Part shown: positions 1 to 64,000 of the stretch, piece after piece
How the letters are laid out: each line of letters starts with the position of its first letter
How positions within the stretch are numbered: the first letter of the stretch is position 1
Assembly: GCF_009883635.2 (NCBI RefSeq)
Contig: NZ_CP026115.2
Coordinates: 5,332,001-5,396,000, forward strand
Reading direction: 5' to 3'
Source: Pseudomonas putida
Lineage (GTDB): Bacteria > Pseudomonadota > Gammaproteobacteria > Pseudomonadales > Pseudomonadaceae
Length of the DNA stretch: 64,000 nucleotides
Made by a program: the position numbers and the translations under genes
Notes under the pieces: generated by a model
The model's database searches: none
What the model saw: the letters and a program-made list of their open reading frames with translations, nothing else
What the model was told of the DNA's origin: nothing

Positions 1-1
1 C

Positions 2-1360
2 CGCGGGGCCTATACCCGGCTGTCGCGCCTGACCACGGCCCAGCGCGAACGTGGCGTGATCACCGCCTCGGCAGGCAACCATGCCCAGGGCGTGGCCCTG
101 GCGGCGGCGCACCTGGGCATGAAAGCAACCATCGTCATGCCCACCACCACGCCATCGCTCAAGGTCGAAGGCGTGCGTTCGCGGGGTGGCCATGTGGTGC
201 TGCACGGCGAGAGCTTCCCCCATGCCCTGGCCCACGCACTGCAATTGGCCGACAGCGACGGGGCGACCTTTGTGCCGCCGTTCGACGACCCGGATGTGAT
301 CGCCGGCCAGGGCACCGTGGGCATGGAGATCCTGCGCCAACAGCCGGGTGCGCTGGACGCGATCTTCGTGCCGGTCGGCGGTGGCGGGCTGGTCGCGGGC
401 ATTGCTGCCTACGTGAAGTACCTGCGCCCCGAGGTCAAGGTGATCGGTGTCGAGCCCGAAGACTCCAACTGCCTGCAGGCTGCCATGGCTGCTGGCGAGC
501 GGGTGATCCTGCCGCAGGTCGGTACCTTCGCCGATGGTGTGGCGGTGGCGCAGATCGGCGCCCATTGCTTCGAGCTGTGTCGGCATTTTGTCGATGAAGT
601 GGTGACCGTCAGCAGCGATGAGCTGTGCGCGGCGATCAAGGACATCTACGACGATACCCGCTCGATCACCGAACCCTCGGGTGCCCTGGCGGTGGCCGGG
701 ATCAAGAAGTACGTGGCCCGCGGGGGCGTCAAGGGGCAGACCCTGGTGGCCATCGACTCTGGCGCCAACGTCAACTTCGACCGCCTGCGCCATGTGGCCG
801 AGCGTGCCGAACTGGGCGAGCAGCGCGAGGCGATCATCGCCGTGACCATCCCCGAACAGCCCGGCAGCTTCCGGGCCTTCTGCCAGGCGCTGGGCAAGCG
901 GCAGATCACCGAGTTCAACTACCGCTACTACCCGGGCAAGGAAGCGCGCCTGTTCGTTGGCGTGCAGACCCACCCGCTGCACGACCCGCGCGAGCAGCTG
1001 CTGGCCAGCCTGCGAGGGCAAGGCTACAGCGTGCTCGACCTGACCGACAACGAACTGGCCAAGCTGCATGTGCGCCACACCGTGGGCGGGCATGCCGCGC
1101 CGGGGGCCGATGAGCGGGTGCTACGCTTCGAATTCCCCGAGCGGCCAGGGGCGCTGCTAGGCTTCCTGGAGCGGCTGGGCAAGCGCTGGAACATCAGCCT
1201 GTTCCATTACCGTAACCATGGCGCGGCTGAAGCGCGGGTATTCGCGGCGCTGGAAGTGCCCGCCGACGAGCAGGCCAGCCTGCCCCAGGCGCTGGACGAG
1301 ATGGGCTACCGCTACTGGGACGAGACCGATAATCCGGCTTACCGGCTGTTCCTTGGCTAA
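2..1360 (+). CDS. ilvA: Threonine ammonia-lyase, biosynthetic (5' end outside window)
   Basis: PLP-dependent L-threonine deaminase that makes 2-oxobutanoate, the first committed step of isoleucine synthesis, in the cytoplasm. The reading frame is open from the first complete codon (RGAYTRLSRL) and has no start here, so the N-terminus with the PLP lysine lies upstream. SAGNHAQG, the glycine-rich PGGGG-like segment (VGGGGLVAG) and SGAN are typical of fold-type II PLP enzymes. Two ACT-like regulatory modules close the protein (EQPGSFRAFCQALGKR and ERPGALLGFLERLGKR). They mark the feedback-regulated biosynthetic form rather than catabolic TdcB. The stop is TAA at 1358-1360, and the next gene starts 78 bp on. 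Family identity is secure; which paralogue it is cannot be told from this fragment. Confidence 0.95.
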   Translation, partial: RGAYTRLSRLTTAQRERGVITASAGNHAQGVALAAAHLGMKATIVMPTTTPSLKVEGVRSRGGHVVLHGESFPHALAHALQLADSDGATFVPPFDDPDVIAGQGTVGMEILRQQPGALDAIFVPVGGGGLVAGIAAYVKYLRPEVKVIGVEPEDSNCLQAAMAAGERVILPQVGTFADGVAVAQIGAHCFELCRHFVDEVVTVSSDELCAAIKDIYDDTRSITEPSGALAVAGIKKYVARGGVKGQTLVAIDSGANVNFDRLRHVAERAELGEQREAIIAVTIPEQPGSFRAFCQALGKRQITEFNYRYYPGKEARLFVGVQTHPLHDPREQLLASLRGQGYSVLDLTDNELAKLHVRHTVGGHAAPGADERVLRFEFPERPGALLGFLERLGKRWNISLFHYRNHGAAEARVFAALEVPADEQASLPQALDEMGYRYWDETDNPAYRLFLG

Positions 1361-1438
1361 CGTTGCTCTGGATCAACATTCGCTGCATTGAACGGGCGGA
1401 TCCTCGTTGGTAGACAGACCCACCAGGAGGATCCGGTC

Positions 1439-2587
1439 ATGAGCAGCACCTTTTTCATCCCGCCCGTCAACATCATGGGCATCGACTGCCTCGACGAGGC
1501 CATGGCCGCGATTGCCGGTTATGGCTTGCGCAAGGCGCTGATCGTGACCGACCAGGGCCTGGCCAAGGCCGGGGTCGCCGCGCGTATCGGGCGCATGCTG
1601 GCCTTGCAGGATATCGACTCGGTGGTGTTCGACGGCGCCAAGCCCAACCCCAGCATCGCCAACGTCGAGGCAGGCCTTGCCGTGTTGCTGCGTGAGCGCT
1701 GCGACTGCGTGGTGTCGCTGGGCGGCGGCTCGCCCCATGACTGCGCCAAGGGTATTGCCCTGTGCGCCACCAACGGTGGGCATATCAGTGACTACGAGGG
1801 CGTCGACCGCTCGCGCAAGCCGCAGCTGCCACTGATCGCCATCAACACCACGGCGGGCACGGCCAGTGAAATGACCCGTTTCTGCATCATCACCGACGAG
1901 CGCCGCCATGTGAAAATGGCCATCGTCGACCGTAACGTCACGCCGATCCTTTCGGTCAATGACCCGGCGCTGATGGTTGCCATGCCCAAGGGGCTGACGG
2001 CGGCCACTGGCATGGATGCATTGACCCACGCCATCGAGGCCTATGTGTCGACGGCGGCCACGCCGATTACCGATGCCTGCGCACTCAAGGCCATCAGCCT
2101 GATCAGTGAAAACCTGCGCCAGGCGGTGAACGATGGCAACGACCTGCAGGCGCGGGAGAACATGGCCTACGCGCAGTTCCTGGCAGGCATGGCGTTCAAC
2201 AATGCCTCGCTCGGTTACGTGCATGCCATGGCGCACCAGCTGGGCGGTTACTACGACTTGCCCCATGGAGTGTGCAATGCGGTGCTGTTGCCGCATGTGC
2301 AGCGTTTCAATGCCAAGGTCAGCGCCGCGCGCTTGCGCGATGTGGCCAAGGCCATGGGCATCAAGGTCTGCGGGCTGGATGCCGAGCAGGGCGCGGGGGC
2401 GGCGATTTCGGCCATCGAGCACCTGGCGGTGGCGGTGGGTATTCCGGCGGGGTTGGCGGAGCTGGGGGCCAAGCTTGAGGATGTCGGCATCCTGGCGGCC
2501 AATGCCCTGAAGGATGCCTGTGGGTTGACCAACCCGCGGCCGGCCAGTCAGGGCGAGATCGAGGGGATTTTCCGGGCGGCATTCTGA
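1439..2587 (+). CDS. yiaY: Iron-containing alcohol dehydrogenase, YiaY-like
   Basis: Type III (iron-dependent) NAD(P)-linked alcohol dehydrogenase of 382 residues, the usual family length. The nucleotide-binding GGGSPHD, the [10 protein letters not shown] segment and the metal-binding stretch [12 protein letters not shown] followed by HAMAHQLGG and LPHGVCNA are all present, so catalysis should be intact. Residues match E. coli YiaY along the whole length as I remember that sequence. The ATG at 1439 is preceded by AGGAGG with 7 nt spacing; an upstream in-frame start at 1388 lacks such a site. The substrate is unknown. It lies alone between ilvA and a REP pair, so context does not reveal a pathway. 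Confidence 0.92.
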
Positions 2588-2609
2588 TCGCCAAGGATGT
2601 GTGGCTGCA

Positions 2610-2708
2610 CCGGCCTCTTCGCGGGGCAAGCCCGCTCCCACAGGTACTCCGCATGATTCAAAATCTGTGAGGTCTCTGTGGGAGCGGGCTTGTCCCGCGA
2701 AGAAGGCG
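2610..2708. repeat. Inverted pair of P. putida-type REP elements
   Basis: Two copies of the roughly 33-bp extragenic palindrome lie in opposite orientation, at about 2610-2642 and 2676-2708. Each holds the core GCGGG(N)CAAGCCCGC-type hairpin and the GCTCCCACA edge. They sit between convergent genes ending at 2587 and 2718. Such paired REPs are common between convergent genes in P. putida and may act in mRNA 3' stability or gyrase/IS targeting. Confidence 0.85.
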
Positions 2709-2717
2709 ACTTGGTCT

Positions 2718-3905
2718 TCAGCGCTCACGCATGAAGAACCCGGCCACATATTTGCGGAAGGTCTCCAGGCTCTTGAAGTCCGCATAGCGCTTGAAGTTCT
2801 CGGCATCGGGCTCCGGCCCGATCGGCTTCTCCAGCAACGACACCGACAACACCCGGTCCAGATCCGAGGTCAGTACCAGCTCATCCATCACCTGCCCACC
2901 GATCACCGGCCGGCGCATCTGCACCTTCACCCCTTTGCTGGCCATCCAGTCGATCAGCGACACCAGCGCCTTGAGGGGCTCGCGCTCTTCGTCGCGGTAC
3001 ACCGGGAACAGGTGCGCGCGCGACAGCACCGGCACGCTGGCCACGTGGATCAGTTCATAGAAGTGGCTGCCCGCCGTGGTCGGTGAGTACAGGGCCAGCG
3101 CCAACAGCGGCCCCGACGCCCGGCTGCCACCCCAGTACAGGTGGTGCCCCTGGAAATCGAAACCGTCTTCGCTGCGGTTGTTGAACAGCTTGCGCCCCTT
3201 GATCTGGTCGACGCAGTCCAGCAGCAGGCCATGGCGGCGATGGTTGCCGAACAACGTGGCTTCGCGCAAGCGGGACTTGAGCATCATCATGTGCTTCATG
3301 TCCAGGCGGGTTTCCAGGTAATTGCTGGCCGGCACCCGTTCGAGCAACGGGTAGCGGCTGGCGACACTGCGCAGCTCGGTGAACTGGCCGGTGAGGTCTT
3401 TTTTCAGGTGCGTGGCGTAAAGGTTAAGGCCGCTGGTCTCGATCCAGGTCAGCAGCAGCGACAGCAGACGCTGCTGTTCGCGGCGCTCATTGCCTTCGCC
3501 CGCCGTGCCATTGTCTTCACTGGCCTTGCGGTAATCACCGATCAAGCGCAACGGAGTGTCAGGTGCCAGCCAGGCGGCAGGCGCGACGGGTTCATCCTCG
3601 CGCTCGCTGGCTTCGCGTTCGTCCTTGGTGAACGGGCAGCCGGGTGAATGCTCGGCAGTGCCCGGGTTGTTCTTCAGGAACAGCGTGCCGGTGCTGCCAT
3701 TGAGGGTGACATTGAGCACCGGCAAGGCATCCTTGCGGCAGTCGCAGGCCAGCCACTGGTTGGCGCTGCGCACCTTCATCAGCAGCTGGTTGGCCTGCAG
3801 CAGGCGTGGCCCGGCGAGGCTGCCGGTGGCGAAACCGACCAGCAGTTCCTCTTCGGCCGGGGTCAGGCTGCGCACCTGCGCCGCGGTTTTGTCGATGATT
3901 CGCAT
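2718..3905 (-). CDS. Uncharacterised protein with CxC/HxxxC putative zinc knuckle
   Basis: A 395-residue protein I do not recognise. The most visible feature is a possible metal site near the N-terminus: WLACDCRK (Cys54, Cys56) followed by HSPGC (His86, Cys90). There is no signal peptide or membrane segment, and charged, soluble composition follows. The start is placed at the ATG at 3905 (MRIIDKTAA), preceded by GGAG about 8 nt upstream; the longer frame from 3932 would add residues encoded by poorly biased codons. Codon use is normal for the genome, so it looks native. It is transcribed convergently with the upstream alcohol dehydrogenase and 63 bp downstream of a VOC gene on the same strand, so it may be co-transcribed with that gene. 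Confidence 0.75.
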   Translation of the reverse strand: MRIIDKTAAQVRSLTPAEEELLVGFATGSLAGPRLLQANQLLMKVRSANQWLACDCRKDALPVLNVTLNGSTGTLFLKNNPGTAEHSPGCPFTKDEREASEREDEPVAPAAWLAPDTPLRLIGDYRKASEDNGTAGEGNERREQQRLLSLLLTWIETSGLNLYATHLKKDLTGQFTELRSVASRYPLLERVPASNYLETRLDMKHMMMLKSRLREATLFGNHRRHGLLLDCVDQIKGRKLFNNRSEDGFDFQGHHLYWGGSRASGPLLALALYSPTTAGSHFYELIHVASVPVLSRAHLFPVYRDEEREPLKALVSLIDWMASKGVKVQMRRPVIGGQVMDELVLTSDLDRVLSVSLLEKPIGPEPDAENFKRYADFKSLETFRKYVAGFFMRER

Positions 3906-3968
3906 GAAGCAGCTCCAAGCTACGAGCCACAAGCTTCAAGCAAACGCGCTGCGCTTTCAACTCGTCGC

Positions 3969-4436
3969 TCAGCTACCGCTGAACATCTTGGCAGCGCGGG
4001 CGCGGATTTCGTCGGGGGTCAGGTCTTCCTTGTGGGTGGAGACGAACCAGATATTGCCGAACGGGTCTTTCAGCGTGCCGCTGCGGTCGCCGTAGAACTG
4101 ATCTGTCAGCGGGTGCAGTTGAGTGCCGCCTGCGGCCAGGGCCTGGGCGTAGATTTTGTCGCAGTCCTCGACATATAGGTGAATACCTACGCCTGCGCCC
4201 GCCAGCTTCTGGCTGGCGGTGAGGCCGCCTTCCATGTCACAGGGATCACCGAGCATCAGCGACGAATCACCGATCTTCAGCTCGGCATGGCCGACACGGC
4301 CACCCGGGGCATCGAGGCGAAACATTTCTACTGCACCAAAGGCCTTCTTGTAGAACTCAATGGCCTTGGCGGCGTCGTTGATGGCCAGGTACGGGGTGAT
4401 GCTGTGCTGGCCTTCCGGGATGGGTTTGACAGCCAT
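3969..4436 (-). CDS. VOC-family protein, PhnB/glyoxalase-like
   Basis: A 155-residue vicinal-oxygen-chelate protein of the PhnB type (ITPYLAINDAAKAIEFYKKA at the N-terminus, FGNIWFVSTHKEDLTPDEI at the C-terminus). These proteins fold as beta-alpha-beta-beta-beta modules. Some are resistance proteins or glyoxalase-like enzymes, but most PhnB-like members have no known substrate. The ATG at 4436 is preceded by AAAGGAG with good spacing, so the long in-frame extension to 4748 is rejected. The gene is cytoplasmic (no signal). A strong hairpin lies in its leader at 4457-4474. Confidence 0.85.
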   Translation of the reverse strand: MAVKPIPEGQHSITPYLAINDAAKAIEFYKKAFGAVEMFRLDAPGGRVGHAELKIGDSSLMLGDPCDMEGGLTASQKLAGAGVGIHLYVEDCDKIYAQALAAGGTQLHPLTDQFYGDRSGTLKDPFGNIWFVSTHKEDLTPDEIRARAAKMFSGS

Positions 4437-4456
4437 GTTCGATTCTCCTTTGCAAT

Positions 4457-4474
4457 GGGCGCCGAGGGGCGCCC
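4457..4474 (-). terminator. Hairpin between aldehyde dehydrogenase and VOC gene
   Basis: A 7-bp GC-only stem (GGGCGCC / GGCGCCC) with a 4-nt loop lies 73 bp after the stop of the aldehyde dehydrogenase and 21 bp before the VOC start. There is no strong U tract, so it may be a weak terminator or a leader structure. Confidence 0.45.
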
Positions 4475-4546
4475 TGATGCTTAGAGTCGTCTGCGCAGAT
4501 GGAAAATCGACAATGATGCTAGATCGATTCTCTATAAGCGCGGCAG

Positions 4547-6166
4547 TCAGAAGATGTAGTCGGTGGTCAGGAAGCTCGATTGGCGGTTGCGGATGATTTC
4601 GCTGATCAGTTCCTTGTTGGCTTCCTGGAAGCGCGTGGCGACCAGGGTGCGGATGGAGAACACGCGCAAGGCATCGTGCACCGACAGGGTGCCTTCGGCG
4701 CTGTTCTTGCGGCCGTTGAACGGATAGGTGTCGGGGCCGCGCTGGCACTGGGCGTTGAGGTTGATGCGGCCGACCTGGTTGGCAAAGATGTCGACCAGGC
4801 TGCCGATAGTCGCCGGGTCATTGCCGAACAGGCTCAGCTGCTGGCCGTAGTCGGAGTCGAGCACGTAGTCGATCACGGTCTGCAGGTCGCGGTAAGGCAC
4901 CACCGGCACCACCGGGCCGAACTGCTCCTCGTGGTACACGCGCATGTCGCGAGACACCGGATAGAGCAGGGCGGGGTAGAAGAACGAGCCGCGGCTCTGC
5001 CCGCCACCCTCGTTGAGCACCTGTGCGCCTTTGGCCGTGGCATCGGCCACCAGTTGGTCGAGGTAATCGACCTTGCCCTGTTCCGGCAGCGGCGTCAGCG
5101 CAACGCCTGGTTCCCAGGGCATGCCTGGCTTGAGTGCGGCCAGTTTGCGCTGGAACTTGTCGAGGAAGGGTTCGACCACATCTTCGTGGACGAACAGGAT
5201 CTTCAGCGCCGTGCAGCGTTGGCCATTGAACGACAGCGCGCCGGTAATGGCTTCTTCCACGGCATTGTCCAGGTCTACCTGGGGCAGGACGATGCCGGGG
5301 TTTTTCGCGTCCAGGCCCAGGGCCGCACGCAGCCGGTGCGGCCGCGGGTGAAGCTTCTTGAGGTCGCTTGCCGCCTTGTGGGTGCCGATGAAGGCGAACA
5401 CATCGACCTTACCGCTGGCCATCAGCGCGCTGACCGTCTCGCGGCCGCGGCCGTAGATGACGTTGATCACCCCTGGCGGAAAGCTGTCGCGGAACGCTTC
5501 GAGCAGCGGGCGAATCAGCAGCACGCCGAACTTGGCTGGCTTGAACACCACGGTGTTGCCCATGATCAGGGCCGGGATCAGCGTGGTGAAGGTTTCGTTG
5601 AGCGGGTAGTTGTAAGGGCCCATGCACAGCGCCACGCCCAGCGGCGCACGGCGGATCTGGCCGAGGGTGCCTTGTTCGAGCTCGAAGCGGCTGGAGCGGC
5701 GGTCGAGGTCCTTGAGGGCGTTGATGGTGTCGACGATGTAGTCGCAGGTGCGGTCGAATTCCTTTTCCGAATCCTTCAGGTTCTTGCCGATTTCCCACAT
5801 CAGCAGCTTGACCACGGCGGTGCGCTGTTCGCGCATGCGTGCGAGGAAGGTTTCCACATGCTGTATACGCTCGGCCACGCGCATGTTCGGCCAGGCGCCA
5901 CGGCCCTTGTCGTAGGCGTTTACCGCCGCGTCCAGGGCGGTGAGGGCGGTGTCGGCATCGAGCAAGGGCGCGCTGCCGAGCACCACCTGGCGCTCGCCAT
6001 CCGCTTCCTTCAGCCAGACCGGGCTGCGCACCGTGGCCAGTGGCCCGTCCCAGCGCCTGAGTTCACCGTTCACCAGGTAGTCGCGTTGTTCCAGCGGTGC
6101 GCCCAGGTGCCAGTTTTCGGGAATGTCGCCGGCGGCGGGAAACAGCGAGTCGAGCAGATGTTCCAT
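4547..6166 (-). CDS. NADP-dependent aldehyde dehydrogenase (GAPN-like)
   Basis: A 539-residue aldehyde dehydrogenase, close to the Pseudomonas group usually named NADP-dependent glyceraldehyde-3-phosphate dehydrogenase. That reaction would give 3-phosphoglycerate and NADPH without phosphorylation. The oxyanion/cofactor region MGPYNYPLNE (residues 182-191), the KPAKFG segment and the catalytic cysteine in FNGQRCTALK (Cys318) are visible. The usual general-base motif ELGG(K) is replaced by LGLDAKNP around residues 283-290, so the Glu is not where expected. Substrate assignment is therefore an inference. The start ATG at 6166 has GAGGTGC about 8 nt upstream. Divergent from the GGDEF-EAL gene. 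Confidence 0.85.
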   Translation of the reverse strand: MEHLLDSLFPAAGDIPENWHLGAPLEQRDYLVNGELRRWDGPLATVRSPVWLKEADGERQVVLGSAPLLDADTALTALDAAVNAYDKGRGAWPNMRVAERIQHVETFLARMREQRTAVVKLLMWEIGKNLKDSEKEFDRTCDYIVDTINALKDLDRRSSRFELEQGTLGQIRRAPLGVALCMGPYNYPLNETFTTLIPALIMGNTVVFKPAKFGVLLIRPLLEAFRDSFPPGVINVIYGRGRETVSALMASGKVDVFAFIGTHKAASDLKKLHPRPHRLRAALGLDAKNPGIVLPQVDLDNAVEEAITGALSFNGQRCTALKILFVHEDVVEPFLDKFQRKLAALKPGMPWEPGVALTPLPEQGKVDYLDQLVADATAKGAQVLNEGGGQSRGSFFYPALLYPVSRDMRVYHEEQFGPVVPVVPYRDLQTVIDYVLDSDYGQQLSLFGNDPATIGSLVDIFANQVGRINLNAQCQRGPDTYPFNGRKNSAEGTLSVHDALRVFSIRTLVATRFQEANKELISEIIRNRQSSFLTTDYIF

Positions 6167-6304
6167 GGGTACTGCACCTCATGTGACTTGGCGGGTGAAA
6201 CGCTTCAGCTCCGAGCATGCACCCTGGGCAAGAAAAACACCAGTCTGGCTCAATTTTGCGCGCACCGCGCCGATACAGGGGCAATCGCCCACATCTGCAG
6301 GCTT

Positions 6305-7906
6305 ATGACCCCGTCCAATTCCCCGATGACCCACGAACCGATACCGACTGTCGGCGCGCTGCGTCGCGCCCTTCGCCGCTTGTTGCCGGTCGGCGTTTCC
6401 CTGGCCGGTATCGGCGTGTCCATGGCGCTTGGCCATGTGGACATCCAGCGCCAGCACAGCCAGCAGGACGCGAGCCTGTTCCACTCGCCGCTGTTCTGGT
6501 TCGCCCTGACCTGCAGTGGCCTGCTCAGCCTGTTCATCGCTCAGATCAACCGCAAACAGCGCCAGCTGCAACAGCGTAACCGTGAACTGCAGCGCTCGCA
6601 GGCACAGCTGGAACGCCTGGCGCATTACGACACCATCACTGGTTTGCCTAACCGGGTGCTGTTTCAGCAGCAGTTGGCTGAGGCCACTGCCGAAGGCCAT
6701 GGCCTGGCCGTGCTGCTACTGGATATCGACGGTTTCAAACAGGTCAACGACAGCCTGGGTCACGCCATGGGCGATTTGCTGCTGCAGCAGGCGACTGCGC
6801 GCTTTCTTCAGGAACTCGACACCGGCGACCGGGTATGCCGGCTGGGCGGCGATGAATTCGTGTTCATGCTCCAGGGCACCCAGGGCCAGGTCAGTCACCA
6901 GCTGCGGCAACTGCTGCGCTGCCTGCAACGGCCGTTCGACCTCAATGGCAATGCCGCGCTGGTAACGGGCAGCATCGGCCTGGCCTGGTGCCCGCAACAT
7001 GGCGAAGACGTTGGCAGCCTGCTGCGCCATGCCGACACGGCCATGTACGCGGCCAAGGAGGGGGGGCGCAACGCATGGCGCCCCTATCACCCGGACATGA
7101 CGGCACGCCTGCACCAGCGCCTGGAGCTGGAGCGCAACTTGCGCCGGGCGCTGCAGGATAACGAGTTCGAATTGTGGTATCAGCCGAAGGTCGACCTGTT
7201 CAGCGGCCAGCTGGAAGGGGTCGAGGCCTTGTTGCGCTGGCGTGATCCAGAGCATGGGCTGATACCGCCTGGCGAGTTCATCCCGCTGGCCGAGCGCACT
7301 GGCCTGATCATCCCCTTGGGTGAGCGCGTGCTCGACCTGGCCTGTGCGCAACTGGCCGCATGGCGCGCCGCCGATTGCCTGCCGGGGCCCCTGGCGGTCA
7401 ACGTGGCGGCGTTGCAGATCGAGCGCAGCGACTATGTCTCGAGCCTGGCCATTGCCCTGGAACGCCATGGCCTGGCCCCCAACCTGCTGGAAGTGGAGAT
7501 CACCGAGAGCCTGCTGATGGAAAGCCAGCAACAGGCGTGCGCGGCCCTGGCCCAGCTGCAAGCCATGGGCGTGGCCACGGCCGTGGACGACTTCGGCACC
7601 GGTTATTCGTCGCTGGCCTACCTGCGTGCCTTGCCCATCGACCACCTGAAGATCGACCGGGCGTTCATCAAGGACCTGCCCGATGACGATGATGCGGTGG
7701 CCATCGCCCGGGCGATCATCGACCTCGGGCATGCCCTGGGCTATCGCATCACGGCGGAGGGGATCGAGACCCAGCAGCAATATGACTTCCTGCGCAATGC
7801 CGGGTGTGACCAGGGCCAGGGTTACCTGCTGGGGCGGCCGATGCCGGCCGCCGAATTGCAGAAGTGGGTGGCGCGCAACCCGCTCAGGGCGCGGATGCCG
7901 CGTTAG
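6305..7906 (+). CDS. Membrane GGDEF-EAL cyclic-di-GMP protein
   Basis: A 533-residue c-di-GMP turnover protein. Two membrane helices (about residues 23-42 and 62-80) enclose only a short loop, so there is no obvious extracellular sensor. A short coiled linker (QRNRELQRSQAQLERL) leads into GGDEF. The GGDEF motif itself is intact (RLGGDEFVF), but no RxxD inhibitory site sits in front of it. The EAL half is also intact: VEALLRW, EVEITES, DDFGTGYSSL, KIDRAFI, ITAEGIET and QGYLLGRPM. It could be bifunctional, and phosphodiesterase activity is the safer prediction. The start could be ATG 6305 or ATG 6326. The far longer open frame from 4580 is antisense to the aldehyde dehydrogenase and not real. 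Confidence 0.93.
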   Translation: MTPSNSPMTHEPIPTVGALRRALRRLLPVGVSLAGIGVSMALGHVDIQRQHSQQDASLFHSPLFWFALTCSGLLSLFIAQINRKQRQLQQRNRELQRSQAQLERLAHYDTITGLPNRVLFQQQLAEATAEGHGLAVLLLDIDGFKQVNDSLGHAMGDLLLQQATARFLQELDTGDRVCRLGGDEFVFMLQGTQGQVSHQLRQLLRCLQRPFDLNGNAALVTGSIGLAWCPQHGEDVGSLLRHADTAMYAAKEGGRNAWRPYHPDMTARLHQRLELERNLRRALQDNEFELWYQPKVDLFSGQLEGVEALLRWRDPEHGLIPPGEFIPLAERTGLIIPLGERVLDLACAQLAAWRAADCLPGPLAVNVAALQIERSDYVSSLAIALERHGLAPNLLEVEITESLLMESQQQACAALAQLQAMGVATAVDDFGTGYSSLAYLRALPIDHLKIDRAFIKDLPDDDDAVAIARAIIDLGHALGYRITAEGIETQQQYDFLRNAGCDQGQGYLLGRPMPAAELQKWVARNPLRARMPR

Positions 7907-7954
7907 TGGTCGGTCGCATCAGGCAAGGCCAGAATTGCACCTTCGACAGCCAAC

Positions 7955-10219
7955 TCAGGTTTCGTCAAACACCATGTCGAAGTCCTCGGGAGGGCGATCC
8001 ACGATAAGGTCGGAGGGTAGTTTTTCGAAATCGCTGATGGGTGAGAACCCATATCCTTTGATGGTGCTCAGGGTCTGCTCAGTCAGGGGATATTTCCAGA
8101 AGAGATAAAAGGGTGTCAGGTCTGACTGAGTGTGTTTCGAGGAGATCATCGCCATGACATTCATGGATTCATCATCTGTCGCACCAATGCGGAACTCGGG
8201 GTCGTTGATCTCGCCTGCCAGATTGGCGCGGTAGCGCTGATGTAGCGCATACATGTTTTTCTCGCCGTGTATGAAGAACAGGTGGTGAAACATCAGTTCG
8301 CGACTGAGCGAGGACAATTGCGAGTAGTTGTCGACGCTGTTCAACTCTGCATAGGCTTTTACAAAATTGGGGTCGTATTGACTTGCCAATTTAGATATCG
8401 GCCCCGACCAGGCGCGTTGCGCGAACGGATAGATATTGACGCTGACTTCGCTTTGCCCAGCCCAGTAGAGTGCAGTCGTTTGCAGGGTGTGGCCGATTTC
8501 ATGCCAAATGCCCCAGAAGGTGCCCGCTTCATTGAGCATTCTTGGCGTGAGGCTGTAGTGGTATTTGAGCCTGTTTTTTGTGGCGCTCATGTAACCACCT
8601 TCACTGGGTACGAAATGATAGGGGTTGACGTCAGGATGATGCAGTGCATTTGAGTGGGTTGCCAGGACACCTGCACTTAACTCTGTCGGCGCGATGCCGT
8701 TGTCGTAAGTGTCTGCCAACGCTTGCATGTCAATCTGCTTGGCCAGTGGCAGAAAATCTTTCGCTCGAACAGTGAGGATGACTCTGCGCGTAAACATTTC
8801 TACCACGTTCGTGGTGTCGTAGGTTTCCAGCATCTTGAGCCAGGCAGATTGTGAGGTTACATTGGACTCAAAAACAGGGTGGAAGTCCACGTGTTCTGCC
8901 ATGACTCTGATGGTGGCACTTCGTTTATTGTCAGTGCTGTCATTGCTGGCAAGTTGGAAATACAACTGGCCACCGGCAGATGAGAAATAGAAAGCGTTCA
9001 ACCCGTAATGCAGTCGATGCTTGAGTGAGCCGTCCCAGTGCCCCTCGCGTGCCTCAAGGTAGTCACTACTCTTGGGGTCGGTAGATTCGATCCAGATGCA
9101 CACGATGCCGGGCTCATTGAAATGCAGGCCAGTGACATTCAACGGGCTGCGCGCTATCCGGTGTTTCAACCTGGCCTGCTCGATGCCGACAGAGGTCTTG
9201 ATTGGAAGCGAATAGGACCTCTCCGTTTGCGAAGCCAGTGCCGACGCCCAGGTAAAAATGACATGGGGCGCATTTCCGTTGCCGTGCGGGACGGCCCGTG
9301 AGCCGATCAGGGCCCAGTCAGCGGGTTGCTCTGGCTTGCCGTAAATGAGTACGTCGGCGGGGCGGCCCTCGAACCCGGCAAGTTGCGGTGAAAATACCAA
9401 TGCCGCGATCGATACCTCCTTTTTCAGGTCGATGGTCAAATAAACGGGAGTGGCTTGATTTACCTTGTATTGTGTTTGCCTGTCGTTGTCGAAGAGTGTC
9501 TGCCAGCCATCGAGGCTTGTGCCATCTACCACCTCCCACGCTTGTTTGTCGAGGCGAGTGCCGGTGTCGTCGATGATATCGATCTCGCTCAGTCTTACTA
9601 CTGAAAAACCGTTTTCTTCCCTCGTGCAAATGAAATTCAGATAGCGGATATTTTTCGAGGCTGAAATGGGAGGGTGGCGCGTAACCGCGGTCAGGCTAGG
9701 CGCATAAGCACTCCGTTTCGATGAAGAAAAGCGGTGGTATTTACGGTAGTCTAGACCCTGCAGCATCAATGACATCTTGCCGTTACCCAAAAGTTTCTGA
9801 ATCATCGTTTCATCTTTGATGCTGACCGTGATCCAGCCGTCCGGGTCTTGCTCTTTCATGGTAAATGACGCGACCCGTTCACCGCGTGGGGGGCGATGGG
9901 CATAATCGAAGGACCTTCCCCAGAATGAATGATCTTCGACGATATGAATCTCGATGGTTCCATCGTCGGCTCGATTGTCGGTGTGAAGCATTAACTGCAA
10001 CTCGCCAATGATTGACAGAGGGGCGAGTTTTGAAGTGTCGAAAGATAAATATGCCTCGCGGTGTCCAGGATCATAATCATCAAGCTTCACCACAAGAAAT
10101 TCGTCGTTGTCATATGATGGTTGGCCATTTTTTGAAACGTAAGTGTCATAGGCCACGCTTTGCGAGTAGCGCATTGTTCTGGCTGCAGGCAGCGGAGAAG
10201 GTTTTGCAATGGTTGACAT
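7955..10219 (-). CDS. M60-like zinc metallopeptidase with N-terminal binding modules
   Basis: A 754-residue protein ending in a peptidase M60 (enhancin-like, mucin-degrading family) domain. The gluzincin site HEIGHTLQ lies at about residues 573-580, with the third ligand Glu in SEVSVNIY 14 residues after the second His; HEXGHXXQ followed by E..xN is the family signature. The first 160 residues resemble a beta-sandwich of the disaggregatase-related/DNRLRE type (YLSFDTSKL, LMLHTDNR), and residues about 190-330 resemble an F5/8-C carbohydrate-binding module (WQTLFDNDRQTQYKV). No Sec or Tat signal and no membrane helix is visible. The start at 10219 has GGAGG 11 nt upstream; ATG 10237 would add six residues. 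Base use is less GC-rich than its neighbours, which suggests acquisition. Confidence 0.85.
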   Translation of the reverse strand: MSTIAKPSPLPAARTMRYSQSVAYDTYVSKNGQPSYDNDEFLVVKLDDYDPGHREAYLSFDTSKLAPLSIIGELQLMLHTDNRADDGTIEIHIVEDHSFWGRSFDYAHRPPRGERVASFTMKEQDPDGWITVSIKDETMIQKLLGNGKMSLMLQGLDYRKYHRFSSSKRSAYAPSLTAVTRHPPISASKNIRYLNFICTREENGFSVVRLSEIDIIDDTGTRLDKQAWEVVDGTSLDGWQTLFDNDRQTQYKVNQATPVYLTIDLKKEVSIAALVFSPQLAGFEGRPADVLIYGKPEQPADWALIGSRAVPHGNGNAPHVIFTWASALASQTERSYSLPIKTSVGIEQARLKHRIARSPLNVTGLHFNEPGIVCIWIESTDPKSSDYLEAREGHWDGSLKHRLHYGLNAFYFSSAGGQLYFQLASNDSTDNKRSATIRVMAEHVDFHPVFESNVTSQSAWLKMLETYDTTNVVEMFTRRVILTVRAKDFLPLAKQIDMQALADTYDNGIAPTELSAGVLATHSNALHHPDVNPYHFVPSEGGYMSATKNRLKYHYSLTPRMLNEAGTFWGIWHEIGHTLQTTALYWAGQSEVSVNIYPFAQRAWSGPISKLASQYDPNFVKAYAELNSVDNYSQLSSLSRELMFHHLFFIHGEKNMYALHQRYRANLAGEINDPEFRIGATDDESMNVMAMISSKHTQSDLTPFYLFWKYPLTEQTLSTIKGYGFSPISDFEKLPSDLIVDRPPEDFDMVFDET

Positions 10220-10324
10220 GAATGTGTACGCCTCCATGGGTAGCCACCCCGCTGGTGTTGGATACTGACTGGCCGAACGGGAATATTCGAATTACGACGA
10301 TAGCAAGGTGCGGAACGATGCAAT

Positions 10325-10349
10325 ACTGTCACTATTAACAGTTGACAGT
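10325..10349. promoter_or_regulatory. Inverted repeat ACTGTCA-N11-TGACAGT
   Basis: Perfect 7-bp arms separated by 11 bp lie 106-130 bp upstream of the preferred M60 start. An AACAGT half-copy sits in the spacer. The geometry suits a dimeric repressor or activator; the protein is unknown. Confidence 0.4.
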
Positions 10350-10916
10350 TGGGCAGTGGCCGCGAGTGTGTTTCTTCCCGCGTCCCGCTTGATTTTCGAA
10401 TTTCATATTGAACACTTCGCAAATGTCGGAGGCTTGGGGCTTGAGTTCGATGTCGAGTAAGTGGTGAGCAGGCCGCTCGAGTACCTGCTGGTGTAAAGGC
10501 AGGGTATGGTCGATCGTCGCCAGGCGCCGTCAGAGCTCTGCGTGGGCGCGCCTTGGATGCGATGTGAAAGGTTCAAGGTCGCGTCGGTACCGCAGCTGCG
10601 GACGGCGCCACAGCGCCGCTGTCGTCCACCAGCAGACCCACCTGTTGCGCTTCATTGTAAGCTTCTACTTCATCCAGAATGCGCGGGCCTTGGCAGTGCT
10701 GGGGTTTGGTGTGGCGGGTCCAGGTGGGTAGTTGTGTTGTGGTGAGTTCCTCGTGGGGCATAGCGGAAGCAAGGTGGCGCATATCGACGCAGCTTTGTCA
10801 AAAGGGGCAATCAAGCAGCATGTGCGATCGCTCACGGCGGTAGTGGAGTAATACCAGTTTCAGCGTATTGAAATAGGGTGGATTTATAGCAAAAGCAACC
10901 CGTGAGCCTTGCCCGT

Positions 10917-10931
10917 GCCAATAAATTTGAC
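10917..10931. promoter_or_regulatory. FleQ-like box upstream of EPS region
   Basis: GCCAATAAATTTGAC differs from the FleQ box of Pseudomonas EPS promoters (GTCAATAAATTGAC) by one substitution and one inserted T. It lies about 195 bp upstream of the first EPS-region gene. FleQ with c-di-GMP controls matrix operons in pseudomonads; that it acts here is inference. Confidence 0.4.
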
Positions 10932-11126
10932 GCCATTAATAAAGCTGCGATGCTGTCAAAATGCCGCTTGCCAAGCAGCGCACCTGCATCTTAAATTGTT
11001 ACTGAATGTGAAGGCGGCTTCCGAAGTTGATTGTCTATAAATCAACACGTTATGCAGGCTTTGAAGCTCCGTTCTATTGTTTTCCGATCAGCCTCGTTGA
11101 CAACATCAAAGGACGTCGAAGAAGAC

Positions 11127-12284
11127 ATGAAAGAGAACTTGGCGGCTGTGGCGCGAAAAGTGATCTCGCCTTCCATGCGTTACGAGATCCGGACTGTTTC
11201 AAGCAAGTTACGCGAGCTGCTGGCCCGTACCTGCTTCTGGCGCTGGGAAATTTCGCGTTTCCGGCTGCAGCAGGCCAGCCCGTACGAAATCCTCTACATC
11301 GGCAGGAAGCAGCAGCGCGAAATGGCCAAGCTGCTGATTGGCGGCAAGGGCCAGCAGCAACCGGCCGAAGCGGCCGATGAGGCTGCTCCCACTGAGCCCC
11401 GGCATGTGGTGGTGGTGAGCGAGATGCCGACTTCCGGCGCGTTGACGGTGCCCCACTACCTGAGCGCCGTGGTGCCCTTGGGCCGTTCGCTCGATGACAT
11501 CACCGCCCGCTACGACAGTGAACTGCGCCGCAGCATTCGCAAGAACCGCCCGCTCTACCAGATGCGCCAGACGCTCGACGATGACGAGATCGCCATGGCC
11601 GATCAACAGCTGTTGCGGCCCTATGCCAGTGCCCGGCAGGGTATTCATGCGGCGCAGTTTCCAACCGACGAAGTGTTTCGTCTGGCAAAAGGGGTAGGGC
11701 GCCTGGATCTGATCACCTGCGGCGATGAGGTCATCGGCTGCCACCTGGGCTGCGAGATCACGCGGGACGGCAAACGCTATTGGAGCACCTTGCGTTTCGG
11801 CTATTGCGAAGCGGTGTTCTCAGATCCGAAAAAGTTGCGCGAGGTCAATTCGATCACCACCTTCATGGCCCTCGAGTGGGCGTTGGCCAACGGTTACGAC
11901 TACTACGATATCGGCATGTGCCTGGCGCGGCCGGACGACGGCCTGTTGAAGTGGAAGCGCCGGCGTGGCGGTGATATCGACGAGTTGGGCAACCATGCCT
12001 ACCTGTTCGTCCGCTTGCCCCGCACGGGGACCGCGCAATTCCTTTGGGACACCCCATTGTTCGCCGTCGAGGGCAACAAATTGACGCTTCACCTGGGCCT
12101 GCCGGAAGGGCCGAGTGATGATGAGGTCGCCAGCCGTTATCACGAGATGGTGTTTGGTGGCCTGCACAAGATCTACCTCTATGGCGCCGGGAGCAGTGGC
12201 GAGTCTTTCCTGCAAACCCTGCGCAGCCGTTACGCCACGCTACAGTCCCCGCCCATGATGGAGAGGGTCGTCGTTTCCAGCTGA
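11127..12284 (+). CDS. GNAT/FemAB-like acyltransferase, EPS-associated
   Basis: A 385-residue cytoplasmic protein whose middle and C-terminal parts resemble the GNAT fold found in CelD/BcsL and FemAB-type proteins of polysaccharide loci. The characteristic late segment is YDIG followed by LLKWKRRRGGD, and YDSELRRSIRKN marks the N-terminal half of the fold. It would transfer an acyl or aminoacyl group to a sugar nucleotide or nascent polymer; the donor is unknown. Residues about 75-105 are a low-complexity Gln/Ala-rich linker. The open frame continues upstream to a TTG at 11031, but codons before 11127 lose GC3 bias, so ATG 11127 is preferred. The gene ends 74 bp before a GT61 gene on the same strand and likely forms a unit with it. 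Confidence 0.7.
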   Translation: MKENLAAVARKVISPSMRYEIRTVSSKLRELLARTCFWRWEISRFRLQQASPYEILYIGRKQQREMAKLLIGGKGQQQPAEAADEAAPTEPRHVVVVSEMPTSGALTVPHYLSAVVPLGRSLDDITARYDSELRRSIRKNRPLYQMRQTLDDDEIAMADQQLLRPYASARQGIHAAQFPTDEVFRLAKGVGRLDLITCGDEVIGCHLGCEITRDGKRYWSTLRFGYCEAVFSDPKKLREVNSITTFMALEWALANGYDYYDIGMCLARPDDGLLKWKRRRGGDIDELGNHAYLFVRLPRTGTAQFLWDTPLFAVEGNKLTLHLGLPEGPSDDEVASRYHEMVFGGLHKIYLYGAGSSGESFLQTLRSRYATLQSPPMMERVVVSS

Positions 12285-12358
12285 ACCGACTTCAAGGCAT
12301 GCCGGGAGTGCGTGCCTTGCCTCGGACCAGACACCTGTCACATCGGGAGGGGCGTTTC

Positions 12359-13477
12359 ATGGGCAGCGGTATTTCGAACTTCAGTGGCTCTTCGGTTGCC
12401 AGCCAGAACACCTGGACCCTGGCGGCCTACCAGCACATCGTGCGCAAGCGCCTGGCACGCAAGGCTGATATCGATATCAAGCGTGTCGCCGAGAAGGTCT
12501 GGGATATCGCACCCGGTGAAACAACGGTATCGCCACCGGCATTCTACTTGCCCAACCAGTTGGAGCGGGTAACGGGCTGGGAAGCCAAGCGCTTCTATCC
12601 GTATGTGCATCCTGCGCGGACCATGGAAGGCGGGATCACTATCGAGCAGGGACCGACACGCGGCTACCTGCTGAAGGATGTCTGGCTGATCGACGGTGCG
12701 TTGTACAAGGATAATGCCAGCCACTGGTTGTCGTTGAAGCCGAGCCGGTTCCCTGGCGTCACGGTGGATCACGAAATCGACCGCGGGGCCATCTACTGCA
12801 CCCAGAATGGCAATACCTGGTTCGGTACCTGGTTGATGGAAGACTGCCCGACCTACGCCCTGGCCTGTGAAGAAGGCGTGCCGGTGACCACCGCGCCCTC
12901 GGCTCGCTACCCGCTATTCAGCCAAGCGCCGGCATATGAACGCTGGCTGAGCATGCAGCCACTGCGCACGCGTGGCGCGTTCTTCCATGAGCTCGTGCTG
13001 TTCGACGACCTCAGCAACAACCGCAGCCGGTATTCGCGCTACCGCGCCATGGGTGACAAGTTGTTGTCGCATGTCGACCCGTCGCCGCACCCGGGAGTGT
13101 TCATACTGCGTGGCAGCGATGGCGACCTGCGCCTGATGCGCAATGAGCTTGAAGTCGCCTCGCACCTGCAGAAGCACCGCGGTTTTCGCGTCATCGACCC
13201 GATGAAGACCGATGTGCCAGGAATCGTCGCCGCCTGTGCGGGGGCGCGAACGGTGATTGGCGTTGAAGGAAGCCAGCTGGTGCATGGCGTCAATGTCTTG
13301 CAGCCCGGTGGTTCGATACTGGCGCTACAGCCGCCGAACCGCTTCGTGAGCTACTACAAATACCTGACGGATCGTGACCATCAGCACTTCGGTTTCGTGG
13401 TCGGGATGCCGCAAGGAGATGGCTTCACCATCGACATCGATGAAGTGGAGCGAACCCTGGATCTGTTCCCTTGTTGA
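12359..13477 (+). CDS. Glycosyltransferase family 61 (DUF563) protein
   Basis: A 372-residue GT61-type glycosyltransferase. The diagnostic region is the C-terminal VIGVEGSQLVHGVNVLQPGG, equivalent to the GxHGAGLxN(L/M)xF(M)xPG motif of DUF563 proteins, preceded by FILRGSDGDLRLMRNE. It is soluble and probably acts on a lipid-linked or nascent glycan on the inner face of the membrane. The start ATG 12359 has GGGAGG 8 nt upstream; the in-frame start at 12299 does not. It follows the GNAT-like gene and ends just before a strong hairpin terminator at 13500-13534, so the pair makes a two-gene transcript separate from the wza operon. Whether its sugar enters the same polymer is an inference from position. 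Confidence 0.82.
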   Translation: MGSGISNFSGSSVASQNTWTLAAYQHIVRKRLARKADIDIKRVAEKVWDIAPGETTVSPPAFYLPNQLERVTGWEAKRFYPYVHPARTMEGGITIEQGPTRGYLLKDVWLIDGALYKDNASHWLSLKPSRFPGVTVDHEIDRGAIYCTQNGNTWFGTWLMEDCPTYALACEEGVPVTTAPSARYPLFSQAPAYERWLSMQPLRTRGAFFHELVLFDDLSNNRSRYSRYRAMGDKLLSHVDPSPHPGVFILRGSDGDLRLMRNELEVASHLQKHRGFRVIDPMKTDVPGIVAACAGARTVIGVEGSQLVHGVNVLQPGGSILALQPPNRFVSYYKYLTDRDHQHFGFVVGMPQGDGFTIDIDEVERTLDLFPC

Positions 13478-13499
13478 TCCTTGATTGGTCGGCAATCGA

Positions 13500-13534
13500 C
13501 TGCCAGGCTGCGGGTAGAAACGCAGCCCTGGCAG
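13500..13534 (+). terminator. Rho-independent-like terminator after GT61 gene
   Basis: A 13-bp stem (CTGCCAGG+CTGCG pairing with CGCAG+CCTGGCAG, one bulged C) with an 8-nt loop lies 22 bp after the GT61 stop. The U tract is weak (GGTGAAAATCCC follows). Confidence 0.6.
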
Positions 13535-13609
13535 GGTGAAAATCCCAGCAGAATCATGCTGACGGCATTTTGACGAGCCCAGGCATGTCCCATTGAGATT
13601 TATTATGGT

Positions 13610-13623
13610 GTCGGATCATTGAC
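13610..13623. promoter_or_regulatory. FleQ-like box overlapping a possible -35
   Basis: GTCGGATCATTGAC keeps the outer GTC and ATTGAC of the FleQ consensus GTCAATAAATTGAC (9 of 14 matches). Its end overlaps a TTGACG that could serve as a -35 for the mini-gene starting at 13712. The -10 candidate (TAAGCT) is poor. Confidence 0.35.
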
Positions 13624-13711
13624 GTAATGTCATTGTGCCCATAAGCTCAAATCAACAGCGATCCACTCTTCCGCCAAACCAATAACAACTTACCTCTTGC
13701 AGGGGGCGAAC

Positions 13712-13888
13712 ATGCGCTCGACTCTGTTCATCAAGTCTTTCTTCCTGTTGGTATTATTGACTGGTGCAGCGCGAGCGGCCGACTCTTACTTGACCGAAAA
13801 TACCATTGTTCCGCTGTCTTCGGCGGGATGGTTGTTTGCTTCCGCAGTGATCGGTTTCATCGCGGTCGCCAATAGAAAGAAGATCTAA
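13712..13888 (+). CDS. Mini-protein with signal peptide and PEP-CTERM/VPLPA-like tail
   Basis: A 58-residue protein made almost only of two export signals. Residues 1-23 form a Sec signal peptide (two early basic residues, FFLLVLL core, cleavage near ARA|AD). The tail reads VPLSSAGWLF, then a hydrophobic helix ASAVIGFIAVA and a basic end NRKKI. That is the layout of PEP-CTERM/VPLPA-CTERM sorting signals recognised by exosortases. Only about a dozen residues (ADSYLTENTI) remain between the two parts. A good Shine-Dalgarno (AGGGGG) precedes the ATG. The gene has its own terminator at 13928-13951 and a FleQ-like box upstream, so it is an independent unit just ahead of wza. No exosortase gene is visible in the window. 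Function unknown. Confidence 0.72.
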   Translation: MRSTLFIKSFFLLVLLTGAARAADSYLTENTIVPLSSAGWLFASAVIGFIAVANRKKI

Positions 13889-13927
13889 CTTTTCTCATTT
13901 TTATCACGATGCCAATGCGTTGACGCT

Positions 13928-13951
13928 AAAACGTGGGTCTTTACGTTTTTT
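13928..13951 (+). terminator. Terminator of the mini-protein gene
   Basis: AAAACGT / ACGTTTT stem of 7 bp with 8-nt loop, the 3' arm running directly into further Ts (six in a row). It lies 40 bp after the mini-gene stop. Confidence 0.7.
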
Positions 13952-13966
13952 CGGGGGCGCCAATGC

Positions 13967-13994
13967 TTGTCAATTTTACAGCTGTTGCTATATT
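13967..13994 (+). promoter_or_regulatory. Candidate sigma-70 promoter of the EPS export operon
   Basis: TTGTCA (13967-13972), 16-bp spacer and TATATT (13989-13994) match the -35 and -10 consensus well. Transcription would begin near 14001, giving a leader of about 175 nt before the wza ATG. The -35 overlaps GTCAAT, which is half of a FleQ-like box. Confidence 0.5.
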
Positions 13995-14000
13995 CCAGTA

Positions 14001-14174
14001 GCCAGCGCCCTCGGCGCGAACAGCAGTAAGCGGCAGGCAGGGCGGCATCGCGGTAAAGGGCCTCCAGGATGGGTGAGGCCGTCGCAGCAGACACGCTGCG
14101 AAGCGGAGCGAGAGGTTCGTCGTTGTACTCATTCAGTGCTCTTAACCTGGGCCGACTGGCCGGAGGGATCCCTC
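14001..14174 (+). promoter_or_regulatory. Structured 5' leader of the export operon
   Basis: The leader holds three perfect hairpins: GCGCC-CTC-GGCGC (14005-14017), GGCCTC/GAGGCC with a 10-nt loop containing GGA (14059-14080), and CGCAGC/GCTGCG (14083-14100). The last 12 nt before the ATG form a perfect palindrome, GAGGGATCCCTC (14163-14174), that contains the Shine-Dalgarno. A GGA displayed in a hairpin loop plus a sequestered ribosome site is the classic arrangement for RsmA/CsrA-type translational control. It does not match the c-di-GMP-I riboswitch or the ops element. Function inferred. Confidence 0.5.
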
Positions 14175-14720
14175 ATGGTACGTTTGCTGATGTCCGTTCT
14201 GTGCGCCCTGGTGGTCTGGTCCGGCACTGTTGCCGCCGACACGTCCTCTTCTGCCTACCTGTTAAGCCCCGGCGACAAAGTCATGATCTCGGTCTGGCAG
14301 GAAGACACCCTGCGTCAGGAAACCGTTGTCCTTCCCGATGGCAGTATCACCTTCCCGCTGGCGGGGCGCGTGGATGTCGCCGGCCTTGAAGCCACCGCCG
14401 TGGCGAGAAAGATCGAGACCGCACTGAAACCTTACCTGGCCCAGCCGAATGTCAGCGTGGTCGTCACCAGTACCGCTGGCAATCTGGTGTATGTTCAAGG
14501 CAAAGTGATCAAGCCCGGCCCGGTGCCGATGGCAGGCCCTACGGCGGTGCTTCAGGCCCTGAGCATGTCGGGTGGAATGGACAAATTCGCCGACGAAAGT
14601 GCCATCAAGGTCATTCGCGGCCAAAAGGTCATGCCGGTGCGTTACAAGGATCTGGTTTCTGGGCGTGACATGTCCACCAACTTCCAACTTCAGGCTGGCG
14701 ATACGCTGGTCGTACCCTGA
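14175..14720 (+). CDS. Wza-type polysaccharide export lipoprotein/secretin-like protein
   Basis: A 181-residue periplasmic/outer-membrane polysaccharide export protein (Poly_export plus SLBB). A signal peptide (VRLLMSVLCALVVWSGTVAA) is followed by YLLSPGDKVMISVWQEDTL, the start of the Poly_export domain, then DGSITFPLAGRV. A short SLBB-like ubiquitin fold (YVQGKVIKPGPVPM) closes it. It is much shorter than E. coli Wza (about 380 aa) and has no lipobox or C-terminal amphipathic helix, so the pore may depend on the OMP encoded next. The ATG 14175 abuts a palindrome holding GGAGGG. First gene of a four-gene operon (wza-OMP-wzc-kinase). Confidence 0.9.
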   Translation: MVRLLMSVLCALVVWSGTVAADTSSSAYLLSPGDKVMISVWQEDTLRQETVVLPDGSITFPLAGRVDVAGLEATAVARKIETALKPYLAQPNVSVVVTSTAGNLVYVQGKVIKPGPVPMAGPTAVLQALSMSGGMDKFADESAIKVIRGQKVMPVRYKDLVSGRDMSTNFQLQAGDTLVVP

Positions 14721-14745
14721 CTCTCCTAATAATTAAGAACGACTT

Positions 14746-15864
14746 GTGCCTATCAATAAAACGACGAGTGTTGTAACGGCAATCATGATGATGCCGTTCT
14801 CCGGGGTGGTTGATGCCGCCAACTGGCAGTCTTCAGTCGAGGTTCCCACGACTGTCGAGTACGACAGCAACCCATTGCTCCTGACGTCCAAGGAGAAAGG
14901 TGTGACGCGTACGATCATTGCGCCTGATTACACCCTGGTAGGTCAGTTCGATCGTGATCAGTTGCGCATGGGCGTGGGCATGCATGTGCTGCGTTCATCG
15001 GACCGCTCGGTGATGGATGACCGTGAAGACCCGAACCTGCGGCTGGGCTGGCAGCGTGAAACCGAAAGCGGCGGCTTTGGCCTGCTGGCGCAATACGATG
15101 AAAGCTCGACGCTGTCCGGTGCGGTACAGGACACCGGTGTGGTGACCACCACCGACGGCACCCAGAAGATGTCCAGGCTCACGGGCAACTGGAGCAGCGC
15201 GGTGACCGAGCGCAGCACCCTGTCCAACGAACTTCGCTACTCCCATGCCACTTACGACGTCAGTACGTTGACCGGTTACGACGAGTACGCCAACGACTTC
15301 AACTGGACTTATGCCTGGAGCGAACGTACCGACATCATTACCGGTTTCGAGGCGCGGCGTTACGAGCCGGATGACAGCACCGCAGCAGTCGCCACCAATA
15401 GTTATGTCCCCAGCATTGGCATCAAGTATCAGTTTTCCGACAGCCTGATGGGTGCCGCGCATGTCGGCGTCAACCAGACCAACGGAAACGGTACCCAGCG
15501 CCGCGGCGAAGGGGGCGCTTCCTTGACCTATCGCGGCGCACGAACCGAAGCCGTCTTCAGCGCCGATCGCACCACCATGTCCAACGCCGAAGGGGGTGCC
15601 GCCGAGGTGGATATGGTGCGTGGCAGTTGGAGTTACCTGCTCACGGAAACCACCCGGGTTGGCGCAGACGCTTGGTGGCAGGACAGCAAAGGGCAGAACC
15701 CCAACACCCTGCAGACCTACAGCGTCTGGGCCAGCCGGGCGTTCTCGCCGGCCTGGGACCTGCGTTTCTCATTGATGTACAAGCAGCGCCAGCAGGATGA
15801 CTTGCCCGATGCCGACGCTACCATCGCTGGTTTGACGCTGACGTATAGATACCCCGACATCTGA
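14746..15864 (+). CDS. Outer-membrane beta-barrel protein of EPS export
   Basis: A 372-residue predicted outer-membrane barrel. The signal peptide ends near VVDA|ANW, then amphipathic strands with alternating aromatic residues run to the C-terminus (LTLTYRYPDI), ending in a short, strand-like tail. It looks like the barrel proteins that sit between Wza and Wzc genes in exosortase-type and pea-type EPS loci. The start is GTG 14746 with only a weak AAGAAC upstream. It lies 25 bp after wza and 20 bp before the chain-length gene, so co-transcription is likely. The role as a porin partner of the short Wza is inferred from context. Confidence 0.8.
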   Translation: MPINKTTSVVTAIMMMPFSGVVDAANWQSSVEVPTTVEYDSNPLLLTSKEKGVTRTIIAPDYTLVGQFDRDQLRMGVGMHVLRSSDRSVMDDREDPNLRLGWQRETESGGFGLLAQYDESSTLSGAVQDTGVVTTTDGTQKMSRLTGNWSSAVTERSTLSNELRYSHATYDVSTLTGYDEYANDFNWTYAWSERTDIITGFEARRYEPDDSTAAVATNSYVPSIGIKYQFSDSLMGAAHVGVNQTNGNGTQRRGEGGASLTYRGARTEAVFSADRTTMSNAEGGAAEVDMVRGSWSYLLTETTRVGADAWWQDSKGQNPNTLQTYSVWASRAFSPAWDLRFSLMYKQRQQDDLPDADATIAGLTLTYRYPDI

Positions 15865-15884
15865 ATTTCGGATTGGTGGCCACT

Positions 15885-17450
15885 ATGAAATCTGAGTACG
15901 AGCTCTCTATAAAAGATTACGTCGCCATCATCAAGGACCGTGCCTTGCTGCTGGCGATCGTCATAGTGGTCGTGGTGGCCGCTACCATCGGGGTGGCGAT
16001 CAGTGTGCCGCCGATCTATCAGTCGACCGGGACCATTCTGGTGGAGTCGCAGCAGATCTCCCCGGACCTGGTCTCGGCGGGCAACAATACCTTTGCCGAT
16101 GAGCGTATCGAGGTCATCCGCCAGCGGGTGATGACCCGCGAGAATCTGGCGCGGATCATCGACAAGTACAACCTGTTCGCCGACCGCGGCAGCCGCTTCA
16201 GCGAAACCGACAAGATCGAGCAGATGCGCAGTGCGATCGTGGTCGCCACGCTCAGCACGTACGTCAAGGGGCGCGGCGAGGCCACCGTGGCCTTCACCGT
16301 ATCCTATGAGGACAAACGCGCGGACGTGGCCAAGGAAGTGGCCGACGAGCTGGTGTCGCTGTTCCTCAACGAGAACATGAAGCAGCGTACCGAACGTGCC
16401 ACCGAAACCACCGAATTCCTCTCCCAGGAAGCTGACAAGCTCGGCGCCGAGCTGGCCGACCTGGAAAACAAGCTGGCGGATTTCAAGCAGGCGCACTCCA
16501 ATGCCCTGCCTGAAAACCAGCAGTTGCGCATGAGCATGTTGTCGCGCTCGGAACTGGAGTTCCGTGAGGTGGACCGTGACTACAAGGCTGCGCAGGAAGA
16601 ACTGCGTTATCTGGAACTGGAACTGGCGGCGGCCAACTCCGGCGTGCCGACCCAGGCGGCCAATGGCAGGGCCGTTGCCCCAGACCCTCAGGATCTGCCT
16701 GGGCTGAAGGCCGAATACGCCCGACTGCTGACCAAATACACTGAAGCGCATCCGGACGTGGTGGCGATCAAACGCAAGATCGACGTGCTCAAAACATCGG
16801 GTAACCAGGGCATTGCCGCAGTGGCTGGCGGCAACCTCGACGCCGCGCGTGTACGGACCAAGATGGCTGCTGCGCAGTCGCGCATCGCCTCGCTGGCCGA
16901 CCAGAAGCGCCAGCTGACCACCAAGATGGAAGGCTACGAGGCCGATATCCTCGAGGCGCCGCAAGTCGAGCGCGGCCTGGTGACGCTGCTGCGCGACCAT
17001 GACAACGCACGCAAGAAATACGAAGAAATACGCAACAAGCAGATGGGCGCGAAGATTACCGAAAGCCTCGAGCAGGAAAACAAGGCCGAGCGCTTCGTGC
17101 TGCTGGAGCCACCGCTGATGCCGGAAAAACCGGTCAAACCCAACCGCAAGAAAATCGTCGCACTTGGCCTGGTACTGGCCCCGGCCGCTGGCGGTGGCCT
17201 GGTGATGCTGCTGGAAATGCTCAATCAGCGCGTGCGCGGTGTCGGTGCCTTGGAGAGCGTACTGGGCCGGCGCGTGCTGGTGGCGGTGCCGTATATCGCG
17301 ACCAAGGCGGACAAGGCCAGGCGCAAGCGGCTGATGTCGATGATGATAGGTGCCGGTTTGCTGCTGATTGCTATCCTGTTGGTGGGCGTCCACATGTTTT
17401 ACATGCCTTTGGACCTCCTGCTTTTCAAAGCTATGGCTCGGTTTGAATAG
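15885..17450 (+). CDS. Wzc/GumC-like polysaccharide chain-length determinant
   Basis: A 521-residue inner-membrane co-polymerase. A first membrane helix (ALLLAIVIVVVVAATIGVAI, about residues 20-39) leads into a Wzz domain and a long periplasmic coiled coil (ERATETTEFLSQEADKLGAE and LADLENKLADFKQAHS). The proline-rich PLMPEKPVKPNRKK motif precedes the next helix. A further hydrophobic helix lies at the C-terminus. It has no cytoplasmic kinase domain; this is supplied by the next gene, as in split systems of Gram-positive type and GumC-like proteins. ATG 15885 is chosen over TTG 15873. With Wza it should form the trans-envelope export complex and set polymer length. Confidence 0.9.
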   Translation: MKSEYELSIKDYVAIIKDRALLLAIVIVVVVAATIGVAISVPPIYQSTGTILVESQQISPDLVSAGNNTFADERIEVIRQRVMTRENLARIIDKYNLFADRGSRFSETDKIEQMRSAIVVATLSTYVKGRGEATVAFTVSYEDKRADVAKEVADELVSLFLNENMKQRTERATETTEFLSQEADKLGAELADLENKLADFKQAHSNALPENQQLRMSMLSRSELEFREVDRDYKAAQEELRYLELELAAANSGVPTQAANGRAVAPDPQDLPGLKAEYARLLTKYTEAHPDVVAIKRKIDVLKTSGNQGIAAVAGGNLDAARVRTKMAAAQSRIASLADQKRQLTTKMEGYEADILEAPQVERGLVTLLRDHDNARKKYEEIRNKQMGAKITESLEQENKAERFVLLEPPLMPEKPVKPNRKKIVALGLVLAPAAGGGLVMLLEMLNQRVRGVGALESVLGRRVLVAVPYIATKADKARRKRLMSMMIGAGLLLIAILLVGVHMFYMPLDLLLFKAMARFE

Positions 17451-17461
17451 GGAGCGCAGCG

Positions 17462-18268
17462 ATGGACAGAAGTACGCCGGCTATTGGTAAGAACATTCAC
17501 CAGGTTTCACCTGCCACCTCCGATACGGCGCAGGTGCCGTCTGTGAGGGCAAAACCCGGTGAACTTGGCCAGTTCGATTATGTGCAGACCAAGGTGGTGC
17601 CGCTGAGTGCGGAGCACCTGGAGCGTAACCGGATCATTTCCTTCAACAAGAACTCGAACATGAGCGGGGCGATCGACCTGCTGCGCACCCAGGTGCTGCA
17701 TGCCATGGAGGAGAACGGCTGGCGCACGCTGGCGATCACTTCGCCGACGCCCGAGGCTGGCAAGACCGTATTGGCCGTCAACCTGGCCATGAGCATCGCT
17801 CACCACACTACCAAAACCGCCTTGCTGGTCGATTTCGACCTGCGTCGCCCACGGGTCGGCAGCACCCTGGGATTGCCGATGGAAAAGGCGCTCAACGATG
17901 TGCTCAGCGGCAAGGCGTGGCTGGAAGAGGCGCTGGTCAACCCGACGCTGCCACGCTTCGTGGTACTGCCGACCCGCGAGCCGGTGCCGATGTCGACCGA
18001 AGTGCTGTCGTCGCCCAAGGTCGATAACATGATTGCCGAGTTGCGGGATCGCTATGACTCCAGGATTTGCATCTTCGACTTGCCACCGCTGTTGAGCTCC
18101 GACGATGCGATGACCATCCTGCCGAAAATCGACTGCGTGCTGCTGGTGGTGGCCAACGGCATGAATAGCAAGAAGGACATCGAGGATTGCCTGTATCACC
18201 TGGCTTCATCGAACCTGGTGGGGGCGGTTTTGAACAAGGCGGACGAGCAGCTGCGGACCTACTACTGA
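17462..18268 (+). CDS. BY-kinase-like P-loop ATPase of EPS export (CpsD/Wzc kinase half)
   Basis: A 268-residue cytoplasmic ATPase of the bacterial tyrosine-kinase/ParA group. Walker A is SPTPEAGKT (residues 94-102, with Ser for the first Gly, as in other BY-kinases). Walker A' is LLVDFDLRRPR (121-131) and Walker B is CIFDLPPLL. The C-terminus ends LRTYY, so only two terminal tyrosines replace the usual Tyr-rich cluster. GGGAGC precedes the ATG. It follows the chain-length gene by 11 bp and ends just before a shared terminator. Phosphorylation cycles between this kinase and the Wzc-like partner normally drive polymer export. Whether two tyrosines suffice is unknown. Confidence 0.88.
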   Translation: MDRSTPAIGKNIHQVSPATSDTAQVPSVRAKPGELGQFDYVQTKVVPLSAEHLERNRIISFNKNSNMSGAIDLLRTQVLHAMEENGWRTLAITSPTPEAGKTVLAVNLAMSIAHHTTKTALLVDFDLRRPRVGSTLGLPMEKALNDVLSGKAWLEEALVNPTLPRFVVLPTREPVPMSTEVLSSPKVDNMIAELRDRYDSRICIFDLPPLLSSDDAMTILPKIDCVLLVVANGMNSKKDIEDCLYHLASSNLVGAVLNKADEQLRTYY

Positions 18269-18274
18269 AGGTTG

Positions 18275-18305
18275 GCCCCTTCACGCTGTGCCGGCGCGAA
18301 GGGGC
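18275..18305. terminator. Bidirectional terminator between kinase and galE
   Basis: GCCCCTTC (18275-18282) pairs with GAAGGGGC (18298-18305) around a 15-nt loop. It lies between the convergent export operon and galE, 7 bp from each side. Confidence 0.6.
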
Positions 18306-18311
18306 TGGCTG

Positions 18312-19274
18312 TCATTTCCAGGGATACTTCATCTCCCACGCCCACGCATGACTCACGATCTCATCCAGTGAAGTGTGCACGGGTTGCCAGCCCAGCACCG
18401 ACCTGGCTTCTTCAGCATCGGCCACCAGCCGGGGCGGGTCACCAGCGCGGCGTGGCGCTTCATTCACATTGATCTGCCGCCCGGTCACTGCCCGAGCAGT
18501 ATCGATCACTTCCTGCACCGAAAACCCTAGTCCGTTGCCCAGGTTGAACGCAGTGGTCACACCGTCAGCCAGCAGGTACTCCACTGCCAGCGCGTGCGCC
18601 GAAGCCAGGTCTTCAACGTGGATATAGTCACGGATGCAAGTGCCATCGGGGGTGTCGTAGTCATGGCCGAACACGGTCACGGCCTCGCGGCGCCCGGAGG
18701 CCGCCTGCAGGATCAGTGGAATCAGGTGGGTTTCCGGCTCATGGCATTCGCCCAGTTCGCCGTCCGGGTCAGCGCCGGCCGCGTTGAAATAACGCAAGCT
18801 CACCGAGCGCAGGCCATAGGCCCGGTCGAAGTCTTCGAGCATCTGTTCCACCATCCATTTGGTGCGGCCGTAGGGGTTGATCGGCACCTTCGGGTGTTGC
18901 TCGTCGATGGGTACATACTGAGGGTCGCCGTACACGGCTGCACTGGAGGAGAAGATCAGTCGCTTGATGCCTGCCCGTTCCATCGCCTCCAACAGACTCA
19001 GGGTCGCGCAGACGTTGTTCTGGTAGTACTTGTCGGGGGCGGCCACCGACTCGCCGACCTGGATGAACGAGGCGAAATGGAACACCGCATCGAAGTGACA
19101 GTCGCTGAACAGGGCGTCCAGCGCGCGGCCGTCGGCGATGTCGAGACAGTTCCACTTGATGCCGGGCGCCGGCGCCTGAAGGTCTGCAACCACCACCTCA
19201 TGGCCGGCACGCAGCAGGTGCTTGACCATGTGTGAACCGATATAACCTGCACCACCGACAACCAAGTACTTCAT
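18312..19274 (-). CDS. galE: UDP-glucose 4-epimerase
   Basis: A 320-residue short-chain dehydrogenase/reductase interconverting UDP-glucose and UDP-galactose with bound NAD. The Rossmann motif GGAGYIGSH is at residues 7-15. The catalytic SSSAAVYG and YGRTKWMVE (YxxxK) are present, and NPYGRTK and CIRDYIHVEDLA match GalE. AGGAGG lies 7 nt before the ATG. It is the last gene of a three-gene minus-strand operon (Wzy, hydrolase, galE) that converges on the export operon. It should supply UDP-Gal (or UDP-GalNAc) for the polymer. Identity is secure; the in vivo sugar is inferred. Confidence 0.95.
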   Translation of the reverse strand: MKYLVVGGAGYIGSHMVKHLLRAGHEVVVADLQAPAPGIKWNCLDIADGRALDALFSDCHFDAVFHFASFIQVGESVAAPDKYYQNNVCATLSLLEAMERAGIKRLIFSSSAAVYGDPQYVPIDEQHPKVPINPYGRTKWMVEQMLEDFDRAYGLRSVSLRYFNAAGADPDGELGECHEPETHLIPLILQAASGRREAVTVFGHDYDTPDGTCIRDYIHVEDLASAHALAVEYLLADGVTTAFNLGNGLGFSVQEVIDTARAVTGRQINVNEAPRRAGDPPRLVADAEEARSVLGWQPVHTSLDEIVSHAWAWEMKYPWK

Positions 19275-19349
19275 CCAATCCTCCTGGAACAGACGTAGCG
19301 TCGAATGCCTGGAATACAGGGCTTCAATGACTGTAGATGGCGATATGCC

Positions 19350-21950
19350 CTATTTCAAGAACAGCCAGTTGGCCATGTGCTGGCCATCGAACGTGATCAG
19401 GTAGCGCCCATCCTTGTAGCTCGCAGGCAGGGCATTTTCCTTGCCGTCGCTGCTGCGGCTGTAGAGCTTCAGACCTGCTGGTGCCTTGATGCTCAGGCTG
19501 CCTTCGAGGGGTTCGACATGGAAGGGTGTGACGTCATCGGGCCTGGGGATGGCGCGGCTGCCCAGTGAAATGAGCAGGTTGCGCGACTTGGCCAGCGGCT
19601 TGCTGTCCAGGCTCTGCACCACGACACTGGCGTAGCCGGTTTTCAGCTGGACGTGGATGTCACCCACGCTCAGCGACTGGCCACCCAGCCAGCCCGTCGC
19701 CGCCTGCGTCATGGGCGTATCGATGGTGTAGAGGCCTTGTTGCCAGTTGTGGCGCAGTTCGCCGCTGTCGCTTACGGCTTCGCTGGCATTGGCATCGATC
19801 AGTGACTGCCCAGGGTCTTTCAGCACCTGCGCGTCAGCGGGAATCGTGCCGGCCTGCAGCCACGGCAACTCCGGGGTTTGCGGCATGGCGATCTGCAGAC
19901 GGCCTTTTTCCATGGCGGTGCGCAACATCACCGAGTTGGCCGGTGAGATGTCCTGATTGAACAGCGTTGCCGCGGTGGGTGCGAAAACATAGCGGGTATT
20001 TGCCTGGTGCACGTCTTGGCGCCGATAGAGCAGGGCGGCGGCGGGGAGGGTGGCGATCAGCCCCGGGTCGTTGTAGGCATTCCAGTTGTCGGCCCGGCGC
20101 CATGGTTCGAAGAACGCCTGCTGGCTGTAGGCGTATTGCATGATTGCGTCCCAGCCCTGGTGGCTGCCGGTGCCGGCTACGTAAAGCGGCAGCGTGTGGC
20201 GGTCGGGCAAGGGAAAGGGTTCGGCGTTCCACTCGGTGACGGTCATCGGCTTGCCCAGCACCTGGGCCGCACCCAGCCAGTTGATCATGCCGTCGCTGCT
20301 CAGCGGGTTCTTCTCCAGTTGGCCAAGGCCGCCGTAGCTGTGGGCGTCGACCACGTCACCCGCCGTCAATGCGGGCAGCGAGGACAGGCCATTGAGGCCC
20401 CAGGTGCTGGTGGTGGCGATCGGCACCTTGACCCCGAGCGTGCGCAGGTAGCCGATCATGTCGGCGTAGAAACGCTGCTCAAGGTCGTTGAGGAACAGCT
20501 TCGACGGGCCGTGCTCCCAGGCGCGCCAGGTCTTGTCCGCCGGCAGGTCGTGGCGCTGGGCGAAGGCCTTGGCCTGCTCCATGTAGAGGCGGCTGTGCTT
20601 GGGGACATCCTTGTCGGGCAGCAGTGCGTTGCCGAAGTGGTGGGTGACATCGTTCTCGTTGGTGATCAGCACGGCGGCAATCGCCGGGTCGTCCTTGTAG
20701 GCGAGCCCGGTGTAGCTGTTGACGTGGGTCAGGTACTGCTCGGCAAAGCGCTTCAAGGCCTGCTGCAGGGTGACGTTGACGAACAGGTAGCCCTTGAGGC
20801 CAGCGACGCCATGGTCCTTGGGCAGCTCGTCGAAACCGTAGATGTTGTCGGCGGCAGTGACTGGCCGCGACACATGCAGGTCGAGCCACACATAGATACC
20901 TTCGTCCTTGAGGCTCTTGATCCACAGGTCGATCTTCTTCAGCGACTCGGCGCTGAGCTGCTGGGTGTCCTTGATCTGCTGCAGGTCGCCGAAGATGTTG
21001 GGCGTCACCCAGGGGGAGTCATGGTGGTGCAGGCGCACGAGGTTGAAGCCCAGGGCCGACAGGCGCTTGGCCTGTTGCCTGATTTCTTCGTCGGGCGTAC
21101 GGAACAGCGAATAGGCCGACAGGTTGGTACCCCAGAAACGCACCGGGGTGCCGTCGGCAAACACCAGCTGCTCACCATCGGCCTTGACGAAGCCACGCTT
21201 GCCGGCCGGTTTCTCTGGCGTGTTGAGAAACGACAGGTCAACCGGTGAAGTGCGCCAGTCGAGCTGGTCATCCGGCCATGTCGTGGGGTCGGTCATGCCG
21301 AAGCGTTCAGTAGCGGTCTGGCCGATGGTGATATCCCCGGTCACGCTCAGCTGCGCCTTGATCTGCTGTTGCCCAGGCTTGATCGGGTCGGTGTAGAAGA
21401 AGGTGCGCACCTGGTCGGTGTTGCCGCGCTCGAAATACACCTTGGCCAACGGTGGGTCGAAGCGCATTTCGACGTGTGGCCCTTGGGGGTTCTTGCCCCA
21501 CGACCAGCCGCGATTGTCGGGTAACAGCACCGGGTCGCCCATTTCCCCGGCGATCAGCGTGGGGTCGAAGCGCCAGACGATACCGCCCCCCATCACGTTG
21601 CTCTGCCTGCTGTGCGCCTGCAGGTCAAAGTCCCAGGTGAGGGTTTGCGCCTGGGGCTTCTGGATGTCGGCCTTCAGGTCGAAGTCCAGGTCCTTGTTGC
21701 TGCCGGTCAGTGTGTAGCGGTAGGGCCCATCGACCTTGAGCGCAGGATAGAACCCGGTCCACCCCCAGTTCGCGCCCCAGAAGTCGAAGCTGGGCACGAA
21801 GGCCGGGCCACCCCCTCGGGTCAGTGTGGGCAGGCCGTTCTGCTCGTCGACACGCACGACCCACTCGGATGCCCAGGCGCCCACTGGCAATGCCAGCAGG
21901 CCGACCAGTAGCGATGTGCGGGTCCATGTACACAGGGCGAGACTGGGCAT
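19350..21950 (-). CDS. Secreted GH-A clan glycoside hydrolase of the EPS locus
   Basis: An 866-residue periplasmic or secreted glycoside hydrolase with a Sec signal peptide (cleavage near AWA|SEW). An N-terminal beta domain of about 240 residues is followed by a TIM barrel of the GH5-like clan A: GTNLSAYS, NLVRLHHHD, acid/base candidate Glu432 in ITNEND and nucleophile candidate Glu573 in MTVTEWN. A beta-sandwich closes the protein. The start overlaps the end region of the upstream polymerase gene (4-nt gap), so translation is probably coupled. EPS operons often carry such an enzyme to trim or clear polymer in the periplasm. The bond cleaved is unknown. Confidence 0.87.
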   Translation of the reverse strand: MPSLALCTWTRTSLLVGLLALPVGAWASEWVVRVDEQNGLPTLTRGGGPAFVPSFDFWGANWGWTGFYPALKVDGPYRYTLTGSNKDLDFDLKADIQKPQAQTLTWDFDLQAHSRQSNVMGGGIVWRFDPTLIAGEMGDPVLLPDNRGWSWGKNPQGPHVEMRFDPPLAKVYFERGNTDQVRTFFYTDPIKPGQQQIKAQLSVTGDITIGQTATERFGMTDPTTWPDDQLDWRTSPVDLSFLNTPEKPAGKRGFVKADGEQLVFADGTPVRFWGTNLSAYSLFRTPDEEIRQQAKRLSALGFNLVRLHHHDSPWVTPNIFGDLQQIKDTQQLSAESLKKIDLWIKSLKDEGIYVWLDLHVSRPVTAADNIYGFDELPKDHGVAGLKGYLFVNVTLQQALKRFAEQYLTHVNSYTGLAYKDDPAIAAVLITNENDVTHHFGNALLPDKDVPKHSRLYMEQAKAFAQRHDLPADKTWRAWEHGPSKLFLNDLEQRFYADMIGYLRTLGVKVPIATTSTWGLNGLSSLPALTAGDVVDAHSYGGLGQLEKNPLSSDGMINWLGAAQVLGKPMTVTEWNAEPFPLPDRHTLPLYVAGTGSHQGWDAIMQYAYSQQAFFEPWRRADNWNAYNDPGLIATLPAAALLYRRQDVHQANTRYVFAPTAATLFNQDISPANSVMLRTAMEKGRLQIAMPQTPELPWLQAGTIPADAQVLKDPGQSLIDANASEAVSDSGELRHNWQQGLYTIDTPMTQAATGWLGGQSLSVGDIHVQLKTGYASVVVQSLDSKPLAKSRNLLISLGSRAIPRPDDVTPFHVEPLEGSLSIKAPAGLKLYSRSSDGKENALPASYKDGRYLITFDGQHMANWLFLK

Positions 21951-21954
21951 CGAA

Positions 21955-23481
21955 CTACCTCGGTTGAAGGCTGATGGTGGTCACCTGGCTGGTTTCTTCA
22001 ATGGCCTGTCGGCGCATCATCTGGATGTAGGCGACGCTGAGCCCGGCAAGCGACCAGTACACGATCGGGATGACCGTGATGCTGCTGACGGTGAAAATGG
22101 TGACCAGGATCCCCAGCAGGGTCGCCAGCAGCACCCGCCCCAGCAGGCGGTACGGGTCAGCGTTGTCGCTGATCGCGCGCATTGCCCGGTGGATGCCCAG
22201 CAGGATGCAGGCGAAAAAGCCCAGGAACAGCCCCAGCCCCACCAGGCCGATGCGCAGGGCCAGGCCAACGTAGGTGTTGACGATGTCGATGATGCCTTCG
22301 CCCTGGATCATCGATTGCATTTCCGGGGTGCTGCGGTAATCGAAGGAGCCGAACAGCGGATTGCGCTGGATGACGATCCACGAATTGTCGAGCAGGCGTT
22401 GGCGGTAGGTGATGTTCTCCGTGTCCACCTTGCCGATGAAGGGCAGCAGGTCGAGTATCTTGTCGCCACCGGGCATGACGCTCAGCAGCGGTATGCTCAA
22501 CACCCCGGCCAGTGCCAGCAACGCCAGGCGCGATACGGCGCGCCTGCCCAGCGCGATGAACACCACCACGATTACCCCGGCGCCGATCCATGGGCCGCGC
22601 GAGAGTGGGGCAAACAGCCCGGCGGCCAGCAGCAGGGCGCCTAGATAGCGGTGCGCAGGCCGTTGCACGAAGTGCTGCACGAACAGGAACAAGCCGATGG
22701 CCACGGCCATCACGTAGCCGAGCACGATTGCCTGCCCGGTGGTGACACTGGCACGCAACGAGCCACCACGGCTCAGGTAGGCTTTCATGTCCCATTGCAG
22801 GCCCAGGGCATCGAGCAGGGCGTTGTACAGCAGCCAGTTTCGTACGTACTCGGCAACCCCGAGCAGCGCCAGGAGAAAGCCCACGAGGACGAACGCGAGC
22901 ATGGCGTCCTTGAAGTCACTGAGTTCACGCAAGCCACGGCTGGCCACGTAATAGGGCAGGAACACATCGATGTACAGGCTCAGCACCTGGCGCAGCGTGT
23001 CGGTGACGGTGGTTTCGCGCAGCGCCAGTGCGCTGGTCAGCACCAGGCTGGCCAGCAGCAGCTTGTCGGGCAGCAGGCGGCCGAAGCGAATGCTGTCGCT
23101 TTGCTTGCGCAGCACCAGCGCCGCCGGCAGCAGTACGCACAGGGTCAGGACGCGTTGGTGGTTGATGTCGAACAGGTAGTTGATCACGCCAAAACCGGGG
23201 ATTTCGGTCATCGCGGGCGGGATCAGGAACAGCAACAGGAAAAACAGCGCCAGCGGGTTGTGCTCGCGGCGCTGGGCAACCAGCAAGATCACCGTGGCGG
23301 CGCCGGCATACAGCCAGAAGCTGTGGGCGAAAAATGCCGCCAGGGTCAGCACAAACCACAGGTTGCGGCGTCGCTTGAAGTCCGCCAGGTGGATCAGGTC
23401 CGTTGCCGGACGCCGGGCCATGAAGAAAACCACACTGGCCACAATCACAATGACGACCAGGGCTCTTAAATGTTCAGGCAT
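21955..23481 (-). CDS. O-antigen ligase/polymerase family (Wzy-like) membrane protein
   Basis: A 508-residue integral membrane protein with about 12 hydrophobic segments and one large periplasmic loop containing DTENITYRQRLLDNSWIVIQ, the region typical of the Wzy_C/O-antigen ligase family. It would polymerise lipid-linked repeat units on the periplasmic face. It is first in the wzy-hydrolase-galE operon and divergent from the Tat/GMC operon across 296 bp. No exosortase-type motifs are seen, so it should not be mistaken for EpsH/XrtA. Family call is firm; polymerase rather than ligase role is inferred from the Wza/Wzc setting. Confidence 0.88.
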   Translation of the reverse strand: MPEHLRALVVIVIVASVVFFMARRPATDLIHLADFKRRRNLWFVLTLAAFFAHSFWLYAGAATVILLVAQRREHNPLALFFLLLFLIPPAMTEIPGFGVINYLFDINHQRVLTLCVLLPAALVLRKQSDSIRFGRLLPDKLLLASLVLTSALALRETTVTDTLRQVLSLYIDVFLPYYVASRGLRELSDFKDAMLAFVLVGFLLALLGVAEYVRNWLLYNALLDALGLQWDMKAYLSRGGSLRASVTTGQAIVLGYVMAVAIGLFLFVQHFVQRPAHRYLGALLLAAGLFAPLSRGPWIGAGVIVVVFIALGRRAVSRLALLALAGVLSIPLLSVMPGGDKILDLLPFIGKVDTENITYRQRLLDNSWIVIQRNPLFGSFDYRSTPEMQSMIQGEGIIDIVNTYVGLALRIGLVGLGLFLGFFACILLGIHRAMRAISDNADPYRLLGRVLLATLLGILVTIFTVSSITVIPIVYWSLAGLSVAYIQMMRRQAIEETSQVTTISLQPR

Positions 23482-23777
23482 GGGTTGTAGGCACCTATCC
23501 CTCGGTGGACTGGATGGAGGCTAGCATCGTGGCTAAATGAAACTATAGTGAGTTCTAGCCATTCGGTCAGAGATTGAAGTCATGCAGTCGATTGAAGTTG
23601 TGGCGATGCGAAAAATCCAGCACAGGCGCGTGACGCAGGTTATGCCTATGATTGCGATAGGGGCACTCAGTGCCTCTCTGTCGACGCGCTTTTTCGATTG
23701 ACCCTGATGGTCGCCCGACAAGGCCCGCGGCGGTAGAGAGCGGGGCATAAGAAAATCAACGGTATGGGGCTGTGATC
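23482..23777. promoter_or_regulatory. Divergent promoter region with GATTGAAGT direct repeats
   Basis: This 296-bp AT-richer region separates the divergent wzy and Tat/GMC operons. It contains two direct copies of GATTGAAGT at 23572-23580 and 23590-23598, 18 bp start to start and so nearly on the same helix face. The spacing suits a tandem-bound activator. No good sigma-70 pair stands out. Confidence 0.4.
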
Positions 23778-23984
23778 ATGGGGAAGCTGCAGTTTTGTAC
23801 TCCGTTGCTGGGGCGGAGAGGCTTTCTACGTAATTGTGTCTTGTTGAGTGCCGGGGCGGCCGTGTTCGGTGTCTGTGTCAATGCCAACGCCAATGCGGCG
23901 CGCAAACCAGAGCCAAAGGGCGGCTTCGTCATCATCAACGGCTGGGTGTTGCCGGTGGGGTACTTCCAGGACGGGCGCTCATGA
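23778..23984 (+). CDS. Tat-signal mini-protein, escort subunit of GMC oxidoreductase
   Basis: A 68-residue protein with a twin-arginine signal (GRRGFLRN at about residues 11-18, then LLSAGAAVFGV and an ANA|A-type cleavage site). After processing only about 27 residues are left, including GGFVIINGWVLP. Small Tat-signal subunits of gluconate, sorbitol and fructose dehydrogenases carry a similar arrangement and bring the folded signal-less flavoprotein to the periplasm. Its stop overlaps the flavoprotein start by 4 nt (ATGA), indicating coupled synthesis. The start is ATG 23778; a GTG at 23772 is possible. The tail is shorter than any such subunit I know. Confidence 0.75.
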   Translation: MGKLQFCTPLLGRRGFLRNCVLLSAGAAVFGVCVNANANAARKPEPKGGFVIINGWVLPVGYFQDGRS

Positions 23985-25447
23985 TCAAGGACTACGACAC
24001 CGACAAGACCCTGCGTAACGCTTACGACTTCTGCATCATCGGTGCAGGCCCAGCGGGGATCACGCTGGCCTTGCGCCTGGCGGCTGCGGGATGGAGCGTG
24101 GCGTTGCTCGAAGGGGGCGCGCGCGAGTACACGCCGCGCTCGCAGGCGCTGTACAAATGCACCTCCACCGGCCTCGAGCTGTATCCCGGGGAAGCCCGCC
24201 TGCGTTATCTGGGCGGCACCTCCAATCACTGGATGGGGCGTTGCCGGCCGTTCACCGAATCTGATTTCGCCGTGCCACCGCCCGTCGACATGCCCGGTTG
24301 GCCGATCCCTTTCGCTGAGATCGAACGCTATTTGCCGGGCGCCATGGAGATCGTCGATCTGCCCCAGGGCGCGGAGTTTCGCGCGGTGAACCCGGGCCTG
24401 AATGGTGGCGATTTCGATGCCGACCGTTTCCTGCTCAGTCCACCAACACGTTTTGCGCAGAAGTACGCCACGGCGCTCGACCAAACGCCTGGGCTGGATG
24501 TGTTCATCAACTGTAACTGCGTCGACCTCCTGTTCGACAAGGCCCACGGCCGGTTGAAAGCTGTTCAGGTGGCCGATTACGACGGCAAGCGTCAGCCGGT
24601 CACCGCGCACAACTACATCCTGGCCATGGGCGCCATTGAAAACGCCAGGCAACTGCTCAACAGCCAGTCGTTGGCGGACGCGGGCATCGTGCGCAAGGAC
24701 GGCCTGGTCGGTCGGTGCTTCATGGAGCACCTGAATATCGACATGGGCAAGTTCATCCTGCGCAGCGGGGAAGGCACCGAGCCGCGTCAATACTTCACCA
24801 CCGATGCCTTCGTCGCCGAATACCACGCCGGCAAGGGCAATGTACTGGCGTCGGTGCTGGATGATGTGCGGACCTACGGCCGCACGGCCGAAGTGAAGCA
24901 CTTCCTGGAAAACCTGGCCTGTGAAATGGGCGTGGCCAGCAAGATCGCATTCGTGGCCAAGTTCAGCTGCCCGGGCGATGGCGTGATCACCACGCTGATC
25001 GAGCAGTTTCCCAACGTTCAGAGCCGCATCTCGCTGCTGGATGAAAAGGACGAACTGGGCGTGGCCAAGGTCAATGTCAACTGGGTATTGAGCGCCGATG
25101 ACCGGCACACCATCAAGTGCATCGGCAGCGAACTGGCCAAGCAGTTCGCCGAAATGGGCCTGGGTTACATCAAGCTCAGCGATTACGTCTACGACACCAG
25201 CCTGCCGCTGATGTTGTCGCCGCATGCGCATCACATGGGCACCACGCGGATGGCGGCGGCCGCGAAGGACGGGGTGGTCGATATCAACTGCAAGGTGTTC
25301 GGCACCGAAAACCTCTATGTCGCCGGCAGCAGTATCTTCGCCACCGGCGGGGCCTCGAACCCGACCATGCCACTGCTGCAGTTCGCCTTGAGGCTGGCCG
25401 ACCACCTCAACGAGAAGATGAACAGCACAAAGGGAGCGGCGGCCTGA
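23981..25447 (+). CDS. GMC-family FAD oxidoreductase, probably periplasmic via Tat partner
   Basis: A 488-residue glucose-methanol-choline flavoprotein. The FAD-binding GAGPAGITLALRLAAAG is near residues 18-34, followed by LRYLGGTSNHWMGR. The C-terminal catalytic region has HHMGTTRMA, LYVAGSSIF and ASNPTMPLLQ, so the active-site His/Asn pair is intact. It has no signal peptide; the overlapping Tat mini-protein is the likely escort. No cytochrome c or third subunit follows, so the electron acceptor is unknown. It leads the glycosyltransferase operon, which suggests oxidation of a sugar in the polymer or its precursor. The long upstream extension of the frame to 23834 is only antiphase reading of the Tat gene. 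Confidence 0.88.
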   Translation: MIKDYDTDKTLRNAYDFCIIGAGPAGITLALRLAAAGWSVALLEGGAREYTPRSQALYKCTSTGLELYPGEARLRYLGGTSNHWMGRCRPFTESDFAVPPPVDMPGWPIPFAEIERYLPGAMEIVDLPQGAEFRAVNPGLNGGDFDADRFLLSPPTRFAQKYATALDQTPGLDVFINCNCVDLLFDKAHGRLKAVQVADYDGKRQPVTAHNYILAMGAIENARQLLNSQSLADAGIVRKDGLVGRCFMEHLNIDMGKFILRSGEGTEPRQYFTTDAFVAEYHAGKGNVLASVLDDVRTYGRTAEVKHFLENLACEMGVASKIAFVAKFSCPGDGVITTLIEQFPNVQSRISLLDEKDELGVAKVNVNWVLSADDRHTIKCIGSELAKQFAEMGLGYIKLSDYVYDTSLPLMLSPHAHHMGTTRMAAAAKDGVVDINCKVFGTENLYVAGSSIFATGGASNPTMPLLQFALRLADHLNEKMNSTKGAAA

Positions 25448-25568
25448 ACCGGCAGAACTGAAGTAGCGGTGTGAAAGGGTTGAGTGCAACAGGGTCAGCA
25501 CCTACAAGAACGAGACCTTGTTTGCCTCAGGGACAGTCCAGGATCGCTTGATTTGCGAGGCTTGCCAT

Positions 25569-26186
25569 ATGTTTGGATGGATACGCAATGCAGTGGCGCA
25601 TTATGCCAACACGACCGGACGCGGCGTTTCGGTCTACAGGAAAATCTGCAATCCCACACCCAGGCAGTGGGGTGAATACCACTGCCGATGGGGCCGGTTC
25701 TATTCGGTGGGCAGCAACTTTCACATGAATGTCGGTTGCAACGTCACCGACCCGTCGCTGGTGCGCATCGGCAACAATGTCGGCTTGTCCGATTGCACGC
25801 TGCTTGGTCACGACGGCGTGGTCGCGCTCATCGAGCTCTGCTATGGCAAGAAGCTGGATTCGGTCGGTGTCATCGACGTCAGGGACAACAGCTTCGTCGG
25901 CCACGGCGCGATCATCATGCCGCGCGTGACTATCGGGCCTGACTCGGTGGTGGCTGCCGGTGCCGTGGTGACCAAGGACGTGCCTCCGGGGACCGTGGTC
26001 GGCGGCAACCCGGCCAAGTTCATCTGCACCACTGAAGACCTGATCAAGCGGGTCGAAGAGCGTTGCAACGCCTACCCCTGGATAGACCTGATCAAGCAAC
26101 GCAATGGCTCCTTCGACCCGGCGCTGGAGTCAACCTTGGCGATGCACCGGCGTCGCTATTTCTTCGGGGACGGCAGCAATGGATAA
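25569..26186 (+). CDS. Hexapeptide-repeat acyltransferase
   Basis: A 205-residue left-handed beta-helix acyltransferase of the CysE/NodL/WcaF superfamily. Hexapeptide turns run from about residue 50 to 160 (VRIGNNVGLSDC, FVGHGAIIMPRVTIG, SVVAAGAVVTKDV) and end in the usual GNPAKFI. It would O-acetylate (or otherwise acylate) a sugar in the repeat unit, using acyl-CoA. ATG 25569 has GCGAGG at good spacing; an earlier TTG at 25518 is unlikely. It overlaps the following glycosyltransferase by 8 nt, so the two are coupled. The acceptor is unknown. Confidence 0.85.
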   Translation: MFGWIRNAVAHYANTTGRGVSVYRKICNPTPRQWGEYHCRWGRFYSVGSNFHMNVGCNVTDPSLVRIGNNVGLSDCTLLGHDGVVALIELCYGKKLDSVGVIDVRDNSFVGHGAIIMPRVTIGPDSVVAAGAVVTKDVPPGTVVGGNPAKFICTTEDLIKRVEERCNAYPWIDLIKQRNGSFDPALESTLAMHRRRYFFGDGSNG

Positions 26187-27135
26187 GAAGCCTGTCGATG
26201 TGATGGTGGTCAACTTCAACACCGCGGCATTGCTGCAGCCGATGTTCGATGCACTGCGCGCCGCAGGTGGTGAGGCGTTGGCCAGCTACCTGGTGGTGGA
26301 CAATGCCTCGGTTGACGACTCGGTGGAGCGCCTGGGCAAGGTCTGCCCTGAAGCGCTGTTGCTGAGCAACAAGCTCAACGTCGGCTTTGGCCGCGCCAAC
26401 AATCAACTGCTGGCGCACCTGCAAGGCAAGTACGCGCTGTTGCTCAATACCGACGCCTTCGTGGCTGCCGACAGCCTGCAGAAAACCGTCGACTACATGG
26501 AAGCACACCCGGAGTGCGGCATTCTTGGCGTGCGCCTGGTAGGCCGGGATGGCGATCTGCAGCCGAGCTGCCGCTATTTCCCGACCCCCTTGAACGTGTT
26601 CGTCGGGCGCACCGGGCTCGGGCGTTTCTTCCCTGGGCTGAAAATGGTCGATGAAATGGACTGGGACCACGCCTCGGTGCGTGAGTGTGACTGGTTGCCC
26701 GGTTGCTTCTACCTGGTGCGCCGTGAAGTGCTCGACCAGGTGGGGCTATTTGACCCGCGCTACTTCCTTTATTACGAGGAAGTGGACCATTGCAAGCGGG
26801 TGAAGGCGGCCGGCTGGAAAGTGGTGTACTTCCCCGACACCACCGTGGTGCACATCGGTGGTGAAAGCTCCAAGTCGGTGGCCGAACTGGAAGCGGCGAG
26901 CCGGCAGATATCCGGTTATCAGATCGAGAGCGAGCTGTTGTATTTCCGTAAGCATCACGGCCCGGCGGGGCTGGCCTTGCACATGCTGCTGGTGAGCCTG
27001 GGTGACCTGGTGCTGGCGCTCAAGGCATTGCTCAAAGGCCGCGGCCTGGCCGCGATCAAGGCGTGCTGGCGGCATACCTGCGCCACCTGGTCGCTGTTGT
27101 TCAAGACCCAGTTTGCCAGCCAACCCACACGGTAG
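26179..27135 (+). CDS. Glycosyltransferase family 2 (rhamnosyltransferase-like)
   Basis: A 318-residue GT-A glycosyltransferase. VMVVNFNTAALLQPM opens the fold, NVGFGRANNQ and LLNTDAFV (DxD-like) follow, and EVDHCKRVKAAGWKV is the usual GT2 ExDxxxR-type acceptor region. The pattern resembles WbbL-type rhamnosyltransferases, but the sugar is not predictable. There are no strong membrane segments except a weakly hydrophobic C-terminal stretch. ATG 26179 lies inside the end of the acyltransferase gene. Next gene follows after 8 bp. Confidence 0.88.
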   Translation: MDKKPVDVMVVNFNTAALLQPMFDALRAAGGEALASYLVVDNASVDDSVERLGKVCPEALLLSNKLNVGFGRANNQLLAHLQGKYALLLNTDAFVAADSLQKTVDYMEAHPECGILGVRLVGRDGDLQPSCRYFPTPLNVFVGRTGLGRFFPGLKMVDEMDWDHASVRECDWLPGCFYLVRREVLDQVGLFDPRYFLYYEEVDHCKRVKAAGWKVVYFPDTTVVHIGGESSKSVAELEAASRQISGYQIESELLYFRKHHGPAGLALHMLLVSLGDLVLALKALLKGRGLAAIKACWRHTCATWSLLFKTQFASQPTR

Positions 27136-27143
27136 GTGAAACC

Positions 27144-27668
27144 ATGTTCGAAAACATCCGCGCAGATTTGCGTGCTCATGGGGGGGATTGGGGCGCCCAG
27201 GGGTTCTGGGTGCTGCTGGTCTACCGCTTCGGCCGCTGGCGCTACGGCGTGCGCCCGGCCGTGCTGCGCAAGTTGTGCTCTTTTGTCTACAAGGTGCTGT
27301 TCAAGTTCGTGCAGATCATCACCGGGGTCGAACTGCCCTGCGAGGTGGTGATTGGCCGCAACTTCGTCATCGACCACTTCGGCGGCATCGTCATCAGTGG
27401 CTATGCGCGTTTTGGCGATGACTGCCGGATCCGTAACGGCGTGGTGGTGGGCCTGAAGAATGTCGACGAACCCATCGCCCCGGTGTTCGGCAACAACGTG
27501 GATATCGGCGCCGGTGCCAAGGTGCTGGGCAATATACGCATCGGTAACAACGTGACGATAGGCTCCAACGCGGTAGTGCTGATCGATGTGCCGGACAACT
27601 GCCTGGCAGTGGGAGTGCCCGCGACCATCAAGGCGCGCAAGCACAGCGATGCGATGCAGTACACGTGA
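27144..27668 (+). CDS. Serine O-acetyltransferase-like hexapeptide protein
   Basis: A 174-residue CysE-type hexapeptide acetyltransferase. It opens with an amphipathic helix (VLLVYRFGRWRYGV) as in EPS-locus serine acetyltransferase homologues, then beta-helix repeats (VIGRNFVIDHFGGIVI, VDIGAGAKVLGNIRIG, VTIGSNAVVLIDV) and GVPATIKAR. The His of the active-site loop is present in IDHFGG. Members in EPS clusters acetylate sugars rather than serine. GGTAGGTG precedes the ATG. It is the second acyltransferase of the operon, which suggests two acyl decorations or sites. Confidence 0.85.
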   Translation: MFENIRADLRAHGGDWGAQGFWVLLVYRFGRWRYGVRPAVLRKLCSFVYKVLFKFVQIITGVELPCEVVIGRNFVIDHFGGIVISGYARFGDDCRIRNGVVVGLKNVDEPIAPVFGNNVDIGAGAKVLGNIRIGNNVTIGSNAVVLIDVPDNCLAVGVPATIKARKHSDAMQYT

Positions 27669-27695
27669 CCTAGCCCAAGCGGACGAGTGAAGCTC

Positions 27696-28673
27696 ATGGT
27701 GACAGGCATTGGAGTGGTGGTGATCGGTCGCAATGAGGGCCAGCGCCTGGAGCGCTGCCTGTTGTCGCTGATGGGCCGTGCGGACCAGCTGGTGTACGTG
27801 GACTCCGGCTCCTCCGACGGCTCGGTACAGCTGGCGCATCGGCTGGGCGTCGAAGTGGTGGCGCTGGACATGGCGCAACCCTTTACCGCTGCACGCGCGC
27901 GCAACGAAGGCTTTGCCTGCCTGCAAGCCATCGTGCCCGGTATCCGCCATGTGCAGTTCGTCGACGGCGACTGCGAAGTGGATGCCGGCTGGCTGGGCAA
28001 GGCCCAGGCATTCCTCGACCAGCACCCGGACGTGGCAGTGGTGTGCGGGCGCCGCCGCGAGCGCTTCCCGCAGCGCTCGGTGTACAACCTGCTGTGCGAC
28101 CTGGAATGGGACACTCCCGTGGGGGAAGCCAAGGCCTGCGGCGGCGATGCACTGATGCGTGTCGACGCCTTCATGGCGGTGTCCGGTTTTCGCCCCGAAC
28201 TGATTGCCGGCGAAGAACCGGAACTGTGCGTGCGCTTGCGCGCGGGCGGCTGGAAGGTCTGGCGCCTGCCCGATGAAATGACCCTGCACGATGCCGCCAT
28301 GACCCGTTTCGGGCAATGGTGGCGGCGTAGTCTACGTGCCGGTTATGCCTATGCCGAAGGCGCTTACCTGCATGGACAGACGCCGGAACGCCATTGGTTG
28401 CGTGAATCACGGCGCGCCTGGTTATGGGGCCTGAACCTGCCGCTGGCGATCTTCGCTGTGAGCCTGTTGTCGGGCGGTTGGGGGCTGTTGTTGTTGCTGG
28501 TCTATCCGTTGCAGATCGTGCGCCTGGCCCGCCGGGGCGAGCGTTCGACGCGGGAAAACTGGTGGCAGGCGGTGTTCCTGGTGCTGGGCAAGTTCCCGGA
28601 AATGCTCGGCCAGGCGAAGTTCCTGCTGAACAGGTATGCGGCCGGCAAGGCGCTGCTGATCGAGTACAAATGA
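27696..28673 (+). CDS. Glycosyltransferase family 2 with C-terminal membrane segments
   Basis: A 325-residue GT2 enzyme. GVVVIGRNEGQRLERCLLS and VYVDSGSSDGS form the nucleotide-sugar site, QFVDGDCEV is the DxD-like motif, and ELIAGEEPELCVRLR carries the catalytic ExP(E/D)xxxR element. Two hydrophobic stretches near the C-terminus (NLPLAIFAVSLLS and WGLLLLLVYPLQIV) suggest membrane attachment. The ATG 27696 and the GTG 27687 are both possible starts. It ends 1 bp before the DUF535 gene. The sugar is unknown. Confidence 0.87.
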   Translation: MVTGIGVVVIGRNEGQRLERCLLSLMGRADQLVYVDSGSSDGSVQLAHRLGVEVVALDMAQPFTAARARNEGFACLQAIVPGIRHVQFVDGDCEVDAGWLGKAQAFLDQHPDVAVVCGRRRERFPQRSVYNLLCDLEWDTPVGEAKACGGDALMRVDAFMAVSGFRPELIAGEEPELCVRLRAGGWKVWRLPDEMTLHDAAMTRFGQWWRRSLRAGYAYAEGAYLHGQTPERHWLRESRRAWLWGLNLPLAIFAVSLLSGGWGLLLLLVYPLQIVRLARRGERSTRENWWQAVFLVLGKFPEMLGQAKFLLNRYAAGKALLIEYK

Positions 28674-28674
28674 C

Positions 28675-29628
28675 ATGACGATGACGTTCAGATCGCTGGC
28701 CAAGAGCGTGCTCACCTTGCAGCCCGGTTATTCGCTGCGCGCGCTCAACAACAAGTACAAGTTGACGGTTTCCATGGCCCGGGAGTGGTCCGGCTTGCAG
28801 GCCTTTGCCCAGCGCATGTCACGGGCACTGGGCCAAGACCGCTTCGAGCGGCTGGGCGTCGATTGCATTGGCGTCGTTCAGTGGCCTTACATCAGCAAAT
28901 GCTGGAACGCCCCGCAGCGTCTCGATGCGGTGGCGTCGCACTATGAAGTGGTGACTGCGCACTGTGCCCCGTTGCTGCTGTTGCGGCGTGACGAGCACCG
29001 ACAGTTGTGCGACCTGACGGCATACTCCAGCGGCTGCAGCCTGGTGCTCGACCGGCCGATCTGGTTCAAGCGCGAAGGGGAGCTGGTGATCAACCTGTTC
29101 CAGGGCGAACTGCGCGTGGCCTCGCTCGCCTTTACCCTGTGCCGTGAAGCGGCAGGCCTGTGCCTGTACATCGGCGCAGTGCAGGGCATCCACAAGGGCG
29201 TGGACAGCGAGACCTCGCTGACAATCTACCGCGACCTGACCAAGGACTTCGAAGGCCTGCGCCCCAGAAGCCTGCTGATCGAGGCGATCAAGTGCGTGGC
29301 AAGAACGCTGGGGGCCGTGCGCATCTATGCGGTGGGGGACGACTACCGCCACCATCGCCATCCTTATTTTGGCGCCGACAAGCATCAGGATCTGGCGGCC
29401 AACTACGATGTGATCTGGCAGGAAAACGGCGCCGGGCCCTCGGACCGCGAGGACTTTTTCATCATCCCCTTGGCACCCGCGCAGCGCGCGGTAGAGGAAG
29501 TCGCAGCGAAGAAGCGGGCGATGTACCGCAGGCGCCATGCGTTGCTGGATGACGCGTTTGGCCAGATACAGGCCGCCTTGGCCGGCAGCCCTGCGCAGCA
29601 AAGCACGGCAGGCCTGGCCATTCAGTAA
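28675..29628 (+). CDS. DUF535 (VirK/YbjX family) protein
   Basis: A 317-residue protein of the DUF535 family, which includes Shigella VirK and E. coli YbjX and is often linked to envelope integrity. The family signature is the central LFQGELRVASLAFTL, followed by YIGAVQGIHKG and IYAVGDDYRHHRH, the last being a run of His residues. No signal peptide or membrane helix is visible. It sits between two glycosyltransferase genes, so it probably belongs to polymer assembly, but its biochemical role is unknown. ATG 28675 follows the upstream stop by one base. Confidence 0.85.
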   Translation: MTMTFRSLAKSVLTLQPGYSLRALNNKYKLTVSMAREWSGLQAFAQRMSRALGQDRFERLGVDCIGVVQWPYISKCWNAPQRLDAVASHYEVVTAHCAPLLLLRRDEHRQLCDLTAYSSGCSLVLDRPIWFKREGELVINLFQGELRVASLAFTLCREAAGLCLYIGAVQGIHKGVDSETSLTIYRDLTKDFEGLRPRSLLIEAIKCVARTLGAVRIYAVGDDYRHHRHPYFGADKHQDLAANYDVIWQENGAGPSDREDFFIIPLAPAQRAVEEVAAKKRAMYRRRHALLDDAFGQIQAALAGSPAQQSTAGLAIQ

Positions 29629-29650
29629 ACGGACTCAGATTCGGGGCACT

Positions 29651-30856
29651 ATGCGTATCGCTTATTTCATCAATCAGTATCCCAAGGTCAGTCACAGTTT
29701 CATTCGCCGCGAAATACTGGCGCTGGAGCGCCAGGGCGTCGAGGTTCAGCGTATCGCCTTGCGAGGCTGGGATGCCGAACTGCACGACGCCGAGGACCTG
29801 GCCGAACGGAGCAAGACCCGCTATGTGCTGCAGGATGGGTTGAGGGGCTTGTTGAAGCCGTTGTTCGAGGTCGTACGGGCACAACCCAAGCGGTTTTTTG
29901 GCGCACTGCGCCTGGCGCTTCGCCTGGGCTGGCGCGCTGATCGCCCATGGGCCTACCACCTGATCTACCTGGCCGAAGCGTGCCGGCTGGTGCAATGGCT
30001 GCAGTCATCCGCTGCGGAACATGTGCACGCACACTTTGGCACCAACTCGGCAGAAGTGGTGATGCTGGCCAATGCCCTCGGCGGGCCGGCCTACAGCTTC
30101 ACCGTGCATGGGCCGGAAGAGTTCGACAAGGCGCAGATCCTGCACCTGGGCGAGAAGGTGCGGCGCGCCGCTTTCGTGGCTGCGGTCAGCTCTTTCGGTC
30201 GTAGCCAGTTGTATCGCTGGGTGGCCCATGAGCACTGGGGCAAGGTCAAGGTGGTGCATTGTGGCCTGGAGCGCAGTTTCCACGAGGGCACCGCGCTTGC
30301 ACCGCCGGCTGCGCCTCGGCTGGTTTGCGTGGGGCGTCTGTGTGAGCAGAAAGGCCAGCTGCTGCTGATCGAGGCGGCGCGCACCCTGGCGAGCCGGGGC
30401 GTGCCCTTCGAACTGGTGTTGGCCGGCGATGGCGAATTGCGCGGCCCGATCGAGGCGTTGATTGCACGGTATGGCTTGCAGGCGCAAGTGCGCATCACCG
30501 GCTGGATCAGCAGTGCACAGGTGCGGGACGAACTTCTCGCCGCGCGTGCCCTGGTACTGCCCAGCTTTGCCGAGGGCTTGCCGGTGGTGATCATGGAGGC
30601 CATGGCGTTGCGCCGGCCGGTGCTGACCACCTATGTGGCCGGCATTCCCGAACTGGTCCACCCGGGTGAGAACGGCTGGTTGTTCCCGGCAGGTTCCGCC
30701 GAGGCGTTGACCGAGGCCATGCTCGACTGCCTGCAGCAACCCGTGGAGGTTCTGCAGCGCATGGGCGAGGCTGCCTACCAGCGCGTACTCACGCGCCACG
30801 ACATCGATACTGAAGCCGCCAGGCTGGTCGGCCATTTCAAGGTGCCGACATGCTGA
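29651..30856 (+). CDS. Glycosyltransferase family 4 (GT-B)
   Basis: A 401-residue GT-B glycosyltransferase. IAYFINQYPKVSHSFIRRE begins the acceptor domain and HVHAHFGTNSAE and YSFTVHGPEE follow. The donor domain has LVCVGRLCEQKGQLLLIEA, and ALVLPSFAEGLPVVIMEAMA contains the E(x7)E retaining motif. This is the colanic/amylovoran WcaL-AmsK type. The ATG 29651 has a GGGG box; the frame upstream to 29537 overlaps DUF535 and is rejected. The next gene overlaps by 7 nt. Confidence 0.9.
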   Translation: MRIAYFINQYPKVSHSFIRREILALERQGVEVQRIALRGWDAELHDAEDLAERSKTRYVLQDGLRGLLKPLFEVVRAQPKRFFGALRLALRLGWRADRPWAYHLIYLAEACRLVQWLQSSAAEHVHAHFGTNSAEVVMLANALGGPAYSFTVHGPEEFDKAQILHLGEKVRRAAFVAAVSSFGRSQLYRWVAHEHWGKVKVVHCGLERSFHEGTALAPPAAPRLVCVGRLCEQKGQLLLIEAARTLASRGVPFELVLAGDGELRGPIEALIARYGLQAQVRITGWISSAQVRDELLAARALVLPSFAEGLPVVIMEAMALRRPVLTTYVAGIPELVHPGENGWLFPAGSAEALTEAMLDCLQQPVEVLQRMGEAAYQRVLTRHDIDTEAARLVGHFKVPTC

Positions 30857-32037
30857 CTCTGTTGAGCGGGTTGTTGGGCCTGGCGGTGCTGCTGGTCTTG
30901 TTGCCGACGCTGGTGCTGTTCACCCAGGTGGTACTGGCCTGCCTGCCTGCGCCTGTACCAGGCGCTCGGCAAGGTCCTCGTGCGCGGGTTGCCGTGCTGG
31001 TGCCCGCGCACAACGAGGCATCGCTGATCGCGTCCACGCTTGCCAGCATCAGGCCGCAATTGCGTGAAGGCGACCAGCTGCTGGTGGTCGCGGACAACTG
31101 CACGGACCAGACCGCAAGCCTTGCCCGCGCGGCGGGCGCGCAGGTGGTCGAGCGCCAGGATCAGCAGCACCGGGGCAAGGGCTACGCATTGGACTTCGGG
31201 GTGCAGCATCTGCGCCAGTCGCCCCCCGAGGTACTGATCATCATCGACGCAGACTGCCAGGTAGGGGCGGGTGCGCTCGAGCAACTGGCGCGCTGCTGTG
31301 TCGACAATGCCCGGCCCGCGCAAGCGCTGTATCTGATGCATGCCCCTGCCGGCGCCGGGTTGAAGGTGCAGGTCGCCGCCTTTGCCTGGCGGGTGAAGAA
31401 CCTGGTCCGCCCGCGTGGCTGGGCCCGGGCGGGCTTGCCCTGTCAGTTGATGGGGGCGGGCATGGCCTTTGCCTGGCAAGACGTGTCGGCCGTCAACCTG
31501 GCCACCGGGCACCTGGTCGAAGACCTGAAGCTGGGCCTGGAGTGCGCTGCGCTTGGCAAGCCGCCGCTGTTTTGCCCGGAGGCTGTGGTCAACAGTCACT
31601 TCCCCACCAGCCAGGAAGGCCTGAGCATCCAGCGCAAGCGTTGGGAGCATGGTCACCTGGGGGTGGTGCTGGCCGAGGGGCCGAAGCTTCTGGGGCGCGC
31701 GCTGGTACAACGCAACTGGCCGCTGTTGGGCATGGCCGCCGACCTGCTGGTGCCACCGCTGGCCTTGTTGTCTTTGCTGCTGATGGTGCTTTTTGCGGTT
31801 ACCTGGCTGGCCTTCGGGGTATTCGGCGTGCTGTTGCCCGCGCTGCTTGCCACGCTGGCGTTGGGCCTGCTCGGCGCTGCCGTCCTGCTGGCGTGGGCGC
31901 GCTTTGCACGGGAGCTGATCCCGTTTTCGGTGCTGATGTACGCGCCGTTCTATGCGGCCAGGAAAATCCCCCTGTACCTGGGGTTTCTACTCAAGCGCCA
32001 GGTGGACTGGGTGCGCTCGAAGCGGGATGACAGCTGA
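30850..32037 (+). CDS. Membrane glycosyltransferase family 2 (processive-type motifs)
   Basis: A 395-residue GT2 with an N-terminal membrane helix (residues 5-32) and a group of helices after residue 290. VLVPAHNEASLI, VADNCTDQTA, IIIDADCQV, GHLVEDLKLG (ED base) and QRKRWEHGH (QxxRW) are visible. QxxRW is typical of processive enzymes but also of single-transfer members such as those of the ExoO/AmsE surroundings. It overlaps the GT4 gene by 7 nt and the WecG-like gene by 1 nt (TGATG), so the three are translationally linked. Confidence 0.88.
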   Translation: MLTLLSGLLGLAVLLVLLPTLVLFTQVVLACLPAPVPGARQGPRARVAVLVPAHNEASLIASTLASIRPQLREGDQLLVVADNCTDQTASLARAAGAQVVERQDQQHRGKGYALDFGVQHLRQSPPEVLIIIDADCQVGAGALEQLARCCVDNARPAQALYLMHAPAGAGLKVQVAAFAWRVKNLVRPRGWARAGLPCQLMGAGMAFAWQDVSAVNLATGHLVEDLKLGLECAALGKPPLFCPEAVVNSHFPTSQEGLSIQRKRWEHGHLGVVLAEGPKLLGRALVQRNWPLLGMAADLLVPPLALLSLLLMVLFAVTWLAFGVFGVLLPALLATLALGLLGAAVLLAWARFARELIPFSVLMYAPFYAARKIPLYLGFLLKRQVDWVRSKRDDS

Positions 32038-32786
32038 TGGAAGCATGGGCCTGGCTGCAACGCTGGAAGTCGGTCATGGGCAAGTTGCGCCTGGTCCAGG
32101 ATGCAACCGAAGAGCAACGCCTGCTGGTGTCGCTGAGCTCACCACAGCGGGCAACCGTGCTGGGCTTCGTCAACGCCCATGCGATGAACCTGGTCGCGGG
32201 CAAGGCCGATTACTGCCAGGCACTGGCGGCAGCGGACGTGCTACTGCGTGACGGTGCCGGCATGGCGATATTGCTGCGGCGCCTGGGGCTGGCCCCCGGG
32301 CTCAACATGAACGGCACGGATTTCATCCCCAAGCTGCTGGCGGCCTTCAATGGCAGGCGCGTGGCATTCTGGGGGACGCGCGAGCCGTTCCTGTCCGCAG
32401 CCGCTCAGCGCTGCGAAGCGCAGTATGGCGTGCACGTGGTGTCACGGCACGATGGCTTTGCCGAGGTCGACACCTACCTCGGCCTCGCCCAGGCACACCA
32501 GCCAGCGCTGATCGTGCTGGGCATGGGGATGCCCAAGCAGGAGCAGGTGGCGGCACGCCTGGCGGCGCTCGACAGCCCCTGCCTGATCGTGTGCGGCGGC
32601 GCCATTGTCGACTTTTTGGGTGGCAAGGTAACGCGAGCCCCTCACTGGGTGCGGCGGTTAAACGGTGAGTGGGTTTTCAGGTTGCTCAAAGAGCCGAAGC
32701 GCCTGTTTGCACGCTATGTGATTGGTAATCCGGTGTTCCTTTTGCGTGCGGTGCTCTATGCCAGGGCGCCTGCGCATCGGGTGTAG
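32037..32786 (+). CDS. WecG/TagA/CpsF family glycosyltransferase (GT26)
   Basis: A 249-residue GT26 enzyme. The signatures are VNAHAMNLVAGKADY, LLRDGAGMAILLRRLG, LNMNGTDFI, LIVLGMGMPKQEQ and IVCGGAIVDFLGGKVTRAP. GT26 proteins usually add the second sugar (ManNAcA, ManNAc or glucose/GlcA-like as in GumM) to the lipid-linked primer made by an initiating transferase, here the WcaJ homologue encoded next. They act at the inner face of the membrane. Start and stop overlap with the upstream gene (TGATG). A 174-bp gap follows. Confidence 0.93.
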   Translation: MEAWAWLQRWKSVMGKLRLVQDATEEQRLLVSLSSPQRATVLGFVNAHAMNLVAGKADYCQALAAADVLLRDGAGMAILLRRLGLAPGLNMNGTDFIPKLLAAFNGRRVAFWGTREPFLSAAAQRCEAQYGVHVVSRHDGFAEVDTYLGLAQAHQPALIVLGMGMPKQEQVAARLAALDSPCLIVCGGAIVDFLGGKVTRAPHWVRRLNGEWVFRLLKEPKRLFARYVIGNPVFLLRAVLYARAPAHRV

Positions 32787-32960
32787 TGAAGGGGGGCGAA
32801 CGGCCCCGCAGCAAACGCCGGGTGCTGCTACAGTGATATCAATCGACGCGGGGCGCCGAGCTGCAAAATTTCAAAGGTTTTTCAGGTACCTGAGGTGAGT
32901 TTCCATCGCTTCGTTGTGATGGTCAGGCATTTGCCACACACAGTTCAGTGAGGCCTTACG
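32787..32960 (+). promoter_or_regulatory. Intergenic region with TCAGGTACCTGA palindrome
   Basis: This 174-bp gap breaks an otherwise overlapping operon. It contains a possible weak terminator (GCAGC/GCTGC hairpin near 32808-32829) and a perfect 12-bp palindrome, TCAGGTACCTGA, at 32882-32893, about 70 bp upstream of the WcaJ start. A separate promoter for the last two EPS genes is plausible. Confidence 0.4.
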
Positions 32961-34382
32961 ATGGTGTTCGAACCCAGAAGCAGTCGGTCATTGCTCCAGC
33001 GCAGAAGCAGCGTCAGCAACGCCATTCAAGCGGGCCTTGACGGAATTGCCGTCACCGGCGTGGCGTGGTACCTGATCTACGACCAGTTCGGTTACATCAC
33101 CTCAGACTACGTGATCATGCTCCTGCTGCTGATCGGCGCGCTGGCGGTCATTTATGACCATTACGCCATCTACCGCAGCAACGTAGGGCTGTCGGTCAAG
33201 GCCTTCAGGCTGTTCAAGGCGTGGTCGGCGACGTTCTGTTTCCTGGTGGTCATCGCCTTCCTGACCAAGCAGAGCGAAACCTATTCACGCCTGCTGGTCG
33301 TTCAACTGTTTGTCATCGGCTATATCGTCCAGTTGTTCCTGCACGTGGCCATGCGCGAGCTGCAGAAGCGCTTCACGGCCCATGCGCGGCTGGACAACGC
33401 CTTGATCATCGGCAATGGCGACCTGGCCAATTTCCTGTATCAGAAGATCAGCAACAACCCGTGGTTCGGTGAGCGGGTAATGGGCTGTATCTGGGTCGAC
33501 CAGGAAGAGGACCAGGCCCGCGAGGCGCAAGATGCAAAGCTGCGCCTGCCGGTGCTGGGCAGCATCGCCGATCTGGACGAAATCATTGCCCAGCATGGCA
33601 TCCGCACCGTGTACCTGGTGACGCCCCTTGGCGGTTCTGCCGTCATTCAGGATGTCTACCTCAAGCTGCTCGACAAGTGCATCGCGGTCAATTGGGTGCC
33701 GGACATCTTCTCGCTTCGCCTGATCAACCACAGCGTGCGTGAAATTGCCGGTATTCCGGTGCTGACCCTGTCGGAAACGCCCCTGACCGGGACCAGCCTG
33801 TTCCTGAAAAACCTCGAGGACCGCGTGCTGGCCGCGCTCATCCTGCTGTGCGCATCGCCGGTATTGCTGGCGGTCGCATTGATCATCAAGTTCGACAGCC
33901 CGGGGCCGGTGTTCTTCCGTCAGGACCGTACAGGCTGGACCGGGGAGTCATTCCGTATCTGGAAATTCCGCAGCATGCACGTGCACCAACCGGAAAGTGG
34001 TGTGGTCGAGCAGGCGCAGCGTAATGACAAGCGGCTGACCCGGGTTGGCGCATTCATTCGGCGCACCAGCCTCGATGAGCTGCCGCAGCTGTTCAATGTG
34101 CTGACCGGCGACATGTCGCTGGTCGGCCCGCGTCCCCATGCCTTGCAGCACGACACCCTGTACTCCCAGGACATCGTCGATTACTTCGCCCGCCACAACA
34201 TCAAGCCCGGCATGACCGGCCTGGCACAAGTGCGGGGGTATCGGGGAGAAACCAAGGACATCGAGCAGATGATCCAGCGGGTCAATTCGGACATCGAGTA
34301 CATCAACAACTGGTCGTTGTGGCTCGACTTCGTGATCCTGGTGCGAACGGTCAATGCCTTCACCGGCAAGCAGGCTTATTGA
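32961..34382 (+). CDS. Undecaprenyl-phosphate glucose phosphotransferase (WcaJ/GumD-like)
   Basis: A 473-residue initiating polyprenyl-phosphate hexose-1-phosphate transferase. The N-terminal half has four to five membrane helices and a CoA-binding-like domain (ALIIGNGDLANFLY). The C-terminal catalytic domain has the usual order: KFDSPGPVFFRQDRTG, WKFRSMHVH, RLTRVGAFIRRTSLDELPQL and SLVGPRPHA. It loads the first sugar, most likely glucose-1-phosphate, onto undecaprenyl phosphate. It is typical for this enzyme to lie at the end of the pea-type locus. Start ATG 32961; weak Shine-Dalgarno (GTGAGG). Confidence 0.93.
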   Translation: MVFEPRSSRSLLQRRSSVSNAIQAGLDGIAVTGVAWYLIYDQFGYITSDYVIMLLLLIGALAVIYDHYAIYRSNVGLSVKAFRLFKAWSATFCFLVVIAFLTKQSETYSRLLVVQLFVIGYIVQLFLHVAMRELQKRFTAHARLDNALIIGNGDLANFLYQKISNNPWFGERVMGCIWVDQEEDQAREAQDAKLRLPVLGSIADLDEIIAQHGIRTVYLVTPLGGSAVIQDVYLKLLDKCIAVNWVPDIFSLRLINHSVREIAGIPVLTLSETPLTGTSLFLKNLEDRVLAALILLCASPVLLAVALIIKFDSPGPVFFRQDRTGWTGESFRIWKFRSMHVHQPESGVVEQAQRNDKRLTRVGAFIRRTSLDELPQLFNVLTGDMSLVGPRPHALQHDTLYSQDIVDYFARHNIKPGMTGLAQVRGYRGETKDIEQMIQRVNSDIEYINNWSLWLDFVILVRTVNAFTGKQAY

Positions 34383-34398
34383 CGCCGGAATCCGGCGT
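34382..34398 (+). terminator. Intercistronic hairpin between wcaJ-like and eptA-like genes
   Basis: ACGCCGG-AAT-CCGGCGT, a perfect 7-bp stem that starts on the stop codon. There is no U tract, so it may attenuate or stabilise mRNA ends rather than terminate fully. Confidence 0.45.
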
Positions 34399-34419
34399 GG
34401 CGTACAGGGGGGAGGGAGC

Positions 34420-36081
34420 ATGAGCGTCTTGTCAACGGGAGGGGCAGGTGCCGCCAGGCTGCTGAAAGCCGAGTGGCCCTCGCTGGTGCTATGGGCGTTT
34501 CTGTTGTCGCCGCTGTTGGCCAGGCTGTTGGCGGATTGCCAATGCGCGAAGATCGACTTGCTGGTCTTGTACACCTTTGCCATTTCATTTTTGTGGCTGC
34601 TGGCAATCCGCTTCGTGTCCGCCAACCAGTTCAAAGTGCATCTGCTGCTGCTGCCCTTCTATCTGTTGGCGAGCATCGACCTGTTCGTCGTGCTGAACTT
34701 CAATTCGCGCCTGACGGCGGCGTATCTGTTCATTGCCTTGACCAACTACAAGGAAGCGACGGATTTCTTCGCCACCTACTGGCGCTCGATCGCCGGCATC
34801 CTGGCTGTGTTCGCAGTGTGTTACGGGGTGGGGCTGGCCGGGTTGCATGGCCGCCGCCTGTACCGCAACAAGGCCATTCTTGTGCTGGCGCTGGGCGGCT
34901 TGCTGCTGGGCTATGGGGCTTACTTCTACAAGACCGTCAAGGCCAACTCGCTGAGTAAAGGGGCAGTGCTCGACCTGGTGGCGAAAGACCAGAGCACGCC
35001 CGTCGGTTACCTGTCACAGATCGGCCTGACGGCGACCTTGTATGTAGAGTCCAAGGGGTACATCAAGCAGCGCCTGGAGTCAGAGGTCAAGATCACCAGC
35101 ATCTCCGACCAGGCCGACATCGAGACCCTGGTGTTCGTCATCGGCGAGTCTTCGCGCCCGCACAACTGGTCGTTGTACGGCTACCAGAACAGGACCACCC
35201 CCCACCTCGATCAGCAACCAGGGCTGTTCAAGTTCAACCGCATGTGCACGACCGCGCCCTATACCTCGGTCGCCGTGCCTTCGCTGCTGAGCCTGGAACC
35301 CATCCGTGACTGGGACCTGATTGCGTCGAACAAATCGCTGGTAGGGATCTTCCGTGCGGCCGGTTACGACACCTACTGGTTGTCTTCACAGGAGGTCGAC
35401 AGCTTCGGCGGGATCATTCCGCAGATCGCCGCAGAAGCTCAATACCGCCAGTACCTGGAGCGCAGCTATGACGGTGCGCTGATACCGGTTTTGCAGAATG
35501 TGCTGGGCAAGGCCAATGGGCATCGGCAGGCGATATTCATTCATATCAAGGGCAGCCACTTCGAGTACGCACGGCGTTTCCCAAGCGACTTCGCCCAGTT
35601 CAAGCCCGCCAGCGGTAGCCAGAAAGACCGGGTCACGGCCGATTACGACAACTCGGTGCTGTACACCGATTGGCTACTGTCCTCGATCATTCAACAGCTG
35701 ACGGCCAGCCAGAAGAAAGCGCTGCTGGTCTACTCGTCGGACCACGGCGAGAACCTCCTGGATGACAGCCGGCAACTGTTGGGCCATGGCATGGGTAATG
35801 AATATGACCTGTCGACCTCGGCGTTTGTCTGGTCCAGCGGCAACCTCTCGCCGGAGCAGTCGGGCAAACTGCAGAAGTTGAAGGCCAGGGAAGATCAGCA
35901 GGTCAGCATCGCCTCGCTGCCGCATACGCTGCTGAACATGACCGGGATATCGATGCCGGGCTATGACAGCACGCAGGACTTGCTCAGCGATGACTTCAAG
36001 ACCTCGGAATGCCCGCATCTGCTCGGCACCGGCTACGTGCCGTCGTTCAACTTCGACATCAAGCACATCGCCGCCGAGTGA
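34420..36081 (+). CDS. EptA-type phosphoethanolamine transferase, EPS-linked
   Basis: A 553-residue inner-membrane alkaline-phosphatase-fold transferase. Five hydrophobic segments fill residues 20-175. The periplasmic domain has VFVIGESSRPHNWSLYGYQN (metal-binding Glu243), CTTAPYTSVAVPSLLS with candidate nucleophile Thr (278 or 282), YSSDHGENLLDD and LGHGMGNEYD. All metal-site motifs of EptA/EptB/BcsG-type enzymes are present. GGAGGGAG precedes ATG 34420. The gene lies 37 bp after the WcaJ-type gene with a shared strand, so it probably modifies the exopolysaccharide with phosphoethanolamine rather than lipid A. That target is inference from position. Its stop is directly adjacent to the convergent LysR stop. 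Confidence 0.85.
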   Translation: MSVLSTGGAGAARLLKAEWPSLVLWAFLLSPLLARLLADCQCAKIDLLVLYTFAISFLWLLAIRFVSANQFKVHLLLLPFYLLASIDLFVVLNFNSRLTAAYLFIALTNYKEATDFFATYWRSIAGILAVFAVCYGVGLAGLHGRRLYRNKAILVLALGGLLLGYGAYFYKTVKANSLSKGAVLDLVAKDQSTPVGYLSQIGLTATLYVESKGYIKQRLESEVKITSISDQADIETLVFVIGESSRPHNWSLYGYQNRTTPHLDQQPGLFKFNRMCTTAPYTSVAVPSLLSLEPIRDWDLIASNKSLVGIFRAAGYDTYWLSSQEVDSFGGIIPQIAAEAQYRQYLERSYDGALIPVLQNVLGKANGHRQAIFIHIKGSHFEYARRFPSDFAQFKPASGSQKDRVTADYDNSVLYTDWLLSSIIQQLTASQKKALLVYSSDHGENLLDDSRQLLGHGMGNEYDLSTSAFVWSSGNLSPEQSGKLQKLKAREDQQVSIASLPHTLLNMTGISMPGYDSTQDLLSDDFKTSECPHLLGTGYVPSFNFDIKHIAAE

Positions 36082-37026
36082 TCAGGCCGGTAGCACCAGT
36101 GGGTGCAAGGTGCGAAAGCCTTGGGCTTCTTCCACCAGCCAGTCGTGCACTGCACGGGCGCCGGGCTGGTTCAACCCGCCTGGCGGGTAGTGCACCATGT
36201 AGCGCTTGTGATTGGCGATGGGGTGGCCGAACGGCACGATCAAGGCGCCGCGCTCAAGCTCGTCATTGAGCAGCGTGCGCCGCGCAATGGCCACGCCGAT
36301 GCCGGCGATCGCCGCTTCGATGGTCAGGTGGTTGCGGTTGAAGGTATGGCCGCGGCGCACATCCAGCCCGGTGGCGCCGATACCCTCCAGGTAGAACTCC
36401 CATTCCGCGTATTCCGAACTGCCGCGCCAGGCGGTGATGTCGTGCAGCAGCGGGTAATGCACCAGGTCCGCCGGGCCATGCAGCGGTGGGCGGCCGCGCA
36501 GCAGCGTGGGTGAACAGACCGGGAAGATCTGTTCGTCCAGCAACGGGGTCGACAGCATGCCGGGGTAACTGCCGTCGTTGAGGTCGATGGCCAGGTCGAA
36601 GTCACCGGGGTGCAAGGCCTGGGCGCTGTCTTCGGCGACCAGGCGCAGTTCGATCTCCGGGTAGCGCTGCTGGAAGCGCGGCAGCCGGGGGGTGAGCCAC
36701 TTGGCCAGGAACGACGGGATCGAGCGCAGGCGCAAAGTGCCGCGGATTTCCCCGGCATCCAGGCGCAGCAGTTCGGCTTCGATGCTGCCATAGGCCTCGG
36801 TGACCGTCTGTGCCAGGCGCTGGCCCTCGGCGCTCAGCTCCACACCGCGCGCACGGCGCAGGAACAGTTTGTAGCCCAGGCGTTCTTCGAGCTGGCGCAT
36901 CTGCTGGCTGACCGCACCGGGGGTGATGTGCAGTTCTTCGGCACAGCGGGTGAACGACAGGTGCCGCGCCGCACAGGAGAAAACATGCAGCCAGACGAAC
37001 ATCTGGCCATTGAGTTGTCGTCGCAT
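36082..37026 (-). CDS. LysR-family regulator (GcvA-like), divergent from sdaA
   Basis: A 314-residue LysR transcription factor. The winged helix-turn-helix occupies residues about 10-68 ([25 protein letters not shown], read as [12 protein letters not shown] then TPGAVSQQ). The effector domain follows ([16 protein letters not shown]). It is divergent from sdaA across 146 bp that should hold both promoters. In P. putida the same pair occurs next to the pea locus as I recall, so control of serine deamination is the likely job. Glycine or serine would be a plausible effector, but nothing in the sequence proves it. Confidence 0.9.
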
Positions 37027-37172
37027 CGTTTAGCCCTGCTAAAGCCTTGCTTAGAAAGTTTCGTTGGTCATCTGCCGGTGAGCGCGGCAGTATCGCGCAA
37101 ATTGGCAATACCGTTCAATTTTCTCAGATCAGCGTGTGGCAGCAATCAGTGCCGACACGCTCAGGCATTAGT

Positions 37173-38549
37173 ATGGCTATCAGTGTTTTCGACCTTTTCA
37201 AAATTGGCATCGGCCCGTCCAGTTCCCACACCGTAGGCCCGATGCGGGCGGCGGCGAGCTTTGCCCAGGCTTTGCGCGAACGTGGCCTGCTGGCGCAGGT
37301 ACAGCGTATAGAAGTGCGGCTGTACGGCTCGCTTTCAGCCACCGGGGTCGGCCATGCCACTGATCGCGCCTGCCTGCTCGGCCTGATGGGACAGTGGCCG
37401 GACCGCATCGACCCGGCCACCATCGAGCCGCGTATCCATCAGCTGCTGCAGGAGCAGTGCCTGATGCTCGATGGCAGCCATCCGCTCGAATTCCAGTATG
37501 CCCGCGACATGCTGCTGCTGGACGAAAGCCTGCCTTATCACCCCAATGCCATGGCCCTGGAAGCAGTGGGCGGGCAGGGCAGCCTGTTCCAGCAGACCTA
37601 CTATTCCATCGGCGGTGGCTTCATCGTCGAGCAGGGCGAGATCGATGCACCGCAGGCCGAGGCCAACGCCGTTCACCTGCCGTACGAGTTTTCCAGCGGC
37701 GCCGAACTGCTGGCGCTGTGCAAGGCCAACAACCTGAGCGTTGGCCAACTGATGCTGGCCAACGAGTGCGCCTGGCGGCCAGAAGCCGAAGTGCGCGAAG
37801 GCCTGCTGCGGATCTGGGCGGCGATGCGCGACTGTGTCGACAACGGCCTGCGCAATGAAGGCATCCTGCCCGGCGGGCTCAACGTCAAGCGCCGTGCCGC
37901 ACGCCTGCACCGCAGCCTGCAGGAAGCCGGGCAGCCCAACGTGATCGGTTCGACCTTGAGTGCCATGGAGTGGGTCAACCTGTTTGCCCTGGCGGTCAAT
38001 GAAGAGAATGCCGCCGGCGGGCGCATGGTCACCGCGCCCACCAATGGCGCCGCGGGCATCATCCCGGCTGTGTTGCACTACTACATGAAGTTCAACCCGA
38101 ACGCCTGTGACGACGATGTGGTGGCGTTTCTGCTGGCCGCTGCCGCAGTCGGCATCCTGTGCAAGAAGAATGCATCGATCTCCGGGGCTGAAGTCGGCTG
38201 CCAGGGCGAGGTTGGCTCAGCCTGCTCGATGGCCGCTGCGGGCTTGGCCGAAGTACTGGGCGCCACACCGCCGCAACTGGAAAACGCCGCTGAAATCGCC
38301 CTGGAGCATAACCTCGGGCTGACCTGCGACCCGGTCGGCGGGCTGGTTCAGGTGCCGTGCATCGAGCGCAATGCGATAGCTGCAGTGAAGGCGATCAATG
38401 CCGTGCAGATGGCCCTGCGGGGTGATGGCGAGCACTTCATCTCGCTCGATCGGGTGATCCGCACCATGCGTGATACCGGTGCCGACATGCATGCCAACTA
38501 CAAGGAGACGTCACGGGGTGGCCTGGCGGTAGCGTTCGTCGAGTGTTGA
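37173..38549 (+). CDS. sdaA: L-serine ammonia-lyase, iron-sulfur dependent
   Basis: A 458-residue single-chain L-serine dehydratase that converts serine to pyruvate and ammonia with a [4Fe-4S] cluster. The N-terminal [13 protein letters not shown] is the family hallmark. The C-terminal domain holds the Cys ligands in the region [19 protein letters not shown] and [14 protein letters not shown], and the C-terminus ends in the typical ...VEC that blocks the site. ATG 37173 gives the canonical [12 protein letters not shown] start; the frame to 37047 is extra. Divergent LysR upstream. Hairpins (CGGCG-TTT-CGCCG and a GGCAGG/CCTGCC stem) follow the stop and may terminate. Confidence 0.96.
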
Positions 38550-38605
38550 TCGGCGTTTCGCCGGCAAGTGGCAGGTGCCTGCCTTGGGTTTGGGTGTGAG
38601 GCATG

Positions 38606-38635
38606 GATCGAGCGTCGCGCGGGCGGCGCTCGGTC
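38606..38635. repeat. Partial palindrome related to the 45303-45535 element
   Basis: GATCGAGCG and CGCTCGGTC flank a GC-only core that is also found, with changes, in the arms of the 68-bp inverted repeat near 45.3 kb. It looks like a decayed end of that repeat family. Confidence 0.35.
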
Positions 38636-38676
38636 GCATGGGCGCTGCGAAATCAGTGGTGAACTGATGACGTACC

Positions 38677-39357
38677 CTAGCGGTTGCTCTTGTTCTTGAG
38701 GGTAAGGAAGCTGGCGCGCATGTCCTTGGCCCAGCCGTCGAGCACGGGTTTGACATCGTTCAGGGTCAGCTGGGTCTTGTCGTTCTCCAGCTCTTTGCCG
38801 GTGCCCTTGCGCACCACCTGAGCCAGCACCTTCTGGTTGGCGCCATCGAGGAAGGCCGCTTCGACACCGACATCGACTTCCTGGTCGCGACCACCCATCG
38901 CGGTGTTGACGCCCGCCGAAACCAGCGCGATCGGGATGAATTCGTAAGGTTTGAGGCTTTCATTGCTTGTAGAAACCGCGGTGATCGCCGGGCGTACCAC
39001 GATGGTGCCTGGGCCGGGTGCCTTGGCCAAGGTCAGCACGCTGCCCATTTCACGGCGCAAGGCCTCGTTGAAGTAGCGAGTGATTTCACCCAGCGTCTGC
39101 TGGGAAATGACCGCCGTCGCTTGCGGCTTGGGGTAGAACTGGCTGGGCTCGATGAAGACCTGCGTGTACCGGTTGACATCGACCTTGGGGTCGATCCAGC
39201 GCATCACCGATGCACCGGTTGGGCTCTTGGCTTCCTGCAGGCGGCTGTAATCCTTGAGGAAGCCGGAATAGTCCTTGGGGTCCACGCGGTTGCTGGAGCA
39301 GGCGGCCACAGCTAGCAAAGCGGCGCACAACAGGGTAACGCGAGGCAATGATTTCAT
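38677..39357 (-). CDS. DUF3313-type lipoprotein
   Basis: A 226-residue lipoprotein. The signal peptide ends in the lipobox LAVAAC, with Ser-Ser after the Cys, so sorting to the outer membrane is expected. The mature part (DYSGFLKDYSRL, FIEPSQFYPKP, VRPAITAV, LNDVKPVLDGWAKDMR) fits the DUF3313 family, whose function is unknown. The ATG at 39357 gives a clean signal peptide; the longer frame to 39393 does not. Monocistronic on the minus strand, convergent with sdaA. Confidence 0.83.
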   Translation of the reverse strand: MKSLPRVTLLCAALLAVAACSSNRVDPKDYSGFLKDYSRLQEAKSPTGASVMRWIDPKVDVNRYTQVFIEPSQFYPKPQATAVISQQTLGEITRYFNEALRREMGSVLTLAKAPGPGTIVVRPAITAVSTSNESLKPYEFIPIALVSAGVNTAMGGRDQEVDVGVEAAFLDGANQKVLAQVVRKGTGKELENDKTQLTLNDVKPVLDGWAKDMRASFLTLKNKSNR

Positions 39358-39525
39358 GATGGTCTTGCATCCATGAGGGGGCGGCCACAACAACGCTAGC
39401 AGGTGCTTGGCGAATGGCCAGTGGGCCGGCGAAAAGTCGCTTCGGTAACGGGATGAGGCGCTGATTTTTCCTACGATTTGTGGAGAATGCCTCGTCTATG
39501 CAAACGCCGCGACCGTTGAAAAACT

Positions 39526-39542
39526 ATGCCCGTAACGGGTAT
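39526..39542. promoter_or_regulatory. Palindromic operator of the toxin-antitoxin pair
   Basis: ATGCCCGTAACGGGTAT is a 17-bp near-perfect palindrome ending 16 bp before the toxin start. Position and symmetry fit auto-repression by the HTH antitoxin. Confidence 0.55.
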
Positions 39543-39558
39543 GGTTTGGAGGCCACTC

Positions 39559-39942
39559 ATGGAAGTTCTCAAGCGCAAGGATTTTGCGCGCTGGCAAGCC
39601 GGGCAGAAACTATCGGATGCGATGTTGTGCCAGGCGGTGAATGAAATGCGCAGAGGGCTGGTTGATGCCAGCCTCGGCGGTGAATTGTTCAAGAAGCGTG
39701 TTGCAGGGCACTGTACTGGCAAGCGAGGTAGTTATCGGACGCTGCTGTCTGCTCGTGTCGGGAATCGCTATGTGTTTCTGCACGGGTTCGCCAAGAGCGA
39801 CAAGGCCAACATCACGCCGGAAGAACAAAAAGCATTGCGCTTCGCTGGTAGGGTTTTCCTGGAGCTTTGTCCCGTAGCGCTCAGGCGGGCGTTGCAATCA
39901 GGTGTTTTGATGGAGGTTTGCTGTGAGCAGCAAAATTGTTGA
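39559..39942 (+). CDS. RelE/HigB-type toxin of a type II toxin-antitoxin pair
   Basis: A 127-residue basic protein of the RelE/ParE superfamily (MEVLKRKDFARWQAGQ..., GKRGSYRTLLSARVGNRYVF, FLHGFAKSDKANI). The GSYRT-x-L and FxHGFxKS segments fit the HigB-like group that inhibits translation by ribosome-dependent mRNA cleavage. TTGGAGG lies 7 nt before ATG 39559. The toxin gene comes first and overlaps the antitoxin by 20 nt, the higBA order. The pair is less GC-rich than its surroundings, with its own operator and terminator, so it is probably a mobile cassette. Confidence 0.85.
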   Translation: MEVLKRKDFARWQAGQKLSDAMLCQAVNEMRRGLVDASLGGELFKKRVAGHCTGKRGSYRTLLSARVGNRYVFLHGFAKSDKANITPEEQKALRFAGRVFLELCPVALRRALQSGVLMEVCCEQQNC

Positions 39943-40228
39943 ATCGTTGCGTGAGGACCTGGCCGTACTTCATGAGGCCGGGGCTGTTGGCAAGGTTACC
40001 CTTCGGGATTTCGAAATGCTCTGTCCCGCTCCGGTGCGGGATTTCAGTGCTCTGGATATTCGCCAGCTTCGCGAGGCACTGAATTTCAGCCAGCCGGTGT
40101 TCGCACTTCATCTGCATACCAGCGCATCAACGGTGCGGAAATGGGAGCAGGGCGAGACACGTCCGGCAGGGCCCGCATTGAAGCTGCTAAATGTCATTGC
40201 TATCAAAGGGTTACAAGCGATTCTTTAG
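39923..40228 (+). CDS. HigA-like HTH antitoxin
   Basis: A 101-residue antitoxin with a C-terminal XRE helix-turn-helix (IRQLREALNFSQPVFALHL, then SASTVRKWEQGETRPAGPAL). It should neutralise the upstream toxin and repress the operon through the palindrome at 39526-39542. The start is GTG 39923, preceded by TGGAGG inside the toxin gene. The N-terminal part (KIVESLREDLAVLHEAG) is the probable toxin-binding segment; this is inferred because the order is reversed compared with HTH-first antitoxins. Confidence 0.87.
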   Translation: MSSKIVESLREDLAVLHEAGAVGKVTLRDFEMLCPAPVRDFSALDIRQLREALNFSQPVFALHLHTSASTVRKWEQGETRPAGPALKLLNVIAIKGLQAIL

Positions 40229-40257
40229 ATAATTTATGTGTTTCCGCATTTTTCAGA

Positions 40258-40292
40258 ATAAACGCATGTAAATCATGCGTTTATCTTGTTTT
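40258..40292 (+). terminator. Terminator of the toxin-antitoxin operon
   Basis: ATAAACGCATG / CATGCGTTTAT, an 11-bp perfect stem with a 5-nt loop, followed by CTTGTTTT. It lies 30 bp after the antitoxin stop. Confidence 0.75.
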
Positions 40293-40363
40293 CGTAAGGC
40301 TGTTTATAAGGTTAAGTCGTCGCGAGAAGGTCACTCCCGCGGCACGCTCGGCTTGACCCGCCC

Positions 40364-41659
40364 TTAGCCCAGCGCCTCCCGCAACCGGTACCACAACATC
40401 CCCAGCGCCAGCAGCGGCGAGCGCAGCGCCTTGCCGCCCGGGAAAGTCAGATGGGGTACAGCGCTGAACACATCCAGCCCCTGGCTCTGCCCCAGCGCGA
40501 TACCTTCCGCCAGCAACTTCGCCGTCCAGTGGGTCACGTTCAGCCCATGCCCGGAATAGCCCTGGGCATAGAAGACGTTGGGGTGCTGGCTCAGCCGCCC
40601 CACTTGCGGGAAGCGGTTGGCGGTGATGCCAATCATGCCGCCCCACTGGTAGTCGATGCGCACATCGGCCAGTTGCGGGAACACCTTGAGTACCTTCGGC
40701 CGCATGTAGGCCGCGATGTCTTTGGGATCGCGCCCCGAATAGTGACAGGCACCGCCGAACAGCAAGCGGCGGTCGGCAGTGAGGCGGTAGTAGTCCAGGC
40801 CGACCTTCTGGTCGCACATGGCCATGTTCTGCGGGATCAGGCTGCTGGCCAGTGCTTCCGGCAGAGGTTCGGTTGCCACCACATAGCTACCGGCCGGCAG
40901 CACCTTACCGCTCAGGCGTGGCTCCAGCTCGTCGAGGTGAGCGTTGCAGCCCAGCACCAGGCTCTGTGCCCGCACCTTGCCCCGTGCCGTGTGCAGCGTC
41001 ACCGTGGAGCCGTGCTCGATGCTCAGCACCGGGCTCTGCTCGAAGATGCGCACGCCCAGACCATGGGCCACGCGCGCTTCGCCCTGCACTAAGTCGAGCG
41101 GGTGCAGATGGCCTGAGCCCATGTCCACCAAGCCGCCGGCGTACTGGTCGCTGGCGACGATCTCGTGCATGCGTTCGGGCCCGACCAGGAGTGTTTCGTG
41201 GTGGTAGCCAAGGCTGGCCAGGTCCTCCTGTTCAGCCTTGAAGGCAGCGAACTGTGCCGGGGTGTTGGCCAGCTCGCAGAAGCCCCAGCGCAGGTCGCAG
41301 GCAATCGCATATTGCTCGATGCGGCGAGCCACCAGGGCCACCGACTCGATGCCGGCCTGCTGCAGGTAGCGCACGCCGTCCTGGCCGACGTAGCGGGCAA
41401 AGCCGCTGACATCATGGCCGATGCCGCGAATCAGCTGGCCGCCATTGCGCCCGCTGGCGCCCCAGCCGATGCGGCGGCCTTCCAGCAGCACCACGCTGAG
41501 CCCGCGTTCGGCAAGCTCCAGCGCGGTGTTGACCCCGGTCAGGCCACCGCCGACCACGCACACGTCAGCGGTCAGTTCGCCGTCGAGGCTGGGGTAGGGC
41601 GTCGTGTTGCGCGCCGTGGCGGCGTAGTACGACGCGGTATGTTGGGTATCGAAAGGCAT
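40364..41659 (-). CDS. puuB: FAD-dependent oxidoreductase, gamma-glutamylputrescine oxidase-like
   Basis: A 431-residue DAO-family flavoenzyme. The FAD-binding VCVVGGGLTGVNTALELAE is near residues 30-48 and ASGRNGGQLIRGIGHD follows, typical of PuuB/OrdL. It would oxidise gamma-glutamyl-putrescine to the aldehyde. It is last in a minus-strand operon after a polyamine-binding protein (14 bp gap) and PuuA-like ligase, which supports a role in polyamine catabolism. The product could be handled by the Sad-type dehydrogenase at 47548. Exact polyamine specificity is not visible. Confidence 0.88.
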   Translation of the reverse strand: MPFDTQHTASYYAATARNTTPYPSLDGELTADVCVVGGGLTGVNTALELAERGLSVVLLEGRRIGWGASGRNGGQLIRGIGHDVSGFARYVGQDGVRYLQQAGIESVALVARRIEQYAIACDLRWGFCELANTPAQFAAFKAEQEDLASLGYHHETLLVGPERMHEIVASDQYAGGLVDMGSGHLHPLDLVQGEARVAHGLGVRIFEQSPVLSIEHGSTVTLHTARGKVRAQSLVLGCNAHLDELEPRLSGKVLPAGSYVVATEPLPEALASSLIPQNMAMCDQKVGLDYYRLTADRRLLFGGACHYSGRDPKDIAAYMRPKVLKVFPQLADVRIDYQWGGMIGITANRFPQVGRLSQHPNVFYAQGYSGHGLNVTHWTAKLLAEGIALGQSQGLDVFSAVPHLTFPGGKALRSPLLALGMLWYRLREALG

Positions 41660-41673
41660 GGCGCGTTCTCGGT

Positions 41674-44188
<2,515 letters not shown>

Positions 44189-44368
44189 ACAGACCTCTTG
44201 GTTGGTTTTTTTTGTGGGCGGGCTTGCCGCGAAAGCCGTTACAGGGTTTCAGAGGCATTACGCTTCCCAGGTGACACGCTGGAGACTATCTTGAGCGCAG
44301 GCCCGCAAAGCCATCTATCCACTTTCTTCGGCAACGAATGCACCAAAAGAGTGCAAATAGGACAAAGC

Positions 44369-45268
44369 GTGACAACGCCCAATGCCTTGCAAGTTCAGGC
44401 TTTCCACACCACGGATGTCACCGAACAGGTGCGCGCCACCCCCGGTTGGCAGCAGCAGTACCGGCAGATGTCGCCAGGGCATTTCAGCGGCCAGCTGCGC
44501 TGCCTGGGGCTCGATGGCGTGGAGGTGTACGAAGAGCGCCTGAACACTCGGGTCGAGCAGTTCTTCCGTGCGCCGAGCGGTTCACTGGCGTTCTGTTTCG
44601 ACCAGAGCGAAAACAGCCTGTACCTGCTCAACGAGCAGAGCCGCAATATCTGGATCACGCCGGAGAACTACCAGGAAGTGGCCGTGGTGTTCGACCAGGC
44701 CTTTCTCGCCCGCCATGGCCTGGACCCGCAACGGCTCGAAGGGTTGTTCATGGTGCCGCTGGGCAGCGGCCAGAATGCATTGTTCGGCAGCTGGCTGAGC
44801 GCCACCTTGACCCGCCTTGGCCAGGCTGATTGCCCGCTGCAAGGGCAGGCACTGGCCGAGCAGCTGCTCGAGGACTGCCTGTTCATTCTCGACAATGCCT
44901 GCCAGCGCTTGCAGGGCGGGGCGCTGGGGCGGCGCGGCGAGGAGCGGGCGATCATGCAGCGGGTCAGCGAATGGGCGGCCGATTGCCCGGAAGAAACCCT
45001 CAACCTGGTGGAGCTGGCCGAGGTGGCTGGCGTTTCGCTGCGCCAGTTGCAGCAGGCGTTCAAGGCGTTCACCGGGATGCCGCCGGCGCACTGGCTGCGG
45101 TTGCGTCGGCTCAACGGCGCGCGGCGGGATCTGTTGCGCGGTGGTGAGGTGACCGTGGCGGAAGTGGCCATGCGCTGGTCGTTCTGGCATTTGGGAAGGT
45201 TTTCAGAGAGTTACCGGCAGTTGTTCAAGGAGTTTCCGAGCGAGACCTTGAAGCGGCGCAGGGGCTGA
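44369..45268 (+). CDS. AraC-family regulator, divergent from the polyamine operon
   Basis: A 299-residue AraC/XylS regulator. The C-terminal double helix-turn-helix is LNLVELAEVAGVSLRQLQQAF (first HTH) and VTVAEVAMRWSFWHLGRFSE followed by LFKEFPSETLKRR. The N-terminal sensor half resembles FeaR/EutR-type cupin-like domains. Start is GTG 44369 with AGGA 7 nt upstream. The open frame runs far upstream (to 42761), but that part is antisense to puuA. Likely the activator of puuA and itself; effector probably a polyamine, by position only. Confidence 0.88.
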   Translation: MTTPNALQVQAFHTTDVTEQVRATPGWQQQYRQMSPGHFSGQLRCLGLDGVEVYEERLNTRVEQFFRAPSGSLAFCFDQSENSLYLLNEQSRNIWITPENYQEVAVVFDQAFLARHGLDPQRLEGLFMVPLGSGQNALFGSWLSATLTRLGQADCPLQGQALAEQLLEDCLFILDNACQRLQGGALGRRGEERAIMQRVSEWAADCPEETLNLVELAEVAGVSLRQLQQAFKAFTGMPPAHWLRLRRLNGARRDLLRGGEVTVAEVAMRWSFWHLGRFSESYRQLFKEFPSETLKRRRG

Positions 45269-45302
45269 ATGGTTGGCTATTCGCCATGGCATTTTGGTCG
45301 TT

Positions 45303-45535
45303 TGTGAGATCGAGCGCCGCCCACGCGGCGCATCGCGAGCTTTGCTCGCTCCAACGTTTGTTTCGGGCCAGTAACGCCTGTACCAAGCGCGCGCGACCGC
45401 CTTGCTCGTAAGACGCAATATCGAGCCAGGCACCCAGGCGTCCGCGTACGAATCCCACAGGAGACATTGGCCCGAAACAAACGTAGGAGCGAGCAAAGCT
45501 CGCGATGCGCCGCGCGGGCGGCGCTCGATCTCACA
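45303..45535. repeat. 233-bp element with 68-bp near-perfect inverted arms
   Basis: Left arm 45303-45370 and right arm 45468-45535 match as inverted copies at 66 of 68 positions (from TGTGAGATCGAGCG to TTTCGGGCCA). A 97-bp spacer separates them. Each arm itself holds two smaller hairpins (GCGCCGC/GCGGCGC and GCGAGC-TTT-GCTCGC). No open frame in it is plausible. It fills most of the 330-bp gap between the AraC and helicase-like genes and could fold into a very long hairpin or cruciform. It resembles interspersed repeats of Pseudomonas; no transposase is present. Confidence 0.85.
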
Positions 45536-45598
45536 GACACCACAGCATTCCAGGCGGAAAATTGCTATCGTGCCCGGCAGTTTCCACCCGAGGTCCCG

Positions 45599-47512
45599 AT
45601 GTTCTACCTGCCTTTGCCCAGCGACCAGGCCGACCGCCTGGCCAGCGCGCCCCCCGCCACCGACTTCTTCCCGAGCGCCAGCCTGCTGGAAGCTGCCGCC
45701 GTGCTGTTCGTGCAGAACCTGCCGCGCCAACCGGCCAGCGCCTCGGCGGACACACAGGAGCGCCGCTTCGCCGAGATCGTGCGCATCGCCAATGAGGTCG
45801 AAGACGCCGCCCCAGGTCGCTTCCAGGGCCAGGTAGCCCAGCACTTCGACCGCGAGGCGTTCGCCATGGGGCTGGGCATGCTCGGTGAGAACGGCGTCGC
45901 ACTGGTGTCGGCCGAAACCGAGTACCAGGCCGACGAGTTCCAGGACGCCGAAGGCCAGTGGAATTTCCAGTTCGCCGACAGCTACCGCCAGCGCGTGACC
46001 CCACTGCACCCGGTGTACCTGCCGTCACTGGCCAGCGACCTGATGCTCAGTGACCAGCAGAACCGTTTGCTGCGCGAGTTCCTGTGCGGCGTCGACGAAT
46101 CGGTTGCCGTGCAGGGTTTCGCCGGCACCGGCAAGACCTTCCTGATCCACCAGTTCGCGCGCCTGCTCGACCCCCAGCGCACGCTGTTGCTGGCCCTCAC
46201 CGAAGGCCAGCTGCGGGCGTTGCAGGCACGTGTGAAAGATGCCCAGGCCTACACTGCGATGACTTTCGGCCAACTGGCCGACGACATCCTCAACCGTGAC
46301 CTCACCAGCAACGGCTGGCGCCTGCGCGACCCGTACCGCACCAAACTGTCCTGGCGCCCGCAGGAGGCGCAGGTGGTGCGCTGGCTGAACATCCCCGACA
46401 TCGGCCCGCTCGCCGCGCACGATGTAGTGGCCCTGTGCGTCAAGGCCGTGCGCAGCTTCTGCCGCAGCGGCGACAACCAGATGCAGCTGCATCACTTGCC
46501 CTGGGCCGGGCCTGGCACCACTCCGCTGGACCAGCAAGTACTGCTGGAAAAGGCCCGCCTGTACTGGCACGAACTGATCCGCCCGTCCGCCCGTGAAATC
46601 CAGCTGCCGGTACGCGACTACCACCGGGTCAAGCTGCTGTCGCTGACAGCCGAGGTGATCGACAGCCGCTACAGCCACGTCATCGTCGACGAGGCCCATG
46701 AGCTTTCGGCCCCGATGCTGGCCGTGCTCGATCGCAGCCCTCAGTCAGTGATTGCCCTGGGCGACGAACTGCAGAACCTCAACGGCCTCAGCCCGCACCA
46801 TGGCAACTTCATCCGCCAGCGCTACATCGACCATTCGCTGCGCGCCGGCCCGGCCATGGATGGTGTGCTCAACCCGTTGATCCAGGCGCACCCGGCGGCG
46901 ATCCAGGCCGCCTTCAGTGGCAGTGCCGAGCACTACACCCGGGTGAGCTTCTTCGACACGGTGACGGTGCCTGAACAGCCCACCGCCTTGATCGTCGATG
47001 ACGAGTGGGGCCTGTTCGGCTGGTTCCAGCGCCTGACCCATCAAGGGGTACCGTTCGTGCTGCTGAAAAGTGCGCGCAAGGACTTCGAGCTGTTCGTCGA
47101 GGACTGCATCGAGCTGTACCGCTACGGCACCCGGGCACGCCACCCGATGCTGTTCCGTTACCCCAGCTGGCAGGCGCTGGAGCAGGACAAGGGTGACGAC
47201 AAGGCCTTTGTTGCCGTGGCCGGCATGCTGCGCAAAGGCTATACCGCCGAGCATTTCGCCAAGGCCAAGAGCCGTTACCGCTGGGACAAGGCGCCGAAGC
47301 TGTTCCTCGGGCGCGTGCGGGATGTGAAGAACATGGAGTTCGCCCGGGTGATGGTGTCGCCGGAGCTGATGGTGGCGCCGAGCACGGCGGGCAATCGCAA
47401 CGAGCGGGCGCGGATGCTGGCGGGGCTGTATACCGCCTGTTCGCGGGCGCGGCATGAACTGATCGTGCCGGGGGGGATGCTGGACTGGGTCAAGGACCAG
47501 GTCCGGGATTGA
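45599..47512 (+). CDS. SF1 helicase-like ATP-binding protein
   Basis: A 637-residue protein with a superfamily-1 helicase architecture. Walker A GFAGTGKT is at residues 173-180, the Walker B DEAH at 364-367 (VIVDEAHELS) and an SF1 motif III-like SVIALGDELQNLNGL follows. A C-terminal motif VI-like segment (LYTACSRARHEL) is present. The first 140 residues have no recognised domain and could bind a partner or DNA. There is no nuclease motif. GAGGT lies 5 nt before the ATG. It stands alone after the inverted-repeat element and ends at a bidirectional terminator. Helicase activity is predicted; biological role unknown. Confidence 0.82.
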   Translation: MFYLPLPSDQADRLASAPPATDFFPSASLLEAAAVLFVQNLPRQPASASADTQERRFAEIVRIANEVEDAAPGRFQGQVAQHFDREAFAMGLGMLGENGVALVSAETEYQADEFQDAEGQWNFQFADSYRQRVTPLHPVYLPSLASDLMLSDQQNRLLREFLCGVDESVAVQGFAGTGKTFLIHQFARLLDPQRTLLLALTEGQLRALQARVKDAQAYTAMTFGQLADDILNRDLTSNGWRLRDPYRTKLSWRPQEAQVVRWLNIPDIGPLAAHDVVALCVKAVRSFCRSGDNQMQLHHLPWAGPGTTPLDQQVLLEKARLYWHELIRPSAREIQLPVRDYHRVKLLSLTAEVIDSRYSHVIVDEAHELSAPMLAVLDRSPQSVIALGDELQNLNGLSPHHGNFIRQRYIDHSLRAGPAMDGVLNPLIQAHPAAIQAAFSGSAEHYTRVSFFDTVTVPEQPTALIVDDEWGLFGWFQRLTHQGVPFVLLKSARKDFELFVEDCIELYRYGTRARHPMLFRYPSWQALEQDKGDDKAFVAVAGMLRKGYTAEHFAKAKSRYRWDKAPKLFLGRVRDVKNMEFARVMVSPELMVAPSTAGNRNERARMLAGLYTACSRARHELIVPGGMLDWVKDQVRD

Positions 47513-47518
47513 AGAATC

Positions 47519-47537
47519 GGGGCTGCAAAGCAGCCCC
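47519..47537. terminator. Bidirectional terminator (helicase-like / sad)
   Basis: GGGGCTGC-AAA-GCAGCCCC, a perfect 8-bp stem in the 35-bp gap between convergent genes. Confidence 0.8.
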
Positions 47538-47547
47538 AATCAATGAA

Positions 47548-48933
47548 TCAGTTGCGATCCAGCCACACGGTCTGGGCATTGGTAAACTCGCGCACACCAA
47601 AGTGCGACAGTTCGCGCCCGAAACCGCTCTTCTTCACGCCACCAAACGCCACGCGGGGGTCGGAAGCGCAGTAGCCGTTGATGAACACGCCACCGGTATC
47701 CAGTGCTGCGGTCATGCGCTCGGCCAGCGCATAGTCGGCCGTGTAGATAGTCGACGCCAGACCGAACTCGCTGTCGTTGGCCAGCTCAACGGCATGGTCG
47801 GCGTCACGGGCAGTGATGATCGCCGCCACCGGCCCGAACAGTTCCTGCTTGAAGGCGGTCATGTCCGGGGTGACGTTGGCGAACACGGTCGGTGCGTAGA
47901 AGTTGCCTACGCCTTCGATCTTGTTGCCGCCCAGCAGCAGGGTGGCACCTTCGGCCAGCGTCGCCTGAACCTGGCCATCCAGTTCGTCGCGCAGGTCGTA
48001 GCGGGCCATCGGGCCGATGTAGGTGTCGTCTTCCAGCGGGTTGCCGATTTTCAGCTTGCGCGTGGCTTCGACGAACTTGCGCGTGAATTCCTCGACCACA
48101 GCTTCTTCGATGATCAGGCGCTTGGCGGCGGCGCAGACCTGGCCGGTGTTCTGGTAGCGACCGATCACGGCGGCCTGCACGGCGGCATCGATATCGGCAT
48201 CGGCCAGTACGATGAACGGGTCGGAACCGCCCAGTTCCAGCACGCACTTCTTCAGCGCCGCACCCGCCTGGGCACCGATGGCCATGCCGGCACGCACGCT
48301 GCCGGTCAGGGTCACGGCGGCAATGCGCACGTCGTTGATGGCGCGGGTGACGCCGTCCGGGGTGACGTTCAGCACCTCGAACACGCCTTCAGGCAGGCCG
48401 GCGTCCTTGAACAGCTCACCCAGCAGGTAGGCGCTGCCCATCACGTTCGGTGCGTGCTTGAGCACGTAGGTGTTGCCCGCCAGGATCGCCGGCACGGCGC
48501 CGCGCAGTACCTGCCAGACCGGGAAGTTCCACGGCATCACGGCCAGGATCGGGCCCAGTGGGCGGTATTCGATGCGGGCTTTTTCGACCTGGGTCGGCTC
48601 GGCGGCGAGCATGGCCGGACCGTGCTCGGCATACCAGCGGCACAGCCCGACGCACTTGGCGACTTCACCACGGGCCTGGGCGATCGGCTTGCCGATTTCG
48701 CGGCTGATCATCTGCGCGAAGGCTTCGGCCTTGGCTTCGAGGGTGCTGGCCAGGGCGAGCAGGTACTCGCTGCGCTGACCCAGCGACACCTGGCGCCACT
48801 GGCCGTAGCCAGCCTTGGCACGTTGCAGCGCCGCTTCCAGTGCGGCGTCGGTGTCGAAGGGGTAGGCGCCAATCTGCTCGCCGCTGAACGGGTCGACGGA
48901 GATGGCGTGGGTCAGGCTGCTGATCGCACTCAT
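47548..48933 (-). CDS. Succinate-semialdehyde dehydrogenase-type aldehyde dehydrogenase (Sad-like)
   Basis: A 461-residue NAD(P)-dependent aldehyde dehydrogenase. MPWNFPVWQ, LTGSVRAGMAIG, the general base in LELGGSDPF and the catalytic Cys in NTGQVCAAAKR are intact. Length and N-terminus fit E. coli Sad/YneI (succinate semialdehyde to succinate). It lies about 7 kb from the polyamine operon and could complete putrescine/GABA catabolism. It is divergent from a LysR gene across 107 bp, resembling the E. coli yneJ-sad arrangement. Substrate remains an inference. Confidence 0.9.
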   Translation of the reverse strand: MSAISSLTHAISVDPFSGEQIGAYPFDTDAALEAALQRAKAGYGQWRQVSLGQRSEYLLALASTLEAKAEAFAQMISREIGKPIAQARGEVAKCVGLCRWYAEHGPAMLAAEPTQVEKARIEYRPLGPILAVMPWNFPVWQVLRGAVPAILAGNTYVLKHAPNVMGSAYLLGELFKDAGLPEGVFEVLNVTPDGVTRAINDVRIAAVTLTGSVRAGMAIGAQAGAALKKCVLELGGSDPFIVLADADIDAAVQAAVIGRYQNTGQVCAAAKRLIIEEAVVEEFTRKFVEATRKLKIGNPLEDDTYIGPMARYDLRDELDGQVQATLAEGATLLLGGNKIEGVGNFYAPTVFANVTPDMTAFKQELFGPVAAIITARDADHAVELANDSEFGLASTIYTADYALAERMTAALDTGGVFINGYCASDPRVAFGGVKKSGFGRELSHFGVREFTNAQTVWLDRN

Positions 48934-49040
48934 GGCTGGACACTCTCGTTGTTGTTAATCAGTGACGCCAGACTAGTGGGCTATGGCTTTAATGAAAACT
49001 GAATAATAATGAGCGAAACATTCACGTTTGGAGAATGACT

Positions 49041-49907
49041 GTGGACCTGGTGCAACTGGAGATCTTCAAGGCCGTGGCCGAGCAGGGCAGCATCAGCGCC
49101 GCCGCCCAGCACATCCATCGGGTGCCGTCGAACCTGACCACGCGCATCAAGCAGTTGGAGGAGGATCTCGGCGTCGAGCTGTTCATCCGCGAAAAAAGCC
49201 GCCTGCGTCTGTCGCCAGCGGGCTGGAACTTCCTTGAGTACACCCGGCGCATCCTCGACCTGGTGCACGAGGCGCGGCTGACCGTGGCCGGCGAAGACCC
49301 CCAGGGCACCTTCGCCCTGGGTTCGCTGGAGAGCACGGCGGCGGTGCGTATTCCGGCCTTGCTGGCCGCCTATAACCAGCGCTACCCCAAGGTCGACCTC
49401 GACCTGTCCACCGGGCCGTCGGGGACCATGCTCGAAGGCGTGCTGGCGGGGCGCCTGGTGGCGGCGTTCGTCGACGGCCCGGTGCTGCACCCCACGCTCG
49501 AAGGCATGCCGGTGTTCGAGGAGGAGATGGTGATCATCTCGCCGCTCAACCACGCCCCGGTGACCCGCGCCCAGGACGTCAACGGCGCGAGCATCTACGC
49601 TTTCCGGGCCAACTGCTCGTACCGCCATCACTTCGAGAGCTGGTTCGTCCAGGATCAGGCGGTGCCCGGCAAGATCCACGAAATGGAGTCGTACCACGGC
49701 ATGCTCGCCTGCGTCAGCGCCGGTGCCGGCCTGGCCATGTTGCCGCGCAGCATGCTCGACAACATGCCCGGTTGCAGCACGGTCTGCGCCTGGCCGATGC
49801 AGGAGCAGTTCCGCTACCTGAAGACCTGGCTGGTGTGGCGCCGAGGCACGGTTTCGCGCAGCCTGAGCATGTTCGTGAAACTGCTCGAAGAGCGGCGAAC
49901 GGCGTGA
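49041..49907 (+). CDS. LysR-family regulator (PtrR/YneJ-like)
   Basis: A 288-residue LysR regulator ([20 protein letters not shown] and [18 protein letters not shown] give the helix-turn-helix). The GTG at 49041 is preferred because GGAG lies 7 nt upstream; the ATG at 49035 would put that site only 1-2 nt away. The divergent aldehyde dehydrogenase matches the pairing of PtrR/YneJ with sad in E. coli, so putrescine or GABA-linked control is likely. The effector-binding domain begins around residue 92 ([14 protein letters not shown]). Confidence 0.88.
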
Positions 49908-49967
49908 ACATCAGCAGTGGATGGGGTCCAACATTAGGTAAGCCATCTCCCTGAGGAGGAGCTGACC

Positions 49968-50420
49968 ATGCGTAACCATCACTATGCGTTGGGTGCCACG
50001 CTGTTGATCGCACTGGCGTTGCCCTGGACCCTGGCGGCTGCCGCGGAAGTGGAAGACCACAACGCCCCCATCGACATGCAGGCCGTGCAATTGCAGCCCC
50101 AGGAACAGAACGGCATCCGCTACCTGGCAGGCGGTATCGGCCAGGACGAGGCCAATGCCATGCGCCGCACCAAGGGCTATGACTTGCATGTCGAGCTCTC
50201 GACCGGGCCAGACGGCAAGTTCCAGAGCGGCGCCACTATCGATATCCAGAATGCACAGGGCAAGTCGCTGTTGAGCGTGCAGGACGCCGGTCCATTGCTG
50301 TACGTGCAGCTCCCGCCAGGCCAGTACAAGGTTATCGGCCAGGCGGACGGTACCACTGTTCAGCAGCAGGTGAGCGTCAATGGCAAGGCACCGGTCACCG
50401 CCAACCTGAACTGGCGTTGA
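49968..50420 (+). CDS. Secreted small protein of unknown function
   Basis: A 150-residue periplasmic protein with a clear Sec signal peptide (ALGATLLIALALPWTLAAAA). The mature part has two sections: a polar N-terminal segment (GIRYLAGGIGQDEANAMRRT) and a C-terminal beta module resembling carboxypeptidase-regulatory-like repeats (YVQLPPGQYKVIGQADG). It is the type annotated as hypothetical carboxypeptidase-regulatory-like protein in Pseudomonas. GAGGAGG precedes ATG 49968. It ends 9 bp before a dioxygenase-family gene on the same strand, so they probably form an operon. No function is known to me. Confidence 0.82.
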   Translation: MRNHHYALGATLLIALALPWTLAAAAEVEDHNAPIDMQAVQLQPQEQNGIRYLAGGIGQDEANAMRRTKGYDLHVELSTGPDGKFQSGATIDIQNAQGKSLLSVQDAGPLLYVQLPPGQYKVIGQADGTTVQQQVSVNGKAPVTANLNWR

Positions 50421-50429
50421 GGTGTACCG

Positions 50430-51176
50430 ATGAGCATCGATGGCCAGTTGCAGCAGTTGCACGAGCAAGGCTACGTGTGGCTCACAGGTGTGCTCGACCC
50501 TTTGCGCATCGCCTTGCTGCGCTGCGCCATCGATGACCTGCAACCGATTCACTGGGATTACCAAGGGCTGCTGGAACACTACAAGTGTGTGTTCAACCGC
50601 AACCCCCTGTGGTTGCCGTTTCTTGACCTGCCGCCAGTGATCGAGCTGGCCGAAGCAGCGCTTGGCAAAGATTGCCACGTCATCGGCCAGACGGCCTGGC
50701 GCAGCCACCCAGGCTATCCAGGCATGGCGTTGCATCTGGATCATCTACCCATGGCGTTGCCGGCCTGGCTCCGCGAACGCAGCGATTTCAGCCTGCCTGC
50801 TCAGATCCTTACCGCGCAGCTGTACCTCAGCGACATCGACCTCGACATAGGCCCCACCTGGATAGTGCCCGGCAGCCACCGCGCTGCGCGCCCGCCGCAA
50901 CCTGGCGAGCAGCGATGGCAGGGCCGCGAGGCACAGCCGATGCTGTGCCGGGCGGGGGATGTACTGGTTTTTCGCAGTGATGTCTGGCACAGCGGCGGCG
51001 CCAACTGCAGCAACACCCGCCAGCGCGACATGCTGCAGGTGCATTACGGCCGGCGCATGGTGGCGCAAAAGTTCTCCCCGTACCTGAGCTGGCAGTTCAA
51101 CCCGCAGGTGCTGGAGCAGGCGACGCCTCGGCAACGGCGCCTGCTGGGGGAGCATGAGGAGGCCGAATACGACTGA
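50430..51176 (+). CDS. Phytanoyl-CoA dioxygenase family protein
   Basis: A 248-residue Fe(II)/2-oxoglutarate oxygenase of the PhyH family. The metal triad is visible as HLDHLP (HxD) and a distal His in SDVWHSGGAN, with a 2-oxoglutarate-binding Arg candidate in NTRQRDML. VPGSHRAARPP is the typical turn before the second half. Substrate unknown; members hydroxylate small molecules or lipid-derived compounds. The GAGGTG Shine-Dalgarno overlaps the preceding stop codon. Cytoplasmic. Confidence 0.88.
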   Translation: MSIDGQLQQLHEQGYVWLTGVLDPLRIALLRCAIDDLQPIHWDYQGLLEHYKCVFNRNPLWLPFLDLPPVIELAEAALGKDCHVIGQTAWRSHPGYPGMALHLDHLPMALPAWLRERSDFSLPAQILTAQLYLSDIDLDIGPTWIVPGSHRAARPPQPGEQRWQGREAQPMLCRAGDVLVFRSDVWHSGGANCSNTRQRDMLQVHYGRRMVAQKFSPYLSWQFNPQVLEQATPRQRRLLGEHEEAEYD

Positions 51177-51227
51177 AGTAGCTGGGCACTGCAGGTAAAT
51201 TCAAACAATGCTGGCAATTCACTTTCA

Positions 51228-51261
51228 ACTTTCTGATTATCTGGACAATAATCAGAAAAGT
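51228..51261. promoter_or_regulatory. Long AT-rich inverted repeat upstream of pagL
   Basis: ACTTTCTGATTAT pairs with ATAATCAGAAAAGT (13 bp, one bulge) around a 7-nt loop, midway between the dioxygenase stop and pagL. It may be a terminator without a U tract or an operator. Confidence 0.45.
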
Positions 51262-51356
51262 GTTACCCCGTGTGACCGGTTGGATACACCGTTCACCGCA
51301 GAAATCGAGGGGCCCAAGCCCCCATTTGCCCGTGTGACCATCAGGAGAAGTCATTG

Positions 51357-51878
51357 ATGAAAACCCGTCTTGCCAGCACGCTGGCCGCCGCCCTATTGGC
51401 GCTCGCCGGCAGCAATCTGGCCCAGGCCGCGCAGATTTCCGGTGCCGTGGGGGCAACCGGCCAAGGTGACATGACCTACCGTCTCGGCATGTCGTTCGAT
51501 TGGGACAAGCAGTGGCTGAAGAGCGACATCGGTTTTGTGACGGGCTATTGGGATGCGGCCTACACCTACTGGGAAGGTGGCGATGCCAGCGGCGCCCACT
51601 CGCTGTCGTTCAGCCCGGTGTTCACCTATGAGTTCAGTGGTTTCACCTACACCCCGTATGTCGAAGCCGGGATTGGCCTGGCGGCCTTCTCCAAGACCGA
51701 TGTGGGCGACCAGCATCTGGGTTCATCGGTCAACTTCGAAGACCGTATCGGTTTCGGCCTGAAGCTGCCTGGCGAGCAGAAGGTGGGGATCCGGGCGATT
51801 CACTATTCCAACGCCGGCATCAAGCAACCGAACGACGGCATCGAATCCTACTCGCTGTTCTACAGTAAACGTTTTTGA
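51357..51878 (+). CDS. pagL: Lipid A 3-O-deacylase PagL
   Basis: A 173-residue outer-membrane beta-barrel esterase that removes the 3-O acyl chain of lipid A. The signal peptide ends near LAQA|AQI. The catalytic triad is seen in AIHYSNAGIKQPNDGIESYS: His149, Ser151 and Glu163, with exactly the spacing (2 and 14 residues) of the P. aeruginosa enzyme. The C-terminus ends in Phe, as needed for barrel assembly. ATG 51357 has AGGAG 9 nt upstream. In other bacteria PagL is regulated by PhoPQ-type systems; no clear PhoP box was seen here. Confidence 0.94.
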   Translation: MKTRLASTLAAALLALAGSNLAQAAQISGAVGATGQGDMTYRLGMSFDWDKQWLKSDIGFVTGYWDAAYTYWEGGDASGAHSLSFSPVFTYEFSGFTYTPYVEAGIGLAAFSKTDVGDQHLGSSVNFEDRIGFGLKLPGEQKVGIRAIHYSNAGIKQPNDGIESYSLFYSKRF

Positions 51879-51885
51879 ATCAGTT

Positions 51886-51918
51886 AACCCAAGACTCGAG
51901 CTATCCGGGTCTTGGGTT
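51886..51918. terminator. Bidirectional terminator after pagL
   Basis: AACCCAAGAC / GTCTTGGGTT, a 10-bp perfect stem with 13-nt loop, followed by TTGG. It separates convergent pagL and the delta-60-repeat gene. Confidence 0.75.
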
Positions 51919-51930
51919 TGGATCAGTTGA

Positions 51931-53169
51931 TCAAAGGTGTAGTCGAATGGCCAGGAAATCGTCGCCCTTTTGCGCCAACAGTTTCAACTCGCCATCGTTG
52001 AATAGCAGGTTCTGCAATTGCAAAGTGGGGTCTTGAAAGTGGCCTAGGCTACCAAAACTTTTATCCAGGTGGCCGCTGTTTAACAGCCGCGTTACGGTCG
52101 CGTGATTCGAGACGTCGATGCCTTTACGTTGATTGGTGGCGATAATGACACGCTGTGCCGAGTCTATGGATACGCCAATAACCGTGTTCCACTCATAGTT
52201 GGCCATAAAAATATTCACTAACCCATTTTCGCCGAAATCACTATCGACCCGCCCATCTAAAAAGAAACGGCGTACAATCAGTACGGACTGTTCGCCAAAG
52301 TTTCGAGGAGTTCCGGCGACCGTTACAACCCGCTTGCACTGGCGATCCACCGAGAATTTTACTTCCTTGCGGTGGGCTGCGACTTGGTTGATACCGAATA
52401 CGGTGTCCAACGAGCCATCAGCCTTGAATTTTGTGATGATCTGCCGCCAATCGGTAGAGCCAGCCAAAACTAGGCTACCGTCATCCAGGAAGTCGCTGTC
52501 GGTGATCCTCAAGGGATAAGTGGGTGTGCCTGGCTGGACATCAAGTATCGGCAGTGCCACTCGCGCTTGCCCCACACCGGGCAGTGGCAAACCTGTCAGA
52601 GCGTCCAGAAGGGCAATCCAAGCCGTCGGCTCACTTTCGGTATCGCGTTTCGAAATGAATAACGACCTGATTTCGTTGCCGATACGCTCACTGCGCAGTA
52701 CTTTGACCGGCTCCGTTGTGTTGGGCTTGGTCGGTGCATGACCAGGGGTGTGAAGCGTTATGCCCAGTTTCCCGAAACCGCTGAGTGGATTGAAATTCAG
52801 GTCATATTGGCCCACTGCACAAGTGCCGATACTTTGATCTTCCTCCATGTAATACGTCGTAGACTGGGCGATGTATGTATTTGCCGCAGGGTTTCGAGCG
52901 ATCATTTCAAAGTGGCTGGCGGAGTCGTCTTGGTCCGCCGGCACTTCGATTGGTCTGAATCCTGTCAGCGTGTCCCATTTCCCGTTGGACGTTATACGGA
53001 TAAAGAAATTTTTGCGTTCACCCTTGACGGCGCACACCACAGCAAGGCTACCGTCTGGATCTTGAGTGATGGCGATAACGCGTGCGTTTTCATCAGGCGG
53101 CATACCTGGAAATCTCGCATATCCACTTTCCCCATAACTGATATCCATTTCTCCTGCATGACCAGGCAT
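51931..53169 (-). CDS. Delta-60 (DUF5122) beta-propeller-like repeat protein
   Basis: A 412-residue protein with several delta-60 repeats, recognisable by the GxLDxxFGxxG signature: ADGSLDTVFG, LDGRVDSDFGENG and SGHLDKSFGSLG, plus weaker copies near the N-terminus (ISYGESGYARF). These repeats of about 50-60 residues build beta-propeller-like folds in secreted and surface proteins. No signal peptide is visible from ATG 53169 (MPGHAGEMD), which has GGAG 7 nt upstream. The longer frame to 53220 would add LLIFFLSLIVRRRK, but that has no ribosome site. Lower GC than neighbours suggests transfer. Function unknown. Confidence 0.8.
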   Translation of the reverse strand: MPGHAGEMDISYGESGYARFPGMPPDENARVIAITQDPDGSLAVVCAVKGERKNFFIRITSNGKWDTLTGFRPIEVPADQDDSASHFEMIARNPAANTYIAQSTTYYMEEDQSIGTCAVGQYDLNFNPLSGFGKLGITLHTPGHAPTKPNTTEPVKVLRSERIGNEIRSLFISKRDTESEPTAWIALLDALTGLPLPGVGQARVALPILDVQPGTPTYPLRITDSDFLDDGSLVLAGSTDWRQIITKFKADGSLDTVFGINQVAAHRKEVKFSVDRQCKRVVTVAGTPRNFGEQSVLIVRRFFLDGRVDSDFGENGLVNIFMANYEWNTVIGVSIDSAQRVIIATNQRKGIDVSNHATVTRLLNSGHLDKSFGSLGHFQDPTLQLQNLLFNDGELKLLAQKGDDFLAIRLHL

Positions 53170-53257
53170 TTTGCGTCTCCTAACGATCAGTGATAGAAAG
53201 AAGATAAGCAATTTGAGCAAAGGGTGATACTGGCAATAATGTTAGTTTACCGAGCTA

Positions 53258-55393
53258 TCAGAATATGTAGGAAACCCCGGCCTGCACCGTGCGCGGCGCC
53301 CCAGGGTACACGTAGGTGTTGAACGCCCCCTCGTCATAGCCCTTGTTGAAGACGTTCTTCACGTCCAGGTTCAACCGCACGTGCTCATTGACCTTGTAGA
53401 AGCTCAGCAGGTCGACCACGCTGTAGCGCTCCATGGTGTAGGTACTGGCCGCCGTCTGACCGGCGCGGTCATCCACATACTTCACGCCAACCCCAAGCCC
53501 CAGGCCCTTGGCCAGCCCATCCTGGAACTCATAGGTATTGAGCAGGCTGAAGCTGTTGCGCGGGATATTCGCCAGGCGGGTGCCGGTGGGGATGCTGTTG
53601 TCCTTGGTCACCTCGGCGTCGACGTAGGCGTAGCCGCCGATCATCCGCCATTCCGGGGTCAGGTTGCCGGCGACGTTGATGTCCAGGCCGCGGCTGCGCA
53701 CTTCACCGGCAGCGATGCTGTAGGTGCCGGTCGGGTCGTTCGGGTCGCGGGTCAGCACGTTCTCCTTGACGATGTGGTAGATCGCCGCGTCCACGCTCAG
53801 CTGGCGGTCCAGCGCTTCCCATTTCACGCCCAGCTCGTATGACTTGCCCTTTTCCGGGTCGAAGCCAGTGCCTTGCAGGCTGGCGCCGCTGTTGGGCTTG
53901 AACGAGCGCGCGGTGTTGGCGTAGACGGCAACCGTGTCGGTCAGGTCGTAGATCAGGCCGAAGCGTGGGGTGACGCCGTTTTCGCCCTTGTTGAAGTCAC
54001 CGGCATTGTTGAGCTTGTTGTCATAGTCATGCTCGAAGCGTTCGAAACGCACCCCAGCCAGGGCTTTCAGGCGCTCGGTGATGGCCACCTGGTCCTGGAT
54101 GAATGCCGCCCAGGTCTTGAGATTTTCCTTGTCATGGGTGGTGGTGCGGGTCAGGGCAGGGCGCGGCTGGCCCAGCACCGGGTCGAAGATGTCGATCGGG
54201 TAGGCGCCGGTACCTGCGGCCGAACGCTGGATGATCGAGTTGTAGTCGTAGTCTTCGTATTCGATGCCGGTGAGCAGGGTGTGGGCGAAGCCACCGGTGT
54301 CGAAGTGGCCGGTGAGGTTGAGCTGGTAGTCGCGGTCGGTCCACTCCAGCTTGCGGTAGTTGAAGTTGCGCCCCAGCGTGCGGCCGTCGGCCTGCAGGCC
54401 GTTGGCTTCCACGGCGTTGCCCTTGAGCGAGCCGTCCAGCCATTGCATGCCGCCGCCCAAGGTCCAGTTGTCGTTGAGCAGGTGCTCGAAGCGCAGCTGG
54501 GCCATATTGTTGTCGTTGTGCAGCAGGTTGTCGCTGCCTTTTTCCCAGATGTTGGTGTCGCGCGAGGCCGTACCGAGCTGGCCGGGCAGGCGGGTCAAAC
54601 CGCGGTCCAGCGGGTGGTTGTTGCGCATGAAGTCACCTTCGAAGATGACCTTGGTGGCATCGTTGACCTGCCAGCTGATCACCGGCGCAACGTCATAGCG
54701 CTCGCTCTCGACATCGTCGCGGAAGCTGTCGCCACCTTCGCCCAGCACATTCAGGCGATAAGCCAGCGAGCCATCGGCGTTCAGCGGCCCGGTGGCATCC
54801 AGGGTCGCGCGGTGCATGCCCTGGTCATCGAACTGGCTGCCCAGGGTCACCTTGGGCTCGGCCAGCGGCTGTTTGCTGACCACGTTGAAGGTGCCACCAG
54901 GGTCGCCCCGGCCATACAGGCTGGTGGCCGGGCCGCGGATCACTTCCAGGCGCTCGACTGTGTTGGCATCGGGGGCATTGGGGTAGCCGCGGTTGATCGG
55001 GAAACCGTTGCGGTAGAACTCGCCGGTGGTGAAGCCGCGCACGGTGAAAGTGGTCAGGCCCTGGCCGCCGAAATTGTTGGCACGGCCGACACCTCCGGCA
55101 TAGTCCAGGCCGTCCTGCAGGCGAGTGGCGCCAGTGTCTTCGAGCACATCCTTGGGCACCACGCTGATCGATTGCGGAGTCTCGTGCAGGGCCGTGTCGG
55201 TGCGTGTGGCACTGGCCGAGCGGCTGGCTTTGTAGCCATCCACAGGGCCATCGGCGCGTTCGCTGTCGGCGCTGCTGGTGATGTTCAGGGCCTGGAGTTC
55301 TATCTGGGCCGGGTCATTGAGCGGTTCGGGCTCGGCGAAGGCCAGCGGGGAGATAGCTTGAAGCACACAAAGCGAAACGAACGTGCGACGCAT
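53258..55393 (-). CDS. TonB-dependent siderophore receptor (FhuA/FoxA-like)
   Basis: A 711-residue outer-membrane receptor. A signal peptide (VSLCVLQAISPLAFA) precedes a possible TonB box (ALNITSS). The plug domain has ETPQSISVVPKDVLEDTGA, FTVRGF and RLEVIRGPATSLYGRGDPGG, and the 22-strand barrel ends in the typical aromatic VQAGVSYIF. There is no N-terminal signalling (STN) domain, so it does not work with a FecI/FecR pair, and none is encoded nearby. It would import a hydroxamate-type ferric siderophore; the ligand is a guess from family resemblance. A Fur box lies 56 bp upstream of the start. Confidence 0.92.
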   Translation of the reverse strand: MRRTFVSLCVLQAISPLAFAEPEPLNDPAQIELQALNITSSADSERADGPVDGYKASRSASATRTDTALHETPQSISVVPKDVLEDTGATRLQDGLDYAGGVGRANNFGGQGLTTFTVRGFTTGEFYRNGFPINRGYPNAPDANTVERLEVIRGPATSLYGRGDPGGTFNVVSKQPLAEPKVTLGSQFDDQGMHRATLDATGPLNADGSLAYRLNVLGEGGDSFRDDVESERYDVAPVISWQVNDATKVIFEGDFMRNNHPLDRGLTRLPGQLGTASRDTNIWEKGSDNLLHNDNNMAQLRFEHLLNDNWTLGGGMQWLDGSLKGNAVEANGLQADGRTLGRNFNYRKLEWTDRDYQLNLTGHFDTGGFAHTLLTGIEYEDYDYNSIIQRSAAGTGAYPIDIFDPVLGQPRPALTRTTTHDKENLKTWAAFIQDQVAITERLKALAGVRFERFEHDYDNKLNNAGDFNKGENGVTPRFGLIYDLTDTVAVYANTARSFKPNSGASLQGTGFDPEKGKSYELGVKWEALDRQLSVDAAIYHIVKENVLTRDPNDPTGTYSIAAGEVRSRGLDINVAGNLTPEWRMIGGYAYVDAEVTKDNSIPTGTRLANIPRNSFSLLNTYEFQDGLAKGLGLGVGVKYVDDRAGQTAASTYTMERYSVVDLLSFYKVNEHVRLNLDVKNVFNKGYDEGAFNTYVYPGAPRTVQAGVSYIF

Positions 55394-55448
55394 CGACGGT
55401 ACGATCCTGGAGTAGGGCGCTGAAAGGGAGTGTGGGAAGTGCCGAGAA

Positions 55449-55467
55449 ACTACTACGAATCATTATC
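55449..55467 (-). promoter_or_regulatory. Fur box of the TonB receptor
   Basis: Matches the 19-bp consensus GATAATGATAATCATTATC at 13 positions, with the half AATCATTATC exact. Distance to the receptor start is about 56-74 bp, as expected for iron-repressed genes. Confidence 0.65.
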
Positions 55468-55520
55468 AAATGCATTCTTTTTAGTTGGCACTGGTGTGCC
55501 AGATACCATGCACTTGGCAG

Positions 55521-55618
55521 GGCCGTCCTCTTCGCGGGCGCGCCCGCTCCCACAGGGGGCCCGCAGCCCATCAGGTTGCTGGTATACCTGTGAGAGCGGG
55601 CGTGCTCGCGAAAAGGCC
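55521..55618. repeat. Inverted pair of P. putida-type REP elements
   Basis: Copies at about 55521-55554 and 55588-55618 in opposite orientation, with cores related to those of the pair at 2610-2708 (GCGGGCG..CGCCCGC and GCGGGCG..CTCGCG). They separate the receptor promoter from the stress-protein gene end, both on the minus strand. Confidence 0.8.
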
Positions 55619-55637
55619 TGTGCGGGCAGTGCAAGAC

Positions 55638-56528
55638 TCAGCGACTGGCCTTTATGGCCAGCACATTGCACAACGGATGCTCCAGCACATGCGCCGTGGT
55701 GCCGCCGAGGAACGTCTGCATCGCATCATGCCGATGGCTGCCCATCACGATCACATCGACCCGGCTGTGGCTCACGAACTGGGCAATCGCCCGGATCGCC
55801 GCACCCTCGACAAAATGCCGTCGCTCCAGCGGAATCTGGTGGTGGTCGCCCAGCCGGTTGAACGCCGCCCGCTGCGCCGTGCGCACACTGCCATCGAACC
55901 CCGGCATGGTGACGGTGCCGGCACCAAAGTCGGCGATATGGGTCTTGGCCGCATCGCACACATGCAGCAGGTGCAGTTCGGCGTTGCATTGCAGGGCCAG
56001 GGCATGAGCACTGTGGATCACCTGATCGTCCAGATGCTCGCCTGCTCCCAGGCAGTTAAGGTCCACCGCCGCCGCAATCTGCCGGGGCAGCGGCAGGCGG
56101 ATGTCGCTGACCAGGTGCACGGCCACCGGGCTTTCCTTGAGCAGTTGCCAGTCCAGCGGCGTGACCAGCAAACGCTTGAGTACCGGTTCGTGCTGCACGT
56201 CCTTGATCAGCAGGTCGCACCCCAGCCGTTCGATGCGTTCGAGCACGCTGCCCAGCGGGTCCCGGGTCAGCAGCAGTTCGGTGGAAACATCGAGCCCGGC
56301 GTTGCCCAGTTGCTCGGCTTCGTCGGCCAGCCATTGGCGGTTGTCGCCGAGTAGCCGCTCACGCTCTCGGCCATCGCTCATCAAGCCAAAGGTGTCGACA
56401 TCGTCGACGAACACGTTGATATCCAGCAGGGCACCACTGGACTCGGCCAGCGCCGCCGCGCGCTGCAGCGCCGGGCTATGGCGCATCTGCGGGCCGAGCA
56501 TGACGAACAGACGCTTGAACTGGCTCAT
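55638..56528 (-). CDS. Tandem-domain universal stress protein (UspE-like)
   Basis: A 296-residue protein made of two Usp domains (about 1-145 and 146-296). The second keeps the ATP-binding type signature: [20 protein letters not shown] and [15 protein letters not shown]; the first has a diverged version ([18 protein letters not shown]). Cytoplasmic. ATG 56528 is preceded by TGGAGGTG, so the longer frame to 56573 is rejected. Tandem Usp proteins in pseudomonads help survival in low oxygen or stationary phase; the Anr-type box was not seen. Divergent from the mntP remnant. Confidence 0.9.
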
Positions 56529-56656
56529 CGCACACCTCCACGTGTGGCAGCCCCCCGGTTCATGCCATGTCATCTGGTCTGTACAGTCTAGACCCCGTTC
56601 AGCCAGGCAAAACCATTCACGCTTGTTTCATATGGCGCTGGTATCATCGCGCCACT

Positions 56657-56759
56657 CATTGGGGAGTAGCCTGCCTTCGCGCACTGTGAAGGCGCCCTGG
56701 TCAACATATTTGGCAACCTGCCATGGCCAGCGCATCCCCCCGGATTGGCGAGACCAACG
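56657..56759 (+). ncRNA. yybP-ykoY manganese riboswitch
   Basis: The leader of the mntP remnant carries the conserved pieces of this Mn2+-sensing aptamer: TTGGGGAGTAGCC at the 5' side of P1, TCAACATA in the middle, GGCAACC, and GCGAGACCAACG closing P1 (TTGG pairs CCAA). In intact genes it turns on a manganese exporter when Mn2+ is high. Here it precedes a broken gene by 72 nt. Confidence 0.85.
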
Positions 56760-56830
56760 ACCTTCCTGCAGCCAAGCCGGGGCCTGCAGGTCGACTGTCG
56801 TTGACTCGTTGCCCGGCTGGAGCTCGATCG

Positions 56831-57105
56831 TTGAATCCCATTTCCCTCGTCTTTCTCGCCTCGCCATGTCCACGGATGCCTTTGCGGCCGCCATCGGTAA
56901 GGGTTCGCGCCTGCGCAGGCCACGTTTGGCCGAGGCCCTGCGCACCGGCCTGATCTTCGGCGTCATCGAAGCCATCACCCCGGTCACCGGCTGGCTGCTG
57001 GGCCAGGCGGCCAGCCAGTATGCCGAACAGTGGGACCAGTGGATCGCCTTTACCCTGCTGCTGCTCGGCGCGACCATTCTCTATGAACACCTGACAGCGG
57101 TGTAA
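56831..57105 (+). pseudogene. mntP: mntP manganese exporter, frameshifted and internally deleted
   Basis: MntP is a six-helix Mn2+ efflux protein of about 190 residues. The expected N-terminus reads from TTG 56831 as (M)NPISLVFLA, but then the frame is lost: one base is missing near 56861, and the next expected residues ([14 protein letters not shown]) continue in the +1 frame from 56863. That frame runs through [20 protein letters not shown] to WIAFTLL. It then jumps straight into the C-terminal end [14 protein letters not shown] and stops at 57103-57105. About 100 residues covering the middle helices, including the second Asp-containing transport motif, are absent. A product from ATG 56866 would have only 79 residues and cannot be a transporter. 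Compared with family sequence from memory. Confidence 0.85.
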
Positions 57106-57159
57106 CACCCAGGTTGTCGGGTATGATGCAGCCCCGACATTTTCCACGAGACCTGCCCC

Positions 57160-57951
57160 ATGTCCCTTAGCGCTGAACAGATCGGCGAATTCCAAGCCTT
57201 CGCCGAGCAGCTGGCCGATGCCGCTGCGCTGGCGATCAAGCCGTACTTTCGCGCCAGCCTGGAGGTCGAGGACAAGGGCGGTCGCCTGTACGACCCGGTG
57301 ACCGTGGCCGACAAGGCGGCCGAGGATGCCATGCGCGAGCTGATCCAGGCGCGTTATCCGGAGCACGGCATTCTCGGTGAAGAGGCCGGCGTAGCGGTGG
57401 GCAGCAGCCCGCTGACCTGGGTGCTCGACCCGATTGACGGCACGCGTGCGTTCATCACCGGCCTGCCACTGTGGGGCACGTTGATCGCCCTGAATGACGG
57501 AACGCGCCCGGTGGTGGGCGTAATGAACCAGCCGTTCACCGATGAACGTTTTGTCGGCACTCCGGCAGGCGCCTGGCGTAGCGGCACGCGGCTGAAGACC
57601 CGTGCCTGCGCCGACCTGGCTTCGGCCACACTGATGTGCACCACGCCGGACATGTTCGACACCGCAGAGCGCAAGGCGGCGTTCGAGGCTGTGGCTGGCA
57701 AGGCACGGCTGATGCGTTACGGCGGTGATTGCTATGCCTACTGCATGCTGGCTTCGGGCTTTGTCGACGTGATCGTCGAAGCGAGCTTGCAACCGTATGA
57801 CGTGCAGGCGTTGATGCCGATCATCGAAGGGGCGGGCGGGGTGATTACCGCTTGGGATGGCAGCAGTGCGCAAAATGGCGGGTGTGTGGTGGCCTGTGGT
57901 GATCCGGCGCTGCATGCACAGGTCGTGGAGATGTTGCGCCACGCCATGTGA
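57160..57951 (+). CDS. Inositol-monophosphatase family phosphatase (HisN-type)
   Basis: A 263-residue Mg2+/Li+-sensitive phosphatase. Metal-binding motifs are GEEAG (Glu of site 1), WVLDPIDGTRAF (DPIDGT) and, near the C-terminus, YDVQALMPIIEGAGG (the W/YD motif, here YD). The HisN group that makes histidinol from histidinol phosphate shares the FITGLPLWGTLIAL segment, so HisN is the best guess; SuhB-like or CysQ activity cannot be excluded. ATG 57160 is 55 bp after the mntP remnant. Followed at once by a lipoprotein gene. Confidence 0.87.
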   Translation: MSLSAEQIGEFQAFAEQLADAAALAIKPYFRASLEVEDKGGRLYDPVTVADKAAEDAMRELIQARYPEHGILGEEAGVAVGSSPLTWVLDPIDGTRAFITGLPLWGTLIALNDGTRPVVGVMNQPFTDERFVGTPAGAWRSGTRLKTRACADLASATLMCTTPDMFDTAERKAAFEAVAGKARLMRYGGDCYAYCMLASGFVDVIVEASLQPYDVQALMPIIEGAGGVITAWDGSSAQNGGCVVACGDPALHAQVVEMLRHAM

Positions 57952-58059
57952 TTGATGGGTTGCCTGCCCCAGGCACCGCACTTTTTCCGATTTCCGGGCT
58001 CTATGTTTGGCCAGGCCGCGCCGATCCCCAGCGCGGCCGCCGATTTTGACCCGGTGCCG

Positions 58060-58791
58060 ATGGTTGCAAGCAATTCCCGAATCCTCTCTCGTCTGCTGCT
58101 CGCGGGCACCCTCATAGGCCTGGCCGGTTGCAGCCAGCAGCAAGGCCACGACATCGTCAGCCAGTTCGGCAACGGCAAACCCAGCGAACTGTTCCAGACC
58201 AGTGTCGATCGCATGGCCACGCTGGCCATGCGCGACAACCTGCAGAGCCTGTATCTGCTGATGAACAAGCTGTACCTGCGCAACCCCAGTCAGTGGAAGA
58301 TGTCCGGTTACCTTGACGCCGCCACGGCCGAGCGACAGATCCGCATCGCCATCGAACAGCGCCAGCCTCTACCGCAATTGGGCAACCGCCGCGACCTCAC
58401 AGCCTTGAGTTATGCATTGAGCCCGGAATTTCGCGGCGACCGGGTCGGCGCCTTCATCTATGCCATCGGCAGTATGCTGATCACCGCGCACGGCGGGCGC
58501 ACCGAGTTCTACATGACCGATACCATCGACCCGCTGTTCGTCAACAATGCGGCGCGCAATATCGAGAAGGCGACCTGGATGCTCAGCCAGCGGCAGGATG
58601 CCAATGGGGTGCTGTTGCTGTTCTCCAACGAGATCTCGGAGGAGGGCAGCAACCTGAGTTTTGCCGTGGAGTTCGGCAAGATCGTGGCGCGGCTGGATTT
58701 GCTGGCGGAGCTGCTGGATGAGCGCTATCGGCGGATTGGGCTGAATTATGCGCAGAGCTTACTGTTGATGAACTTCCTACCGGTTCAGTGA
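58060..58791 (+). CDS. Lipoprotein of unknown function
   Basis: A 243-residue lipoprotein: signal peptide (SRILSRLLLAGTLIG) with lipobox LAGC and Ser-Gln after the Cys. The mature part is helical (VDRMATLAMRDNLQSLYLLM, YLDAATAERQIRIAIEQR, FIYAIGSMLITAHGG) and has no domain I recognise. The longer frame to 57952 gives no better start; ATG 58060 produces the expected signal. Its stop is 2 bp from the convergent hydrolase stop. Probably co-transcribed with the phosphatase gene. Confidence 0.8.
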   Translation: MVASNSRILSRLLLAGTLIGLAGCSQQQGHDIVSQFGNGKPSELFQTSVDRMATLAMRDNLQSLYLLMNKLYLRNPSQWKMSGYLDAATAERQIRIAIEQRQPLPQLGNRRDLTALSYALSPEFRGDRVGAFIYAIGSMLITAHGGRTEFYMTDTIDPLFVNNAARNIEKATWMLSQRQDANGVLLLFSNEISEEGSNLSFAVEFGKIVARLDLLAELLDERYRRIGLNYAQSLLLMNFLPVQ

Positions 58792-58793
58792 CT

Positions 58794-59678
58794 TCAAAGC
58801 AATGCCTGAATGGCACGCCTGTAGCGTTGCCCGGCAAGGCTCATGCTGTTGTTGTGGGTCGCTCCCGGTACCAACAGCAGGGTCTTGGGTTGCTGCGCGG
58901 CATCGAACAGTTCCTGGCTGAAGCGCGGCGGTACGAAGCGATCATCCATGCCGTGCACCAATAGCACGGGCAGGCCGACATCCTTGATCTTGTCCAGCGA
59001 ATCGAATTTCTGTGACATCAACCAGCGCACAGGCAGTGACGTGTTGGCAACCGCCGCTGCCGCATCGCCCAACGATGTGAAGGTCGACTCCAGAATCAAA
59101 CCACGCGCCGGTGCTGCACTGCCATCCTTCTGTGCCTGGCTGGCCAGCTCGGAGGCCAGTTCGACAGCCACGGCGCCGCCGAGCGAATGGCCGAAGATCA
59201 GGCGCTTGCCGGGGTCGGGCTGCAACTGCGCGAAGCGCTCCCAGGCGATGCGCGCATCCTCGTAGACCGTGGCTTCGGACGGCAGGCCGCCACGGCTCTG
59301 GCCGAAACCGCGGTAGTCCACGGCCAGCACCGAATAGCCCATTGCGTGCAGCTGCTCGATGCGGAACAACTGGCCGGTAAGGTTCCAGCGCACGCCGTGC
59401 AGATAGAGGATGGCCGGTGCACCGGCGCGTTTGGCGGGCCACCACCAGGCATGCAGGTTCTGGTTGTCGGTAAAGCTGCGCGGGCGCAGGTCCAGTTCCT
59501 GCACGCCGTTGGGCAGGCCGCGGAACCAGCTGGCCTGACCGGGCTCGATACGGAACAGCAGCTCGCGTTCCTTGTGCTGCAGCACCGCACAGCCAGCGGG
59601 CAAACCGATGACCATCACGGCGGCGCACAGCCAACTGAGCCAGCGGCGGCGCAGGTGAGTGAGGAAGAGGGTAGGCAT
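58794..59678 (-). CDS. Alpha/beta hydrolase, membrane-anchored
   Basis: A 294-residue alpha/beta hydrolase of the S9-like/BEM46 type. Ser nucleophile is in FGHSLGGAVA, the Asp candidate in HGMDDRFVP and the His in GATHNNSM. The N-terminus has a hydrophobic segment ending in LPAGC (RRRWLSWLCAAVMVIGLPAGC), a possible lipobox, so it is attached to the inner or outer membrane facing the periplasm. Substrate unknown. Alone on the minus strand. Confidence 0.88.
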   Translation of the reverse strand: MPTLFLTHLRRRWLSWLCAAVMVIGLPAGCAVLQHKERELLFRIEPGQASWFRGLPNGVQELDLRPRSFTDNQNLHAWWWPAKRAGAPAILYLHGVRWNLTGQLFRIEQLHAMGYSVLAVDYRGFGQSRGGLPSEATVYEDARIAWERFAQLQPDPGKRLIFGHSLGGAVAVELASELASQAQKDGSAAPARGLILESTFTSLGDAAAAVANTSLPVRWLMSQKFDSLDKIKDVGLPVLLVHGMDDRFVPPRFSQELFDAAQQPKTLLLVPGATHNNSMSLAGQRYRRAIQALL

Positions 59679-59795
59679 GGCGGGTTTCTAGCAGATGCGC
59701 GGGGGTTGATGTCGGAAAAGTTACCGAGCGGTGCGATGGCTTGGTTGCAAGCTGTTTCTGGAACGGCCTTGGCGGAGCGCTGGGCCGGTCGGAAA

Positions 59796-59812
59796 GGGCC
59801 GCAACGCGGCCC
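59796..59812 (-). terminator. Terminator of the dGTPase gene
   Basis: GGGCCGC-AAC-GCGGCCC, a perfect 7-bp stem; in the minus direction it is followed by TTTCC. It lies 50 bp after the dGTPase stop. Confidence 0.6.
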
Positions 59813-59861
59813 CGGCACGAGGTGCATACCCTGCAAGGTCTCTGCAGGTGCGGTGATGGCG

Positions 59862-61193
59862 TCACAAGTGATCGAAAATGGAGCCTTTGTGCGGGTAGAA
59901 CAGCTTTTCATAGAGGCGCGTGCAGTATTCGTCCGTCATGCCTGAAATGAAATCGCAAATGACCCGGGCCTTTCTCGAATCGTCCTCTGCGGCCATGTAA
60001 CGCGCCACCGTGCGTGAGGGCAGCAGGCGTTGTGGATCGGAGCTCAGTGCATCGAACAATTCGACCACGATCTTTTGCCCTTTGAATTCCAGTTGCTGCA
60101 CATTGGCGCTTTTGATGACTTTGTGCACCACGAGGTTGAAGATATGTTTACGCAGCGCTTCGTAGGGTGGTTTCAGGCGGGCGTTCCACTTCAGCAGGTC
60201 GGTCGTCGCACCGTCGAGCGTAGAGGGTTGGACCTCGGTATTGACGATGAAGGCATGGACCAGCGTGCCGATTGCTTCCTTGCGCTTGTAGCTGTCGGCA
60301 AAAAGCTGCTCGGTGATCACCGCAGCCTCAAGGTCACTGCCACAATCCCTGAACAGGTGCTCATGCCCCTGGATGTGATCTTCCCAATCGTGACGAGTAA
60401 CCATGCCCAACGAAATGGCGTCTTCGAGGTCGTGCAGGCTATAGGAAATATCATCGGCCAACTCCATCACCGACGTATCGAAAGCCTTGTGCCGAGCCTT
60501 TGCATGTTCACTGTCACGGGTATCAAAGCGTTTGAAGGCTTCACGCTCACTTGCCTCGAGGGGCTCAAGCACCCAATCGATCACTTCCTGTTCGTCATCC
60601 AGGTAGCATTTGGGTGGTTTTTGCCGATTGGCTTGAGATAACCATTGCGGAGTCTTGACCGCGCCGTATGCGTCTTCATTGACCAGCGCACTGTAGGCAA
60701 CGGGATACTTGAGTACGCCAAGCAACAACCTGCGCGTCGGATTGAGCCCATGCTGGGCGGTGTACTTGTCCAGGCGGGAAAGGATCCTCAGTGTCTGACC
60801 ATTGCCCTCGAAGCCACCGTGGTGCCTCATGCACAGATTGAGCGCCACTTCCCCGCCGTGACCGAAAGGCGGGTGGCCGATATCGTGCGCCAGGCAGATA
60901 GAGTTCATCAACGCGGAGCAGGGCAGGAGCTTTTGGATCTGGGGTTCATCGGTATGGTGCTTGCGCAGCCAATGCACGATGCCCACACCGATCTGCGCCA
61001 CTTCCATCGAGTGAGTGAGGCGTGTGCGATAGAAATCACTTTCGCCCAGCCCCAGTACCTGAGTCTTGGATTGCAGTCGCCTGAAGGCTGAAGAGTGGAT
61101 CAGGCGCGCATAGTCACGTTCCCATTCGTCCCGGATATCGTTGTGGCGTTTGCCAGGCTCGTCCCTGCGTTTTCCCCAAATGGCGTCCGTCAT
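59862..61193 (-). CDS. dGTP triphosphohydrolase (HD domain)
   Basis: A 443-residue deoxyguanosinetriphosphate triphosphohydrolase that splits dNTPs (mainly dGTP) to nucleoside and triphosphate. The HD metal site is shown by RLTHSMEVAQIG, CLAHDIGHPPFGHGGE (HD at its centre) and VMELADDISYSLHDLEDA. HNDIRDEWERDYARLIHSSAFRRLQSKTQV is the type N-terminus (seen as RDEWERDYARLIHSSAFRRL). Such enzymes regulate dNTP pools and in some bacteria starve phages of nucleotides. ATG 61193 has AGGGA 5 nt upstream; GC content is lower than the neighbours'. Flanked by unrelated genes. Confidence 0.93.
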   Translation of the reverse strand: MTDAIWGKRRDEPGKRHNDIRDEWERDYARLIHSSAFRRLQSKTQVLGLGESDFYRTRLTHSMEVAQIGVGIVHWLRKHHTDEPQIQKLLPCSALMNSICLAHDIGHPPFGHGGEVALNLCMRHHGGFEGNGQTLRILSRLDKYTAQHGLNPTRRLLLGVLKYPVAYSALVNEDAYGAVKTPQWLSQANRQKPPKCYLDDEQEVIDWVLEPLEASEREAFKRFDTRDSEHAKARHKAFDTSVMELADDISYSLHDLEDAISLGMVTRHDWEDHIQGHEHLFRDCGSDLEAAVITEQLFADSYKRKEAIGTLVHAFIVNTEVQPSTLDGATTDLLKWNARLKPPYEALRKHIFNLVVHKVIKSANVQQLEFKGQKIVVELFDALSSDPQRLLPSRTVARYMAAEDDSRKARVICDFISGMTDEYCTRLYEKLFYPHKGSIFDHL

Positions 61194-61297
61194 GTCGTTC
61201 CCTGTGCAAGAAGAGAGAGAAGGCATGGTGCCAGCTGGTTTTGATACGCGATATAAACGAGATGTTTAGATAGGCATTGGCAGGATGCGGTTGCCGA

Positions 61298-62284
61298 TCA
61301 GGTGCGGCTTTCCCGCAGCTGTTCGAGCAACGGCTGAAACTCCTGCAGCAACCACTCGCGCAAGCGCCGGCAACTGGAGTCGTGCTCTTTTTCCTCGTTG
61401 AAGGCCAGGAAATGGAAGGTGTCCTTGAGCACCAGTTCCTGCTCCACCGGCCGTACCAGCAGGCCCTGGGCCACCAGCGGCGCGATCAGGTGATGCCAGC
61501 CCAGCGCCACGCCTTGATTGTTCAGCGCCAGTTGCACCAGCAGGTTGTAGTCGTTGGCATTGAAAAAATGCGGCGCCGTGCTGGCGCGGCTCTTCAGGTC
61601 GACATCATGCAACGCTAGCCAGACATTCCAGTCGACGTGCTCGGCGACCTGCGAGCGGCCATAGGGGGTGAGGTTGAGCAGCGTGCCGTCGCGCAGGCCC
61701 TCCAGCGTGCGCAGCTCGGGGTGCGTGGCCAGGTACTGGGGCGTGCACACCGGGTAGATCACGTCATGGTTGAGCGGGTGCGAGCTGTAGCCCGCCTGCA
61801 CTTTGCCGAGCTTGGTGATGTAGATGTCCGGGCGCACCCCGGGCTCCATCGACAGGAAGTTCTGCGTGGTCACCAGGTTGATGTCGATGTCCGGGTTTTC
61901 GTCGAGGAACTTCGGCATGCGCGGCCCCATCCATAACGCGGCAAACGCGGGCGAGCAGCACAGGGTGACCACATGCCGGGTGTTGGTGTTGCTGCGGATG
62001 CGTTCGGCGGCCTGGGAGATGTTGACGAACGACAACTGCACCGCATCGAAGAAGATCGAGCCGGCCACGGTCAGCTCTACCGCCCGACCCACCCGGGTGA
62101 ACAGTTCGGCGCCCAGATACGTTTCCAGCTCGCGGATCTGCCGGCTGACGGCGGCCTGGGTCACGCACAGGGCTTCGGCGGCGCGGGTGAAGTTCTGGTA
62201 CTTGGCGGCGGCAACGAAGACTTTCACGGCGCGCAACGACGGCATCTTGATCAGGGTCTGATCGGGTTCGGAGTGTCTGACCAT
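61298..62284 (-). CDS. LysR-family regulator divergent from quaternary-amine transporter
   Basis: A 328-residue LysR regulator of the GcvA group. HTH: YQNFTRAAEALCVTQAAVSRQ and IRELETYLGAELFTRVGRAV. The effector domain ends with NNQGVALGWHHLIAPLVAQG, as in regulators that control choline-sulfate or glycine-betaine uptake genes. The start could be ATG 62284 or ATG 62245 (MPSLRAVKVF). It is divergent from the ABC transporter genes across 361 bp, so control of those genes is likely. Confidence 0.88.
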   Translation of the reverse strand: MVRHSEPDQTLIKMPSLRAVKVFVAAAKYQNFTRAAEALCVTQAAVSRQIRELETYLGAELFTRVGRAVELTVAGSIFFDAVQLSFVNISQAAERIRSNTNTRHVVTLCCSPAFAALWMGPRMPKFLDENPDIDINLVTTQNFLSMEPGVRPDIYITKLGKVQAGYSSHPLNHDVIYPVCTPQYLATHPELRTLEGLRDGTLLNLTPYGRSQVAEHVDWNVWLALHDVDLKSRASTAPHFFNANDYNLLVQLALNNQGVALGWHHLIAPLVAQGLLVRPVEQELVLKDTFHFLAFNEEKEHDSSCRRLREWLLQEFQPLLEQLRESRT

Positions 62285-62645
62285 GGTGGTGGAGGGCGGT
62301 CCTTCGTCTAGCCAAGTGATTCACTCTAGCCTGTAAACGGTCCATGGGTAAATGCAGCAGCGGTCTAGCACCGCGCTTGCAGGCCGATTGATAACTTCAG
62401 GTAATGGTTTGGGCGATACAAATGTCGTTGGACCAGCTCTGGATCAGGGCCTAACGTAAAACCCACACGGCGCGGCATTCGCGACAGCGATGTCGAATAA
62501 TTTTGAAGCAGGACATTCTGCGTGCCGGTTTTGACTCACGTTCGAATTTGAACGGACTGCCAAGCGTACTCGCACTGATCTCTACCCGCCTTATTGAAAG
62601 TGCGACGTTCAAAGATTGGTTAATAAGCATAATAAAGAGGGTCGT
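62285..62645. promoter_or_regulatory. Divergent regulatory region, LysR / ABC transporter
   Basis: No gene is seen in these 361 bp. A near-palindrome GTTCGAATTTGAAC (12 of 14) at 62540-62553 and a hairpin CGACA-GCGA-TGTCG (GNRA-type loop) at 62484-62497 followed by AATAATTTT are the only clear signals. The first may be the LysR or another operator; the second may be an attenuator-like structure. Confidence 0.4.
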
Positions 62646-63806
62646 ATGAGCCATGCCGATGAGATTCTTTCGGTAAAAAACATCTTCAAGGTTTTCGGGC
62701 CCAACCCCGACATGGCCATGGAGATGCTCCGCAAGGGTGCCGACAAGAACGAAATCTTCAGCAAGACCGGCCACGTCGTCGGCGTGTTCGATGCAAGCTT
62801 TTCCGTCAAGCGTGGCGAGATCTTCGTCATCATGGGCCTGTCCGGTTCGGGCAAGTCGACCATGGTGCGGCTGTTCAACCGCTTGATCGAACCCACCTCC
62901 GGCAGCATCCATCTCAACGGCAAGGAAATCACCGGGCTCTCCGACAAAGCCCTGCTCGATGTGCGCCGCAAGGAAATGGGCATGGTGTTCCAGTCCTTCG
63001 CCCTGATGCCGCACATGAGCGTGCTGGAAAACACCGCTTTTGGCCTGGAGATTGCCGGCGTGCCCGAAGCCGAGCGCCACAGCCGTGCCCGTGAAGCATT
63101 GAGCCAGGTGGGCCTGGCTGGCCACGAGCACAGCTACCCGCACCAGCTCTCCGGCGGCATGCAGCAGCGCGTGGGCCTGGCCCGGGCGTTGGCCAACGAC
63201 CCGACGATCCTGCTGATGGACGAAGCGTTTTCCGCCCTCGATCCACTGATCCGCAGCGAAATGCAAGGCGAACTGATGCGCCTGCAGGCCGAGCAGCAGC
63301 GCACCATCATCTTCATTTCCCACGACATCGAAGAAGCCATCCGCATCGGCCATCGCATCGCGATCATGGAAGGCGGGCGGGTGGTGCAGATCGGCACCCC
63401 GCAGGAGCTGATCAACCAGCCGGCGAACGACTACGTGCGCACCTTCTTCAAGAGCTTCGACAGCTCGCGGGTGCTCAAGGCCGGAGACCTGGCCAAGTTC
63501 GACCCGGCCGTGGTGTGCAAGGTCAATGGCAAGGCGCCGAGCTTCCAGGCCGGTGTGCCTTACGGCTACCTGGTGGACGACCGCGGGCAGTTGCTCGGCG
63601 TGGTCGACACCGATGCCAATGGCGCCAGTGCCAGTGAACGCTACAGCCTGCACGAGCAGCAGCCGGTGTACACCGATACGCCACTGCATGAAGTACTGGG
63701 CATCGCGGCCGACCTGCCGTATCCGGTGCCAGTGCTCGACCGCCAGGGTGCCTTCAAGGGCACCGTGTCGAAAAACGAGCTGCTGCAGACCCTGAGCCGC
63801 CACTAA
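62646..63806 (+). CDS. Quaternary-amine (choline/betaine/proline) ABC transporter ATPase
   Basis: A 386-residue ProV/ChoV-type ATPase. The N-terminal extension (VKNIFKVFGPNPDMAMEMLR) before Walker A is specific to osmoprotectant ATPases. Walker A GLSGSGKST, the signature LSGGMQQRVGLARAL, Walker B ILLMDEAFSALD and the switch His in FISHDIEEAIR are intact. One CBS-like region forms the C-terminus (about 280-386), shorter than the usual tandem. ATG 62646 is preceded by AGAGGG; next gene begins 22 bp later. It energises uptake of choline, betaine or related amines. Confidence 0.94.
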   Translation: MSHADEILSVKNIFKVFGPNPDMAMEMLRKGADKNEIFSKTGHVVGVFDASFSVKRGEIFVIMGLSGSGKSTMVRLFNRLIEPTSGSIHLNGKEITGLSDKALLDVRRKEMGMVFQSFALMPHMSVLENTAFGLEIAGVPEAERHSRAREALSQVGLAGHEHSYPHQLSGGMQQRVGLARALANDPTILLMDEAFSALDPLIRSEMQGELMRLQAEQQRTIIFISHDIEEAIRIGHRIAIMEGGRVVQIGTPQELINQPANDYVRTFFKSFDSSRVLKAGDLAKFDPAVVCKVNGKAPSFQAGVPYGYLVDDRGQLLGVVDTDANGASASERYSLHEQQPVYTDTPLHEVLGIAADLPYPVPVLDRQGAFKGTVSKNELLQTLSRH

Positions 63807-63828
63807 GTACAAGAAGAGGTAAGCCCTC

Positions 63829-64000
63829 ATGTCCGAATTCAGCCTTCTCGACCCGTTCCAGGCGGCCACCATCCCCCTGGGTGACTGGGTCACCGCAACC
63901 CTCAACTTCCTCGTGCACAACTTCCGCGAGGTGTTCCGCGCCATTCGCTGGCCGATCGACCAGGTGCTCAATGGCATCGAGTTCACCTTGCAGAGCATTC
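63829..64000 (+). CDS. Quaternary-amine ABC transporter permease (3' end outside window)
   Basis: The first 57 residues of a ProW/ChoW-type permease: MSEFSLLDPFQAATIPLGDW, then FLVHNFREVFRAIRWPIDQV and the start of the first helices. It follows the ATPase gene by 22 bp with GAAGAGG as Shine-Dalgarno. A substrate-binding-protein gene is expected further on. Truncated by the window edge, not by mutation. Confidence 0.9.
   Translation, partial: MSEFSLLDPFQAATIPLGDWVTATLNFLVHNFREVFRAIRWPIDQVLNGIEFTLQSI

Follow-up and report, generated by a model that had tools for sequence, protein, structure and literature searches.

A candidate minimal Tat escort for a GMC flavoprotein in the Pea polysaccharide cluster of Pseudomonas putida

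Within a 64,000-nt stretch of the Pseudomonas putida genome (on contig NZ_CP026115.2; the 64,000 nt are here called the window, and the host genome is 6.19 Mb in a single contig), a very short ORF with a twin-arginine signal overlaps the start of a gene for a GMC flavoprotein, next to genes for polysaccharide synthesis. The arrangement raises the question of whether so small a protein could take the flavoprotein across the inner membrane and, if so, what the enzyme would act upon. Our preferred reading, to which we give a probability of roughly 0.6, is that of a minimal Tat hitchhiker arrangement exporting an FAD oxidase or dehydrogenase for the periplasmic oxidation of a Pea sugar.

A twin-arginine mini-protein and a compact flavoprotein

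The escort ORF (23778..23984, +) runs from an M codon at 23778 to a TGA at 23984 and encodes the 68-aa protein MGKLQFCTPLLGRRGFLRNCVLLSAGAAVFGVCVNANANAARKPEPKGGFVIINGWVLPVGYFQDGRS, with the signal GRRGFLRN..., a mature part of about 27 aa and the tail GGFVIINGWVLP; the mature escort tail is FVIINGWVLPVGYF. Its 3′ end shares an ATGA with the start of the flavoprotein gene (23981..25447, +; 488 aa), whose ATG lies at 23981. To place the pair among its relatives we scanned named genomes and kept the best 80 of 125 matches, which gave 79 loci of at least 51% identity and left out 45 weaker matches. These loci are labelled as 75 Pseudomonas, 2 Pantoea, one Rhodocyclaceae MAG and one Comamonas MAG, and among the matches listed (in one case the best 120 of 2888) the named relatives of the GMC and the escort are almost all Pseudomonas. 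A small ORF with RR and a GW tail stands directly upstream of the GMC gene in 79/79 kept loci (best 80 of 125 matches). The first-pass annotation had described a 68-residue twin-arginine ORF overlapping a 488-residue GMC by ATGA and had likened it to a Tat-escort arrangement; the ORFs and the 79 kept loci bear out the former, and the constant RR and GW tail support the latter. In one locus (L099) the escort and the GMC can be read through in frame.

The twin-arginine motif of the signal is present in every kept locus, with F at +2 after RR in 66 of the 79 escorts (scored from the last RR). The tail pattern V-x-x-(N/D)-G-W-V-(L/V/I)-P persists across the kept loci while its codons vary: over ten tail positions V, G, W, V and P do not vary in any of the 79 loci and L is kept in all but two (77), yet Gly and Pro are each written with four different codons. 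In a set of 14 escorts chosen for their diversity, no residues other than M1, R13, R14, V51 and G55-W56-V57-L58-P59 are shared by all. Moreover, the codon differences between the window escort and those of three relatives (L026, L027 and L028) come to a pairwise sum of 13 synonymous and one non-synonymous. Judged by its sequence, the escort is a coding gene with two conserved places, namely its Tat motif and its tail. A chance ORF is ruled out by the codon evidence. A Pfam search with the 68-aa escort matched no family; the best PDB match of its profile was the Tat signal of the arsenite oxidase small subunit (E 0.018), weaker matches including the signals of CueO, EfeB and N2O reductase. Three TatC genes are present in the host genome.

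We assign the flavoprotein to the GMC superfamily because it contains PF05199 (GMC_oxred_C; 71.2 bits, cut-off 24.6, E 1.6e-19) and aligns to solved GMC enzymes; PF00732 (GMC_oxred_N) stayed below its cut-off (16.7 bits against 23, E 0.0067) and the N-terminal FAD fold was detected as DAO and Pyr_redox_2. This FAD-binding fold begins at about residue 14, therefore there is no space for a signal peptide, in agreement with the earlier view that the GMC has no signal of its own. Its relatives include glucose dehydrogenase and pyranose oxidase, the nearest solved ones by profile being glucose dehydrogenase 6a2u (4.9e-45) and then fructose dehydrogenase. We take 6a2u to be the gamma-alpha complex of Burkholderia cepacia glucose dehydrogenase (BcGDH), with which the residue numbers agree. 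H417 and N460 of the GMC align without gaps with positions 476 and 519 of the B. cepacia chain (His476/Asn519), which are described as the catalytic pair of BcGDH (PMC6719666). The 3Fe-4S motif for which we searched, C-x5-C-x3-C (Cys212/218/222 in BcGDH), is absent from the window GMC, and the stretch that holds the Fe-S cluster is about 47 residues shorter than in glucose dehydrogenase in the profile alignment. Moreover, no CxxCH haem motif is found in the 19 genes of the cluster, as expected from the earlier statement that no cytochrome is present. The predicted features of the GMC fit a soluble periplasmic oxidase or a quinone-linked dehydrogenase.

The Pea cluster and its link to the pair

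The pair is followed on the + strand by a hexapeptide acyltransferase (AT1; 25569..26186), a family 2 glycosyltransferase (GT2a; 26179..27135), a second hexapeptide transferase that is serine O-acetyltransferase-like and corresponds to PP_3136 by gene order (AT2; 27144..27668), a further glycosyltransferase (GT2b; 27687..28673), a DUF535 protein with a VirK domain, PP_3138 by gene order (28675..29628), the glycosyltransferase used as cluster marker (GT4; 29651..30856), another glycosyltransferase (GT2c; 30850..32037), a WecG/TagA/CpsF glycosyltransferase (32037..32786) and an initiating sugar-phosphate transferase (Bac_transf; 32961..34382). On the − strand lie Wzy (21955..23481), with the O-antigen ligase/polymerase domain PF04932, an 866-aa GH5-like hydrolase (19350..21950) and a GalE-type epimerase (18312..19274). 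When the cluster proteins of the window were searched by tblastn against the 79 loci, AT2 and Wzy were found in 78 loci each, GH5, GT2a, GT2b, GT4 and GT2c in 77 each, GalE and WecG in 76 each, DUF535 in 72 and AT1 in 71. AT2 is outside the flank in L086 (G543; L152/L153), where a segment that holds the pair, wzx, wzy and export genes is flipped with respect to the glycosyltransferase operon, and the glycosyltransferases of this locus are outside the flank because of that inversion.

Several further ORFs were observed near these genes. A sulfatase-domain protein (34354-36081) overlaps the end of the initiating transferase in the window and is within the flank in only 17/79 loci, and an M60-like metallopeptidase with a CBM96 domain (7955-10237) is encoded near the EPS locus. 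In two relatives, ORFs of 994 aa (L155, 11807-14791) and 1004 aa (L156, 4767-7781) start at the DUF535 gene and extend toward GT4, whose position there is shifted downstream by about 2 kb relative to the window.

The P. putida Pea operon PP_3132-3142 is given in PMC4287175 as a transporter, an oxidoreductase (PP_3133, 'oxidoreductase, putative'), a conserved protein, a glycosyltransferase, a serine O-acetyltransferase and a GT2, followed by VirK (PP_3138), GT1 (PP_3139), GT2 (PP_3140), WecB/TagA/CpsF (PP_3141) and a sugar transferase (PP_3142). From PP_3133 to PP_3142, all ten genes have counterparts in the window in the same order, the comparison being one of annotation order and not of KT2440 sequence, and the PP_3132 transporter corresponds to the wzx of the relatives (PF13440). 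By annotated gene order, the window locus is the Pea cluster already known from P. putida, and because this order is the same the GMC is the equivalent of PP_3133. Two differences stand out: the published cluster table (PMC4287175) has no small ORF between PP_3132 and PP_3133, where the window has the escort, and the tabulated Pea operon is headed by the transporter, whereas the window is without wzx at this place.

The lack of wzx bears on the earlier claim that the pair heads the EPS operon. In 63/79 loci a wzx gene (at least 61% identity, 90% coverage) lies upstream on the same strand, its end no more than 700 nt from the GMC start in 60 of these 63. No wzx match was found upstream of the pair in the window (23482-23777 at the head) or in 14/79 loci; one locus (L066) has a wzx remnant of 58 residues upstream and another (L097) a wzx of 35% identity. 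Elsewhere in the host genome there is a 63%-identical wzx (G000:C1:484015-485376), and no homologues of the Pea cluster were found within the 20 kb read around it. The pair therefore leads the operon in the window because wzx is missing there, and its position at the operon head is a derived state; the claim holds for the window and not for the loci in general.

All 79 kept loci are polysaccharide loci. They include one Comamonas and one Rhodocyclaceae locus in which the pair is kept, and in L097 the pair adjoins a different Wzy, wzx and acyltransferase. We measured co-occurrence with the cluster in 149 Pseudomonas genomes (E 1e-100), with the cluster GT4 as marker and a statistic that ignores shared ancestry. 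The GMC was found in 25 of 26 genomes with GT4 and in 0/123 without (Fisher 1.6e-27, uncorrected for ancestry). Moreover, the distance matrices of the GMC and Wzy are correlated over 76 loci (r 0.866; permutation maximum 0.129), as are those of the GMC and four further cluster genes (r 0.62-0.78; permutation maxima no higher than 0.162), values similar to those of two pairs of cluster genes among themselves (r 0.66 and 0.74). In one genome (G488, locus L154) the escort, the GMC and AT1 are missing as one block, so that wzx stands directly before GT2a, and the other cluster genes are kept. The module therefore looks like accessory tailoring; that is, escort and GMC look like a tailoring module of the Pea machinery that is dispensable for the existence of the cluster.

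Escorted GMC proteins in distant clades

We sought more distant relatives in a phylum sample of 398 genomes, 34 of which had a match at E 1e-20. The window aside, nine GMC places aligned as one full-length piece, at 31-37% identity. Directly before eight of the nine stands a small Tat ORF whose product ends in GW(V/I/L)L; the ninth, a tandem copy in G272, has none. By the same test no GW-tailed Tat ORF was found in 21 further loci (L114-L134); in eight of these the stretch covered before the GMC match was no longer than about 196-388 nt. An alignment of escorts and GMCs together (A5) scattered the escorts, and another (A6) was built from the GMCs without them. In a midpoint-rooted tree of 39 GMCs, the escort-bearing proteins and the G272 tandem copy form one group of 18 rows with 91/92 support, which is below the starred level, and two label changes are needed, not one. 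As entered in the tree, the escort-bearing GMCs measure 458-491 aa, the shortest row being a 475-aa ORF that was trimmed. The remaining 22 rows span 476-587 aa, and 19 of these have 509 aa or more.

Two further samples (297 and 289 genomes) gave 33 GMC places, nine of them already in the phylum sample. A mini-escort is present at 12/33 (7/24 of the new places). At 19/33 there is no escort in the scanned stretch, which in one case (L172) is at a contig edge, and we count this result against the main reading. At the remaining two places the Tat protein is longer and its C-terminal element is related: it has up to 177 aa in L177, where it ends in GRTIVLDGWILARSEAQLCALTVLL, and 110 aa in L190. L115 encodes a Tat protein of 131 aa whose end is alike, and GRTIVLDGWILARSEA, or an element resembling it, closes the longer Tat proteins that accompany related GMCs; the start of the L180 escort is ambiguous, its longest reading being 273 aa. 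Read most simply, the tail is the element at the C terminus with which larger Tat partners dock, and the mini-escort consists of a signal fused directly to that element; the direction in which one form gave rise to the other is one that we infer.

Where they were annotated, the neighbours of the distant pairs are diverse, comprising LptD/SurA/KsgA (L136), TetR/MarR/GGDEF (L139), and a tannase with a 2OG oxygenase (L138). The G272 pair has sugar-related neighbours (epimerases, an acyltransferase and a glycosyltransferase), and that of L192 (G586) adjoins a UDP-GlcNAc 2-epimerase, an epimerase, an aminotransferase and a HAD-UbiA protein, which suggests a lipid-linked sugar pathway. A search with the Pea-cluster proteins around the other distant pairs matched only the GMC and, in L136, also the escort. 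The arrangement thus occurs outside glycan loci in distant clades, and therefore the enzyme class is not EPS-specific. An EPS-only architecture is ruled out by these pairs. The first-pass annotation had looked to synteny with EPS loci, and had named wide occurrence of the pair outside them, with an unrelated substrate, as evidence against its proposal. The synteny holds in all 79 kept loci (at least 51% identity) and breaks down in the distant clades, so that the adverse outcome has half come about. We are evenly balanced on the broader proposal of a class of minimal Tat hitchhikers, mostly of 43-84 aa and made of a signal and a GW docking strand, that accompany compact GMCs in several proteobacterial classes and, in the Pea clade, install an oxidised sugar on a periplasmic Wzx/Wzy repeat unit.

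The same data bear on an alternative in which the pair is an exported oxidase or dehydrogenase for free sugars or a small alcohol, kept in the EPS operon for regulation (e.g. for H2O2 production or scavenging of matrix sugars) and not for tailoring of the polymer. The three annotated distant pairs beside unrelated genes (LptD/SurA/KsgA, TetR/MarR/GGDEF and tannase), the tolerance of the cluster to loss of the pair in G488 and the kinship with glucose dehydrogenase and pyranose oxidase would all suit such a role. However, the co-occurrence with GT4 (25/26 against 0/123), the co-divergence with Wzy and the retention of the pair in the Comamonas and Rhodocyclaceae polysaccharide loci speak against it, and we regard the alternative as unlikely, if worth keeping in mind.

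Proposed export route and comparison with known systems

The fate of the escort itself was judged with a lenient cleavage-site rule of our own, [AVSGTLI]-x-A. A site was found in 72/79 escorts and leaves 20-33 residues, with a median of 27 that agrees with the earlier estimate of about 27 remaining residues; the other 7/79 have no such site between the hydrophobic stretch and the tail. These seven would be accommodated if the mini-protein stayed uncleaved and held the GMC at the periplasmic face, as a membrane anchor or a structural subunit for which transport is one part of its role. The 72 with a site, lenient as the rule is, make this improbable, and the idea would not in any case conflict with the main explanation. 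The TIGR01409 TAT model scored the window escort at 14.1 bits, under its cut-off of 16.7, which we count against the main reading. That score would agree with a cytoplasmic GMC that oxidises a precursor beside an unrelated Tat peptide, but the pair stands together in 79/79 kept loci, both members are missing in G488 and distant GMCs are escorted too (8/9 full-length and 7/24 new places), so that we give this idea very little credence.

Export of the GMC by the mini-protein is thus, on sequence grounds, the likely course, and the exported flavoenzyme may modify the Pea polysaccharide. In the hitchhiker route that we favour, translation of the mini-protein and the GMC would be coupled via the ATGA and the GMC would fold around its FAD in the cytoplasm. 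The FVxINGWVLP tail of the mini-protein would then dock on the GMC, and the twin-arginine signal would direct the complex through the inner membrane. Once in the periplasm, the GMC could oxidise a sugar hydroxyl in the lipid-linked Pea repeat unit or the nascent chain, the product being a keto, aldehyde or further oxidised sugar. The electrons would probably pass to O2 or quinone, because no haem partner is encoded nearby. DprE1 acts in the oxidation of a lipid-linked sugar, with a logic comparable to that of the proposed Pea step. The literature that we searched, mostly non-subscription, yielded no functional study of PP_3133 or the escort and no test of a redox step in Pea synthesis. For Pea, a periplasmic redox step could set the charge, cross-linking or stability of this P. 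putida biofilm polymer.

Among known systems, the closest likeness is to BcGDH, the small subunits of whose group are described as Tat hitchhikers (PMC6719666). There, the gamma subunit is of 168 aa with a 121-aa mature helical domain, its hydrophobic C-terminal tail lies lid-like on alpha beside the Fe-S cluster, and alpha, which carries a 3Fe-4S cluster, is in complex with a three-haem cytochrome c subunit (PMC6719666). As in BcGDH, the window has a GMC beside a Tat small subunit and the His/Asn catalytic pair is kept; unlike in BcGDH, the escort is of 68 aa, the Fe-S motif is missing and the cluster has no CxxCH (PMC6719666). The likeness of the escort tail to the Gly157-Phe158-Trp159 region of the gamma tail is an analogy only, and we do not claim homology. 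More generally, a Tat small subunit beside the catalytic subunit, as in the DET-type complexes (GDH, FDH and gluconate DH), is found in 79/79 kept loci, but the 68-aa escort has no folded domain of its own (e.g. PF13618) and the 19 cluster genes encode no multihaem cytochrome c subunit. Membership of the GDH/FDH complex family is ruled out by the missing Fe-S motif, large small subunit and cytochrome.

A gluconate 2-dehydrogenase of the host genome (L005) resembles the window pair in that a Tat small subunit adjoins the GMC; its small subunit is a 244-aa PF13618 protein (RRDFLRK), and its 594-aa GMC is about 100 aa longer than that of the window. Elsewhere in the host genome (L001, 767-2868) a 161-aa Tat partner with RRDLLRF and no Pfam family adjoins a 548-aa GMC. 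FAD-GO is described as a GMC enzyme with a small subunit that oxidises the 3-OH of glycosides, its FAD being re-oxidised by O2; it was studied on ginsenoside glycosides, and we liken it to the window pair by description and not by sequence (PMC4650693). By analogy with this 3-OH oxidation, a keto-sugar would be plausible for Pea, a 6-aldehyde being equally open.

Hitchhiker export is thus already known with much larger partners, of 168 aa in the BcGDH described in PMC6719666 and of 244 aa in the host genome. The arrangement reported here is a well-conserved variant of it, one clade of which is fixed in the Pea locus. If our reading is true, a signal and a strand of about ten residues would approach the minimum that Tat needs to transport a folded passenger.
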